Assembly: GCA_012729055.1 (NCBI GenBank)
Contig: JAAYDW010000021.1
Span: forward strand, 1 to 48,032
DNA: 48,032 bases
Source of the DNA: Deltaproteobacteria bacterium
GTDB taxonomy: Bacteria > Desulfobacterota > Syntrophia > Syntrophales > Smithellaceae
Reading direction: 5' to 3'
The position numbers and the translations under genes were made by a program. Below, piece by piece: positions 1 to 48,032 of this stretch (position 1 is the first letter of the stretch; each line of letters starts with the position of its first letter). Below the pieces are notes generated by a model. It did no database searches, was not told the origin of the DNA, and was given only the letters and a program-made list of their open reading frames with translations.

Positions 1-1297
1 ATCCCGCGCCGTTATCCCGAATGGTTAACATCACCTGCGGATGGCTGTACGTGAGAATGACATCCACCGCCGTCGCCCGGGCGTGCTTGGCGATATTTGT
101 CAGCCCTTCCTGAACGATGCGGTAGATGGCCAGTTCAACTTCGGGACTGAGCTGTTTTTTGAAACCCAGCGCCGAGAAGTCGACATGAATCCCCGGCTGA
201 TTCATCCTGAACTCCTCGACGCGCCTCATCAGCGCCGGCAGCAGGACGATTTGATTGTGAAGCTCCGGGCGCAGATAGGAGGTGTTGTCTCTTGCAATCC
301 CCACCAGCCGCTCCACGCTGTGCACCAGCGCCTCGCTGCGCCGCCTTTGCTCCGCGTATTTGGAAGGAAGAGTCTTCAGCAGATAATCGAGATTGAAGCG
401 CATGGCGGTCAGGATCTGCCCCATTTCATCATGAAGATTGGCGGCCAGGATTTTTCTTTCCTCTTCGCGGATTTTGACCAGCCGCCGGGAAAGCTGGCGG
501 ATTTCCTCTTCGGCCTTTTTGCTTTTCGTAATATCGATGAAATTGACGACGGCAGCCGGTTTCCCCATGTACATCGCATGCGTGGCGCGGATTTCCGCCC
601 ACGTCGTCTTGCCGTTTTTATCGATATACCGAAACGTGTACTGCTCCGGCGTAAACTGCCCCTTTTCCCGCTTCGTGCCCCGTTCCTTGATGACCGCCCG
701 ATCCGCCGGATGAATGTGACGCCAGAACTCCACGCCGATCAGTTCCTCGGAGCTTTTATAACCCAGCATTTCCGCGCAGCGCTGGTTGGTGAATTGAACG
801 CGTCCGTCCTGGTGCACCAGAATCGCCGAAAGAGAGCTTTCCACGACGGTGCGATATTTTTCTTCCGACTGGTTGAGGGCCAGTTCGGCCAGTTTCCGGT
901 CCGTGATATCCAGGACAAATCCCTCGCAGCCGACAATGGCATTGCCGGCGTCGCGGCGGGCGAATTGCGTGATCCGGACATCGAAGGCCGTTTTATCCAT
1001 CCGGCGAAAACGGGTTTCGTAATCCTGAACGAACCCCTGTTCGGCAAGACATTTCCTCAGGCGCTTGCAATCCTTTGCACTGGCGAAGAACGAATCGATG
1101 GATGCCTTTCCGATGAAGTCTTCCCGCGATTCGCCGCCCAGCATGGCAGCGCCCGGCGAATTGATATCCAGAAAGACGCCTTGATCATCGGTGAGATAAA
1201 CGAGCGCCGGCGACTTCTCTAAAAGATGCCTCATCCACCGCTGCGGGAATTGGGATGCGGTCTTTGTCGGTTGTTTTAACTGCATATTCTTGGCCAC
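1..1297 (-). CDS. PAS-domain sensor histidine kinase, 3' end outside window
   Basis: Reading the minus strand from a GTG at 1297 (alternative ATG at 1285, same frame) gives an open frame that runs off the window start. It contains two PAS-type segments, the second with the stretch around GYKSSEELIGVEFW. These are followed by a HisKA_3 dimerisation and phospho-acceptor motif (LHDEMGQIL) and the start of a HATPase domain with the N-box IYRIVQEGLTNIAKHAR and the G1 box DNGAG at the edge. This is the NarX/DegS type of kinase, which normally phosphorylates a LuxR/NarL-type response regulator; a partner would be expected beyond position 1. No transmembrane segment is seen, so it is probably cytoplasmic. 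The signal sensed is unknown. No strong ribosome binding site decides between the two starts. Confidence 0.85.
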   Translation of the reverse strand, partial: MAKNMQLKQPTKTASQFPQRWMRHLLEKSPALVYLTDDQGVFLDINSPGAAMLGGESREDFIGKASIDSFFASAKDCKRLRKCLAEQGFVQDYETRFRRMDKTAFDVRITQFARRDAGNAIVGCEGFVLDITDRKLAELALNQSEEKYRTVVESSLSAILVHQDGRVQFTNQRCAEMLGYKSSEELIGVEFWRHIHPADRAVIKERGTKREKGQFTPEQYTFRYIDKNGKTTWAEIRATHAMYMGKPAAVVNFIDITKSKKAEEEIRQLSRRLVKIREEERKILAANLHDEMGQILTAMRFNLDYLLKTLPSKYAEQRRRSEALVHSVERLVGIARDNTSYLRPELHNQIVLLPALMRRVEEFRMNQPGIHVDFSALGFKKQLSPEVELAIYRIVQEGLTNIAKHARATAVDVILTYSHPQVMLTIRDNGAG

Positions 1298-1400
1298 GAT
1301 TGTTTATCTCATATTATGCGGGCGGTTGCAATTCAAGACATTTCCGCGCCGGCCGGACCGGCTGTCTCATCACCGCTTATCTCGCCGTGAAGCCCGGTTG

Positions 1401-1437
1401 AAAAAGTGCCCCGTTCTCCGGGGGGAGAAAGGGGCAC
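1401..1437 (-). terminator. Rho-independent terminator of the LivK-like gene
   Basis: A 7-bp stem GTGCCCC/GGGGCAC encloses a second stem TTCTCC/GGAGAA. On the minus strand it is followed directly by five T residues (1401-1405 in complement). It lies 70 bp after the stop of the binding-protein gene. Confidence 0.85.
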
Positions 1438-1506
1438 GTAAAGGGTGACAACCAATAATCACTAAATCAATTCCCGTCTCAAACAGACCGGCCGGGAAAG
1501 GCACGC

Positions 1507-2970
1507 TTATTCAGCGCCGCTTTTTCCCTTGCAGCGATCCAATTTTTCATCCATCCAGGGAATGACCTTCTCCGCCGGAATGTCCCAGGACGGTCCGCAA
1601 AGCGAGCTGCCTTTCACCCAGTAATAGGGCGGCATGTTCATGGAAACCTTCTGCTTGTCCGGCTCTACAAATTCGCAGACCCGGAATCCCTGAATCGCCT
1701 TGTGATCGCAGGCGCGCATCCTGGAGACGCGGCCGCTGACAAACTGATAGGAATCTCCCTCGAAGACCGGGATGATCTTTTCCGCATCCGTGCTGCCCGC
1801 GCGTTCGATGACGCTGTACAGCCAGTACATCTGCTGGGTCCAGAAACCGTAGGTTCCCCAGGGGTACTCAAAGGTTGCGCTGTTGAAAGGCGCTGTTTTG
1901 AACTTTTTCCATTCGTTTCTCCAGACCGTGTAGTACTTCTTCATGCCCGCGTTGGTGAACTGCGGACCGGCCTGTTCAAAGTGTTTGATGTTCATGAGGC
2001 CCTTCGTTCCTTCGACGCCGACTTCCGCCAGCATGTTCGGCTCATCCATGAACAGGTTGGCGAAGGGAAGCGTGATCCCCATCTGCCGGGACTGCTTCAG
2101 CACGTTGGCCGCATCGGGAGACCAGTCGCCGGTGTAAACGACTTCGGCGCCGGAGGCCTTGATCTTGGTCAGATACGGAGCGAAATCCGTCTGGAAGAGC
2201 TTATGATAGTCTTCGCCGACAATCTCGGCTTCCGGATAGTATTCCTTCAAACCTTTCTTGAAGCCGGCGGCCAGTTCGCGACCGAAGGAGTAATCCTGGC
2301 ACAGAATGTAGAATTTCTTTTCTTTCTTGCGGATCTGGCCGTAATAATACGCAACGCCGCGGCCGACCGCTTCGGTCGAATCGGAGGTCATGAAGGCATA
2401 GCGGGAGAAATTGGTCGCATCCTGCAGGTCGTCCGACAGGGCTCCGATGTTCAGGGCGATGACTTTGTACTTGTTGGCCACTTCGTTGGCGATCTTCATG
2501 ACGTTGCTGCCCGATGTTCCGATCAGGACATTCACTTTTTCCTGGAGCACCATCCGCTCACAGATCTTCTTGGCGGCATCCGGTTTGGACTGGCTGTCGG
2601 CCTTGAACAGAGCGATCTTTTTCTTCTTGCCGTCAACCAGAATGCCGCCGCGCGCATTGATGTCGTAAGCGACAAACGTGGCGCACAGCCAGGCCATCTG
2701 GCCGTTTAACGCGCCCGGTCCCGAGTGGGGCCAGACGATCGCGACGCGGATCGTGTCGCCTTCGGGATTGACCCAGTTGGCCGGATCCCAGCCTTTCATG
2801 TTGCCCATTTTGCTGGCGTCAAAAGCCGCTTTGGCCGCCGGGGCCGCCTTGGCCGGAGCTGCCTTGGCTTTTGAAGCTTTCTGGTCTTTGGCCGCCAGGG
2901 CCATTGACCAGGCGCCGACGAGCAAAACACACATCAAAACCGTTACAATTATCTTGCCTGTTATTCTCAT
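1507..2970 (-). CDS. Branched-chain amino acid-type ABC transporter substrate-binding protein (LivK-like)
   Basis: The 487-residue product starts with a Sec signal peptide (KIIVTVLMCVLLVGAWSMALA) and an Ala/Lys-rich linker. A periplasmic-binding-protein type I fold follows (IRVAIVWPHSGPGALNG, INARGGILVDGKKKKI, LIGTSGSNVMKIANEVANKY). It should bind a small ligand in the periplasm and deliver it to a Liv-type ABC permease. No permease or ATPase gene lies beside it, so it is an orphan here; the ligand could be an amino acid, an aromatic acid or another carboxylate. It is longer than typical LivK (about 370 residues) because of the linker and a C-terminal extension. It is followed by a strong terminator and is likely monocistronic. 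Confidence 0.9.
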   Translation of the reverse strand: MRITGKIIVTVLMCVLLVGAWSMALAAKDQKASKAKAAPAKAAPAAKAAFDASKMGNMKGWDPANWVNPEGDTIRVAIVWPHSGPGALNGQMAWLCATFVAYDINARGGILVDGKKKKIALFKADSQSKPDAAKKICERMVLQEKVNVLIGTSGSNVMKIANEVANKYKVIALNIGALSDDLQDATNFSRYAFMTSDSTEAVGRGVAYYYGQIRKKEKKFYILCQDYSFGRELAAGFKKGLKEYYPEAEIVGEDYHKLFQTDFAPYLTKIKASGAEVVYTGDWSPDAANVLKQSRQMGITLPFANLFMDEPNMLAEVGVEGTKGLMNIKHFEQAGPQFTNAGMKKYYTVWRNEWKKFKTAPFNSATFEYPWGTYGFWTQQMYWLYSVIERAGSTDAEKIIPVFEGDSYQFVSGRVSRMRACDHKAIQGFRVCEFVEPDKQKVSMNMPPYYWVKGSSLCGPSWDIPAEKVIPWMDEKLDRCKGKSGAE

Positions 2971-3194
2971 CTTTCTACCTACATTTCTTTTAGTTGTTCA
3001 CATGCCGCATTTCATCATGGATCGCTTTGCTGTCTTCATCGGGCGGGCGTCAAATCACTCGATAGCCCCGCTGTTCCACCCAGTTTATGTCGCCTTTACC
3101 GCTTATACTTTTTAGGACGATTCCGGATGAAAAACCAATGGGCGTGTCCCCCCATTTGAAGGGATGGCAACCCTACTTTCTTCGCCGGACGCGA

Positions 3195-3378
3195 GCAGTG
3201 AAATTGAAAAAGGAGGAGTCGTTTGAGAGAAAATATGCCCTTAAAGGCAAAGAGTTTATTTTGTTATTGGGCGTCACATGAATTGCGAATGTTCCATGCA
3301 AAGCTGGCCAAGTGCATCGGCATAAGCCCGCCGGGCGTTGGTTACAGCGTTGAAAGGGGAAATAAGAACCTTTATTAA
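3195..3378 (+). pseudogene. Decayed C-terminal fragment of a REP-associated tyrosine transposase (RAYT)
   Basis: One frame encodes KKEESFERKYALKGKEF. After a frame change, KAKSLFCYWASHELRM is followed by KLAKCIGISPPGVGYSVERG and a TAA near 3376. This order (ERKYRLK-like, then ARSLLCYWA-like, then a helix-turn-helix with GISQPAV-like sequence) is my recollection of how RAYT/Y1-type transposases of this kind end. The fragment lacks the catalytic HUH and tyrosine region and has at least one frameshift, so it is dead. The assignment rests on remembered family motifs, not on an alignment. Confidence 0.6.
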
Positions 3379-3698
3379 TGCATGCCGAGTTGAATTTTAA
3401 CGACTTCCTCAACTTTGCGCATGTCCTCTTCTGAAAGAATTCCAGCGCAATTGAGTAGCCGCAATTTGCTTACCGTGGCCAGTTGATCTGCCATAGCTTT
3501 GCTTTCTTTACCGTCAAAAAGCACCCTTGCCTCACTTGGATAAAGACGATCTGTGTTGCTCGTAAGTGGAACAACCTGAACTCTATTTAAAAATTTGTTT
3601 GACGCGTTGTTACTGATGATTACGGCAGGACGTTTCTTTCTGATCTCTCCACCTACAGAAGGATCGAAATTTATCCACCAGATTTCACATCGCTTCAT
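3375..3698 (-). CDS. MazF/PemK-family toxin endoribonuclease
   Basis: The 107-residue protein has the family opening ([30 protein letters not shown]) and the core VVPLTSN. The central [13 protein letters not shown] and the C-terminal helix are also typical. MazF toxins cleave mRNA at short motifs and are held inactive by the antitoxin encoded just upstream. The toxin ATG overlaps the antitoxin end by 14 bp, which is typical of a translationally coupled TA operon. Length matches the family (about 110 residues). The cleavage motif cannot be read from sequence. Confidence 0.9.
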
Positions 3699-3921
3699 GC
3701 TCCATATCCTTATCCTTTATATTTATTTCGGCCCACTCCAGTGCTTCATTTTCTCTTTTTCTATCTTTTGCCATTTCGGCATAGGCAGACTCGTAATCAG
3801 GACGAACAACGTAAGGGCGAACTAGTTCCTGAACAAATCTGCTTATTTTGCGCTGTCCAATGACCTTATGAAGTCCTGCGTAAACTTCTTCATCTACGGT
3901 TATGGTTAATTTCTTTTGCAT
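3685..3921 (-). CDS. Antitoxin of the MazF-like toxin, ribbon-helix-helix type
   Basis: The 78-residue product begins [21 protein letters not shown], a ribbon-helix-helix DNA-binding start, and ends in an acidic, charged tail of the kind that wraps the toxin. The start at 3921 is chosen because GGAGGT lies 6 nt upstream; a longer frame reaching 3972 would begin inside the promoter. It should neutralise the toxin and repress its own operon through the palindrome between promoter and start. It is an RHH partner rather than an AbrB-type MazE. Confidence 0.88.
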
Positions 3922-3934
3922 ATCATACCTCCAT

Positions 3935-3944
3935 TGCACGTGCA
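3935..3944. promoter_or_regulatory. Palindromic operator candidate of the TA operon
   Basis: TGCACGTGCA is a perfect 10-bp palindrome that touches the last base of the -10 box, so it would cover the transcription start. A ribbon-helix-helix antitoxin bound here would block transcription. The binding itself is inferred. Confidence 0.55.
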
Positions 3945-3972
3945 TTATACGTATTGCCGCTAAGTATGTCAA
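3944..3972 (-). promoter_or_regulatory. Consensus sigma-70 promoter of the TA operon
   Basis: On the minus strand, TTGACA (3967-3972) and TATAAT (3944-3949) are separated by exactly 17 bp. Both hexamers match the sigma-70 consensus in all positions. The antitoxin start codon lies 23 bp downstream of the -10 box. Confidence 0.85.
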
Positions 3973-4280
3973 AAGATAATTTCATGCCAACGAAAAGCTG
4001 AGCCGGAGACGCGAAGCGGAAGAAACATTGGGACGTTGGGAAGAAATATTGGCACGCTGTAAACTTTTAAACATTTCGTTATCGCACCGACAATTCGCTT
4101 AAACGGATGTCTGGCTGAAGGAAGAGACTCCATACTGATAGAGCGACGAAATGATTGCCAGCTATTAGACTGAGAGGACATGAAGAGAGCAACTTATTAT
4201 TTTACCCCTGTCCCTGACATGACCTCTCTGTCCCTGGCGTGCTGCCGAACGGTTTGCCTCGTGCCGTGCAGATCATTGGA
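3973..4280. other. Gene-free stretch with REP-like GGGACAG repeats
   Basis: No convincing gene is seen. On the minus strand, near 4205-4240, the heptamer GGGACAG occurs twice a short distance apart. Similar short direct repeats are common near RAYT elements in related bacteria, and the region sits about 600 bp from the RAYT fragment. The link is an inference. Confidence 0.35.
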
Positions 4281-6419
4281 TTACGGGAACAGGGTCTGCA
4301 AATAGGCCTTCATCGCCGGGCTCAATGGCTTGTAGAGTTTGGCGTTGTAAGAAGCATTATACGGAATCCCTTTGGAGGTCAGATCCACAAACTGAATGGA
4401 CGGGTCGGTAAATGCGTTTCCCGAACCCGGCACAATCGGATCGCCGCCTCGCGGCCGGGTCGGATCTGTGGGGCCTAAATCCCTGCCATACATTGTCGCG
4501 TAGTTGGGAGGATTTCCCTTCAACGGATTCTGAAGGATCTGTTGCGTGGCAATGGCATACTTTCGCGATGTGGCTGCGGGCGTTCCCGCTTTGACGGCCG
4601 TGTCAACATTAATCGCCTCGATGGAAATGCTGTAGTCTGTGTTGAGGAAGATCTCGAAGGTGCGGAACTGCTGCGGGAAATCACGAAGGGAGGAGGTTTC
4701 CACCTGCCAGAAACCCTTTTCAGGCGCGCCCGCCCGATCAGGCGATAAAAAGGCCTTCACGGTATTGACATGACGATGCCCGGCAATCCACATTAAAAGA
4801 TTCGGCGCGTTCTGAAGAGCCCCCACCAGCTCCGTTATCGTGCAGGCATTGGTGGTTGTGGTGGATGCATCGCCATGGGCGCCAAGCCACCATTCCATTT
4901 CGGTGCCCACATTGGTCACACAGATCGGAATATGCGCTGCAATGATCATCAACTGATTGGCCGTCTGGCCATCGGCAAGTTCGGCTTGCAGCCAGGCCCA
5001 GCGCGTTTCGTCAAGAAAGCCGTGGCCATGGATATCAATGGAGCCGTCGTCCTCCCGCTGCGTGTCGTCCAGCACGATGACCTTGAGCGGCACATCCGAC
5101 CTGGGCACAAAACTGTAACAGGCAAAGCCGGCTCTTTCGCTTAACGGAACCAGGGAATAATTCGGGTTGGAAGAAACCAGATGAAAACCATGTCCTGACG
5201 GCTGGGACGTTGTGTTGAAAAATTCCGAAATCCATTCGGTTCTGTGCAGTGCGCGGCGGTTGGGATCGGCAACCACCTGGGGCGGGGCGTTATAGTCTTC
5301 GACAGGCCCGGAGGAGATGATGGCGCCATAAGGGGAGGCGCCGTCGATCACGCCCTGGTAAAACCTTGCCTCCGGATCATTCATCTTGTTCCTGTCGATG
5401 TTGGCCGGGAAGTTGGCGGGAATGGGGATGAGCAGATTATTCGATAGGGACCAGACGGTATCGCTTACGTAAGGCTGTTCAAGACCGGACTCATCGATGG
5501 GGAAGGAACCGATCATAAAGTGGTCATGGTTGCCCAGGGTCTGGTAGAACGGGATGGATCTGTCCAGCCCCGCCGCCTTGAACGGCTTCTGAAAATCAAT
5601 GGTGGACGCGCCGCGATGGCTTCCGGAACTCGGCGTGATGACTTTGCCGTCAATGATATCCAGATACCACCGAAGTTCGTTGTACATCGCCGTATTGGAG
5701 ACATCTCCCAGCGAAATGAAAAAATCAAAGGGATTGTTGCGGTGCAGGGCGTTTGCCGTCTGAATGGCGGCGTCAAACACCTGTGGCGTATAAAGCATGA
5801 CGCCCGAGTAGATGGAGCTGTTTGGTCCGGCGTACCCCGGAAGACTCTGCTGGAGGTAGATCAACTGGTTGGGTGCTTCCTTGTCGGTCAGATGGATATC
5901 CGTCATGGCAAAAAAGTTCACCAGCCGTGTTTTTTGCGCGACGGATGCGGCATGGTAACCGTCCGGCATGATATCCGTCCGCTCCACGAGAGGAAGAGGC
6001 CAGTTCACGTAGATCCACTGGCCGTAGCCCAGCCCGTCATAGTCCGGAATCCGGCACAATTGAGCCCAGGTCAGCGCCGTCCCGCCATTGGGGCTCGACG
6101 CAGGGAAAGACGGATCTCCGGGCTCGGGCATATGGCCGGGAGGGGGAGGCTCAGCGGCCGCAATATAGGGAAACGCTATCATCCGCTCCGTCGTTTTGAC
6201 CACTGTGGAATCAATCGGGTAGCCCGCGACCAGCGGTATGGCGCTGTTACTTCCGCCGCCGCATCCCTGGGCCAGCGAACCTAAAGAAAGGGCTGCGACG
6301 GTACCGGCGGAAAATTTTATGAAATTACGACGCGATAATCCCTCGCGATATCTCGTCAACCAGTCTCCGGTTTCTGATGAGGGATGGTTTATCTTTTTTT
6401 GATCTTTTTCTGTCGCCAT
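4281..6419 (-). CDS. Tat-exported calcineurin-like metallophosphoesterase (RPA4764-type)
   Basis: The 712-residue protein has a twin-arginine signal (SRRNFIKFSAGTVAALSLGS) that ends in a possible lipobox (LAQGC). It would therefore be exported folded and perhaps lipid-anchored. Metallophosphoesterase motifs appear in order: DIHLTD, SLGDVSN, LGNHDHF, AAHIPI and WIAGHRHVN, which supply the His, Asp and Asn ligands of a binuclear metal site. Long inserts between motifs give it about twice the length of simple family members; this layout fits the RPA4764-type family as I remember it. The substrate is unknown. It has no obvious operon partner. Confidence 0.88.
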   Translation of the reverse strand: MATEKDQKKINHPSSETGDWLTRYREGLSRRNFIKFSAGTVAALSLGSLAQGCGGGSNSAIPLVAGYPIDSTVVKTTERMIAFPYIAAAEPPPPGHMPEPGDPSFPASSPNGGTALTWAQLCRIPDYDGLGYGQWIYVNWPLPLVERTDIMPDGYHAASVAQKTRLVNFFAMTDIHLTDKEAPNQLIYLQQSLPGYAGPNSSIYSGVMLYTPQVFDAAIQTANALHRNNPFDFFISLGDVSNTAMYNELRWYLDIIDGKVITPSSGSHRGASTIDFQKPFKAAGLDRSIPFYQTLGNHDHFMIGSFPIDESGLEQPYVSDTVWSLSNNLLIPIPANFPANIDRNKMNDPEARFYQGVIDGASPYGAIISSGPVEDYNAPPQVVADPNRRALHRTEWISEFFNTTSQPSGHGFHLVSSNPNYSLVPLSERAGFACYSFVPRSDVPLKVIVLDDTQREDDGSIDIHGHGFLDETRWAWLQAELADGQTANQLMIIAAHIPICVTNVGTEMEWWLGAHGDASTTTTNACTITELVGALQNAPNLLMWIAGHRHVNTVKAFLSPDRAGAPEKGFWQVETSSLRDFPQQFRTFEIFLNTDYSISIEAINVDTAVKAGTPAATSRKYAIATQQILQNPLKGNPPNYATMYGRDLGPTDPTRPRGGDPIVPGSGNAFTDPSIQFVDLTSKGIPYNASYNAKLYKPLSPAMKAYLQTLFP

Positions 6420-6985
6420 GTAGCCGTTTCCTTCCTTGCTTTAATGATTGATTCGTAACCTGTTGAAATCGACGATGCGGAATTACTGCCTTCGGGAAAT
6501 TAATCGTGATGTCTTCGGGCCGGCTCTGATCAAACGGTAATCCGGTTGTCTGGCCTCAAGCAATATCGGTATCCTTCCGGAAAAACTTGAACAGGGATGT
6601 CGAAGGAGAATCCGGAAACGGTTGACGGCCATGGATCATCTTTCATCTCATAATTTTTTTTCATATATTGCATCAGCAATTTGCTCCGGCGGATGTCTTG
6701 AAACAAAGCAAAGCAAGCAGGGCCTCTTCCTGGCTTGACAGAAGCAAGGCTGTTGATGCTGCCCAGGGCTAAGGGCTCCCTTTGTTTCCTGCTCCTTCGG
6801 TTCTCCCGCACGCAAGATATAGGTGCTGATTTCTTCAAATAAAGCAACTAAAAACCCTTATCAATTATAGAATTCCGGCAGATGTGATTTATTCAACCGC
6901 GGTTCCCGGCAATTTCCCCCGGGGATTCCATATTTCCCGCCGTCGTCCATAATGCTGAAATCTTGCTTTTTTGGTTCGGTGTGCT
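6420..6985. other. Intergenic region without a supported gene
   Basis: A 105-codon open frame on the minus strand (6530-6847) has no recognisable domain, no ribosome binding site and unusual composition. It is more AT-rich than the neighbours and could be decayed DNA. A weak promoter-like pair (TTGCTT, 16 bp, TATGTT at 6963-6990) overlaps the pcnB start codons. Confidence 0.4.
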
Positions 6986-8332
6986 ATGTTGCCGGCCATG
7001 CAACCACTAATCATTCCCCGGAAGGAACACCGGATTTCCCGGAAAAAAATAAACCGGAATGTTCTCCGCACACTTTACCGGCTCCACGACAACGGTTTCA
7101 TTGCCTATCTGATCGGGGGGTGTGTCCGCGACCTGCTCCTGGAGCGCACGCCCAAAGACTTCGACATTGCGACAGACGCCAGACCCGGTCAGATCAAACG
7201 TCTCTTTCGAAATTGCCGTCTTATCGGCCGCCGTTTCAGGCTGGCGCATCTGCACTTTGCAGACGAAATTCTCGAAGTATCCACGTTTCGGGCTGATGCC
7301 CTCCCTGAAGAACCGGACACGGAAAGTCCGGCGCCCAACAACCACAACCCCCGTCACCTCAAGGACGATACCGGAATGGTCCTGCGCGACAATGTTTTCG
7401 GCACACCGGAACAGGATGCCCTCCGCCGTGACTTTACGATCAATGCCCTTGCCTATAATATCGCAGATTTTTCGGTCATCGACTACACGACCGGACTCGC
7501 CGATCTCCGCGACGGAATCATCCGCCCCATCGGCGACCCTTACGTGCGCTTTACGGAAGACCCGGTGCGCATGCTCCGCGCCGTTCGTTTTGCCGCATCC
7601 CATCATTTTGTCATCGAACCTGCCACGTGGAAAACCCTCTGCGAGCTCTCCTCGACCATTTCCCGCGCGACGCCGGGAAGGCTCTACGAAGAGATGTTGA
7701 AACTCTTCCTGTTCGGCGCTGCGCGGCCGGCTTTCGGTCTGATGCACGAAAGCGGCCTCCTTGCCGCCCTCTTTTCCAGGCTCGTCAAGTGGCTTGGCGA
7801 AAACACCGACCGTCTGAACATCATGAACGAGAATCTTGGCTGCCTCGACCAACAATGCCAAAGAGGAATATCGCCGTCTCCGGCGCTCTTCTTCGCCGCA
7901 TTCTTCGGTCCCCTTCTTGCGGAGACAGCGCTGGCCGGCCACCGGGAAGGCATTCCTATCCGGTTGACGCAGGATGCCGTGTGCGGGGAGTTCATTTCTG
8001 AGTGCTCGAAGACCGTGAGCATTCCGGGAAAGGTCGTAAATCAACTGCGCAACATCCTCGCCCTGCAGCACGTGCTTCACAAAGTACCGCCGCGCCGTCC
8101 TTCGGTCATCGCCAGGAGACCGGAATTTTCAGACGCCCTGGCCTACCTGCATCTCGCAGGGGAGTCGAAAGGAGCAAATTCATCCGCCGCGGCATGGTGG
8201 GATTCGTTTCTTTCAGGGGAGCCTTCCCCCATCATGACGGAAACGCCGGCCGATGCAGCGCCGGCGAAACGGCGCAGAAGACGGAAACGCAGACGCCGCC
8301 CTGCTGCGCCGGCCGATACAATCCACGGGTAG
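6986..8332 (+). CDS. pcnB: Poly(A) polymerase / tRNA nucleotidyltransferase-family protein, PcnB-like
   Basis: The product (about 448 residues) opens with IPRKEHRISRKKINRNVLRT, as in PcnB. The nucleotidyltransferase core follows: LIGGCVRDLLLERTPKDFDIATDA, with GG and the DxD metal ligands. Next come the RRDFTINALAYN motif and the RNA-binding head (FTEDPVRMLRAVRFAA). The basic C-terminal tail (RRRRKRRRR) is also typical of PcnB rather than of CCA-adding enzymes. It would add 3' A tails to RNA and promote turnover. The start is uncertain: ATG at 6986 and 6998 both lack a clear ribosome binding site, and an upstream TTG at 6971 is in frame. Confidence 0.88.
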   Translation: MLPAMQPLIIPRKEHRISRKKINRNVLRTLYRLHDNGFIAYLIGGCVRDLLLERTPKDFDIATDARPGQIKRLFRNCRLIGRRFRLAHLHFADEILEVSTFRADALPEEPDTESPAPNNHNPRHLKDDTGMVLRDNVFGTPEQDALRRDFTINALAYNIADFSVIDYTTGLADLRDGIIRPIGDPYVRFTEDPVRMLRAVRFAASHHFVIEPATWKTLCELSSTISRATPGRLYEEMLKLFLFGAARPAFGLMHESGLLAALFSRLVKWLGENTDRLNIMNENLGCLDQQCQRGISPSPALFFAAFFGPLLAETALAGHREGIPIRLTQDAVCGEFISECSKTVSIPGKVVNQLRNILALQHVLHKVPPRRPSVIARRPEFSDALAYLHLAGESKGANSSAAAWWDSFLSGEPSPIMTETPADAAPAKRRRRRKRRRRPAAPADTIHG

Positions 8333-8369
8333 GAAAAACCCAGGACCGTTTTGTCGGGCAGATGCCCGG

Positions 8370-8405
8370 CCGACGCTTGCGTCGGACTTTGAAAAGAACT
8401 ATAGT
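8370..8405 (+). promoter_or_regulatory. Hairpin and candidate promoter before the aquaporin gene
   Basis: A 7-bp hairpin CCGACGC-TT-GCGTCGG (8370-8385) overlaps a promoter-like pair: TTGCGT (8377-8382), a 17-bp spacer and TATAGT (8400-8405). The hairpin could act as a weak terminator for pcnB, but no T tract follows. The promoter would give a leader of about 100 nt for the aquaporin gene. Confidence 0.4.
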
Positions 8406-8515
8406 ATACGCCACGGGCAGGCGCCGCAGGGATTCAGCGACAAGCGAAGATCAGAACGGACGCCCATTCTTCCCTGTCCAGGAAACAATAATCCATTCGG
8501 ATAAAGGAGGAATGT

Positions 8516-9205
8516 ATGAAAAAATACGGCGCAGAATTTTTTGGAACATTCTGGCTGGTGCTTGGCGGATGCGGCAGCGCCGTCCTGGCGGCGGCTTTCC
8601 CGGATGTCGGCATCGGACTGCTGGGCGTGGCGCTGGCCTTTGGCCTGACCGTGCTTACGATGGCCTTCGCCATCGGGCACATATCCGGCTGTCACCTGAA
8701 CCCGGCCGTTTCTCTCGGCCTCTGGGCCGGAGGCCGCTTTCCGGGAAAAGAGTTGCCGCCCTATATCATTGCGCAGGTTTTAGGGGGCATTGCAGCAGGG
8801 GGCGTTCTGTTTCTGATTGCTTCGGGTCACGCCGGCTTCGATGTCTCCGCCGGTTTTGCCTCAAACGGCTACGGCGCCCACTCGCCCGGCGGCTACAGTC
8901 TGCCGGCTGCCCTGATAACGGAAGTGGTCATGACCATGATGTTTCTCCTGGTCATTATGGGCGCCACGGATAAAAGGGCGCCGCAGGGATTTGCCCCGAT
9001 TGCCATTGGATTGTGCCTGACGCTCATCCATTTGATCAGCATTCCGGTGACGAACACCTCGGTGAATCCTGCGCGCAGTACGGGCGTTGCTCTGTATGTC
9101 GGCGGTTGGGCGGCAGCGCAGCTCTGGCTCTTCTGGGTGGCCCCGATCATTGGCGGCATGCTTGGCGCGGTCATCTACCGTTTTATCGGCAGCGAAAAAA
9201 GCTGA
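8516..9205 (+). CDS. aqpZ: Aquaporin Z-like water channel
   Basis: The 229-residue inner-membrane protein has the duplicated MIP fold, with both NPA motifs visible ([12 protein letters not shown] and [12 protein letters not shown]). The N-terminal [17 protein letters not shown] is typical of the family. The Arg after the second NPA and the His in helix 5 ([17 protein letters not shown]) form the narrow water-selective filter of AqpZ rather than the wider one of GlpF. No glycerol gene is adjacent. A strong GGAGG lies 5 nt before the ATG. Confidence 0.95.
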
Positions 9206-9211
9206 CCGGAA

Positions 9212-9308
9212 ACATGCCGGACACACTCGCTTCAGCGGAGCGCAAATGCCGCGCCCGCTGAAGCGAGTGTCGGCGCACGGGAAAACCGACTGATCGCTGC
9301 CGGCATGT
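9212..9308. repeat. Nested inverted repeats after aqpZ
   Basis: A perfect 16-bp inverted repeat, ACACTCGCTTCAGCGG (9223-9238) and its complement (9255-9270), surrounds a 16-nt loop. Outside it, ACATGCCGG (9212-9220) pairs with CCGGCATGT (9300-9308). No T tract follows, so it is not a plain rho-independent terminator; it could be a REP/BIME-like unit or an RNA-stabilising structure. Confidence 0.6.
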
Positions 9309-9401
9309 GCCTCCCGTCGCTTCTTTGCCCTTCTTTTACATCGCAGGTCTTAATCCTGCATTCCTGTCTTCCATCTACCAAACCATGAAAGGAGCGCTTT
9401 C

Positions 9402-11373
9402 ATGAAAACGTTGTACACAATTTTTGTCTTTCTCTTCTTCCTGATCGTGACGGCCGGCTGCGGGGCAAAACATTCCGGAATCGGCGGCGCAGCCGGCGAC
9501 GCGACAGCCGCCACGCTTGCGGCCAACAAACGTTTCGCGCGAATGACGGGCTCCGCCGGCGTGCAGGATGACGAGGAGGCCCGACGCGGTTTCATTGCAA
9601 GACCGAGCGGCAAAATCACCAATGCGCAGAGCGCGGTCCTCGTCGATTTCGACGCGTTTGCGTTTGTTGCGGGCGCGGCGCCCCCGACGGTCAATCCGAG
9701 CCTCTGGCGGCACGCCATCTTGAACAACCGGATCGGCCTGTTTAAAGTAACAGACGGCATTTACCAGCTGCGGGGTTTCGATGTGGCCAACATGACGCTC
9801 ATCGCAGGCAAAACCGGCTGGATCGTGGTGGATTCCCTGACCTGCCGCGAAACCGCGGAAGCGGCCCTTGGCTTTGCGCGAAAACATTTGGGGGACAAAC
9901 CCGTCTCGGCCCTCATTTTCACGCACAGCCATATCGACCACTTCGGGGGCGCGCTGGGCGTGCTGTCTCCCGAAGAGGCGGCCGCGCGCAAAATCCCCGT
10001 CATCGCGCCGCAAGGATTTCTGGAGGAAGCGGTCAGCGAAAACATTCTGGTGGGAACCGCCATGGGACGCCGGGCCAATTATCAGTTCGGCATAACGCTC
10101 GAGCGCTCGGCAAAGGGGCTGGTTGATGTGGGCCTGGGCAAGTTTATCGCGTCCGGGAAAAGCGGCATTCTGCCGCCGACGGTCGTTATCCGGCAGGCCG
10201 AAGAGGCTCGGGTGGTTGACGGCGTCCGCTTCGTCTTCTACAACGTGCCGGGGGCGGAGGCGCCCGCGGAGCTCACGTTCCTCATTCCCGAAAGAAAGGC
10301 CTACTGCGGCGCCGAGCTCCTGAACCGCACCATGCACAACCTTCTTCCGGTGCGCGGCGCGAAGGCGCGCGACGCCCTGCGCTGGGCAAACTATCTGCAA
10401 GAGGCCCTGGAGCAGGCCGCGGACGCCGAGGTGTGCTTCAACACGCACAACCACCCGGTCTGGGGCCGGGCGCGCATCGCGGAGTTTATCGCCAAGCACC
10501 GCGATGTCTACAAATACACCCATGACCAGACGATCAGGCTCATCAATGCCGGTTTGAACGCCCCGCGAAATCGCCGACCGGATTCAACTGCCGGCTTCGC
10601 TTGCTTCGTACCCGGCCGGCCGCGGCTATTACGGCGATCTGCGCCATAACGTCAAAGCGGTCTATCAGTTCTACATGGGCTTCTACGACGGCAATCCGGC
10701 GAACCTCAACCCCCTGCCGCCCGAGGAATCCGCCAGGCGCTACGTAAAGCTGGCCGGGGGCGCGGACAAAGCCGTAGCAGAGGCGCAGGACGCTTTCGAC
10801 CGCGGCGACTACCGTTGGAGCGCCGAGCTTTTGAATCACGTCGTGTTTGCCGAGCCGGGCCATAAATACGCCGCCGAGCTGCTGGCGCGCACCTACGAGC
10901 AGATGGGCTACATGGCCGAGGCGGCCACCTGGCGCAACAGTTATCTCGCTGCCGCTTTTGAGTTGCGCAACGGACCGCCGAAGAAGGGAATGGACAGGAG
11001 CTCCGTTTTCGACATGCTCATGCAGACGCCGACGGAATACTTCCTCTCCGCCATGGCCGCGGCCCTGGACGGACCGGCCGCGGAAGGCAAGAACCTCAGA
11101 ATCAATCTCGTCATCTCCGACACAGGAGAATCTTACGTGCTGTGGATTGAAAACGCGGTGCTGCACCACCGGAAGGCGGCGCCTGCGGCCGGCGCCGACG
11201 CAACGCTCACGCTCAGCAAAAAACTCTTCATCAAAATATTGACCGGCGGCGCCGCGGCGAAGGACGCGCTGCTTGGCGACGAACTGCAAATCGCGGGCAG
11301 CAGGATCGATCTGGTCCGCTTCTTTATGCTGCTCGTCAAGGCTCCCGGCACGTTTCCGATTGTCAAGCCGTAG
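9402..11373 (+). pseudogene. Alkylsulfatase (SdsA/BDS1-type), interrupted by a one-base insertion
   Basis: The first part (from 9402) has a lipoprotein signal (FLIVTAGC lipobox) and a metallo-beta-lactamase domain with the metal motif THSHIDHFGG at residues 174-183. Its frame drifts after TIRLINAGL. The second part continues in the +1 frame with PREIADRIQLPASLASYP, the dimerisation domain (KYAAELLARTYEQMGYM) and a C-terminal SCP2-like domain. Removing one A from the pair at 10557-10558 joins both halves into a protein of about 657 residues, the normal family length. The intact enzyme would hydrolyse primary or secondary alkyl sulfates in the periplasm. The insertion may be a real mutation or a sequencing error, because no other decay is visible. 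Confidence 0.88.
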
Positions 11374-11526
11374 TCGGGCCGGTCGGCGCGAGACAACAAC
11401 CGTCCGCCGGCCGTCCGCGATGCAGGTTAGCCGCCGCAGCTTTCCACGGCAGATGGTATTTGCTTTTTTGGCCAATGCCGTATAAGCCTGCTGAGCGTTA
11501 GATCAAGTGAACGAGGAGAAAAGGCG

Positions 11527-12429
11527 ATGCTGAAATCTCCGGGCGGATTCCTGCGCGGCGCAATCGGCGTTATCTTCATCGGCATCAATACGTTGTTTTG
11601 GGCCGTGCCGGTCTACATCACCGCCGTCTTCAAGCTTATTTTGCCCTTTCGCGCGGCGCGCCGGTTCTTCGATACGATCCTGAATTTTTTGTCCTATGCC
11701 TGGATTTACTGCATCAACGGTTTTATCGGCATCATCAAAACCGTGGAATACGATGTCGCGGGACTGGACGCATTGAAAAGGGATGAGTGGTATCTTGTCA
11801 TTGCCAACCACCAGACGATGGTCGATATCATTGTCCTTCAGAAAATATTCCACGGCCGTATTCCCTTTCTTAAATATTTTTTGAAGCAGGAACTGATCTG
11901 GGTGCCGATCCTGGGCCTGGCCTGGTGGGCGCTGGACTATCCCTTTATGAAGCGGTACTCTTCCGAACTCTTGCGGAAAAAACCGCATCTCAAGGGCAAG
12001 GATATTCGCGCCACACGGAAGGCCTGCGCGAAATTTAACGACCGGCCCGCTTCCATCATGAACTTTGTCGAAGGCACCCGTTTTACCCGCAAAAAACACG
12101 CGCGCCAGAATTCTCCCTACCGGCGCCTGCTCAAGCCGCGGTCGGGCGGCATTTCGTATGTGCTGTCCATGATGGGCGAAAACATGCGGAAGCTGATCGA
12201 CGTTACCATTGTTTATCCCGACGGCGTCGAAACGGCCTGGGAATTTTTCTGCAGCAAAAGATCGCGCATCATCGTGAGGATAGAAGTATTGCCGATCGAT
12301 CCCACTCTCTGCGGACAGGACCCCGACGATCCGGAATACCGGGAACGGTTCAACGCCTGGCTAAACGCCCTGTGGGAAATGAAGGATACAAAAATGGCAC
12401 AGGCGCCGAAAGGATCCCGCAGCGCCTGA
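11527..12429 (+). CDS. PlsC-family 1-acyl-glycerol-3-phosphate acyltransferase
   Basis: The 300-residue protein has an N-terminal hydrophobic anchor and the acyltransferase motifs VIANHQTMVDI (HX4D) and NFVEGTRFT (the EGTR block). Its overall form resembles YihG/YcfE-like members, which carry a long tail after the catalytic half. It would transfer an acyl chain to lysophosphatidic acid or a related lysolipid at the inner membrane. GAGGAG lies 8-9 nt before the start. A second, shorter PlsC-type gene lies 900 bp downstream with the HesB-like gene between them. Confidence 0.88.
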   Translation: MLKSPGGFLRGAIGVIFIGINTLFWAVPVYITAVFKLILPFRAARRFFDTILNFLSYAWIYCINGFIGIIKTVEYDVAGLDALKRDEWYLVIANHQTMVDIIVLQKIFHGRIPFLKYFLKQELIWVPILGLAWWALDYPFMKRYSSELLRKKPHLKGKDIRATRKACAKFNDRPASIMNFVEGTRFTRKKHARQNSPYRRLLKPRSGGISYVLSMMGENMRKLIDVTIVYPDGVETAWEFFCSKRSRIIVRIEVLPIDPTLCGQDPDDPEYRERFNAWLNALWEMKDTKMAQAPKGSRSA

Positions 12430-12849
12430 CGCCCGAATATAGAATCGGCGTCGTTCGGCATTTCAAGTATAAATGTAGCCCGTGGCTGAATATGGCGCGG
12501 ACCTTTAAGGGTTGTGTCCGGCCAAATGTAGGGCGGATCTTCAGGTTCGCAGCCTGGCGGGGAGGAAGCCAGCCCTGCGGGTGATTCGTTGCGCCGGGGC
12601 GGCGCTGTTGATTTTTGAAAAAGCGGACATATATTTACAGGCAGGCTGATGATCATGAATTGTCGCCCCGGCGCGCCGGGCGTTGATGCCTTCGGCACGG
12701 TGGGCAATTTTTTTAAGGTCGTTGCGGACTTCGGATCTCAGAAGACCGCCCGCAGCAGATGGCGGCAGGGCTTTATTGCGACGCCTGGAAATGATCCGGA
12801 AGAACTGCGGCGCTCTCGATATGCGAAAAAACGACGGAAGGAAAAGAAA
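12430..12849. other. Gene-free region with a repeat unit
   Basis: No supported gene. An open frame from 12649 runs in frame into the HesB-like gene, but its first 67 codons have no recognisable domain. A copy of a dispersed palindrome lies at 12533-12550. Confidence 0.4.
12533..12550. repeat. Dispersed 18-bp palindrome, copy A (degenerate)
   Basis: GCGGATCTTCAGGTTCGC matches copy B at 46932-46949 in 16 of 18 positions. The two differences still allow G-U pairing if transcribed. Confidence 0.5.
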
Positions 12850-13143
12850 ATGATTGAAATAACGGTTACGGAAAAAGCGAAAGCTGAACTTGTCAAGGTG
12901 CTTGAATCTTTCAACGCCAAAACCGTGCGGCTGATCCGGCAGGGTTTTGGGTGAATCGGGCCGCGCTTGGCGATGGTTCTGGACGAACCAAGAGAAGAAG
13001 ACGAAACGGTGCAGGCCGAAGGCTTTACGTTTGTTTATGACCGGCGCGAAAAGGATCTGTTTCACCAAACGGTCATCGACTACAAGGACTCCTGGTACGG
13101 CGAAGGCTTTACCGTTTGTTCCCCTGCCTCCGAACCCTGTTGA
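12850..13143 (+). CDS. HesB/IscA-like protein, candidate selenoprotein with Sec at codon 35
   Basis: The frame starts MIEITVTEKAKAELVKVLES after an AAGGA box. It meets a UGA at 12952-12954 (codon 35) and continues in the same frame with IGPRLAMVLDEPREEDE, then GFTFVYDRREKD, then the family ending DYKDSWYGEGFTVCS, to a TGA at 13141. The UGA sits where A-type Fe-S scaffold proteins carry their first conserved Cys (GxGC-xGP). A stem-loop at the proper distance follows. The 97-residue length fits the HesB-like family. HesB-like selenoproteins have been described in bacteria, including Sec in this position. The likely role is Fe-S or redox related. The alternative, a plain nonsense mutation, is less likely because the downstream frame is well conserved. 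Confidence 0.85.
12974..12990 (+). promoter_or_regulatory. Candidate bacterial SECIS element of the HesB-like gene
   Basis: TGGTTC (12974-12979) pairs perfectly with GAACCA (12985-12990) around the 5-nt loop TGGAC. The loop begins 25 nt after the UGA, within the usual 16-37 nt range, and has G in its second position. Both features match the described bacterial SECIS consensus. Confidence 0.75.
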
Positions 13144-13323
13144 AAACGGATATTCTTGACATCCGGCGGCAACAGTTATAGATCGCGTTAGCGGTCCACG
13201 CTTTACGGAAATGGGTTCTATCGCCCCGTTTACGGATGAAGAAAAGCGGGCGTGAATGCTGCCGGATAGCGGCGAAAAGATATCACATGCCGTTTTGACG
13301 GCCGGTGGAGGATGCCGCCGGTG

Positions 13324-14082
13324 ATGGGGAACGATGACATGCGTTCGGTAAAACTTTTAACATTTATCGCCTTTACTTTGGTTGCCGTCTTCATTTTGTT
13401 TGTTCTGGCCGTGATTCTGTTCCCCTGGATTCGAAAACTGGGGCCCGGCCTCTTGCAGCTTTACAGCCGGATCTCCCTTTCGATTTTGCGAGTGCGCGTC
13501 GATGCCGCGGATCCGATCCCCGTCGGCGTGGCCAAGGACAAGGGCATCATCCTCATTGCCAATCATGTGAGCGTGCTGGATATTTTCCTGATGTCTGCTT
13601 TGTACCGGACGCTTTTTCTGAGCAAGGAGGAAGTCGCGCACTATCCCGTCATCGGAATTGCGGCGAGGCTCATCGGCATCTATTTCCTCAAGCGCGAATC
13701 GCCTTTTGACCGTCACCGGGTGATCCGGAAGATCGCCAGCCAGTCCAACGGCCGGATCATCACGATTTTTCCGCAGGGCACGACCAGCGCGCTCGAAAAC
13801 CTTTTGCCCTTCAAGCGGGGAATTTTCAAAACGGTGGAGCTGAATCACGGCACCATTCTGCTGCCGGCCGCCATCCGTTATCGGGAAGACCCGGCCATCG
13901 CCTGGCGGCGGGATCAAATTCTCATCGACAATCTGAAAGCCGTCTGCGCGCAGAAAAGAATTCACGTCAAAGTGTCGATTGCCGAGCCGATGTCCATTTC
14001 CGATTACACGGACAAAACCATCGATGACGTCTGTTGTGTCGCCCAGGAAAGAGTATTTTCCCGGTTAAAGAGCGATTATTGA
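13324..14082 (+). CDS. PlsC-family acyltransferase (lysophosphatidate acyltransferase type)
   Basis: The product has an N-terminal membrane helix (LLTFIAFTLVAVFILFVLAV). The acyltransferase motifs are IANHVSVLDIFLM (HX4D), YFLKRESPFDRH and IFPQGTTS (the EGTS-like block with Gln for Glu). It should acylate a lysophospholipid at the inner membrane. GGTGGAGG (13304-13311) sits too close to the ATG at 13312, so GTG 13321 or ATG 13324 is preferred. It follows the HesB-like gene by 180 bp and precedes mgsA by 32 bp. Confidence 0.87.
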   Translation: MGNDDMRSVKLLTFIAFTLVAVFILFVLAVILFPWIRKLGPGLLQLYSRISLSILRVRVDAADPIPVGVAKDKGIILIANHVSVLDIFLMSALYRTLFLSKEEVAHYPVIGIAARLIGIYFLKRESPFDRHRVIRKIASQSNGRIITIFPQGTTSALENLLPFKRGIFKTVELNHGTILLPAAIRYREDPAIAWRRDQILIDNLKAVCAQKRIHVKVSIAEPMSISDYTDKTIDDVCCVAQERVFSRLKSDY

Positions 14083-14114
14083 TTTTTTCGGCCGGACGAA
14101 GTAAAAGAAATACC

Positions 14115-14480
14115 ATGAAGACAATCGCAATCATAGCACATGACGGGAAAAAAGCGGAAATGGTGGCCTTCACCAAGGACAATCTGGAGATTCTGAAAAA
14201 ATATAAAATCGTCGCCACCGGATCCACCGGCGGCTATATTGAAAAGGCGGGGCTGGAAGTTGAAAAAAAGCTGTCAGGGCCGCTGGGCGGCGACGCGCAG
14301 ATCGCATCCGACGTTGTTGACGGGAAAATTCAGGCGGTCATCTTCCTGCGCGACCCGCTGGGAAAACATCCGCACGATCCCGACATTTTCATGCTGATGC
14401 GTATTTGCGACGTTCATAACGTTCCCCTGGCGACGAACACGGCCAGCGCCTATCTGATTCTCAAATCTCTGGAAGAATAA
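14115..14480 (+). CDS. mgsA: Methylglyoxal synthase
   Basis: The 121-residue protein matches MgsA from end to end: IAIIAHDGKKAEMVAFT at the start, ATGSTGG for phosphate binding, SGPLGGDAQIA with the catalytic Asp, FLRDPLGKHPHDPDI, and DVHNVPLATNTASA at the end. It converts dihydroxyacetone phosphate to methylglyoxal and phosphate, a bypass used under phosphate limitation. It is shorter than the E. coli enzyme but close to Gram-positive forms. The start at 14115 is chosen because the alignable region begins there; upstream codons overlap the preceding acyltransferase. Confidence 0.92.
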   Translation: MKTIAIIAHDGKKAEMVAFTKDNLEILKKYKIVATGSTGGYIEKAGLEVEKKLSGPLGGDAQIASDVVDGKIQAVIFLRDPLGKHPHDPDIFMLMRICDVHNVPLATNTASAYLILKSLEE

Positions 14481-15082
14481 TCCTTTTCCGGAAACGCCGC
14501 GGCCTTTGTGCACTGCGGTGAAAAGACGAAAGCCGTTTCTCCATGACGGATGCCGGTGTTTTTGCTTTAGCGATTCAGAAGCTCATCTTTTACCAAAATC
14601 CGATGATAAAACTGTTGCTCACACCGACGGTCGATCTTTTGCTGCCCGCAGGCACCGTTTTTGCCTATGAAGAAAGCCCGGAGGACACGCTATTTGTTTT
14701 TGAATCTGCCGCTGGCCGCCAAAATCGTTTTTGCCGCGAGCCTGTTTCTCCTGCTCGTTTCGCCGGCCCTGTCCCTGCGCGAAGTGTGCCTGTCGGCCGA
14801 TGCGCTTTTGCTGCAGGTCCATGGTTTTGACGTGTCCGGGAAAAGGCGGAAAGAAGAAAGTCGGTAAGGGGAGGCGAACAATTCTGTCCAGAAATTTTTA
14901 AACCGCACAAAGATGTGCCGGCATACAGCCGCACGTTTTTCTAACCTCCCTGAATTTCTCAAACAAACCGATCGAACGGCGCTGGCACGGCAATTGCTCG
15001 TGAATTCGGCGTTTGCGAAAATCCGGCGCGACCCTCTTGAGCGCTCGTCTTCAGGATACTGCCGGGTTTAAAAGTCACACAC
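14481..15082. other. Intergenic region before tRNA-Gln
   Basis: No gene is firmly supported over about 600 bp. A short frame with one membrane segment (14667-14867) is listed separately with low confidence. No repeat or regulatory motif was recognised. Confidence 0.4.
14667..14867 (+). CDS. Possible small single-span membrane protein
   Basis: A 66-codon frame begins MKKARRTRYLFLNLPLAAKI and has one hydrophobic stretch (IVFAASLFLLLVSPALSL) followed by a basic tail (KRRKEESR). This is the shape of a signal-anchor peptide. No ribosome binding site is clear and no family is recognised, so it may be a chance frame. Confidence 0.22.
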   Translation: MKKARRTRYLFLNLPLAAKIVFAASLFLLLVSPALSLREVCLSADALLLQVHGFDVSGKRRKEESR

Positions 15083-15156
15083 TGAGGGGTCGTCTAAAGG
15101 TAGGACGGCAGGTTCTGGCCCTGGAAATCGAGGTTCGAGTCCTTGCCCCTCAGCCA
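15083..15156 (+). tRNA. tRNA-Gln (anticodon CUG)
   Basis: Acceptor TGAGGGG (15083-15089) pairs with CCCCTCA (15146-15152), followed by discriminator G and an encoded CCA. The D arm holds AAAGGTA. The anticodon loop TTCTGGC gives CTG, reading CAG (Gln). The T arm holds the canonical TTCGAGT. The outermost anticodon-stem pair is a G-G mismatch. Confidence 0.93.
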
Positions 15157-15208
15157 TTTTTCCGTTGGGAATTTTTCCGCTCGTCCGCGCCGGCGCGGCG
15201 CGGCGTTT

Positions 15209-16657
15209 TCACCTGCGCCAGAACGCCGGCATCAGCAAAACGATGACGGTATAAATCTCGAGACGCCCCAGCAGCATGGCGGCAATCAGGATCCATTTGC
15301 CGGCGACGGGAACGCCGGAGAAGTTGTCCATCGGTCCGACGCTGCCCAGTCCGGGACCGACGTTGCCCAGGCAGGTCGCCATCGCGGACAGGGCGGATAT
15401 CATGTCCATGCCCAGCGCGGAAAGCGCAATCACACCCACGGTGTAAATCCCCATGAAGAGCAGAAAGAATCCCCAGATGCTGCGCATAATCGTCTGGGAA
15501 ACCACGGCGCCGCCCAGCTTGACCATCGTGGTGGCGTGCGGATGGATGATGCGGAAGATTTCCAGATAGCAGTGCTTGGCCAAAAGGACCAGGCGCATGA
15601 TCTTGATGCCGCCGCCGGTCGATCCGGCCATGCTGCCCGCGAACATGCAGAAGAAAAGAATCACCTGCGACATTCCGGGCCATTTCTCAAAATCCGCCGT
15701 GGCGAAGCCCGTCGTGGTGAGAATCGAAATCACCTGGAAGGACGCGTAGCGGAACGCATCGGCCAGACTCGAATATACGACCGCGTAAACATCCCAGCAC
15801 ACGAGCCCGATAAAAACGGCGGTGATGAGAAAATAGGCGCTGAGTTCCGGGTCCCGGAAGAACTGCCGGATCCGGCCGCCGAACAGTTTGTAATGCAGGG
15901 AAAAATTGATCCCCGCGGCAAACATGAAGACCAGCAGAACATAGTCGATATAAGCGCTGTGATAATGACCGATGCTGGCGTTTTTGGGAGAGAAGCCGCC
16001 GGTAGGCAGCGTTGCAAAGCTGTGGCAGACGGAATCGAACAGGGACATGCCTCCCATGAGCAAAAGCCAGATAAGAACGAGCGTGAGCAGGATGTAGATT
16101 TTCCACAGCGCCCGGGCGGTTTCGGCGATCCGGGGCGTCAGTTTGTCCACCACGGGACTCGGGGTTTCCGCCTTGTAAAGCTCCATGCCGCCGATGCCGA
16201 GAAAGGGCAGGATGGCGATGGACAGAACAATGATGCCCATGCCGCCCAGCCACTGGGTCTGGGCGCGCCACAGCAGGATGCCCTGGGGAACGGCTTCGAT
16301 GTCGGTGAGAATGCTGGCGCCGGTTGTCGTAAAGCCGGACATGGATTCGAAATACGCATCCGTGAAATCCGGAATGGCGCCGGAAAAGAGATATGGAAGG
16401 CACGCCGCCAGGCCCGCGACGATCCAGCCCAGCGCAACGATGGCCATGCCGTCGCGGTGGCTCAAATAGAAGTCCCGGTGGCCGCGGGTCCACAAAACGA
16501 CGACGCCCCCTGCGCCGCAGGTGACGGCCAGGGAGATCAGCAGGGCCATGGCGCTGCCGTCTTCATAGGAAAGGGCTGCCGCCAGCGGCAGAACCATGGA
16601 CGCGCCGAGACAGACGACCAGAACAGCCACCAGGTAGGCGATGAGCCGCGGATTCAT
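15209..16657 (-). CDS. trkH: Trk-type potassium uptake channel subunit TrkH
   Basis: The 482-residue inner-membrane protein has the repeated pore-loop fold of TrkH/KtrB. Visible signatures are SMSGFTTTGAS, SFATLPTGGFSPKN, SILTTTGFATADF and MATCLGNVGPGLG, the four selectivity-filter loops, plus MFAGSMAGSTGGGIKI. It imports K+ with TrkA as the gating partner. Its ATG shares one base with the trkA stop (TGATG), so the two genes are translationally coupled. Confidence 0.95.
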   Translation of the reverse strand: MNPRLIAYLVAVLVVCLGASMVLPLAAALSYEDGSAMALLISLAVTCGAGGVVVLWTRGHRDFYLSHRDGMAIVALGWIVAGLAACLPYLFSGAIPDFTDAYFESMSGFTTTGASILTDIEAVPQGILLWRAQTQWLGGMGIIVLSIAILPFLGIGGMELYKAETPSPVVDKLTPRIAETARALWKIYILLTLVLIWLLLMGGMSLFDSVCHSFATLPTGGFSPKNASIGHYHSAYIDYVLLVFMFAAGINFSLHYKLFGGRIRQFFRDPELSAYFLITAVFIGLVCWDVYAVVYSSLADAFRYASFQVISILTTTGFATADFEKWPGMSQVILFFCMFAGSMAGSTGGGIKIMRLVLLAKHCYLEIFRIIHPHATTMVKLGGAVVSQTIMRSIWGFFLLFMGIYTVGVIALSALGMDMISALSAMATCLGNVGPGLGSVGPMDNFSGVPVAGKWILIAAMLLGRLEIYTVIVLLMPAFWRR

Positions 16658-18015
16658 CAGAAGTACTCCAGTTTGACGGTCAGCAGACTTTCCAACTGGT
16701 TCAGCACCTGCTGCAGGGCGAAAATGATGAGCCGGTCATGCGGCAGTACAATCGTGTCGCCACGGGGAATGATGATCTTCCCGTCCCGCACGATGGCGCC
16801 CAGAATGGCGCCCGAGGGAAAGTTCACCTCCGCGAGAGGCGTGTTGACGATGTCCGACGTTTCCAACGCTTCGGCTTCGATGGCCTCGGCCTGCTCCTCC
16901 CGCAGGGGGACGACGGAAATGATCCGGCCCCGGCGCAGGTGCTGCAGAATCGCGCGCACCGCCGACATCCGGGGATTGATCACCGTGTCGAGCCCGATGG
17001 CGGACACGATGTGCATGTAGCTGAGCTTGCTGACCCGGGTGATGGTGCGCTTCGTTCCCAGCTCCTTGGCCAGCAGCGAAATGAGGACGTTGCTTTCTTC
17101 ATCCCCGGTGAGAGCGATGAGCAGGTCCATATCGCCCGCGTTTTCTTCCCGCAGCAGGTCCCGGTCCGCGCCGTCGCCCTTGATGACGATGACGTGGTTG
17201 AGTATCGTGGCGGCCTCTTTGCACTTGTCTCCGTCCTGGTCGATGATGCGCACGTTCAAATGCCGGTTGTCGAGCGCCCGGGCGACGTCCATGCCGGTGC
17301 TCCCCGCCCCGACGATGACGATGTTCTTTACCGGCCGGGTCGGCATGCCCAGGCGGGCCAGCGTCCGGGGGACGTCCGATTTTTTCACCACCAGGTAAAC
17401 GAGATCGAGCGGCAAAATGGTGTCGTTGCCGCTGGGGATGCGGATCTTGTGCCCGCGGACGATTGCGCCGACCAGAAGGTTTTCCTCGGAAATCCTGAGG
17501 TCGCTCAGTTTTTTCCCCGCGAGCGGCGATTCCTCGGTGATTAGAAAACCGACCAGTTTCACTTCGCCGTCCAGGAAATCGATAACCTCCGACGCGCCGG
17601 GGATTTCCATGAGATCGATAATCGTCTTGACCATCATCGCCTGGGTGTTGATGATCAGGTCCACGCCGAGCAGGTCCTGGCTGAACAGGGACGGTTCCCG
17701 CAGATATTCCTGATTCCGGACGCGGGCGATCTTGATGATGTGGCGGTTGAGGCTCCGCGCGAGCAGACAGGCGATCAGATTCACTTCGTCGCTGTCGGTG
17801 GCGGCGGCCAGCAGCTCCGCTTCCTGGATGCCCGCCATCCGCAGCATGCGGGGGCTGGTGCCCGAGCCCAGCAAGGCCTGAATGTCCAGATTTTCGCTGA
17901 TGCGCCGGATCTTCGCCGGGTCCTTGTCGATCAGAACGACGTCTTTCTTTTCGTCGGATAGTTTTTTCGCGATGTGGTATCCGACTTCACCGGCGCCGAT
18001 GATGATGACTCGCAT
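16657..18015 (-). CDS. trkA: Trk system potassium regulator TrkA (two RCK domains)
   Basis: The 452-residue cytoplasmic protein has two tandem NAD-binding/RCK units. The first begins VIIIGAGEVGYHIAKKLSDE and the second NIVIVGAGSTGMDVARALDN, and each is followed by an RCK_C domain. It binds NAD(H) or ATP and gates TrkH, encoded immediately downstream. Length matches E. coli TrkA (458). It is transcribed divergently from dinB. Confidence 0.95.
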   Translation of the reverse strand: MRVIIIGAGEVGYHIAKKLSDEKKDVVLIDKDPAKIRRISENLDIQALLGSGTSPRMLRMAGIQEAELLAAATDSDEVNLIACLLARSLNRHIIKIARVRNQEYLREPSLFSQDLLGVDLIINTQAMMVKTIIDLMEIPGASEVIDFLDGEVKLVGFLITEESPLAGKKLSDLRISEENLLVGAIVRGHKIRIPSGNDTILPLDLVYLVVKKSDVPRTLARLGMPTRPVKNIVIVGAGSTGMDVARALDNRHLNVRIIDQDGDKCKEAATILNHVIVIKGDGADRDLLREENAGDMDLLIALTGDEESNVLISLLAKELGTKRTITRVSKLSYMHIVSAIGLDTVINPRMSAVRAILQHLRRGRIISVVPLREEQAEAIEAEALETSDIVNTPLAEVNFPSGAILGAIVRDGKIIIPRGDTIVLPHDRLIIFALQQVLNQLESLLTVKLEYF

Positions 18016-18143
18016 GGATTCCTCCGCCTGGAATTAGTGAGGCGTTTATATAACAGGTGGAAGGCGGATAACAAGAAGAAAAAATTGCGTTTCCGGGATC
18101 AGGCGACGGCGCGCCGCCGTTTGTCGCGCCGAAAAAATCCCCC

Positions 18144-18172
18144 TTGCCAATAGAACGGAAGTTCTATATAAG
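18144..18172 (+). promoter_or_regulatory. SOS promoter of dinB with LexA-type box
   Basis: TTGCCA (18144-18149) and TATAAG (18167-18172) are 17 bp apart. Between them lies TAGAACGGAAGTTCTA (18151-18166), a perfect 6-bp inverted repeat with a 4-bp spacer. It has the GAAC-N4-GTTC core known for Bacillus-type LexA sites. LexA bound here would occlude RNA polymerase, giving damage-induced dinB expression. Confidence 0.7.
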
Positions 18173-18213
18173 GAAACATCCGCCGCAGCGGATGCCGGTA
18201 CGGGAAACAAACC

Positions 18214-19269
18214 ATGGACACGCCGCAGAAAATGCACAGAAGAATTCTCCACATCGACATGGACGCCTTTTTTGCCGCGGTCGAGGAAAAAAGAAACCCC
18301 GCTCTTGCGGGAAAGCCGGTGATCATCGGCGGCGCGGGCGATCCCTCCCGGCGCGGCGTCGTGGCCACCGCCAATTACGAAGCCCGCAAATACGGCGTGC
18401 ACTCCGCCATGCCGCTGCGCACGGCCTACAAACTCTGTCCGCAGGGGATTTATCTTCCGGTCGATTACGAAACCTACGCCGCCGTTTCCCGACGGTTTAA
18501 GAGCGTGCTGCTTTGCGTGACGGCCGAAATGGAAAGCGGCGGCATCGACGAAGCCTACCTGGATCTTTCCCTGGTTCCCGAAAGCAATGAAGCCATCGCT
18601 TTGAAAATCAAAACCGGCATTGCCCGCGAGACCGGTCTTACCTGCTCCATCGGCATTGCGCCCAACAAGCTTTTGGCCAAGATCGCCTCCGACATGCACA
18701 AACCCGACGGGCTGACGATCCTCACGCCGGACGACATCGAAGGCCGCCTGTGGCCCATGCCGGCGCGCAAGCTCTACGGCCTGGGGCCCAAGACGGAAGC
18801 GCATCTCAGGGCCATGAATATCGCAACCATCGGCCAGCTGGCGGCTCTGCCGCTGGAAGTCCTCGCGGAGCATTTCGGTCCGTCTTACGGAGGCTACCTG
18901 CACGACGCTTCCAAGGGCCGTGACGAAAGCCCCGTTATCACCCACTGGGAACCCCGGTCCGTGAGCCGGGAAACCACGTTTCAAACCGACGTCGGCAACT
19001 GGCAGGCGATCGCGAGGACAATTGCCGAGCTGACGAAAGACGTCGTTTCCGATCTGGCGGCCCATGGCTACCGCGCGCGGACCGTCACTCTGAAAATCCG
19101 CTTTGGCGATTTCAAAACCGTCACGCGCGCCTGCTCCGCAAGCGAAGCGCTCGACCGGGAAGAAGACATCCGGCGCCGGGCGTTTGCCTGTCTCAAACGC
19201 GTCGATCTGGCCGGAAAAAAAGTCCGCCTCGTCGGTGTCCGCGCCGGCAATCTGGAAAAAAGATTATAA
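18214..19269 (+). CDS. dinB: DNA polymerase IV (Y family)
   Basis: The 351-residue protein opens with ILHIDMDAFFAAVEEKRNPAL (first catalytic Asp, steric-gate region). It continues with ARKYGVHSAMPLRTAYKLCP, GGIDEAYLDLS (catalytic Asp-Glu pair) and CSIGIAPNKLLAKIASD. The helix-hairpin-helix (MPARKLYGLGPKTEAHL) and the little-finger domain follow. It performs error-prone bypass of DNA lesions. Length equals E. coli DinB. The C-terminal clamp-binding motif is not obvious. The LexA-type box upstream indicates SOS control. Confidence 0.95.
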   Translation: MDTPQKMHRRILHIDMDAFFAAVEEKRNPALAGKPVIIGGAGDPSRRGVVATANYEARKYGVHSAMPLRTAYKLCPQGIYLPVDYETYAAVSRRFKSVLLCVTAEMESGGIDEAYLDLSLVPESNEAIALKIKTGIARETGLTCSIGIAPNKLLAKIASDMHKPDGLTILTPDDIEGRLWPMPARKLYGLGPKTEAHLRAMNIATIGQLAALPLEVLAEHFGPSYGGYLHDASKGRDESPVITHWEPRSVSRETTFQTDVGNWQAIARTIAELTKDVVSDLAAHGYRARTVTLKIRFGDFKTVTRACSASEALDREEDIRRRAFACLKRVDLAGKKVRLVGVRAGNLEKRL

Positions 19270-19336
19270 AGACCGCGACTTTTTGCCCTAAATGTGATAG
19301 GTGCAGCAGGCGTAAACAGAAAGATTTGGGAAGCGA

Positions 19337-20107
19337 ATGATGCGGACAGCGGGTATTGATATCGGATCGATCACGGCCAAGGCGGCGATCATTGAAGACG
19401 GGAAAATTCTGGGCACCCGGGTCATTTTTACCGGCTATTCCGCGGAGACGGCGGGAACAAGGGTTTACGAGGAGCTCCTGGCGGATGCCGGCATCGACAA
19501 ATCGTCCATTGCCGCCGTCGTTGCCACCGGCTACGGCCGCAATTCGGTCAAATTTGCCGACAAGTCCTTCACGGAAATTCTGGCGCACGCCGCCGGGGCG
19601 TATTTTCTCAATCCGTCCGTCCGGACGATCATCGACATCGGCGGGCAGGACTCGAAGGCCATCAGCCTCGATGAAAAAGGGAAGGTCAGGAATTTCGTCA
19701 TGAACGACAAGTGCGCCGCGGGAACCGGACGGTTCCTGGAAGTCATGGCGCGCGCGCTGGAGGTCGATCTGGACGCCTTCGGCGCGATGTCGCTTGCGGC
19801 GGCCGCCCCTGCCCGCATCAGCAGTCTCTGCACGGTGTTTGCCGAATCGGAGGTGATCTCGCTCATCGCCCGCGGCGAAAAACGGCCGGACATTATCGCC
19901 GGCATCCACGAATCGATCGCCGCGCGCGTTTCGTCGATGCTGGCCCGCGTCGGCTCGGCCGAGCCTGTGACGATTACCGGCGGCGTGGCCCGCAATGCCG
20001 GCGTCGTGGCCGCGCTGGAAAAAAAGCTGGAGGTGAAAATCGCCGTCTCGTCCCACGCGCAGCAAAACGGCGCGATCGGCGCGGCGGTTCTGGCCGCAAC
20101 GCTTTGA
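19337..20107 (+). CDS. BadF/BadG/BcrA/HgdC-type ATPase activase with 4Fe-4S cluster
   Basis: The 256-residue protein has the ASKHA ATPase fold (AGIDIGSITAKAAIIEDGK, IDIGGQDSKAISLDEKG, ITGGVARNAGVV). Its two cluster cysteines sit in MNDKCAAGTGRF and SSLCTVFAESEV. Such proteins form a dimer that bridges one 4Fe-4S cluster and pass an electron, driven by ATP hydrolysis, to a 2-hydroxyacyl-CoA dehydratase or benzoyl-CoA reductase. No such partner lies in the window, so the target is unknown. The single-domain length matches HgdC (about 260). AGGATTTGGGAAG precedes the start. Confidence 0.9.
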   Translation: MMRTAGIDIGSITAKAAIIEDGKILGTRVIFTGYSAETAGTRVYEELLADAGIDKSSIAAVVATGYGRNSVKFADKSFTEILAHAAGAYFLNPSVRTIIDIGGQDSKAISLDEKGKVRNFVMNDKCAAGTGRFLEVMARALEVDLDAFGAMSLAAAAPARISSLCTVFAESEVISLIARGEKRPDIIAGIHESIAARVSSMLARVGSAEPVTITGGVARNAGVVAALEKKLEVKIAVSSHAQQNGAIGAAVLAATL

Positions 20108-20206
20108 TCCAACGTTCCTTTCGGCACTCGGAAAATATTTATTAGGACATCTTCGCACAATCTGATATAGCCGGCCCTCTGAAATTCAACCGAAGGAGTG
20201 TCTGAC

Positions 20207-20659
20207 GTGCCCTCTGTTGGCGATTCTATTGATGCGTACTGTCTGAAGTGCAAGCTTCTGCTGGATCATGTGGTTTTATTCAAGGTGGGCGGCGCGGTGA
20301 AACGGGTCCAGTGCAGGACCTGCGGGACGCAGCACCAGTACCGCCCGGCTGCGCAGGCGGACCGGAAAAACACGGCGGAAAAAAAGCCGGCCGTCCGCAA
20401 AACCGCGGCGGCGAAAAAGGCGGATGCGGCACAGGCGCTGGCCGGCCAGGCTGCCCTGGCGTGGGACCGCAAAACGCGCGAGACGCCGCCGGATATGCCC
20501 ATCCGGGATTATTCGCTTGGCGAAATTTACAGGCTCAACGACGTCATCCGGCATCCGATCTTCGGCGTGGGATTTGTCGAAAAAGTCGTTTCCGACAAAA
20601 GCATCTCCGTGTTATTTTCCGACGCGGTGCGCCTGATGGGCATGCATATCGCCCCGTGA
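20207..20659 (+). CDS. Zinc-ribbon protein with C-terminal beta-barrel-like domain, unknown function
   Basis: The 150-residue product starts at GTG 20207, 9 nt after GAAGGAG. It has an N-terminal zinc ribbon (CLKCK and CRTCG), a Lys/Ala-rich flexible linker and a C-terminal segment, YRLNDVIRHPIFGVGFVEKVV. That segment has the small barrel pattern (VxHPxFGxGxVxxV) seen in CarD/DUF3553-like and UvrD-tail domains. The combination suggests a nucleic-acid or RNA-polymerase accessory protein. Function is not known, and it has no operon partner that helps. Confidence 0.75.
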   Translation: MPSVGDSIDAYCLKCKLLLDHVVLFKVGGAVKRVQCRTCGTQHQYRPAAQADRKNTAEKKPAVRKTAAAKKADAAQALAGQAALAWDRKTRETPPDMPIRDYSLGEIYRLNDVIRHPIFGVGFVEKVVSDKSISVLFSDAVRLMGMHIAP

Positions 20660-20757
20660 ACCGGCGTTCGTCGGAAACTCCCCCTCCATTGCTTTTTCGC
20701 CTCTCCGGCATTATAGTACTGGCGGATTAAAAAAAATCGAACAAGGGGGATTCCACT

Positions 20758-21195
20758 ATGCCGGATGACGTTTTGTCGGCCTGCACCGTGACGATGAATG
20801 TTCCCGTGGCCTGGGGAGAAATGGACGCCATGGGCCACGTCAACAACATTATTTATTTCCGTTATTTTGAGACGATCCGCATCGCGTACTTCGACCGCCT
20901 GAAGATGACGGACTATACGCGCGAGACGGGCATCGGGCCGATTCTGGCCGCCACCGAATGCCGCTTCAAGATGCCGCTCCAGTATCCGGACACGATCATC
21001 GTCGGAACCAAGATCCATGCCATGGAGGAAGACCGCTTTGTCATGGGCTATGAGGTTTTCAGCACGAAGCGCCAGAGAATCGCCGCCGACGGCGAAGGCG
21101 TGATCGTTACCTACGATTACCGCAACAACAAGAAGGTTCCGATTCCCGGGGTGTTGCGCGCGAGGATCATGGACCTCGAAAAGATGGAGCCGTAA
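20758..21195 (+). CDS. Acyl-CoA thioesterase, 4HBT hotdog family
   Basis: The 145-residue protein carries the family motif WGEMDAMGHVNNIIYFRYFE with the catalytic Asp/Glu position, then FDRLKM. It forms a single hotdog domain. It should hydrolyse short- to medium-chain or aromatic acyl-CoA. AGGGGG lies 9 nt before the ATG. It ends 28 bp from the convergent feoB. Confidence 0.88.
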   Translation: MPDDVLSACTVTMNVPVAWGEMDAMGHVNNIIYFRYFETIRIAYFDRLKMTDYTRETGIGPILAATECRFKMPLQYPDTIIVGTKIHAMEEDRFVMGYEVFSTKRQRIAADGEGVIVTYDYRNNKKVPIPGVLRARIMDLEKMEP

Positions 21196-21223
21196 AAAAC
21201 CGTCGGAACAGAGGCGGCGGCGC

Positions 21224-23461
21224 CTAAATGCCCGTGAGCCTGACCAGATGGTAGGCCGCCACTCCGCCCAGGTACGAGACGATCAGCGTGAGCGCGATGG
21301 TGGCGTAGAACCAGGGCCTGCTGTTCATTTCCTGGCGCAGGACGGCAATGGTTGCGACGCAGGGAATGAAGAGCATCATCACCACCAGGAAGGCGGCCGC
21401 AGAGGCGTGCGTCATGAGGGTCGGCAGCACGGCCGAAAGTCCCTCTTCGCCCACCGAATAAAGCACGCCCAGCGTGGCCACGACGGTTTCCTTGGCGACC
21501 AACCCCGAAATGAGCGCGGTGATCATCTTCCAGTCGAGCCCCAGCGGCCCGCCCAAGGGCTCGATCATCCTGCCCAGCGAGGCCAGCCAGCTTTCCTCCA
21601 CGATTCCCGTCGGAAAATACGAAAGAACCCAGATGGCCACGGACATGGCCAGGATGACGGTTCCGGCCTTGCGCAGGAAGGCAAGCGTCCGCGACCAGAT
21701 GACCATGCCGATGGTCCGCGCGTCGGGCCGGTGGTAAATGGGCAGTTCCATGATGAACGGCGCGTCCTGCTTCCAAAGGGTGTTGTTGACGAAGATGCCG
21801 GCCAGTCCCAGAACGGCAATGTTGGCGGCCAGGATGGCCCAGGAGACGTAGGCGGCGTTTTCGCCGAAGACGGCCGCGGAAACGAGCGTAAGCACGGCCA
21901 GCCTGGCGGTGCAGGGAACGAATGGTATCAGAAGCAGCGTGATCATACGGGCTTTGCGCGTCTCGATGATCCGCGCGCCGAGCACGGCGGGCACGTTGCA
22001 GCCGAAGCCCAGGCACATGGGAATGAAGCTTTTCCCGTGCAGTCCGACGAGGTGCATGATGCGGTCCATGACGAAGGCCGCGCGCGCCATGTAGCCCACG
22101 TCCTCCAGAAACGCCATGATGGCGAAGAAAATAAGCAAAATGGGCAGGAAGCTCAGCACGGAGCCCACGCCGCCGATGACGCCGTCCGTCAAAAGCCCCT
22201 GAAGCCAGGCCGGCCATCCGGAAAGCGCCGGCGCGAGCGCCCGGCTTACGGACTGGATGCCGTCGTTCATCGCGTTTTGCAGCGGCACGCCGATGGAGTA
22301 CGTGAGAAAAAAGACAAAGGCCATGACGGCCAGAAGAATCGGAATGCCGAAAATCGGGCGGGTGAGGATGTGATCGATCCGGTCGGTGAGGACGACCTCC
22401 CCCATCTTGAAATGCGAAACGGCCGCCCGCGTCATTTTTTCAATCCAGTCGTAGCGTCCGTTGACGACGGCGTGCAGCGCGTCTTCATGTTTGGTCAAAA
22501 GCGCCTCGACGGTTTTCCAGGCGTGGGGATCGGGATGCCCCTCGACCAGGGCGGACGCTTCCGGGTCGCCCTCCATGATTTTAACCGCGGCCCACTGGGC
22601 CGTATACGGTTCGGGAACGAGCGGCCGGATGGTCTCCAGAATCTTGTGATAAATGGCCAGGTGGTCGGCGGAAACTTCCGGCTGATGAGGCGTGATTTGC
22701 AGTTCGCCTGCGGCAAAGGCGCTGATGTGATCCACGAGATCCTTGATGCCGGTGTTGCGCTTGGCGACCATGGGGATGACGGGAATCGACAAGGCCTCCG
22801 CAAGCGTCTTGCTGTTGATCTGGGTGCCCTGATTTTCGGCGACGTCCAGCATGTTGACGGCGGCAATCACCGGCCGGTTGAGCAGGAGCACTTCGGAAAG
22901 CAGGTAGAGGCTTCTTTCCAGCGCGGCGGCGTTCAGTACCAAGACGACCAGGTCGGGCTTTTCCCGGATGATGTAATCGCGGGCGACCCGCTCTTCTTCG
23001 GAAAAGGCGGTCAGGCTATACGTGCCGGGCAGATCGACCAGACGGATGAGAAGATCGCCCGCCCGGTGCTCCCCTTCTTTTTTTTCCACGGTTTTGCCCG
23101 GCCAGTTGCCTACGTGCTGGGAAAGCCCCGTCAGAATGTTGAACAGGGTGGATTTGCCGACGTTGGGCTGGCCGACCAGCGCGACGGAGATCTCCCTGGC
23201 GAGAGGCTCCCGGCAGACCGCGTCTTCCGGATCGATTTTAAACACGGTGATTTTGGACGCCTCGCCGCGGCCCAGCGCGATGCGCGTTCCGGAGACCTGC
23301 ACCACGATCGATCCGCCGCTTAACTGCGCAATCCGGAACCTGGCGCCGGTGACGATGCCCATGCCGGCCAGGCGGCTGGTCAGAGCCGCGCCGCCGTCGA
23401 TGGCGGCGATGATTCCCTGATCCCCTTCTTGCAGGTTGGTGATGGTGTCCGCAGGCGTCAT
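21224..23461 (-). CDS. feoB: Ferrous iron transporter FeoB with fused FeoA domain
   Basis: The 745-residue product begins with a FeoA/SH3-like domain (residues about 1-75, with LTSRLAGMGIVTGARF). The G protein follows (VGQPNVGKSTLFNILTG as G1, VDLPGTYSL as G3, AVNMLDVA as G4). The membrane domain has the two gate repeats (PIFGIPILLAVMAFVFFLTY, FIPMCLGFGCNVPAVLG). It imports Fe(II) under anoxic conditions. FeoA is usually a separate gene; here it is fused. The start at 23461 overlaps the upstream stop as ATGA; an upstream in-frame ATG lies at 23470. Confidence 0.93.
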   Translation of the reverse strand: MTPADTITNLQEGDQGIIAAIDGGAALTSRLAGMGIVTGARFRIAQLSGGSIVVQVSGTRIALGRGEASKITVFKIDPEDAVCREPLAREISVALVGQPNVGKSTLFNILTGLSQHVGNWPGKTVEKKEGEHRAGDLLIRLVDLPGTYSLTAFSEEERVARDYIIREKPDLVVLVLNAAALERSLYLLSEVLLLNRPVIAAVNMLDVAENQGTQINSKTLAEALSIPVIPMVAKRNTGIKDLVDHISAFAAGELQITPHQPEVSADHLAIYHKILETIRPLVPEPYTAQWAAVKIMEGDPEASALVEGHPDPHAWKTVEALLTKHEDALHAVVNGRYDWIEKMTRAAVSHFKMGEVVLTDRIDHILTRPIFGIPILLAVMAFVFFLTYSIGVPLQNAMNDGIQSVSRALAPALSGWPAWLQGLLTDGVIGGVGSVLSFLPILLIFFAIMAFLEDVGYMARAAFVMDRIMHLVGLHGKSFIPMCLGFGCNVPAVLGARIIETRKARMITLLLIPFVPCTARLAVLTLVSAAVFGENAAYVSWAILAANIAVLGLAGIFVNNTLWKQDAPFIMELPIYHRPDARTIGMVIWSRTLAFLRKAGTVILAMSVAIWVLSYFPTGIVEESWLASLGRMIEPLGGPLGLDWKMITALISGLVAKETVVATLGVLYSVGEEGLSAVLPTLMTHASAAAFLVVMMLFIPCVATIAVLRQEMNSRPWFYATIALTLIVSYLGGVAAYHLVRLTGI

Positions 23462-24342
23462 ACGTTGCATGCTCCGGCGTCGGTCCCGGCCAGACAAACG
23501 CGGTATTTTTTCAAAATCCGTTCCGGTCCGTAGGAGGCTTTGGTCCGCCGCAGATTGCCGTTGCCCATGTCTTCCTCCAGGTTCAGATACGTAAAGCGCG
23601 ACTGCAGGCGACGGGCCGTGTCGTTGAACATGAATTCGTAAATGCCGTGATACTTTTTTGAGGCTTTGGCGAAATGCAGGCAGAACATGTCTTCGTTTAG
23701 CGGTTCGCCTACGATAAAGCCGGCCGGTTCATTATCTATGTAATAGATTGTGCCCCAGAGTGCAAGCTCGCGGAATTTTCGGAGCGCTTCCGCGCACTGG
23801 GGGTAGTCGGTCTTTTCGCGGGCGATCCGGGACTCTTCCTGCCAGGCATCGAGCACGTCCATGGCCGGGGCGAGTTTGTCGCCTTCCAGCGGGATACCTT
23901 CCGGCCGGAAAAGACCGAAAAACTGGTTGAGGTGGTTGCGGTGCCGCTGATAGGTTTTCCCCGCGAAAGAGGCCATTTTTTCGACAAGGTAAATATAATC
24001 CGACTCGCCGTCGTCATGCGTGACGCGGAATTCCTGAGAGGGGAAGTAAGACAGCCATTCTTCGGGAATGGGGAAGAAGAAATTGCTGCTGCCAAGCAGA
24101 CGTTTGATCAGAGCCAGGCTGCATGCGCGCAAATCGGTAAGCGGCATGACGTAATTTTGCCCCTGGCGGTTGTAAGCGGAAATGAAAATACCGCAGTCTT
24201 TCCTCACAATTTTATAACGGCTGATTTCACGGAAGAGGTAGAGGTTGGCAAAGGTGTAGTCGGATATGTCAAGATGCAGATTCCGGAAATGCTCCGTCAG
24301 GAGCGGCTGATGAACAAGTTCGATGGTTTCTTTAATGTCCAT
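23458..24342 (-). CDS. DUF2156-type GNAT-like protein (phosphatidylglycerol lysyltransferase C-domain family)
   Basis: The 294-residue product has two GNAT-like halves. Family features are DISDYTFANLYLFREISRYKI near the start and YQRHRNHLNQF in the middle. Further on it has IDNEPAGFIVGEPLNEDMFCLHFAKASKKYHGIYEFM and LNLEEDMGNGNLRRTKASYGP. The family relates to the aminoacyl-tRNA-using transferase domain of MprF, but most stand-alone members have no known substrate. It sits between the YgjP protease and FeoAB; its stop overlaps the feoB ATG by 4 bp, so the three genes are probably one operon. Confidence 0.82.
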   Translation of the reverse strand: MDIKETIELVHQPLLTEHFRNLHLDISDYTFANLYLFREISRYKIVRKDCGIFISAYNRQGQNYVMPLTDLRACSLALIKRLLGSSNFFFPIPEEWLSYFPSQEFRVTHDDGESDYIYLVEKMASFAGKTYQRHRNHLNQFFGLFRPEGIPLEGDKLAPAMDVLDAWQEESRIAREKTDYPQCAEALRKFRELALWGTIYYIDNEPAGFIVGEPLNEDMFCLHFAKASKKYHGIYEFMFNDTARRLQSRFTYLNLEEDMGNGNLRRTKASYGPERILKKYRVCLAGTDAGACNV

Positions 24343-24373
24343 AACAATAACAGGTTGTGATCCTTTCTGCGCG

Positions 24374-25060
24374 CTAAAATTCAAAGAGGTGCTGGTGGTC
24401 GCGAAGCCAGCGCCGGTGCGCTTGGTAATCCGGAACCACTCCTATCACCAAGTCCCAGAATTGAGAAGAATGATTTTTCTGGCGGATGTGCATCAGTTCA
24501 TGCACCACCACGTAGTCGATGACCGGCGGCGGCGCCATGATCAGGCGAAAACTGAAGGACAGGCGATTATCGTGCGAACAGGACCCCCAGCGCCGCCCGG
24601 CGGACGTGATCCGGACGCCTTTCACCGGTAATTTAAGCAGGCGGCCATAAAAATCAACCCGCGTACTCAAATAGTGTTGCGCTTTTTTCCTGTACCAGGC
24701 CACGAGCTCGCGTTTTCTGATGTCCCGGCCGCCGGAGCAGTTCAGATAAAAGCGGTTGTCCCAGAACACCAGGCCCGCATTTTCGAGCGGTTCGAAAAAG
24801 ACTTCCAGCGGATGGCTTGCGCCCAGATAATAAAGCTGTTCGCCCGTGGCGATTTTCTTTTCTTCGGGCAATGCGGGAAGATCGGCCTGCCGCGTAAGCG
24901 TTCTCGCGATCCAGCCCTTTTTTTCTTCGACAAAGCGGTCGATTTCGGCGATCGGCGTAAACGACGGCGCGTAAACCGTTATTTCCGAATTCTTTCCGAT
25001 TTGCACGGAAAGGGTTTTCTTTCTTTTCCCGCTGCGTTTGAGATGGTATCGGATGTCCAT
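24374..25060 (-). CDS. YgjP-type zinc metalloprotease (DUF45)
   Basis: The 228-residue protein has the family pattern: an N-terminal beta region (SGKRKKTLSVQIGKNSEITVYAP cut into strands), the signature SAGRRWGSCSHDNRLSFSFRL, and the zinc site VVHELMHIRQKNHSSQFW. The last contains HExxH-like HELMH plus a downstream His ligand. The start at 25060 follows AAGAGACG. Its cellular substrate is unknown. It opens a minus-strand run with DUF2156 and FeoAB. Confidence 0.9.
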   Translation of the reverse strand: MDIRYHLKRSGKRKKTLSVQIGKNSEITVYAPSFTPIAEIDRFVEEKKGWIARTLTRQADLPALPEEKKIATGEQLYYLGASHPLEVFFEPLENAGLVFWDNRFYLNCSGGRDIRKRELVAWYRKKAQHYLSTRVDFYGRLLKLPVKGVRITSAGRRWGSCSHDNRLSFSFRLIMAPPPVIDYVVVHELMHIRQKNHSSQFWDLVIGVVPDYQAHRRWLRDHQHLFEF

Positions 25061-25179
25061 AAGCGTCTCTTTTTTACCTATAAAATGGATGGCCGAATGA
25101 GTCAAGAAAAAGGGTTTTTCTTTTTGTTTTCCCGGAAACAATGCTACAATCCACACAAAAACAAAAAGGGGAGAAGCAG

Positions 25180-25662
25180 ATGAAACTCAGATTCGCGTGG
25201 ATTCCGGTTTTGATGGTGTTGCTGATCGGCGCTTTTCCGGGACATGCAACCGGCTGGCAGATGAAGGACATGGGCGTGGGGATTTTCGACGATGCGGCTT
25301 ACGACAGGGAATTGCGGATCGTGGAGAAGCGGGCGTCGAACACCTGGTCGATAAAAGAGCTCTACGAGCGGGGCGCGTTTCGGGGAAACGGCAAGATTTT
25401 CGGCGTCTGGCTGGTCGGCCCGCCGGTAAGCGCGTATCTGGACCAGAACGGTCTGGCGCAATACGACTACAAAGTGCGTCTGACCGATCCGAAAGGAAAC
25501 TCCGCGGTTTACGGTCCCTACGGTTTCTATCCGCCGGGCCACGCGACCAGCTTCATCAACGCCGGGATTCCGGGAAAGTGGCGGGCCGATTTTATGATCC
25601 GGCAGCGCGACACAAAACGCGATACGCCGATCGGCGCCATCGAATTCACCATAACGGATTAG
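25180..25662 (+). CDS. Small secreted protein of unknown function
   Basis: The 160-residue product has a clear Sec signal peptide (RFAWIPVLMVLLIGAFPGHATG). The mature domain of about 135 residues contains WLVGPPVSAYLDQNGLAQYDYKV and GPYGFYPPGHATS, which looks like a beta-rich fold. I do not recognise the family. AAGGGGAGAAG precedes the ATG. The downstream cupin gene follows after 11 bp, so the two are probably co-transcribed. Confidence 0.75.
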   Translation: MKLRFAWIPVLMVLLIGAFPGHATGWQMKDMGVGIFDDAAYDRELRIVEKRASNTWSIKELYERGAFRGNGKIFGVWLVGPPVSAYLDQNGLAQYDYKVRLTDPKGNSAVYGPYGFYPPGHATSFINAGIPGKWRADFMIRQRDTKRDTPIGAIEFTITD

Positions 25663-25673
25663 AGAGGAAGACC

Positions 25674-26018
25674 ATGGACGCAAACGGCAAAAGGCCCTGG
25701 GGATATTTTGAAGTTTTGTCGGATACGGCGGACCACAAGGTGAAGCGCATCGTCGTTTCGCCCGGAGGCTGTTTGAGTCTCCAGCGCCACAGGAAACGGG
25801 CGGAACACTGGTATGCCGTTTCCGGCGAGGGAGCGGCCACCGTGGACGGAAAGGTCGTTTCGCTTGTCCGGGGCCGGGCGGTCGATATTCCGCAGGGGGC
25901 GGCCCATCGCCTGGAAAACACGTCTTCGGTCGATCTGGTGATCATCGAAGTGCAGACCGGAACCTACTTCGGCGAAGACGATATCGAGCGGCTGGAAGAC
26001 CGCTACGGGAGGGCATAA
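25674..26018 (+). CDS. Cupin protein, mannose-6-phosphate isomerase type II C-terminal domain
   Basis: The 114-residue protein opens KRPWGYFEVLSDTADHKVKR, then SLQRHRKRAEHWYAVSGEG, IPQGAAHRLEN and the end QTGTYFGEDDIERLEDRYGR. These are the cupin metal-binding blocks of the ManC/AlgA C-terminal isomerase domain. It would interconvert mannose-6-phosphate and fructose-6-phosphate. It lacks the guanylyltransferase domain of the bifunctional enzymes, so it is a stand-alone form. Confidence 0.88.
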   Translation: MDANGKRPWGYFEVLSDTADHKVKRIVVSPGGCLSLQRHRKRAEHWYAVSGEGAATVDGKVVSLVRGRAVDIPQGAAHRLENTSSVDLVIIEVQTGTYFGEDDIERLEDRYGRA

Positions 26019-26100
26019 AAGGCTTCCGTCTGGTCCGGGCGCCGCAGAATGGCGTGGGCGGAACGACAAAACCCGGGAGGAGCCGCCGGCCGCTGCCGGG

Positions 26101-26145
26101 AAAAGCCTCCGCCTCTTGCAAGGGAGCAGAGAAAGAGACGGAGGC
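26101..26145 (-). terminator. Possible terminator after the thiolase remnant
   Basis: GCCTCCG (26105-26111) pairs with CGGAGGC (26139-26145), and CTCTT pairs with AAGAG inside with one mismatch. On the minus strand the stem is followed by four T residues. Confidence 0.4.
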
Positions 26146-26211
26146 AACGGAAAGGAGCCGCGCCGGAAGGATGAAACAGGCTGCCGGCGCGGCTACGATG
26201 AAAGGGCCAGT

Positions 26212-26709
26212 TTATCGCTGCACGTTTTCAATGACGGTGGCTACGCCGAGTCCGCCGCCGCAGCAGGAGCTGAAGCAGCCGTACCGGGCGCCTCTGCGGA
26301 TCAGCTCCCGCATCGTGAACATGCAGACGCGCGCGCCCGACGCGCCGTTGGGATGGCCGAAGGCGATCGCACCGCCGTTGGGGTTCCACGAGTTGCTGAA
26401 GCAATCCACTTTTTCACCCAGTTGTTTTTCCAGCTCCGCGGCCACCGCCAGGTTCTGCACCGCAAACGCTTCGTTGCATTCCACGACGTCCATCTCTGAA
26501 ATCTTTTTACCCGCCAGCTTGAGCGCGATCGGCACCGCGTAGGCCGGACCGATCCCCATGATCTTCGGATCGACGCCGTAGTCGCCGCCCGCCAGCCATT
26601 TGGCCATCGGACTGTATCCGAGCTGCTCGACCTTCTTGCGGGTCATCATCAACACAAACGACGCGCCGTCGTTGCGCCCCGACGAGTTGCCCGCCGTCAC
26701 GGTTCCGCC
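26212..26709 (-). pseudogene. Acetyl-CoA acetyltransferase (thiolase), C-terminal half only
   Basis: The minus strand reads GGTVTAGNSSGRNDGASFVLM, then NEAFAVQNLAVA, then AIAFGHPNGASGARVCM and CCGGGLGVATVIENVQR: the second half of a thiolase, with the catalytic His of GHPxGASG and the C-terminal Cys before GGG. The N-terminal half with the acylated Cys is missing. Similarity stops at about 26709, next to the broken start of a TetR gene on the opposite strand. No start codon or promoter remains in a sensible place. It is non-functional. Confidence 0.87.
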
Positions 26710-26710
26710 G

Positions 26711-27259
26711 GCAATCGTCGAAGAAGCGGGGATCAACATCGGCACGCTGTGCCATTTTTTCCGGAACAAGGAAGATATCTTTCTATACAGCTCGAAGCAA
26801 ACGGATATCGAGCTGGTGGAGTGCGTCGAACAGATGACGGAGCACGAGAACGATCCCATTTTGAGGTACGCGGTTTACAGGGCGCTGGAATTCAAGATGA
26901 TCGAGAAATCGGACAAAATCGCGGAGCTTTACCTTGAATCGTACAGTTCCTGGCGAAGGACGCAGATGGTGATCCCCATCAACATCGAGCGCAACAGGCT
27001 CTATTTTCACGACTACAATCAAAACTTTACCAAAAAGGATTACTACCGGTTATCCATGGCCCTGCGCGGCATGCGGCTCATGTATATCGCGGAGCGGGTT
27101 CACACGGGAGTCAACAAATTCAAGGGATACACACCTTTTATTATTGAAACCGCGCTGGCGGCTTTCAATGTGCCGAAGGAAAGACGAGAAGCGGCCATCG
27201 CCCGGGTGATGGTTATCGTCCGGACCTATCACGGAACCGTTTACGGCATATCCTTCTAG
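26711..27259 (+). pseudogene. TetR-family regulator lacking its first residues
   Basis: From 26711 the plus strand reads IVEEAGINIGTLCHFFRNKEDIF, the second half of a TetR helix-turn-helix. About 160 residues of ligand-binding domain follow (YAVYRALEFKMIEKSDKIAELYLESY). The first helix of the DNA-binding domain, about 25-30 residues, is missing and replaced by sequence belonging to the thiolase. Frame-consistent ATG codons lie only in the foreign part. It probably cannot bind DNA. The original pair was probably a divergent regulator-thiolase arrangement. Confidence 0.82.
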
Positions 27260-27449
27260 GCGCAGACCGGGAAGGCCGCCGTCTTTCATGCCCGCGGGGT
27301 CCTTTCGGTCGGCGCAGCGGAATGCTGTGCTGCGACGACGTTTTGCTGAAAGTGGACCAAGACCCGTTTTTCAAATTTACAATGTACATCCGGCGATAAC
27401 GGTTTGTAAATGAGAAAGTGCAACGCCTTGCGCCTTCCGGGCGGAAACA

Positions 27450-29225
27450 TTATTTTCTCGTGGGCGACGAGCGCTTTGCCGTGGGGGAGAATCGGGGAGT
27501 GCGCCGATCCTGGCGCCCTGCTTGCCGACCGGGACGTTTTCCGCCCGCAACGAGAACGTCTTTCTGCTTCTGTTTTTTGACCGGATCTTTTTCCACGAAA
27601 ATTTCCCGGCCGGTGGCCGGGTCGATTTCCGTCCAGTACAGGACGGACGACCAGGTGGACGGCAGGGGCGTGTAAATCTGCACCTGTTCCGGAGTGAGGC
27701 GCAACTCCCGCGCGGCGAAGGTTTTCAGAAGGCGCATATCTTCCAGTGTGCAGCCCGGATGGGCCGCGATGAAATAATAGGTCAGAAACTGCTTGCGGCC
27801 CTCCTCGGCGTTCATTTTTGCAAAGAGCGTCTGAAATGCGGCAAGAGCCCGCGCCGGCGGTTTGCCCATCAGCGCCAAGACGCCGGAAACAGTGTGTTCC
27901 GGAGCGATCTTCAGCTGGCCCGATATGTGGTGTTTTATCAGCTCGCGCAGGTAGACCGCGCCGTGCTTTTTGTCCGCCAGCACCAGATCGTGGCGGATGC
28001 CGGAGGCGACAAATACCTTTTTGACGCCGGGAATGTTGCGCAGTTCCGTCAAAAGACGAATCTGCCGGACGTGGTCGTTCTTCAGCGACGGGCAGGGCTC
28101 AGGATAAAGACACTGCCTGTCCGCGCAGGCGCCCCGGGCGGATTGGCGCGCACAGCCGATGCCGTACATATTGGCCGTCGCGCCGCCCACATCCGTCAGA
28201 TAGCCTTTAAAATCCGGTCGGGCGGCGATTTTCCGTGCTTCTTCCCGGATGGACGCTTCCGACCGGCCGAGAACGGTCCGGCCTTCGTGGAGCGCGATGG
28301 AACAAAACCGGCACCCGCCGAAGCAGCCGCGGTGCGTCGTGAGTGAAAACGCGATGGTGTCCATTGCCCTCACGCTGCCCTGTTGCGCGTAAAACGGGTG
28401 AACGCGCCTTGTGAACGGCAGCGCGTAAACGGCGTCCAGCTCCTGTTCGGTAAGATGCGGCTGGGGCGGATGGTGTACGAGAAAGCGGTCGGCGTGCCGC
28501 TGCACAAGGCCCTGCGCCGTGACCGGGTCCTGGTGGGCGGCAAAACCATCGAACATCCGGAGAAAGGCTTTTTTGTCGGCCGCCGCGTCTTCGAAAGAGG
28601 GCAGCTCCAGGTAACCGGCGGGCGGCTCGTGTTCGATGACGCAGGTGCCGCGGATGTTGCGAAGGTCTTCTCCCTCGGTCAGGCGCCGGGCGATTTCCAG
28701 AACGGCGCGCTCCGCCATGCCGTAGGCCAGGATGTCCAGACGCGCGTCAAACAAAATCGAACGGCGCACGGTGTCCGACCAGAGGTCGTAGTGCGCGATG
28801 CGCCGCAGGCTGGCCTCGACGCCGCCGGCGACAATCGGCTTCGTGTCTTTGAAACTGCGGCGGATCCGGTTGGCATAGGCAATGACGGCGCGGTCGGGAC
28901 GGCGGTTGTTGACGCCGCCGGGCGTGAGATCGTCGCTGCGCCTTCTTTTTTTTACGGCCGTGTAATTGGCGACCAGCGAATCCATCGAGCCGCCGGTGAC
29001 GCCCCAGAAGAGCCGGGGTTCGCCCAGGCGGCGGATATCCGCATCAGCGGCCGTATCCGGCTGCGCGATGACGCCCACGCGAAAGCCCGCCGCTTCGAGC
29101 ACCCGGCCGATCACCGCCGCGCCGATGTGCGGACTGTCGATGTACGCGTCGCCCGTGACCAGGATGACGTCAACGGCGTCCCATCCCCGTTTTTTCACTT
29201 CTTCGGCAGTGGTCGGCAGAAACAT
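27450..29225 (-). CDS. YgiQ-family radical SAM protein (UPF0313)
   Basis: The 591-residue protein has an N-terminal domain (DVILVTGDAYIDSPHIGAAVIGRVLEAAGF), the radical SAM site HRGCFGGCRFCSIALHEGR (CX3CX2C for the 4Fe-4S cluster), and a further conserved block TDVGGATANMYGIGC. C-terminal cysteines (CADRQCLYPEPC) may hold another metal site. YgiQ is widespread but its reaction is not established. Its start is directly after the stop of a four-helix membrane protein gene (TAAATG), which suggests one operon. The C-terminal tail is basic and may be extended. Confidence 0.9.
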   Translation of the reverse strand: MFLPTTAEEVKKRGWDAVDVILVTGDAYIDSPHIGAAVIGRVLEAAGFRVGVIAQPDTAADADIRRLGEPRLFWGVTGGSMDSLVANYTAVKKRRRSDDLTPGGVNNRRPDRAVIAYANRIRRSFKDTKPIVAGGVEASLRRIAHYDLWSDTVRRSILFDARLDILAYGMAERAVLEIARRLTEGEDLRNIRGTCVIEHEPPAGYLELPSFEDAAADKKAFLRMFDGFAAHQDPVTAQGLVQRHADRFLVHHPPQPHLTEQELDAVYALPFTRRVHPFYAQQGSVRAMDTIAFSLTTHRGCFGGCRFCSIALHEGRTVLGRSEASIREEARKIAARPDFKGYLTDVGGATANMYGIGCARQSARGACADRQCLYPEPCPSLKNDHVRQIRLLTELRNIPGVKKVFVASGIRHDLVLADKKHGAVYLRELIKHHISGQLKIAPEHTVSGVLALMGKPPARALAAFQTLFAKMNAEEGRKQFLTYYFIAAHPGCTLEDMRLLKTFAARELRLTPEQVQIYTPLPSTWSSVLYWTEIDPATGREIFVEKDPVKKQKQKDVLVAGGKRPGRQAGRQDRRTPRFSPTAKRSSPTRK

Positions 29226-29618
29226 TTACAGGATCCCGATCATGGAGAGCCCCAGCGCAAGCGTTCCGAGAATCGCGGTCAGCGCGAGCCGTCCCGACCA
29301 GCGGTGGACCGCGCGCACGGCCTGCTTGTTGGCGGCCCGAAGCGAATAATACCCGAGGAAAAAGGTCAGGGCGGCAAGCAATGCGGCGCTTGCGCCGAAC
29401 CAGGCGTGGGGCGCCGCCAGATGATCCCCGCCGGATGCCGTCACATGGGCAAAGACTGCAACGCCGCCTGCGGCCAGCAGGCTGAAGCCGGCGGTGTTGA
29501 GATTTTTATGCATTTTGAGCCAGGTTCTTTTTTTTCTTCCGAACATCGCGATGCCCACGCCCGCAAGCAGGCAGAGGGCGGCGGCAATCATGAAAGTCAG
29601 GTGAAGAAGAATCAGCAT
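29226..29618 (-). CDS. Four-helix membrane protein, possibly cytochrome b561-like
   Basis: The 130-residue product has four hydrophobic segments, with histidines placed as possible heme ligands (LLHLTFM, KMHKNLN, FAHVTA, AVHRWSG). This resembles small b561-like or DUF420-like proteins, but no diagnostic motif is present. It is immediately upstream of ygiQ. Membrane location is clear; redox function is only inferred. Confidence 0.7.
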   Translation of the reverse strand: MLILLHLTFMIAAALCLLAGVGIAMFGRKKRTWLKMHKNLNTAGFSLLAAGGVAVFAHVTASGGDHLAAPHAWFGASAALLAALTFFLGYYSLRAANKQAVRAVHRWSGRLALTAILGTLALGLSMIGIL

Positions 29619-29665
29619 GGTTTATCCTCCGGGTGAAAAAAACGGACAAGAAGCGTTTCTTCAGG

Positions 29666-30505
29666 TTACAGCGCCAGATCCATTCCCTGGTGGACGGCGA
29701 AACAGGAAAGCGCGCTCTGCCGCTCGCGGATGATGCGTTTACACGCGGCGACCAGATCGTCCACCTCGTCGTCCACGCGGTCCTGGTTGTGATGAAAAAG
29801 TCCCAGACGCGGGACGCCCGCATCGAGCGCAAGGCTTACCGCCTGTTCGATGGTGGAATGCCCCCATCCGCGCTTTTTCGGATATTCCTCGTCGCGGTAT
29901 TCCGCGTCGTGAATGAGCAGGTCGGCGCCGCGGCAGAATTCACGGTAGTCTTCATACGCGAGTCCGCCGTCGTGGCGCAGGCCAAGTTCGTTGTCGGTCA
30001 GGAAAACGAAGCTCCGCCCGTTTTCCGAAAACTTGAAACCCGTTCCCTGGTTCGGGTGGGAAAGCGCGACCGGCGTGATCATCATATCGCCGAAGGCGTA
30101 CGTTTCCGCGCAGATGTCTTCATAGCTGATCCGGGCGTGAACGTCGTCGTATTTGATCGGGAAGTAGGGAGCGGTCATGACGCGCGCCAGCATGTCGCGT
30201 ATGGATTCCTGGGCGAACGTGCAGCCCCAGACGGTGATGCGGGTGTCGTGATGGTAAAGGGGCTTGAAGAAGGGAAACCCCATGATGTGGTCCCAGTGGG
30301 CGTGCGTGAGCAGCAGCGTGAAGTCTTGCCGGCCTTCGGCCAGGAAGGCGTTGCCGGCTTCGCGGATTCCCGATCCGGCGTCCACCAGCAGAATGTCGTT
30401 CCGGTTGTTCCGGATTTCCAGGCAGGTCGTGTTGCCGCCATAACGCAGATATTGTTTTCCCGAAGTCGGTATGGAGCCTCTGGCTCCCCAGCAGCGTATG
30501 ATCAT
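29666..30505 (-). CDS. Metallo-beta-lactamase-fold phosphodiesterase-like protein
   Basis: The 279-residue protein opens with IRCWGARGSIPTSGKQYLRYGGNTTCLE, typical of the MBL group related to cyclic-nucleotide phosphodiesterase and RNase Z. It has the metal motif LLTHAHWDHIMGFPFF, VALSHPNQGTGFKF, and later IHDAEY and GWGHSTIEQ. It should be a zinc-dependent cytosolic hydrolase acting on a phosphodiester; the substrate is not known. It sits alone, divergent from copZ. Confidence 0.88.
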   Translation of the reverse strand: MIIRCWGARGSIPTSGKQYLRYGGNTTCLEIRNNRNDILLVDAGSGIREAGNAFLAEGRQDFTLLLTHAHWDHIMGFPFFKPLYHHDTRITVWGCTFAQESIRDMLARVMTAPYFPIKYDDVHARISYEDICAETYAFGDMMITPVALSHPNQGTGFKFSENGRSFVFLTDNELGLRHDGGLAYEDYREFCRGADLLIHDAEYRDEEYPKKRGWGHSTIEQAVSLALDAGVPRLGLFHHNQDRVDDEVDDLVAACKRIIRERQSALSCFAVHQGMDLAL

Positions 30506-30577
30506 GGCTCTCCCTTTATGCCTGTAATCATACAGGATATTTATTTTTTATCAAGCAGGATAAGAAAAAAGTTTGGC

Positions 30578-30605
30578 TTGCTATTCAATAAAAAGACGTT
30601 ATCTT
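30578..30605 (+). promoter_or_regulatory. Candidate promoter of the copZA operon
   Basis: TTGCTA (30578-30583), a 16-bp spacer and TATCTT (30600-30605) lie 34 bp before the copZ start in an AT-rich gap. No inverted repeat for a CueR/CsoR regulator was recognised with confidence. Confidence 0.4.
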
Positions 30606-30639
30606 AAAGGGCAAGTTATTTCTCTTAAGGAGGTTGCTT

Positions 30640-30840
30640 ATGAAAACAGTAAAGATAAAAGGAATGAGCTGCCAGCACTGTGTGATGGCGGTGACCAAAG
30701 CGCTTTCCGCCATCGACGGGATTCAAAATGTTCACGTGGACCTGGCCGGCGCACAGGCGACGTACGACGAAACCAAACCCGTCGACGCGGCCGTAATTGC
30801 CGCGGCGGTCAAAAAAGCGGGGTACGAAGTTGTCGGATAA
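30640..30840 (+). CDS. copZ: Copper chaperone CopZ-like protein (HMA domain)
   Basis: The 66-residue protein is a single heavy-metal-associated domain with the copper-binding site GMSCQHC (MxCxxC) and the ending KKAGYEVVG. It would carry Cu(I) to the P-type ATPase encoded next. The start at 30640 follows AAGGAGG by 7 nt; two codons upstream are in frame but too close. The gene overlaps the start of copA, indicating coupled translation. Confidence 0.92.
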   Translation: MKTVKIKGMSCQHCVMAVTKALSAIDGIQNVHVDLAGAQATYDETKPVDAAVIAAAVKKAGYEVVG

Positions 30841-33319
30841 GGTCCAGCTGCATATTGCGGGCATGACCTGCGCCGCCTGCGTGCGGCGCGTTGAGGAAGG
30901 TCTTCGCGCCATGGACGGCGTGCGCGCCGCGACGGTGAATTTCGCCACTGAAAAAGCGCAGGTGGAGTACGACGGGGCGCGGACCGACATTTCCGCCCTG
31001 CAGAATAAAGTGCGCGATTTGGGCTATGAATCCTTTGTCGATGCTTCCGCGTCGGGCCGGAGGAAAACGACGATTTCCGTGGGCGGCATGACCTGCGCGG
31101 CCTGCGTGCGGCGCGTGGAAAACGCGCTCAAGGACGTTGAAGGCGTGCTCGAGGCGAATGTCAATCTGGCCACCGCCCGCGCCACCGTGATCCACGCGGA
31201 CCGCTGGGCGGGCGTTGCCGCGCTGGCCTCCGCCGTCGCCGACCAGGGCTATGAATTTCTGGGCGAGATCACCGAAACGGGCGCCGATCCGATCGAGGCC
31301 GCGCGCACCCGGGAGCTTGGCGAACTGAAGCTGAAAGTCGCAGCCGGCGCCGTACTCTGTGTCATCATCTTCTTTGGGTCGATGCAGCACTGGTTCGGTT
31401 TTCTGGATGCGATTCCCCGCCGGACGATGCTTGTGGCGATGTTTTTTTTAACGGCGCCTGCGGTGTTCTGGGTGGGCAGCCGTTTTTTTGTCGGAGCCTG
31501 GAAGGCCGCAAAACAAAAGACGTCGGATATGAACACGCTCGTCGCGGTGGGCGCTTTCTGCGCGTACGCCTATTCTGCGGCGGCGACTTTTTTCCCGCAT
31601 TTTTTTGAAAAGGCTGGCGTGGCGCCCCATGTTTACTACGACGGCGCGGCGATGATCATCACGCTGATTCTCCTTGGCCGCCTGCTCGAAGCGACGGCCA
31701 AGGGAAGAACCTCCCAGGCGATTAAGAACCTGATCGGGCTCGCCCCCCGGACGGCCCGCGTCATCCGGGACGGCGCGGAGACGGAAGTTCCCGTGGAGGC
31801 GCTGCAAATCGGCGACGAGGTGGTGGTGCGGCCGGGAGAAAAAGTGCCGGTGGACGGCGAAATTCTGACGGGCCGGTCCACGCTCGATGAGTCCATGCTG
31901 ACCGGCGAGAGCATGCCCGTGACGCGGGAAGCGGGGCAGAAGGTTTTTGCGGCCACGATCAATAAAACGGGAAGCTTTACGCTGCGGGCGACCGGCGTGG
32001 GCGCCGACACCATGCTGGCCCACATCATTCATCTGGTGGAAGAGGCGCAGGGGTCCAAGGCGCCGATCCAGCGCCTGGCGGACAAAGTAGCCTCCGTGTT
32101 TGTGCCGACGGTTTTCGTCATTGCCTTCATCACGTTTTTAGTCTGGTATCTTGTTCCCGCCGACGCCGGCTTCAGCCGGGCGCTCATCAACTTCGTGTCC
32201 GTACTCGTCATCGCCTGTCCCTGCGCGCTCGGGCTTGCCACGCCCACGGCGATCATGGTGGGCACCGGCCTGGGCGCGCAAAGCGGCATTCTGATCCGGG
32301 GCGGCGAGGCGCTGGAAAAAATCCATAAACTGAGCGTAATCGTGTTCGATAAAACCGGCACGCTCACCCGGGGCGAACCGGAAGTGACGGACATCGCGGC
32401 CGCCGAAGGGTTTAACGAAGACCGGGTGCTGGCCGTGGCTGCGGCGCTCGAGAAAACCTCGGAGCATCCGCTGGCCCGGGCCATCCTGACACGCGCGCAG
32501 GAGCGTGGGATCGCGCTGCCCGCCGCGGAAAATTTTGAAGCCCTGGCCGGCCTGGGTGCCCGGGCGGACGTGGAAGGGAAGCCCTGTCTGATCGGCAACC
32601 GGGCGCTTGTGGACCAGGAGGGCGTTGCCGTTTTGCCGCTCCAGAAAACCGCGGCGGCGCTCGCCGATGCCGGCAAGACGGCGGTGTATGTGGTCGAGGG
32701 CGGAAAAGCGATCGGTGTGATCGCGCTCGCGGACGTTGCGAAGGCTTCGGCTGCCCAGGCGATTGCCCGTCTTAAGCAAAGGGGCCTCAGGGTGGCGATG
32801 GTGACCGGCGACAATTCGGGAACGGCCAGGAGCATCGCCGCTCAGCTGGGGATCGATTACGTGATGGCGGAAGTCCTCCCCGGCAACAAGGCGGACGAGA
32901 TTCGCGCATTGCAGTCCCAGGGTGAAGTCGTCGCCATGGTGGGCGACGGCATCAACGATGCGCCGGCGCTGGCGGCCGCCGATGTGGGCATCGCCATCGG
33001 CGCGGGAACGGATGTGGCCATTGAAGCCGCGGACATGACGCTCATCCGGGACGATCTGAATGTCGTTCCCCAGGCGATTGCCCTTTCGTTTTCAACCATG
33101 CGCGTCATCAAGCAGAATCTCTTCTGGGCGTTTATTTACAACATCATCGGCATTCCCATCGCCGCGGGCGCCTTGTATCCGTTCTTCGGCATTTTGCTGA
33201 ATCCTGAATTCGCCGCCGCGGCGATGGCGGCAAGTTCCGTTTCGGTCGTTACCAATTCACTGCGGCTCAAAAGGGTATGGCGCAGGCAACGCGAAGCGTC
33301 CGACGCCGGGACGGCGTAA
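30830..33319 (+). CDS. copA: Copper-exporting P1B-type ATPase with two HMA domains
   Basis: The product of about 829 residues has two N-terminal HMA domains, both with GMTCAAC. Eight transmembrane helices follow, with the Cu site ACPCALG, the phosphorylation motif FDKTGTLTRGE, the HP motif SEHPLA and the hinge MVGDGINDAPALAAADVG. It exports Cu(I) from the cytoplasm. A TTG at 30830 inside the end of copZ is the likely start, because the HMA domain begins a few residues later. An alternative ATG lies at 30797. A terminator lies beyond its end. Confidence 0.93.
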   Translation: MSDKVQLHIAGMTCAACVRRVEEGLRAMDGVRAATVNFATEKAQVEYDGARTDISALQNKVRDLGYESFVDASASGRRKTTISVGGMTCAACVRRVENALKDVEGVLEANVNLATARATVIHADRWAGVAALASAVADQGYEFLGEITETGADPIEAARTRELGELKLKVAAGAVLCVIIFFGSMQHWFGFLDAIPRRTMLVAMFFLTAPAVFWVGSRFFVGAWKAAKQKTSDMNTLVAVGAFCAYAYSAAATFFPHFFEKAGVAPHVYYDGAAMIITLILLGRLLEATAKGRTSQAIKNLIGLAPRTARVIRDGAETEVPVEALQIGDEVVVRPGEKVPVDGEILTGRSTLDESMLTGESMPVTREAGQKVFAATINKTGSFTLRATGVGADTMLAHIIHLVEEAQGSKAPIQRLADKVASVFVPTVFVIAFITFLVWYLVPADAGFSRALINFVSVLVIACPCALGLATPTAIMVGTGLGAQSGILIRGGEALEKIHKLSVIVFDKTGTLTRGEPEVTDIAAAEGFNEDRVLAVAAALEKTSEHPLARAILTRAQERGIALPAAENFEALAGLGARADVEGKPCLIGNRALVDQEGVAVLPLQKTAAALADAGKTAVYVVEGGKAIGVIALADVAKASAAQAIARLKQRGLRVAMVTGDNSGTARSIAAQLGIDYVMAEVLPGNKADEIRALQSQGEVVAMVGDGINDAPALAAADVGIAIGAGTDVAIEAADMTLIRDDLNVVPQAIALSFSTMRVIKQNLFWAFIYNIIGIPIAAGALYPFFGILLNPEFAAAAMAASSVSVVTNSLRLKRVWRRQREASDAGTA

Positions 33320-33345
33320 ATCCTTTTCTGCAAGCACTTCCTTAT

Positions 33346-33386
33346 GTAAAAAAAGCCGGCCGGATCCGGAAGGTCCGGCCGGCTTT
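33346..33386. terminator. Bidirectional terminator between copA and yeeE
   Basis: A perfect 13-bp stem AAAGCCGGCCGGA / TCCGGCCGGCTTT (33352-33364 and 33374-33386) has a 9-nt loop. On the minus strand it is followed by T residues (33346-33354), and it ends the yeeE pair. It can also stop convergent copA transcripts. Confidence 0.85.
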
Positions 33387-33398
33387 GCAACACAGACG

Positions 33399-33926
33399 TT
33401 AAAGCTTCTTTTTTTCGAACCAGACGAAAAGCCCGATGAAGAGCGCAATCAGGATCACGATGACGATCCAGTGATTGACGCCCAGCGCGCCGGGCAGCGT
33501 GACTTTGCCGAAGTCGCCGCAGCCCAGCACGCCGGCCTTGATCTGTGGATAAAATTCGGCGTAAATTCCCGCCCCCAGAATCATTCCGGCCAGGCCGAAG
33601 ACGCTGTCGTAGCGCCCCTCGCCGAGCGCCGCCATGGCCGTTCCGGGACAGTAGCCGACGATGGCCCAGCCGACGCCGAAGATGAGCCCGCCCAGGACGT
33701 TGCCGCCCAGAACGAGCGGTTTGACGGAAAGTTTCACTAAACCGAGATCATACAGGAGATAGATCCCCACCATGGCCACCAGGATGGTCGAGAACATGAA
33801 TTTGACGATGGTCATATCCAGGAAACGCAACGCGCCCAGTTGCCGGTCGTACCGGATCACCTGGGCCTTCTGCATGACAAAACCGAAAAGGATGCCGGTC
33901 ACGGCGCCGAGGAGCAGATCATTCAT
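33399..33926 (-). CDS. YeeE/YedE-family sulfur transport protein, second copy
   Basis: The 175-residue membrane protein has the family motifs GAVTGILFGFVMQKAQV and GWAIVGYCPGTAMAALGEGRYD, with Cys in GYCPGT. Family members move thiosulfate or related sulfur anions; the function of half-length pairs like this one is less certain. AAGGAGGGAACGGCC precedes the start at 33926. The start overlaps the stop of the preceding yeeE gene by 8 bp, so the two are translationally coupled and probably form a heteromeric channel. Confidence 0.9.
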   Translation of the reverse strand: MNDLLLGAVTGILFGFVMQKAQVIRYDRQLGALRFLDMTIVKFMFSTILVAMVGIYLLYDLGLVKLSVKPLVLGGNVLGGLIFGVGWAIVGYCPGTAMAALGEGRYDSVFGLAGMILGAGIYAEFYPQIKAGVLGCGDFGKVTLPGALGVNHWIVIVILIALFIGLFVWFEKKKL

Positions 33927-34446
33927 GGCCGTTCCCTCCTTTGTAAAGAATGTTGGCGACAACGATGCCGGCCGCAAAAAAGCAAATCAGGGAAACATAA
34001 CCGCTCGCGGCTATCTGAGCCAGACCGCTCAGACCGTGGCCGCTCGGTCACCCGTCGGCCAGACGCGCGCCGAACATCAGGACGATGCCTCCCAGAAAGG
34101 CGGCGCTCCAGCGCTTCGCACGGGAAGGTCCGAACCGGCGCTCCCACATCGGCGGCACGGCGACGGCTTTCTTTTCTCCGGCGATCCAGGCGGCGGCAAG
34201 CGATCCGAAAAGTATGCCGATGACGAACAGAAGCTGCCAGTCGATCTTCACCTTTTCCTTGATGAAGTACTCCATGGAGGCCACTTTGTCCGGCGCGACG
34301 GTCTGCTCCACGAAGCCGGCGGCGCGGACAAAGGTCGTCGATGCGCCGAAGTATTTTCCCGCGACCAGAACGGACAGGACCAGCAGGAGCCCCGCCAGGG
34401 CGCCCGCCGCATAGGGGGACCACTTTTTTTGATGAAAAACATTCAT
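33919..34446 (-). CDS. YeeE/YedE-family protein, candidate selenoprotein with Sec at codon 133
   Basis: The protein starts MNVFHQKKWSPYAAGALAGL after AGGAGGTGA. It meets a UGA at 34048-34050 (codon 133) within ARLADG-UGA-PSGHGLSGLAQ, and continues in the same frame through a hydrophobic helix (SLICFFAAGIVVANILY) to a TGA at 33919-33921. In the family, this motif is normally GCxSGHG, with a Cys important for transport. The UGA therefore replaces that Cys. Reading through gives 175 residues, the same as the next gene, and the termination overlaps the next start by 8 bp. A stem-loop of SECIS type lies at the right distance. If not Sec, the gene is a truncated pseudogene. Confidence 0.85.
34014..34033 (-). 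promoter_or_regulatory. Candidate bacterial SECIS element of the YeeE gene
   Basis: On the minus strand TCTGAGC (34027-34033) pairs with GCTCAGA (34014-34020) around the loop GGTCTG. The loop starts 22 nt after the UGA, and its first two bases are G. GGTC within this loop resembles the loop of the E. coli fdhF SECIS. Confidence 0.78.
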
Positions 34447-34720
34447 GGCACTTCACCTCCTGAATTAATGATTGCGTTAAATGCTCCGGATAACGACGCG
34501 GCCCTGACAGGAGATAATGTAAAAGACGACACCGCCGAAGTCAACCCATAACCGCCGGTCATGACGGAAGATGAGATCGGGCCGCGCGGATGTTGCCGGG
34601 CTGAGGAATAAGAAAAGGCGGCGGCGTTTCCAGTCGCGCCGCCGGAGGGATGAGGTTTTTGCGCTTTGCGTTTTGTCGGGCAGGGACAGGCTGCAACCTG
34701 TTCCTGCCTTGTGTTGCGGC

Positions 34721-35416
34721 CTATTTCTCGACGACAAACTGCGATTTGTCTGCGCCGCAGATCGGGCAGGTCCAGGAATCGGGAACGTCTTCGAAGCGGG
34801 TTCCGGCCGCGACGCCGTTGTCGGGATCGCCTTTTTGGGGATCGTAGACGTATCCGCAGACGCTGCATACATAGCGCGGGGCGGCGGCCGGTTTGGGTTT
34901 GGCGGCGGCCGCGTCCGCATCGAACGTCGGGGCGGTTTTCGGAGATTTGCCGCCTTTGACATTCCGGTAGTAGGCGTACGTCATCGGCGTTCCATCCGCC
35001 AGCACGTCGGCGTCCACCACTTTGCCGAGAAAGAGCGTGTGTGTTCCGCAATCCAACTCCCCTTCCAGTTCGGCTTCGATGAAAGACAGACAGTAGTCGA
35101 GCACGACCGGCACGCCGGTTGAACCGGGGCGGGTTTTGACCTCTTTGAGCTTGTCCACGGTCCGGCCGCTTTTGAAGCCGAACAGGCCGATGAAAGTCAT
35201 CGGCGCGGCTTCCGATACGACCGACACCGTGAATTTACGGCTTTTTGAAATCAATTCGTGCGTATAATTTTCCTTGTTGATGCAAATGGCCAGCATGGCC
35301 GGCTTGGAGGTGGCCTGGATGATGGAATTGGCGATCTGGCCGTTGAACTTTCCGTCGCTGCCGGAGGTGACGATATAAAGGCCGTAGCTGATCTCATGAA
35401 GGGCCGCTCGATTCAT
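34721..35416 (-). CDS. Flavin reductase-like protein with C-terminal rubredoxin domain
   Basis: The 231-residue product has an FMN-binding flavin-reductase-like domain (residues about 1-155: [48 protein letters not shown]) and an Ala/Pro-rich linker. A rubredoxin domain follows with [12 protein letters not shown] and [13 protein letters not shown], which supply four Cys for iron. Such fusions act as oxidoreductases in oxidative-stress or electron-transfer pathways of anaerobes. The start at 35416 is inferred from domain boundaries; upstream codons are not family-like. The gene is divergent from the acyl-chain cluster. Confidence 0.9.
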
Positions 35417-35510
35417 AATGGACTCCTGTTTTCCGGGTGAATTTTGTAGCGTTTTCTTATAACTGAAAATTGTCATTCCCGCCACGAAATTTCTTTGGGG
35501 GTTTTTTCTT

Positions 35511-35537
35511 TTGACAAATGCCGGTTTCTTGTATAGG
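35511..35537 (+). promoter_or_regulatory. Possible promoter of the acyl-chain cluster
   Basis: TTGACA (35511-35516) and TATAGG (35532-35537) are separated by a short 15-bp spacer. They lie 118 bp before the first cluster gene in an AT-rich gap. Confidence 0.35.
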
Positions 35538-35654
35538 GACTCCAAACGTCAGAGATTTTGAGATATTATCCGATCGGGCCTGAGTTGTCCGCGTGCGGAC
35601 AACGGATATAACCGTCGCGCCGGTCGGGCGTGCCTTACAGAAAGAGAAAAAATC

Positions 35655-36248
35655 ATGATGACTTATGAGATGTTTTTACAGAGGAATTCCTTTGCTTTTG
35701 AAGAACTCCTGGCTTTTTCCCACGGCTCGCTGGTTTCCGATCCGCCGGCCGGATGGGAAGCCCGTCTGCCCGCGCCGCCGTTTCTGATGATGGACCGGAT
35801 TGTGCGGATTGAAAGCACGGGCAATGCCGGGAAGGTCGTTGCCGAACAGGACATCCGCCTCGACGCGTGGTATTTTCAGTGCCACTTTACGAATGATCCC
35901 GTGCAACCCGGTTGTCTGGGGGTGGACGCCGTCTGGCAACTTCTGGGATTTTTCTGTATCTGGCGCGGCGCGGTGGGGGCGGGCCGCGCGCTGGGATGCG
36001 GAGAAGTCGTGTTCAACGGCCAGATCCGGCCCTATAACCGGGTGGTTCGTTACGAAATCGACGTTCGGCGCTATTCCCGGCTCAAGGATTCCGGGGCGTC
36101 CGTCGTTATCGGCGACGGCCGGGTTTATGCGGACGACGAACTGATTTACACCGTCGGCCAGGCCAGAACCGGCCTGTTCAAGGGCATCGCCTATCCCGAT
36201 TACCCGAATCGGTCGAAAAACGCCGTCGGGGGTATTCTGCAGCGATAA
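35655..36248 (+). CDS. FabA-like 3-hydroxyacyl-ACP dehydratase
   Basis: The 197-residue protein resembles FabA: PAPPFLMMDRIV, then WYFQCHFTNDPVQPGCLGVDAVWQLLGFF. The catalytic pair is present as His77 and Asp91, 14 residues apart as in FabA. It would dehydrate 3-hydroxyacyl-ACP and perhaps isomerise the product to a cis double bond. It is the first gene of the plus-strand acyl cluster, so the product may carry unsaturation. It is slightly longer than FabA (172) because of the N-terminal 30 residues. Confidence 0.88.
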   Translation: MMTYEMFLQRNSFAFEELLAFSHGSLVSDPPAGWEARLPAPPFLMMDRIVRIESTGNAGKVVAEQDIRLDAWYFQCHFTNDPVQPGCLGVDAVWQLLGFFCIWRGAVGAGRALGCGEVVFNGQIRPYNRVVRYEIDVRRYSRLKDSGASVVIGDGRVYADDELIYTVGQARTGLFKGIAYPDYPNRSKNAVGGILQR

Positions 36249-36353
36249 GCCTCCCGCCACGGCGGACGGCAAGAAAAAAGGATTGAAAATCTTTCCCGAT
36301 TGACGCTATGATCCCGCGTTTTCTGAAATACTTAAGCCGGATTGGGACAGGGT

Positions 36354-36752
36354 TTGAACATTATTAAAAAAGCGGCTCTTTTTTGTGCCCGCACCAAATA
36401 CTGCCGGCAGGCGATTGAAGAACGCGCCGATCTGTCGGCGATGCGGGAAAAACCTACGGCCAAGATGATGATTGGTCTGGGGCTCGTCGCGTTCAGCTAT
36501 GTGATCGGTTTGCCGGCGGTCATTGCGATGGGCATTATCGCGGTCTGGCTTCGGGAGCCGCTGGTGGGCATCGTCGGCGGACCGCTGATTTACGCGATTT
36601 CCACCATTATTTTTATTGTCGGCATTAAAATGGCGGGGAAGAAGTATTTTCATGTTTTTTCCCGGTGGCTGGTGCGGGTGGCGCTGGAGAAAATTCTGGG
36701 CGAGGACATCCGCGCGGTGTGCGCGCCCGGTCCGGACGACCGGTGTTCGTGA
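36354..36752 (+). CDS. Small membrane protein of unknown function in the acyl cluster
   Basis: The frame encodes about 130 residues with two or three hydrophobic segments (MMIGLGLVAFSYVIGLPAVIA, IVGGPLIYAISTIIFIVGIKM) and a basic stretch near the end. No family is recognised. The start is uncertain: TTG codons at 36342 and 36354 and ATG at 36441 are all in frame. Its place between the FabA-like gene and the first ACP suggests it belongs to the cluster, perhaps as a membrane tether. Confidence 0.6.
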   Translation: MNIIKKAALFCARTKYCRQAIEERADLSAMREKPTAKMMIGLGLVAFSYVIGLPAVIAMGIIAVWLREPLVGIVGGPLIYAISTIIFIVGIKMAGKKYFHVFSRWLVRVALEKILGEDIRAVCAPGPDDRCS

Positions 36753-36800
36753 AGCTGAAGCGGTTTAGACTGCTCAATATTAACATATTCGAGGTGGCTC

Positions 36801-37073
36801 ATGAGTGCGATTGAAGAAACAATCAGTGAACTGAAGGTGAAAATCATTGCGACGCTGGGACTTTTGGATGTGACCCCCGACGACATCAAGGATGACGAAC
36901 CGCTTGTGGGCGGCGATACGGGCATTGATTCCATCGATGTTCTGGAACTGGTCATGATGATCGAAAAGGATTACGGCGTAAAAATCGAGAGCAAGGAACT
37001 GGGCGCCAGGGTATTTGCGTCGGTCCGCGCGCTGGCGACATACATCCGCGAGGCTCAGAAGGCCAGAGCCTGA
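36801..37073 (+). CDS. Acyl carrier protein 1 of the cluster
   Basis: The 90-residue acidic protein has the phosphopantetheine site GIDSIDVLELVMMIE, with Ser44 as the attachment residue. GAGGTG lies 6 nt before the start. It would carry the growing or modified acyl chain. It is not linked to a fabF-fabD-fabG operon, so it is a dedicated rather than a housekeeping ACP. Confidence 0.92.
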   Translation: MSAIEETISELKVKIIATLGLLDVTPDDIKDDEPLVGGDTGIDSIDVLELVMMIEKDYGVKIESKELGARVFASVRALATYIREAQKARA

Positions 37074-37129
37074 GGGTTCTTGAGGCCGGACGACCAGACG
37101 AGACAACGACCCTCAAGCGGAAGAAGTCC

Positions 37130-38482
37130 ATGAAAAAAGTCCTGTTGATTTCAGCCAACATAATGAAAAAGCCCTATCCGGTCTATCCGCTGGGGCTGGA
37201 CTACGTGGCGGGCGCGCTTGCATCCCGCTACGAAACAAAAATCCTGGATATGAACGACGGGCTCTCCCCCGCTTCGCTCGGGGAGGAGATCCGGCGCCTT
37301 GCGCCCGATTACATCGGTTTGTCCATTCGCAATATCGACAATACGGACACCATCAACAGCCGGGGATTTCTGTCCGACTATCAGGCGCTGGCGGGCGTCA
37401 TCCGGCAAAATTCTCAGGCGCCGCTCATTCTGGGCGGCAGCGGCTACACCGTCTTTCCGGTAGAGTTTCTCCGCGCGCTGGATGCGGATTACGGCCTGGC
37501 GGGAGAAGGGGAGAGGTTTCCCGCGCTGCTCGACGCCCTGGAGGGCCGGGGCGGCGTCGAGGCCGTACCGGGTGTGGTCACCCGGCAGTCGAAAGCGGTT
37601 TCCTGTCGCGCCTGGGAGGGCGATCTGCGCCGCGCCTTTGTTCCGGAAGCCGCGCATACCAAATATTATCTTTCCTACGGCGGCATGCTCAATTTGCAGA
37701 CCAAGCGAGGCTGTCCGTTTCGGTGCAGCTACTGCACCTATCCGCACATCGAAGGCGCGAAAATGCGTTTTTTCCCGCCTGAAGAAGTGGCGCGCCAGGC
37801 CCGCGCGCTCGAGGAAGCGGGCGCCAAATATATTTTCATCACCGATTCCGCGTTCAACGCGAGCTACGACCACAGCCTGCGGGTGGCCCGGGCGTTTCAA
37901 GAGGCGCGTCTCACCATTCCGTGGGGCGGTTTTTTTGCCGCCACCGTTCCTCCCGACGGTTACTACCGCGCGCTGGCCGATGCGGGGCTTACGCACGTGG
38001 AATTCGGCACGGAGTCGATGTGCGACGCCATGCTGGCGGGACTGCGAAAGCCTTTTGTGTCGGACGATGTCTTCCGGGCGCACGAAGCGGCGCTGGCGGC
38101 GGACCTGTTTATCGCCCATTACTTTTTGTTGGGCGGCCCCGGCGAAAACGAGGAAACGCTGCGGCAAACACTGGCCAATATCGATCGACTGGAGCGAGCG
38201 GTTTTCTTCTTCTTTTGCGGCATCCGGATTTATCCGCACACGGCTCTCTACGAAACGGCGCTTTGCGAGGGCCAGATTTCCGCGCGCCAAAATCTGATCG
38301 AGCCCGTTTTTTACCGCTCGCCCTTCATTTCCGACGTTGAAATCATACAAAAGGTTGAAGCGCACGCCGCCGGACGGATCAACTGGCTTATCGGCGCGGG
38401 CGAGGGCAAGGCGACGCGCATTTTGCCCCGGCTTTATGAGCGGGGGCACACGGGGCCGCTTTGGGAACACTTGATTGTCTAG
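37130..38482 (+). CDS. B12-binding-domain radical SAM enzyme (BchE-like architecture)
   Basis: The 450-residue protein has an N-terminal Rossmann-like cobalamin-binding-type domain (residues 1-140: GLDYVAGALAS, LAPDYIGLSIRN, LILGGSGYTVFP). The radical SAM core has the cluster site C195-PFR-C199-SY-C202 in TKRGCPFRCSYC. The DxHxxG motif for base-off cobalamin is not visible, so cobalamin binding is uncertain. Class B-type enzymes catalyse methylation, cyclisation or ring rearrangement. Between an ACP gene and a deacetylase gene it probably acts on an acyl or envelope-lipid substrate. Confidence 0.88.
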   Translation: MKKVLLISANIMKKPYPVYPLGLDYVAGALASRYETKILDMNDGLSPASLGEEIRRLAPDYIGLSIRNIDNTDTINSRGFLSDYQALAGVIRQNSQAPLILGGSGYTVFPVEFLRALDADYGLAGEGERFPALLDALEGRGGVEAVPGVVTRQSKAVSCRAWEGDLRRAFVPEAAHTKYYLSYGGMLNLQTKRGCPFRCSYCTYPHIEGAKMRFFPPEEVARQARALEEAGAKYIFITDSAFNASYDHSLRVARAFQEARLTIPWGGFFAATVPPDGYYRALADAGLTHVEFGTESMCDAMLAGLRKPFVSDDVFRAHEAALAADLFIAHYFLLGGPGENEETLRQTLANIDRLERAVFFFFCGIRIYPHTALYETALCEGQISARQNLIEPVFYRSPFISDVEIIQKVEAHAAGRINWLIGAGEGKATRILPRLYERGHTGPLWEHLIV

Positions 38483-38524
38483 CGGACCGGCCGGTCGCGC
38501 CGCGCCTGCGGGGAGGCTTTTTAA

Positions 38525-39334
38525 ATGGAAGGTGGAAAAAACCGGCCGCGTCCTGCTCTGATCGCCGGCGTGGCGTTTCTGATTGCCGCGTTCGGACTTT
38601 TTTTCTTTGAGCCGCTTCTTGCGGCGGCGTGGCTCCTGGCCTACGTGGTTCTGTGCGTGGCGGCCTGCTTTTTCCCGCAAACCAATTTTCTGGGTCCGGT
38701 GATCAGCCGGGGCCGCACGGGGACAAATCAAGTAGCCCTGACCTTTGACGACGGTCCGTCTCCCTCAACCACGCCCGCGATTCTCGATGCGCTCGACCGG
38801 CATTGCGCGCCGGCCACCTTTTTTGTTTCCGGCCTCAACGCCGAAAAATACCCCGAACTGATCGCGGACATTCTCCGGCGGGGCCATGCCGTCGGAAATC
38901 ACACGTACCGTCACGATCCGCTGGTGATGCTGAAGGGCTACCGGACTCTGTACCGGGAAGTGAACGACGCGATTGTTGCGCTCCGGCGCCTGGGCGTCGA
39001 TGCTCGGGCGTTTCGCCCTCCGGTCGGAATCGTCAATCCGGGACTGTTTCCGATTCTGGATGAGCTGGGACTGTTTTGCGTCACGTTCAACCGGCGGGCG
39101 CGCGATGCGGGGAATCTCCGCGTTTTGCAGCTTGCGGAAAAAATTCTCGGACGCGTGAAAGGCGACGACATTATTTTGCTCCACGATGTCAAACCCCGCC
39201 GGCCCGGTGATGAAACGGCGTTTGCGCGGGAAATTGAAAAAATTCTGGCGGGCATCAGGCGGCGGGGGCTGGACATCGTCCCGCTGGCCGAGCTTATCGG
39301 CCGGGAAACAATGTCCGGCGTGCGGTCGTCTTAG
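38525..39334 (+). CDS. Polysaccharide deacetylase (NodB domain) with membrane anchor
   Basis: The 269-residue protein begins with two hydrophobic segments (IAGVAFLIAAFGLFFF, AAAWLLAYVVLCVAACFF). The NodB domain follows: VALTFDDGPSPSTTP with the catalytic and metal Asp, then GHAVGNHTYRHDPL with the metal His pair. Later motifs (FRPPVG, DIILLHDV) are present. It should deacetylate an N- or O-acetylated glycan, or deacylate a related substrate, at the outer face of the inner membrane. Its presence in the lipid-like cluster hints at a glycolipid product. Confidence 0.88.
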   Translation: MEGGKNRPRPALIAGVAFLIAAFGLFFFEPLLAAAWLLAYVVLCVAACFFPQTNFLGPVISRGRTGTNQVALTFDDGPSPSTTPAILDALDRHCAPATFFVSGLNAEKYPELIADILRRGHAVGNHTYRHDPLVMLKGYRTLYREVNDAIVALRRLGVDARAFRPPVGIVNPGLFPILDELGLFCVTFNRRARDAGNLRVLQLAEKILGRVKGDDIILLHDVKPRRPGDETAFAREIEKILAGIRRRGLDIVPLAELIGRETMSGVRSS

Positions 39335-39464
39335 CCGTTTCGGGCCGGCGGCCATTAGTCCGTTGACGCCGGAAAAAATTTTTGATTGAAAAAACAATCA
39401 ATGATATAGAGTTGAACCCTTACTGTCTGACAAGGGTTAATGGACCGGCTGAAAGGAGGAAATC

Positions 39465-39836
39465 GTGACGGATCGCTGGAAATTGCTTCAGGAAATCCGC
39501 AGAGCTGCGCCCAATATCCTGGAAGCCGAAGTGACCGTGCCTTGCGATTCCGTCTGGTTTGCGGGCCATTTTCCGGGCGAACCGATTCTGCCCGGCATTG
39601 CCATCCTGCACGCGGTTTCCGAAGCGATTGAACGGGACGCGCAAACGAGAGGCGAGACCTCCCGGATTGCATCCCTGAAGCGCGTTCGCTTCACGGGTCC
39701 TGTCCGGCCCGGGGACACGATCCTCCTGCATCTGACAAACGAAGACGTCCGCAAAGAGAAAGAGGTTAATTTCAAAGTGGCGCACGGAGGCAGAATTATC
39801 TGTACCGGCCAGGTGGTCGTGACGAAAACGGAATAA
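39465..39836 (+). CDS. FabZ/ApeI-like hotdog dehydratase with altered catalytic acid
   Basis: The 123-residue single-hotdog protein starts at GTG 39465 after AAAGGAGGA. The motif is FAGHFPGEPILPGIAILHA, with His35 as catalytic base. In FabZ the partner Glu is 14 residues later; here that residue is His49. Some aryl-polyene dehydratases also deviate from Glu at this place, so it may still dehydrate. The gene lies 26 bp before the second ACP gene. Confidence 0.85.
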   Translation: MTDRWKLLQEIRRAAPNILEAEVTVPCDSVWFAGHFPGEPILPGIAILHAVSEAIERDAQTRGETSRIASLKRVRFTGPVRPGDTILLHLTNEDVRKEKEVNFKVAHGGRIICTGQVVVTKTE

Positions 39837-39861
39837 AGAGAAAACCATAAAGGAGGACGGA

Positions 39862-40134
39862 ATGCCTGAAAGCAAGGACATCCGGGGCATTGAAAGACAT
39901 GTGGCGGAAATCATCATCGGCGAGCTCAAGCTGGAGGACGTGACCCCGGACACCTTCAATCCGGGAATGGATCTGGTGGATGAACTGGGGATCGACAGCA
40001 TGGATCTGGCGACGATCGCGCTGGTTTTGCAGGATGAATACAAAATTGTCATCGACGAAGACGATTATCCCAAATTGAAAACCGTCCGTCTGATTGCCGA
40101 ATATATCGAGGAGAAGCTGGCCGCAAAGCAGTGA
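39862..40134 (+). CDS. Acyl carrier protein 2 of the cluster
   Basis: The 90-residue protein has the phosphopantetheine motif ELGIDSMDLATIALVL with Ser46. It differs clearly from ACP1 in the rest of its sequence (KLEDVTPDTFNPGMDLVD, IDEDDYPKLKTVRLIAEYI). GGAGGACGG precedes the start. It lies between the hotdog dehydratase and the first of two radical SAM genes, so it probably presents the chain to these enzymes. Confidence 0.92.
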   Translation: MPESKDIRGIERHVAEIIIGELKLEDVTPDTFNPGMDLVDELGIDSMDLATIALVLQDEYKIVIDEDDYPKLKTVRLIAEYIEEKLAAKQ

Positions 40135-40155
40135 TTTGCCGGCCGGAGGAGATTC

Positions 40156-41265
40156 ATGACCGTTGCTACTAAAACAACCGCGGCGGAAAAACCGCGTTTT
40201 TCCGATCTGCTGGCGCACCCGGACGTGCGGGAGCGCTGGGAGAAGGTCCGCAAGTTTTTTTTCCTGCGGGAATCCACCTACGATATGACCAACCGCTGCA
40301 ACATCCGGTGCGATGGCTGTTACTACTACGAAGGGGACAAACAGTTCGCCGCGGAAAACCTTTCCGCCCCGGACTGGCGCCGACTGATGCAGGCCGAAAA
40401 GGCGCGCGGCATCACCTATGTGGTGCTGGCGGGGGCGGAACCGTCTCTGGTCCCCGAGCTGCTTTCCGTCTGTTATTCTGAAATGCCGTTGGGGAGCATC
40501 GCCACCAACGGATTTAAAAAGATACCGGAGTCGGTCGGCTACAAGATCCATATTTCCGTCTGGGGCAACGACGAGACAAGCGAAAAAACGCGCGGCGCCA
40601 AACATCTCCTTCAAAAGCAGATTGAGAATTATCAAAACGATCCCCGCGCGGTATTTGTGTATACGTTTACACGCGACAACATCGACGAGGCCTCTGCCGT
40701 GGCGGCCGATCTGGTCGCCGCCGGCTGCAGCATGACGTTTAATGTCTTTTCTTCCCCGGTCGGATATGCGGGGCCCCTGCGCCACGACGCGGATTCGCTT
40801 TTGAGAACCCGGGAGATGATGATGGCGCTTTTAGACCGTTATCCCCGGCAGGTGCTCTTTTCCGCTTACAACGCCGTCGCGCACACGAGCGGCCAGGGTC
40901 TGCACGCTCTTTACCGCTGCTCTTACCCCCGCTGCAATCCGTCGCAGGACATCGGTCTGGGCCGCTCTTTCCGCCAGTACCGGACGGACTTGAACTGGGA
41001 CCGGTCGGCGGCCTGCTGCGTGCCGGATACGGACTGCGCAGACTGCCGCCATTACGCCGCCGGTTCCGCCGTGGTGACGGCAAGGCTCTACCGCCATGTC
41101 GGGGACGCGGAGACCTTCAAATCCTGGCTGGATTACGTGGACACCTACCTGGCAGTCTGGGTCATGGGATATGAAAAGGGGAAGAATCTCAGTTCGAAAA
41201 TCATCCGCCCGCCGGGGGCGGCGGCAGGTCCAACCGCCGGCTGCTCCGGGTCTGAGGGCGTATAA
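40156..41265 (+). CDS. Radical SAM enzyme A of the acyl cluster
   Basis: The 369-residue protein has the radical SAM cluster site C48-NIR-C52-DG-C55 in MTNRCNIRCDGCYYYEG, then VVLAGAEPSLVPELL (GGE-like) and SIATNGFKKIP. A C-terminal Cys group, CCVPDTDCADC, suggests an auxiliary Fe-S cluster of SPASM or twitch type. It is paralogous to the next gene. Substrate is unknown; cluster context suggests an ACP-bound acyl chain, but a small peptide or a sugar remains possible. AGGAG precedes the ATG, 22 bp after the ACP gene. Confidence 0.87.
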   Translation: MTVATKTTAAEKPRFSDLLAHPDVRERWEKVRKFFFLRESTYDMTNRCNIRCDGCYYYEGDKQFAAENLSAPDWRRLMQAEKARGITYVVLAGAEPSLVPELLSVCYSEMPLGSIATNGFKKIPESVGYKIHISVWGNDETSEKTRGAKHLLQKQIENYQNDPRAVFVYTFTRDNIDEASAVAADLVAAGCSMTFNVFSSPVGYAGPLRHDADSLLRTREMMMALLDRYPRQVLFSAYNAVAHTSGQGLHALYRCSYPRCNPSQDIGLGRSFRQYRTDLNWDRSAACCVPDTDCADCRHYAAGSAVVTARLYRHVGDAETFKSWLDYVDTYLAVWVMGYEKGKNLSSKIIRPPGAAAGPTAGCSGSEGV

Positions 41266-41281
41266 GTAAGGAAGAAGGAAG

Positions 41282-42277
41282 ATGAAAACGGTCAGCACCC
41301 TGCTGGATGCCGAATGGCGCGAACGCTATCGCCGGATATCCAGCCTCAACATCCGCAGCTCGATTTACGATCTCACCTGCCGCTGCAATCTGCGCTGCAA
41401 GGGGTGTTTTTTCTTTTCTTCGGGCGAGCATCACGTTCAGGAAGAAATGGATATCCGCAAGTGGGAAGCCTTCATCGACCGGGAAAAGGCCCGCGGCGTG
41501 AATCTGGCGATTCTCATCGGCGGAGAGCCGACGCTGTGCATGGACCGCCTGGAGGCTTTCTATCGGCGCATTCCGACGTACTGCGCGACCAACGGCCTCA
41601 TCAAGGTTCCCCGCGACCGTTTTCCCGACATGATGGTGGGCATTTCCCTGTGGGGCGGCGGCGAAGATGAAAAGATCCTGCGGGGCAGGGATACGTTTGC
41701 CGTCTCGAGCAAAAACTATGAGGGCGATCCCTACACCTATTATCTTTACACAGTAACGCCCAAACAGGTGGGAAAAACCGAACCGGTCATTCGGCGCATC
41801 GCCGACTGCGGCCTGAAAGTTCATCTGCAGCTGCTTTCCAACGACGAAGGCGTGGACGGGTTTTCCTGGCGGCCCGAGGAGCTCAGCGATCTGCGGTTCG
41901 AAATGGACGAAATGCTCGACCGCTATCCGCGGACCGTCATTTCCAGCAAGTACTACCACGAGGTGATCACCACCGGCATGATGCAGGGCCGCCGTTTCGG
42001 CTGGCGCGAATGCCCGTCCGTGACCGAATCCCTCGACACCCGGCAGCCGCCGGTGCGCCGGCTCATTCATTTTTACCGCTGGGGGGCCGATTTGCAGACC
42101 GTTCACCGCTGCTGCACGTCCGCCACGCGCGACTGCTCCACCTGCAAGGACGGCGCGGCGCACATGAGCTGGATCATGGTCAACAAGCGCGATCACATGA
42201 CGAGCACGAAAGATCTGCAAAACTGGATTGAAGTGTACGAGATGTTTGCCAAGCTCTACCGGCTGATTCCATGGTGA
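41282..42277 (+). CDS. Radical SAM enzyme B of the acyl cluster, paralogue of A
   Basis: The 331-residue protein has the cluster site C35-NLR-C39-KG-C42 in LTCRCNLRCKGCFFFSS, the SAM-binding LIGGEPTLCMDRL, and TNGLIKVPRDRFPDMMVGISLWGGGEDE. The C-terminal Cys group HRCCTSATRDCSTC parallels that of gene A. Shared blocks (SIYDLT/STYDMT, EKARGVNLAILIGGEP/EKARGITYVVLAGAEP, ISLWGGGEDE/ISVWGNDETSE) show a duplication that has diverged. It lies 16 bp after gene A and is presumably co-transcribed with it. Confidence 0.87.
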   Translation: MKTVSTLLDAEWRERYRRISSLNIRSSIYDLTCRCNLRCKGCFFFSSGEHHVQEEMDIRKWEAFIDREKARGVNLAILIGGEPTLCMDRLEAFYRRIPTYCATNGLIKVPRDRFPDMMVGISLWGGGEDEKILRGRDTFAVSSKNYEGDPYTYYLYTVTPKQVGKTEPVIRRIADCGLKVHLQLLSNDEGVDGFSWRPEELSDLRFEMDEMLDRYPRTVISSKYYHEVITTGMMQGRRFGWRECPSVTESLDTRQPPVRRLIHFYRWGADLQTVHRCCTSATRDCSTCKDGAAHMSWIMVNKRDHMTSTKDLQNWIEVYEMFAKLYRLIPW

Positions 42278-42381
42278 TCTTGAGCCTGACAGGCTGTAGA
42301 CTGTAAGGCTGTTAGGTGAACAAACGACACGGGATCAAAAAGATTCTGCCCCGCCTTCCGATAACATTCTTGAAAAAATAA

Positions 42382-42410
42382 TTGATATTTTCGGCCGGCT
42401 CTTGCATATT
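42382..42410 (+). promoter_or_regulatory. Possible internal promoter before the ketosynthase genes
   Basis: TTGATA (42382-42387), a 17-bp spacer and CATATT (42405-42410) lie in the only long gap of the cluster (42278-42472). This suggests that the downstream genes may form a second transcript. Confidence 0.4.
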
Positions 42411-42472
42411 GGCCGCTCCTGTGAAAAATAAAGAGCCCGCTTTGGTGGGGCAAAGGAAAGGGAAAACATCGT

Positions 42473-43720
42473 TTGTCCGGAAAAACACTCATCTTAGCGT
42501 ACGACGCTGTTTCGTCTCTGGGGACGGATCTGGAAAACCAGTGGCAGCGCGCCTGCCGCGGCGAGAGCGGCATCGGCCCCCTCACCCGTTTTCCGTACGG
42601 CGCTGATTTTCCCGTGCGCGTCGCGGGCCAGGTCGAGGACGTGGATGTGCGGCCCTATCCTTTTTTGCAGCCGCGCGAAATGGCGCACTGGACGTCGCCG
42701 ATCTTCAAATACGCTCTCCTGGTGGTCCACCGGGCACTGGCGAAAAGCGGCATCGACATTGCGCCCGACGTCGCGCCGCGCGTGGCCGTCACCTTCAGCT
42801 CGGCCGTCGGCGGACAGGACGCGGTGCTGAAGGCGGACCGCCAGATGATCGCCGAAAACAAGCTGCCGCATCCCTTTGCCAATCCCAACTCCTGCATCAA
42901 CATGGTGGGCGGCAAGGTCTCCATTCTGACGGGTGCCACCGGTCCGATCTCTGCCACCATCACGGCGTGCGCCACCGGCGTCACGTCCATGATCATCGGC
43001 GACATGATGATCCGGCAGAATCTGGCGGACGTGGTGATCGCCGGCGCCGTCGATTTTCCGCTGGTCGAACCGATCCTGGCGGGCTTTGCGACCATGAACG
43101 GCGCGTATCGCCCCAAGGAAGGGCAGCCCCACGAAGCGCCGGAAAAAACGAGCCGGCCCTTCTCGGTCAACCGCCGGGGATTCGTCGTTTCCGAAGGGGC
43201 GGGCGCCGTTATTCTCGCCTCGCCGGCTTTTGCCCGGGCGCACGGCCTTGCGGCAAAAATCGAAATGGCCGGATTCGGCATGACGTCCGACGCCAGCCAT
43301 TTTGTGGCGCCCAATCCGGCGACGGTCGAGCGCTGCATCGCCATCGCGATTGCGGACGCGGGGCTCGCGCCCGCACAGGTGGACGCCGTCAACGCCCATG
43401 CGACCTCGACGAAAATCGGCGACAAGGTGGAAGCGGACGCGCTCGAGAGGGTCTTCGGCAAAAAGGCGCCGCCCACTTCGGCCAACAAGTCGCAGCTCGG
43501 CCACGCCATGGGCGCATCCTCCGCCATTGAAACGATTCTGGCGATGGAAGGCATGCTGCGCGACACAGTCCTGCCTACCGTCAACTATGAACCGGACCCG
43601 GCCATTCGGATCGACTGCGTGCCCGGAACCGCCAGAAAACTCAGCCAGGAGTTTGTGCTTAAAAACGCGTTCGGCTTCGGCGGCTGCAATGCCTGCCTGC
43701 TGTTGCGCCGGATCGCGTAA
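42473..43720 (+). CDS. Beta-ketoacyl-ACP synthase, FabF-like (KAS 1)
   Basis: The 415-residue protein retains the complete ketosynthase triad: Cys166 (ITACATGVTS), His309 (NAHATSTKIGD) and His344 (KSQLGHAMGA). It should condense malonyl-ACP with an acyl chain. The start is a TTG at 42473, because the frame aligns with FabF only from there; AAAGGAAAGGG precedes it. The final motif FGFGGCNACLLLRR has Cys in place of the usual Thr/His-rich end. It is the first of a pair of ketosynthase genes, which in type II polyketide systems often work together. Confidence 0.9.
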   Translation: MSGKTLILAYDAVSSLGTDLENQWQRACRGESGIGPLTRFPYGADFPVRVAGQVEDVDVRPYPFLQPREMAHWTSPIFKYALLVVHRALAKSGIDIAPDVAPRVAVTFSSAVGGQDAVLKADRQMIAENKLPHPFANPNSCINMVGGKVSILTGATGPISATITACATGVTSMIIGDMMIRQNLADVVIAGAVDFPLVEPILAGFATMNGAYRPKEGQPHEAPEKTSRPFSVNRRGFVVSEGAGAVILASPAFARAHGLAAKIEMAGFGMTSDASHFVAPNPATVERCIAIAIADAGLAPAQVDAVNAHATSTKIGDKVEADALERVFGKKAPPTSANKSQLGHAMGASSAIETILAMEGMLRDTVLPTVNYEPDPAIRIDCVPGTARKLSQEFVLKNAFGFGGCNACLLLRRIA

Positions 43721-43738
43721 GGCGATGGAAGGCAAATT

Positions 43739-45004
43739 ATGAAACCTCCGCTAAACCGCAGAGTCTTTGTCGTCGGATACGGGACGGCCACGCCGCTGGG
43801 AAGCACGTTTGCCCAAACCTGGCAGCGCGCCGTCCGGGGCGAAGCGGGATTCCGCAAGGTCACCCGCTGCAAGGTCGAGTCGGCCTGCGACGTCGTGGGC
43901 GAGATTCCGGACTGGTTCCCCCTGGAACTTGATTTCACCGACGCCAAGGAAGTCTACAACTGGAACGCGGCGTTCGTCATCCTGACCATGGCCGTCTGCA
44001 AGGATGCGCTTGCGGACGCAGGGATTGTGATGGATGAAACCATTGCGCCCCGCATGGCCTGCCTGATCGGATCGGCGCTCAACGGATCGGACGCATTTCG
44101 CGTGGCGATGCACGACCTGGAACACCGCGGTCCGCTGCGCGTGAGCCCCTACCTGCTGCCGAATTTGTGCGCCAATCTGCCGTCGGGCAAGGCGGGCATG
44201 CTCCTGAAATTCACCGGGCCCATCTTTTCGCCGCAGGGCGCCTGTGCCTCGGGCAACCACGCCATCGGCATCGGCGCGCGCATGATCCGCGACGGAGACT
44301 GCGACTTTGTTCTGGCGGGCGGGGCGGATGCGCCGATTCTGCCGGAGCTGATCCACGGCTTTGCCAACATGAACGCCACCGTCAAGGTGCACGCCGACGA
44401 CCGCGCCGCGAAGGATTTTGCGCAGGCGTCGCGTCCGTTCAGCATCGACCGCCGGGGATTTGTCCTTTCCGAAGGCGCGGGCGTCGTGGTGCTGGCGGCG
44501 GAAGAAGTCGCAAAGGCTCATGGCCTGACGCCGCGGGCGGAAGTCCTGGGGGTGGGCTGGACCTCCGATGCTTACCACTACACCAGCCCGAATCCGGCGA
44601 CGATCATCCGGGCGTTGCGGGAAACGATCGCGGACGCACAGCTCAAGCCGGCCGACATCCAGTATGTGAACGCCCACGGCACGTCCACACCCAAGGGCGA
44701 CCGGACGGAAATCAAATGCCTGCGCGAGGTTTTCGGCAAACTGATGGAGAAGATTCCCGTCTCGTCCAATAAATCCCAACTGGGACACACGCTGGGGGCG
44801 ACCGCCGCCATTGAGGCCGCGCTGACCATTGAAGGCATGCGGCAGGGGATTCTCCTGCCGACCATCAATCACCTGCCCGATCCGGAATTTGCCGATATCG
44901 ACGTGGTGCCCAATGCCGCCCGCCGGCAGAAGTACGAAATTGCTTTGTCCAACGCCTTCGGATTCGGCGGAACGAACTGCTGCGTCATCTTTCGAGGAGT
45001 GTGA
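43739..45004 (+). CDS. Beta-ketoacyl-ACP synthase, FabF-like (KAS 2)
   Basis: The 421-residue protein has Cys169 (GACASGNHA), His313 (VNAHGTSTPKGD) and His350 (KSQLGHTLGA). Thus it is catalytically complete, unlike a chain-length-factor partner, which lacks the Cys. It is distant from KAS 1. It lies 18 bp after KAS 1 and 1 bp before the thioesterase gene, so all are co-translated. Two active ketosynthases suggest different chain-length or starter preferences. Confidence 0.9.
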   Translation: MKPPLNRRVFVVGYGTATPLGSTFAQTWQRAVRGEAGFRKVTRCKVESACDVVGEIPDWFPLELDFTDAKEVYNWNAAFVILTMAVCKDALADAGIVMDETIAPRMACLIGSALNGSDAFRVAMHDLEHRGPLRVSPYLLPNLCANLPSGKAGMLLKFTGPIFSPQGACASGNHAIGIGARMIRDGDCDFVLAGGADAPILPELIHGFANMNATVKVHADDRAAKDFAQASRPFSIDRRGFVLSEGAGVVVLAAEEVAKAHGLTPRAEVLGVGWTSDAYHYTSPNPATIIRALRETIADAQLKPADIQYVNAHGTSTPKGDRTEIKCLREVFGKLMEKIPVSSNKSQLGHTLGATAAIEAALTIEGMRQGILLPTINHLPDPEFADIDVVPNAARRQKYEIALSNAFGFGGTNCCVIFRGV

Positions 45005-45005
45005 C

Positions 45006-45491
45006 ATGCGACCCAAACCATTTGTGCCTGAAGCCTTTTCCAACGACGAGCGTTTTGTCCGCGACCGGACCACGGGGCTGGTCTGGCACCGGGCCACGTA
45101 CCGCGTGCTCTACGCGGACACGGACCGTTCACAGGTAGTTTACCATTCCAACTATCTGCGTTATTTCGAATACGGTCGAACGTCGCTTATGCGCGATGTG
45201 GCGTATCCCTACAAGGAAATTGAAGACAGCGGCTACGTCTATCCGATTTACGATCTGGGCGTGTCTTTCTATACGTCCCTGTTTTACGACGACGTCATGC
45301 ACATCCATACGCGGCCGGTGCGCCTGGAGCGCGTGAAGCTCCAGTTCGACTATGTAATCACGCATGCGGAAAAAGAATGTCTTGTCTGCACGGGCTTCAC
45401 CCGGCACTGCGCGGCCAACGCCGCCGGCCGGCCCGTGGCGGTCGATCCGAAAACGGTGCAGCTATGGCAAACCTTTCCCGACAAGATTTGA
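45006..45491 (+). CDS. YbgC-like acyl-CoA/acyl-ACP thioesterase
   Basis: The 161-residue hotdog protein has the 4HBT motif LYADTDRSQVVYHSNYLRYFEYGR with catalytic Asp40, then FYDDVMHIHTRPVRLERVKLQFDY. Within the cluster it could release the finished chain from the ACP, or edit it. The start lies 1 bp after the KAS 2 stop and the gene overlaps the next by 28 bp. Confidence 0.88.
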   Translation: MRPKPFVPEAFSNDERFVRDRTTGLVWHRATYRVLYADTDRSQVVYHSNYLRYFEYGRTSLMRDVAYPYKEIEDSGYVYPIYDLGVSFYTSLFYDDVMHIHTRPVRLERVKLQFDYVITHAEKECLVCTGFTRHCAANAAGRPVAVDPKTVQLWQTFPDKI

Positions 45492-46336
45492 CAGTCCGCC
45501 ATCCGCTTCCGCTTTGTGTCCCGCCGTACGTGCGGGACCATGTTTTTCAGGGAAAGATTATTTTTCCCGCCGTGGAGGCCATGATCATCCTGGCCCGCGC
45601 GGTGAAAGACCATCATCCGCAGGCGGCGCTTTTTGACATGGTCGACGCGTCCTTTCCCCGGATGCTGGAGATTGCGCCCGGCCAGAACACGCTCGATGCC
45701 CTTGTGGAGATGGAGGTTGCCAAAGACCGGATCCGGGCTTCGCTTTTAACGACGGTCCGGATTAAAAACGGCGCGATGCGGCGGACGCTGGAACACGCGC
45801 GGGTGACTTTTCTGCAGGAGGAAGGGGGTTCCCCGCCGACGGCGGATTTCCGGACCGCCCGGAAGCTCGGCGACGCGTGCATCTGTGTTCCTTCCGCATC
45901 GATTTACCGGGAGCTGATTCCTTTTGGCGCCTCCTACCGGAACATCGCCGGCGATCTGGCCGTTTCGCGAAGCGGCGCTTTTGCGGAGGTTTCCGGCGGA
46001 CAGGCTCCGGCCGACAGTCTTCTGGGGTCGCCCTTTACGCTGGACGCCGCGATGCACGCCGCCTGCGTCTGGGGGCAGCGGTTTGCCGGCAGAGTCACGC
46101 TGCCGGTCGGATTTGCCGGACGGGTAATTGTTGCGCCCACACACCCCGGCGGCTTCTACCCGGTGCGCATTTCGCCTGCAGAGGCCCAGGGGGAGACGCT
46201 TCTGTTTCATGTCTGGATCTTCGATCAGGAAGGGGCGCTCTGTGAATGCATCCGGGGACTCGGCATGCGTGATGTGACGCGGGGGGATCTCCGTCCGCCG
46301 CAGTGGATCGGTGAGGGAGCATGGGAAAACTCTTAA
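45464..46336 (+). CDS. Polyketide-synthase-type dehydratase (double hotdog), free-standing
   Basis: The 290-residue protein resembles the DH domain of modular polyketide synthases: DHVFQGKIIFP matches HxxxGxxxxP with His26, and SPFTLDAAMHAACVW gives Asp194. These are the catalytic dyad of double-hotdog dehydratases. It is unusual to find this as a stand-alone gene outside PUFA or polyketide clusters. It would introduce trans double bonds in a growing chain. The start at 45464 is chosen because the frame before it matches the thioesterase gene in another frame. Confidence 0.85.
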   Translation: MANLSRQDLTVRHPLPLCVPPYVRDHVFQGKIIFPAVEAMIILARAVKDHHPQAALFDMVDASFPRMLEIAPGQNTLDALVEMEVAKDRIRASLLTTVRIKNGAMRRTLEHARVTFLQEEGGSPPTADFRTARKLGDACICVPSASIYRELIPFGASYRNIAGDLAVSRSGAFAEVSGGQAPADSLLGSPFTLDAAMHAACVWGQRFAGRVTLPVGFAGRVIVAPTHPGGFYPVRISPAEAQGETLLFHVWIFDQEGALCECIRGLGMRDVTRGDLRPPQWIGEGAWENS

Positions 46337-46908
46337 TGGTCTGTCTGCTGGCGTATCTTGCCGGCTCCGTCAATTTCGCCATCATTTTCTTTAAGATTGC
46401 CGGGAAGGCGGATCCGCGCCTGGGCTTCAGCGGCAACGCCGGCACGACCAACGTTTACCGCCAGGCGGGCCGGCTCTGGGCGGCGCTGATCTTTGCGCTC
46501 GACATCGGCCGGGCGCTGGCCGTGGCGGCGCTGGCGCTGTATTTTCTGGATCGCGCCTGGCTGGCCTGGCCAGGTTTTTTTCTGATCCTGGGAAATACGT
46601 TTCCCTGTTTTCACGGCTTTCGCGGCGGAAAGGGCGTGGCCAATTATCTGGGATTCACGCTGCTCGTCGCGCCCTGGGCGGCGCTTGCGGCCTGCACCCT
46701 CTGGGTGATGGTCTATGCGGTCGTCCGCCGGCCGTTTGTCGCGTCTTTTTTCATGGCGGCCGCGCTCGCGGCGGGACAAGCCCAACCGCTTGACGTGTCC
46801 TGGCCCGCCCTTTCGGGAGCGCTTACCGCATTTATTTTAATCGTCTTCAATCATCGGGAAAACATCCGGCAATACCGTCGGGAACGGAATTCGACTTCTT
46901 GCCCGTAA
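46321..46908 (+). CDS. PlsY-like glycerol-3-phosphate acyltransferase
   Basis: The 195-residue polytopic membrane protein has the three PlsY blocks: SGNAGTTNVYRQAG, GNTFPCFHGFRGGKGVANYLG and FNHRENIRQYRR. PlsY uses acyl-phosphate to acylate glycerol-3-phosphate. As the last gene of the acyl cluster, it may put the unusual chain into a membrane lipid. It overlaps the dehydratase gene by 16 bp. It could be the housekeeping PlsY, but the first block is slightly altered (SGNAGTTNVYR for SGNIGATNxxR). Confidence 0.88.
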   Translation: MGKLLMVCLLAYLAGSVNFAIIFFKIAGKADPRLGFSGNAGTTNVYRQAGRLWAALIFALDIGRALAVAALALYFLDRAWLAWPGFFLILGNTFPCFHGFRGGKGVANYLGFTLLVAPWAALAACTLWVMVYAVVRRPFVASFFMAAALAAGQAQPLDVSWPALSGALTAFILIVFNHRENIRQYRRERNSTSCP

Positions 46909-46931
46909 ACGGAAACGTTCCTGCCTGTCGT

Positions 46932-46949
46932 GCGGACCTTCAGGTCCGC
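46932..46949. repeat. Dispersed 18-bp palindrome, copy B (perfect)
   Basis: GCGGACCTTCAGGTCCGC has 8-bp perfect arms and a TC loop. It lies just after the last cluster gene and matches copy A at 12533-12550. Confidence 0.6.
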
Positions 46950-47041
46950 CAAATGAAAAGGGGATTGGAAGCGGCGGCTGAGAAGCGGATCTAAAGACGC
47001 GCGCCACATGGATTCAGCGGCCGCCGCAGTAAAACCGTTTC

Positions 47042-47305
47042 CTAGAGAATCACTTTGATGGCCGGGTGGGCTTTGAATTCCTCGTACAGGACGAGCCGGT
47101 GCGCTTCGCTCTCCACCGTGAGCTCGACGTTGAGGGCGATGTATTTTGCCTTTGCGCTGCTTCGAGACACGGAGATCCGGTAGCGGCGGTCGCGGATAAT
47201 CTCTCCGACGGCGCTGTTCATTTCTTTTTCATCCGTGCCGATGATTTTGTAGATCCAGTTGCACGGATACGTCAGGCGTATTTTTTGTTTTTGATTTTCC
47301 GTCAT
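47042..47305 (-). CDS. DUF493 (YbeD-like) protein
   Basis: The 87-residue protein has the pattern of the YbeD/DUF493 family: RLTYPCNWIYKIIGTDEKEM and the C-terminal YRISVSRSSAKAKYIALNVELTV cut in beta strands, with DRRYR between. The fold is an ACT-like domain; function is unclear. The start at 47305 is chosen because the family begins there. It is convergent with the PlsY-like gene, with the palindrome between them. Confidence 0.85.
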   Translation of the reverse strand: MTENQKQKIRLTYPCNWIYKIIGTDEKEMNSAVGEIIRDRRYRISVSRSSAKAKYIALNVELTVESEAHRLVLYEEFKAHPAIKVIL

Positions 47306-47480
47306 AGTCTGCCGGTTCTTCCGAGCGTACGTTACTCTCCTTTGCAATGCGCCGTCAAGGCGTTTCCTCAAGGCGGCAATGGCTTTGACAAGGAGGGGGA
47401 ACTCTGTTAGAAATCCTCTCAGTCCGGACAGGCGTTGTCCGGTCACAAAAGGGAATTTCCAAGTGAAGGAGGAGGATCTT

Positions 47481-47765
47481 ATGAAGAAAATTCTGTTTTT
47501 TGTGTGTGCGTTTATGCTGGTTGCCGCCGTGGCGCTTGCCGCCGGACCGAAGACCTATCAGGTCACCGGGCCGGTGCTGGACATCAAGGGAGATGTAATC
47601 GTGGTGCAGAAGGATACGGATAAATGGGAAGTTGCCCGCGATGCCGCAACCAAAGTTGCCGGCGATCTGAAAGTCGGGTCGAAAGTGACGATAGAGTATA
47701 CAATGACGGCCAAGAAAATCGAAGTCAGGGATGACAAGAAGGCGGACGCCAAAAAGAAGAAATAG
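47481..47765 (+). CDS. Small exported protein with beta-barrel-like domain
   Basis: The 94-residue product begins with a Sec signal peptide (KKILFFVCAFMLVAAVALAA). A short beta-rich region follows (YQVTGPVLDIKGDVIVVQKD, ATKVAGDLKVGSKVTIEYTM) and then a Lys-rich tail. It resembles the small OB-like exported proteins common in Desulfobacterota and other anaerobes. Function is unknown. A strong AAGGAGGAGG precedes the ATG and a terminator follows. Confidence 0.8.
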   Translation: MKKILFFVCAFMLVAAVALAAGPKTYQVTGPVLDIKGDVIVVQKDTDKWEVARDAATKVAGDLKVGSKVTIEYTMTAKKIEVRDDKKADAKKKK

Positions 47766-47784
47766 CCGGGCGATGACCGGAAAG

Positions 47785-47827
47785 AAAAAACGGCGTTTCC
47801 GCGGGTCGTGCGGAAACGCCGTTTTTT
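47785..47827. terminator. Bidirectional terminator
   Basis: AAAAAACGGCGTTTCCGC (47785-47802) pairs perfectly with 47810-47827 around a 7-nt loop. T tracts follow on both strands, fitting the convergent genes on either side. Confidence 0.93.
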
Positions 47828-47862
47828 TATGATGCGAAACGGCAGACAGATTTTATCGGGGC

Positions 47863-48032
47863 TCAGGGGCTTGCGACCGCTCCCGCCGGCGTCAATCCGC
47901 CCGTGACGGGGTCGATGGTGTAGGCCGATATCGTTTTGGAAACCGCGTTAAACGCGTAGAGAAAATTTCCCGCCGGATCGATGGCGAGGGCGTAGGGCTT
48001 GGTGCCGGCGGCAAAAGGAGAACCGGCGATTC
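47863..48032 (-). CDS. Beta-propeller (YncE/lactonase-like) protein, C-terminal end only
   Basis: The minus strand encodes SPFAAGTKPYALAIDPAGNF, then LYAFNAVSKTISAYTIDPVTGGLTPAG cut into blade strands, ending in ASP and TGA. The repeat SPFAxGxxPxAxAIDPxGxFLYxxN is the blade unit of seven-bladed lactonase-type propellers. Only the last 56 codons lie in the window. It is normally an exported or periplasmic protein. Confidence 0.83.
   Translation of the reverse strand, partial: IAGSPFAAGTKPYALAIDPAGNFLYAFNAVSKTISAYTIDPVTGGLTPAGAVASP

Follow-up and report, generated by a model that had tools for sequence, protein, structure and literature searches.

Aryl polyene (APE) and flexirubin-type clusters are defined by a ketosynthase (KS)/chain-length-factor (CLF) pair, acyl carrier proteins (ACPs), FabG, an ApeI-type dehydratase, a thioesterase, an acyltransferase, LolA, an MMPL exporter, a methyltransferase, a lyase and an AMP ligase. 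The FASII clusters of anammox bacteria (Kuste3335-3352 and Kuste3603-3608) resemble the system described here in combining a TIGR04072 B12 radical SAM enzyme, an rSAM/SPASM protein, ACP and FabG with ketosynthases, including non-catalytic ones, an FAD oxidase, MMPL and GT2 proteins, as far as the accessible part of their description goes (PMC2649909). Ladderane-type gene clusters have been reported in Desulfobacterota (PMC9902471, accessible part), and a polyunsaturated product was proposed by Rattray et al. for one member, Desulfotalea psychrophila (PMC2649909, accessible part).

Here we analyze a stretch of 48,032 nucleotides (the window). We propose that anaerobes build an acyl chain on a type II assembly line split between two loci, and that the window holds one of these halves. 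The line would be related to the aryl polyene clusters and the anammox 'ladderane' clusters, an explanation that we judge, taken whole, a little likelier to be right than wrong.

Gene content of the locus

Positions 35655-46908 carry 14 genes in the same orientation, identified from open reading frames and Pfam and NCBIfam profiles, and all gene classes that a sequence-only reading had named on this plus strand are present. The short gaps and overlaps it described are eleven gaps of 1-195 bases, followed by overlaps at the final two junctions.

35655..36248, +, FabA-type dehydratase/isomerase (PF07977, 135.8 bits; PRK05174, 207.7 bits, cut-off 124)
36342..36752, +, hyp136, hydrophobic protein of 136 aa (no family)
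36801..37073, +, ACP1, acyl carrier protein (PF00550, 40.6 bits)
37130..38482, +, B12-binding radical SAM enzyme (TIGR04072, rSAM_ladder_B12, 388.1 bits, cut-off 360)
38525..39334, +, NodB-type polysaccharide deacetylase with an N-terminal hydrophobic stretch (PF01522, 96.2 bits)
39465..39836, +, FabZ/ApeI-like hotdog dehydratase, core (PF07977, 49.8 bits; PF22818, 29.0 bits, cut-off 28.5)
39862..40134, +, ACP2, acyl carrier protein, core (PF00550, 35.9 bits)
40156..41265, +, rSAM1, core (PF04055, 28.0 bits, below the cut-off of 29.5)
41282..42277, +, rSAM2, core (PF04055, 29.4 bits, below the cut-off of 29.5; Fer4_12, 22.6, above the cut-off of 22)
42473..43720, +, KS1, FabF-like ketosynthase, core (PF00109/PF02801)
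43739..45004, +, KS2, FabF-like ketosynthase, core (PF00109/PF02801)
45006..45491, +, 4HBT-type thioesterase, core (PF13279, 46.5 bits on the open reading frame 44829-45491)
45377..46336, +, PKS-type dehydratase (PS-DH), double hotdog, core (PF14765, 34.3 bits)
46321..46908, +, PlsY, glycerol-3-phosphate acyltransferase (PF02660, 124.1 bits)

Within the core, the predicted catalytic triads of both ketosynthases are intact, as the same reading had held (KS1: Cys166, His309 and His344 in 97/97; KS2: Cys169, His313 and His350 in 88/88). The ACP2 serine is kept in 111/111 aligned sequences. The FabZ-like protein has His35 in 95/95, with Asp or Glu at position 53 in 77/95, and PS-DH has His55 and Asp223, each in 45/45. 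The thioesterase ATG at 45006 lies one base past KS2, and the true start of PS-DH is perhaps 45464 or 45488 rather than 45377. PDB homology searches with the FabZ-like protein and KS2 returned kinship of FabZ and FabF type and nothing further.

The genes outside the core were counted across testable loci, a measure that records presence on the same strand within a locus, not order. The B12 radical SAM enzyme, with its CX3CX2C motif in 75/75, is found in 69/92 such loci, ACP1 (serine kept in 68/68) upstream in 59/79, and the NodB deacetylase (Asp-Asp and His-His in 28/28) in 34/70. Hyp136 has no match in Pfam or NCBIfam profile searches; gene maps of related loci give homologues 31-72% identical, located downstream on the opposite strand in many Desulfobulbales-type loci and in both purple sulfur loci. 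FabA keeps His77 and Asp91 in 13/13 aligned sequences and lies upstream in 11/70, mainly as a neighbor within the window's own family. A genome-wide search showed PlsY to be the genome's sole PF02660 protein, and the idea of PlsY as an additional, dedicated copy was therefore dropped. Given its almost family-restricted proximity in the case of FabA and its single copy in the case of PlsY, either gene may be housekeeping.

Conservation of the core module

The core comprises FabZ-ACP2-rSAM1-rSAM2-KS1-KS2-thioesterase-PKS dehydratase. Its order is identical in 72/72 distinct loci with all eight genes, counting core genes only and disregarding intervening non-core genes; many of the remaining loci are cut by contig ends. 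The set was drawn from 117 loci picked for holding rSAM1, five of them repeat contigs, which leaves 112 distinct loci, the distant L044, L045 and L062 having been excluded beforehand. ACP2 precedes rSAM1 in 109/109 distinct loci with both genes, and rSAM2 is the next core gene after rSAM1 in 108/109; in the exception, L048, KS1 sits between them. This constancy shows that the cluster is not a chance assembly, the outcome that the sequence-only reading had tied to a lack of co-conservation elsewhere. Also supported is that reading's view of a line dedicated to acyl assembly and equipped for radical chemistry, whose genes stay together in many anaerobes.

The same order weighs against a plain housekeeping locus for fatty acids (FabA, ACP, PlsY) into which unrelated radical SAM genes were inserted. 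Such an origin would suit the single-copy PlsY and the position of FabA outside the conserved core, but the genome has more KS genes on contigs C41, C108 and C112, and the core also occurs at loci with neither FabA nor PlsY nearby. We consider it highly improbable.

Relatives of rSAM1 are encoded in 329 stretches of a genome scan, the best 80 of which were examined. In the tree, a Desulfobulbus MAG and two Chromatiaceae sequences form sister lineages (100/99) within a Desulfobulbales clade, as if the module had been transferred as one unit. Viral spread of rSAM1 was set aside: 30 viral-contig stretches matched a search pattern and 0 encoded a relative, which is weak evidence.

The paired radical SAM enzymes

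rSAM1 and rSAM2 are 29% identical to each other, consistent with the paralogy proposed earlier. rSAM1 matches no NCBIfam family above cut-off in a profile search, and both enzymes fall short of every curated family's threshold for a family assignment. The CX3CX2C motif is present in 116/116 aligned rSAM1 and 109/109 aligned rSAM2 sequences. Cysteines 48, 52, 55, 106, 255, 287, 288, 294 and 297 of rSAM1 and 35, 39, 42, 244, 277, 278, 285 and 288 of rSAM2 are kept in the same full sets. Conservation of rSAM2 is very strong. Besides its motif, rSAM1 has a second group of five invariant cysteines; although such a group exists, neither protein matches the SPASM profile PF13186.

The structure model of rSAM1 has a pLDDT of 77, and the cysteine-rich part is of low confidence in the models of both enzymes. 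Fold comparison (Foldseek, VIA-align) returned the general radical SAM fold only, with many near-tied rows. rSAM1 shares this fold with BlsE, a viperin-like enzyme, SkfB and GDGT-MAS (Z 15.2, 15.2, 14.8 and 12.2; rmsd 3.0-4.0; 221-251 residues aligned), at 16-21% identity across the aligned part. None of these four is known to act on ACP-bound chains. Assignment of function from fold was dropped. Assignment from PDB profiles was also rejected, all matches being weak: SkfB and GDGT-MAS for rSAM1, and SkfB plus two more peptide-type radical SAM entries for rSAM2. Searches of the openly available literature brought up no account of the pair among the entries listed.

A probable partner locus on a second contig

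The sequence-only reading had noted the absence of FabG, an MMPL exporter and an ammonia-lyase. This is correct for the contig but not for the genome, as all three are encoded on contig C15, together with LolA, an AMP ligase, an FAD oxidase, a ketosynthase/chain-length-factor-like pair (KSa/KSb) and a second B12 radical SAM enzyme. The C15 FabG is 59% identical to its L124 counterpart and the LolA match 36% to the L124 LolA protein; MMPL (40.1 bits) lies within a 1024-aa MMPL-methyltransferase fusion, and the aromatic ammonia-lyase scores 505 bits. KSa has Cys-His-His where KSb has Gly-Ala-Glu, with no catalytic Cys or His. One ketosynthase best matches PRK09185, which we take to be the aryl polyene KS family, at 338 bits, below its cut-off of 407. 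Together with the ApeI-like FabZ, this best match and the degenerate KSb point to KS/CLF logic of a polyene type, as judged from sequence.

Window-type and C15-type genes lie side by side in Allochromatium palmeri, Desulfogranum mediterraneum, Desulfofustis glycolicus and Desulfatitalea alkaliphila, and G026, G033, G077 and G171 carry both sets and the lyase on a single contig. The 10 kb beside the core in D. japonicum (L106) contain no C15-type FabG-LolA set. With FabG, MMPL and the lyase on C15 and the sets adjoining in relatives, the window appears to hold one half of a type II acyl pathway resembling those for aryl polyenes. The view of the cluster as a self-contained unit was abandoned once C15 was found, and so was its separation from aryl polyene clusters by missing genes.

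In a phylum sample (n=297), a partner B12 radical SAM enzyme of at least 48% identity occurs in 21/21 rSAM1-positive versus 15/276 rSAM1-negative genomes (Fisher p 7e-23, uncorrected for kinship); the positives are those above 60% identity among 26 listed, five weak matches having been dropped. The lyase is present in 23/28 rSAM1-positive versus 1/12 rSAM1-negative relatives, and two of the five positives that lack it are incomplete. Among 13 genomes behind named loci, 4 have a PF00221 lyase and the other 9 none, an absence that is not certain for the MAGs among them, as genomes of this group may miss small contigs. As not every carrier seems to have the lyase, an aryl head is unlikely to be a general feature.

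Proposed pathway and alternatives

Observed directly are which genes are present, that their catalytic residues are intact, that synteny is conserved and that both halves co-occur; synteny in other genomes suggests that C15 and the window locus serve one product. The substrate of rSAM1/rSAM2 and the order of steps are as we infer them. In this two-locus assembly line, C15 would supply an aromatic starter through the lyase and AMP ligase, along with the KS/CLF-like pair, ketoreductase, dehydratase, FAD oxidase, acyltransferase, LolA and MMPL-methyltransferase exporter. The window locus would provide a second chain, bound to ACP2 and made by KS1/KS2 and the window dehydratases. rSAM1 and then rSAM2 would abstract hydrogens from this chain to form a bond (a desaturation, C-C bond or ring) of the kind that aerobes would form with oxygen. 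The B12 radical SAM enzyme would probably methylate, and the thioesterase, acyltransferase or PlsY could place the chain into a membrane or exported lipid. Our best guess is thus putative oxygen-free C-H chemistry by rSAM1/rSAM2 on an ACP-bound chain entering a polyene-type envelope lipid. The product is probably an unusual lipid, perhaps pigment-like; as the sequence-only reading had said, it is still unpredictable from sequence. More tentatively, as a possibility well short of even, the pair may constitute a new radical SAM class. The two enzymes would work in tandem, in the type II, otherwise polyketide-like line of sulfate reducers and purple sulfur bacteria, on a chain tethered to ACP, and would form a C-C bond or ring that outside anammox is not known from bacterial lipids.

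An unlikely alternative is that the cluster makes polyunsaturated fatty acids or long-chain polyunsaturated hydrocarbons anaerobically, as Rattray et al. proposed for D. psychrophila. Here, the KS, FabA, FabZ and PKS-type dehydratase would retain double bonds, the radical SAM pair would desaturate and PlsY would deliver the chain to phospholipid. FabA and two further kinds of dehydratase are in the cluster, and most members of the window's family, as well as several other loci such as L054, L055, L129, L141 and L142, have PlsY close to the cluster end. With nine KS matches and a longest open frame around them of 497 aa, the genome has no Pfa-type megasynthase, and D. psychrophila contains C31:8 and C31:9 hydrocarbons (PMC2649909, accessible part). 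However, a phospholipid chain would need none of the MMPL exporter, LolA, glycosyltransferase and occasional aromatic lyase of the partner set, and such a hydrocarbon in Geobacter bemidjiensis was tied to Pfa-like synthases in the available portion of PMC3098273.

The resemblance to ladderane genes, which the sequence-only reading had noted, is only partly sustained. In a ladderane or ladderane-like pathway, as in anammox bacteria, radical SAM enzymes would turn a polyene chain into fused cyclobutane rings. The window B12 radical SAM enzyme does exceed the TIGR04072 cut-off, and 4/8 anammox-type stretches share homologues of KSa, KSb, rSAM/SPASM, B12 radical SAM, ACP, FAD oxidase and GT2, three of the four also having MMPL and two FabG. 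The radical SAM set nevertheless differs from that of anammox: in none of the 25 presumed anammox genomes does rSAM1 or rSAM2 find an orthologue-level match (the best, at 53.5 bits, is partial). For rSAM2, two carriers included in the search scored 699 and 674 bits; rSAM1 was searched for in the presumed anammox genomes by themselves. These 25 genomes, anammox by inference, were chosen from 50 with an HZS_alpha match as having one or two listed copies and a frame of ~715-844 aa, the other 25 having more copies or other lengths. The candidate genes of Rattray et al. reportedly yielded no ladderanes in E. coli. Their expression there is described in the accessible part of PMC4790861, and that of PMC2649909 states that ladderanes were not found in D. 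psychrophila, carrier of a related cluster. With no orthologue of the pair in presumed anammox genomes and partial backbone overlap, we demoted the ladderane reading to a low rival and consider it very unlikely.

Comparison with known systems

A module with two uncharacterized radical SAM enzymes is thus conserved in many genomes, including strains in culture collections, which makes the product of non-anammox 'ladderane-like' clusters directly testable. Desulfobacterota with ladderane-type clusters should not be taken as ladderane producers from the clusters alone. The backbone common to anammox bacteria and sulfate reducers resembles aryl polyene machinery, and the steps particular to ladderanes may accordingly be found beyond it.

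Pfa-type PUFA synthases also join FabA-like and PKS-type dehydratases with KS and ACP, but as a multidomain megasynthase, whereas all components here are separate proteins. The anammox FASII clusters differ in that no gene of the eight anammox-type stretches has KS1, KS2 or PSDH as its best match. Also comparable are the D. psychrophila/Geobacter FASII clusters of Rattray et al. (2009; PMC2649909), D. psychrophila being of the same phylum as the window. In the accessible part of that description, they have the same backbone with radical SAM, a phytoene-dehydrogenase-like oxidase, a ligase and a membrane transporter, and no paralogous pair like rSAM1/rSAM2 appears; the D. psychrophila cluster likely belongs to the same family as the window's.

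Aryl polyene clusters share the KS with a degenerate, CLF-like non-catalytic partner, ACPs, FabG with an ApeI/FabZ-type dehydratase, a thioesterase, an acyltransferase, LolA-like and MMPL export proteins, a methyltransferase and, in the window's genome, the aromatic amino acid lyase and AMP ligase. In contrast to them, the present system divides its gene set between two contigs in this genome and adds B12 radical SAM enzymes, FakA-DegV and the rSAM1-rSAM2-KS1-KS2-TE-PSDH module.

Gene content of the cluster

Fourteen genes, all on the plus strand, were called within 35655-46908 of contig C97, which belongs to a 3.36-Mb genome assembly rated 100% complete. Pfam and NCBIfam searches gave the identities below, and the gene list proposed for this interval in the sequence-only reading proved correct.

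35655-46908, plus strand: FabA; 136-aa protein without family; ACP1; B12 radical SAM enzyme; NodB-type deacetylase; FabZ/ApeI-like dehydratase; ACP2; rSAM1; rSAM2; KS1; KS2; 4HBT thioesterase; PKS-type dehydratase; PlsY

Eleven junctions are gaps of 1 to 195 bases; at the final two the genes overlap. In the members compared, the ketosynthase (KS) triads and the ACP serines are intact, as is CX3CX2C in each of the three radical SAM enzymes. Gene maps place PlsY, the sole copy in the genome, at the cluster end in several other groups as well as in most of the window's family; this position fits delivery to phospholipid, but PlsY may be a housekeeping enzyme.

Divergent from FabA lies a flavin reductase fused to rubredoxin (34721-35545, minus strand; PF01613 and PF00301), a possible electron donor. 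In most loci of the window's family, the overlapping antisense frame has a match in the corresponding position. Elsewhere, the window encodes a P-type ATPase that matches the heavy-metal-associated domain twice (30797-33319, plus strand) and a further radical SAM protein with a PF08497 N-terminal domain (27450-29225, minus strand), which has no link to the cluster.

Conservation of the core

Matches to rSAM1, one of the paralogous radical SAM pair, occur in 28 of 40 relatives; in a sample of 297 genomes from the phylum, 21 have one at more than 60% identity. When one genome per species was scanned, 329 stretches proved to encode a relative. The best 80 of these carry mostly Desulfobulbales, Desulfobacterales or deltaproteobacterial names, together with two Chromatiaceae (Allochromatium palmeri and Thiorhodococcus mannitoliphagus) and one MAG each labelled Spirochaetes and Planctomycetota. 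Carriers available in culture include Desulfogranum mediterraneum DSM 13871, D. japonicum DSM 18378, Desulfofustis glycolicus DSM 9705, Allochromatium palmeri DSM 15591 and Thiorhodococcus mannitoliphagus DSM 18266.

Presence beside rSAM1 was counted on the same strand in 117 loci, only where a locus reaches far enough.

Table. Same-strand presence beside rSAM1 (testable loci of 117)
rSAM2: 100/100
ACP2: 110/111
FabZ: 96/100
KS1: 90/91
KS2: 78/79
Thioesterase: 75/77
PKS-type dehydratase: 61/64
B12 enzyme: 69/92
ACP1: 59/79
NodB: 34/70
FabA: 11/70

Removing five repeated contigs left 112 distinct loci, of which 72 hold all eight core genes; every one of the 72 keeps the order FabZ-ACP2-rSAM1-rSAM2-KS1-KS2-thioesterase-PKS-type dehydratase. 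The co-conserved neighbourhood anticipated around the radical SAM pair is thus borne out. One order break was seen among the distinct loci, with KS1 between rSAM1 and rSAM2 and no FabZ match (L048). Near-universal presence and fixed order define these eight genes as the core, with FabA, NodB and PlsY as accessories.

In a tree of rSAM1 and rSAM2, the nearest sequences to the window come from a MAG labelled Spirochaetes and from Desulfobacterales-type MAGs. The two Chromatiaceae have a Desulfobulbus MAG as their sister (support 100/99) within a Desulfobulbales clade, a placement that suggests that the module was transferred. Two MAGs, one labelled Planctomycetota (L133) and the other Spirochaetes (L139), hold pieces of the cluster that may reflect either transfer or misbinning; the genome of L133 also has ten HZS_alpha matches. 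A single distant rSAM1 homologue (L044; G057:C23:105888-106937; 32-34% identity), with no cluster genes in the surrounding 20 kb, is a possible outgroup for the family.

The radical SAM pair

Both proteins combine CX3CX2C with a second, invariant five-cysteine set near the C-terminus: Cys 255, 287, 288, 294 and 297 in rSAM1 (116/116) and Cys 244, 277, 278, 285 and 288 in rSAM2 (109/109). These sets suggest an auxiliary Fe-S cluster, which would give each protein two clusters. The predicted models, with mean pLDDT of 77 and 76, adopt a radical SAM fold in which the cysteine-rich part is poorly predicted, and the best fold matches, BlsE, viperin-like enzymes and SkfB, are nearly tied. In Pfam and NCBIfam, the only curated family cut-off reached is that of the general Fer4_12, by rSAM2. 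Thirteen rSAM2 sequences from ten families share 69-84% identity with the window protein, unusually strict conservation for a secondary pathway.

A partner gene set on a second contig

Four loci, those of Allochromatium palmeri, Desulfogranum mediterraneum, Desulfofustis glycolicus and Desulfatitalea alkaliphila, show the core running on into ACP1 and a ketosynthase fused to a degenerate ketosynthase (720 aa in Allochromatium). The same four loci hold a divergent set comprising a FabZ-like hotdog protein, FabG, LolA, a 273-aa protein and a second B12 radical SAM enzyme. Some loci continue downstream with a glycosyltransferase and a fusion of MMPL and methyltransferase, about 1000 aa long. In the window's genome, a comparable set lies on contig C15, whose GC content (59.1%) is like that of the window cluster (59.7%).

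C15: hotdog protein; FabG; LolA; homologue of the 273-aa protein; FAD amine oxidase; ACP; third KS; acyltransferase; KSa; KSb; AMP ligase; acyl-CoA dehydrogenase; second B12 radical SAM enzyme; aromatic amino acid lyase; thioesterase; FakA-DegV fusion; GT2; MMPL-methyltransferase fusion
L154:6927-8735 (C15): FakA-like DAK2 domain fused to DegV
L154:9697-12771 (C15) and L106:17109-20153 (D. japonicum): MMPL transporter with a fused methyltransferase domain (about 1000 aa), a recurring feature of clusters of this type

KSa keeps the catalytic Cys and both His; KSb has Gly, Ala and Glu in their place. The two resemble ketosynthase/chain-length-factor pairs, in which one member is intact and the other lacks catalytic residues. 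The FakA-DegV fusion would join a fatty acid kinase to an acyl-binding partner on a single polypeptide, and 10 of the 11 rSAM1-bearing genomes mapped have a homologue of it alongside the pathway.

Across the phylum sample, the second B12 enzyme is present in 21/21 rSAM1-positive genomes versus 15/276 without rSAM1 (p = 7e-23, in a test that ignores kinship). Identity is at least 66% in 19 of the 21, 48 and 51% in the other two, and at least 58% in the 15 rSAM1-negative genomes. The aromatic lyase occurs in 23/28 rSAM1-positive versus 1/12 rSAM1-negative relatives (p = 2e-5, likewise ignoring kinship), and lyase, C15-type genes and radical SAM module share one contig in four genomes (G026, G033, G077 and G171). 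Among the 13 genomes behind the named loci, only four contain any PF00221 protein, and it is absent from the Allochromatium, Thiorhodococcus, both Desulfogranum, Desulfofustis and Desulfatitalea genomes; this distribution counts against a general aryl product.

Two genomes with the C15-type backbone, G230 and G274, lack rSAM1 and rSAM2 genome-wide and show no match to KS1, KS2 or the PKS-type dehydratase in the 20 kb read. The module therefore appears to be an addition to this backbone.

Proposed pathway

Parts, residues, gene order and co-occurrence are established for the pathway; we infer its chemical steps. KS1 and KS2 would build a chain borne on ACP2, with dehydration by FabZ and the PKS-type dehydratase. 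The window lacks a ketoreductase, an activity that FabG on C15 or an enzyme elsewhere could supply. rSAM1 and rSAM2 may then act in turn on the ACP2-bound chain by hydrogen abstraction. The B12 enzymes would methylate, acyltransferases would join or place the product, and MMPL and LolA would export it.

Comparison with ladderane and aryl-polyene clusters

The sequence-only reading likened the cluster to gene sets proposed for ladderane lipids of anammox bacteria. The window's B12 enzyme scores above the TIGR04072 cut-off in NCBIfam. In 25 genomes taken as anammox by HZS_alpha match, a label that is itself inferential, five exceed this cut-off, nine score 305-339 bits, one 249, and ten at most 152. 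Eight stretches around TIGR04072-type genes were read from six of these presumed anammox genomes. Four contain homologues of KSa, KSb, an rSAM/SPASM protein, the B12 enzyme, ACP, FAD oxidase and GT2, three of them also with MMPL and two with FabG; the other four contain the B12 enzyme only. In none of the eight are rSAM1, rSAM2, KS1, KS2 or the PKS-type dehydratase the best match. Profile searches with rSAM1 and rSAM2 across the 25 genomes gave no score above 53.5 bits, on alignments of about 105-155 residues; two rSAM1-bearing genomes included in the rSAM2 search scored 699 and 674 bits. The likeness therefore holds for part of the backbone, which is common with anammox, and fails for the radical SAM pair.

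Rattray et al. (PMC2649909) describe a backbone common to anammox and Desulfotalea, and report C31:8 and C31:9 hydrocarbons in D. psychrophila, in which they found no ladderanes. Of the puzzling FabF paralogues without Cys and His in that study, two have Glu at the second His, as in KSb of C15. On this resemblance, these non-catalytic paralogues may be chain-length-factor-like subunits. Ladderane production by the cluster is unlikely. The cluster is a real, conserved and uncharacterised relative of aryl-polyene/'ladderane-like' clusters, from which the window's variant is set apart by its distinctive radical SAM module.
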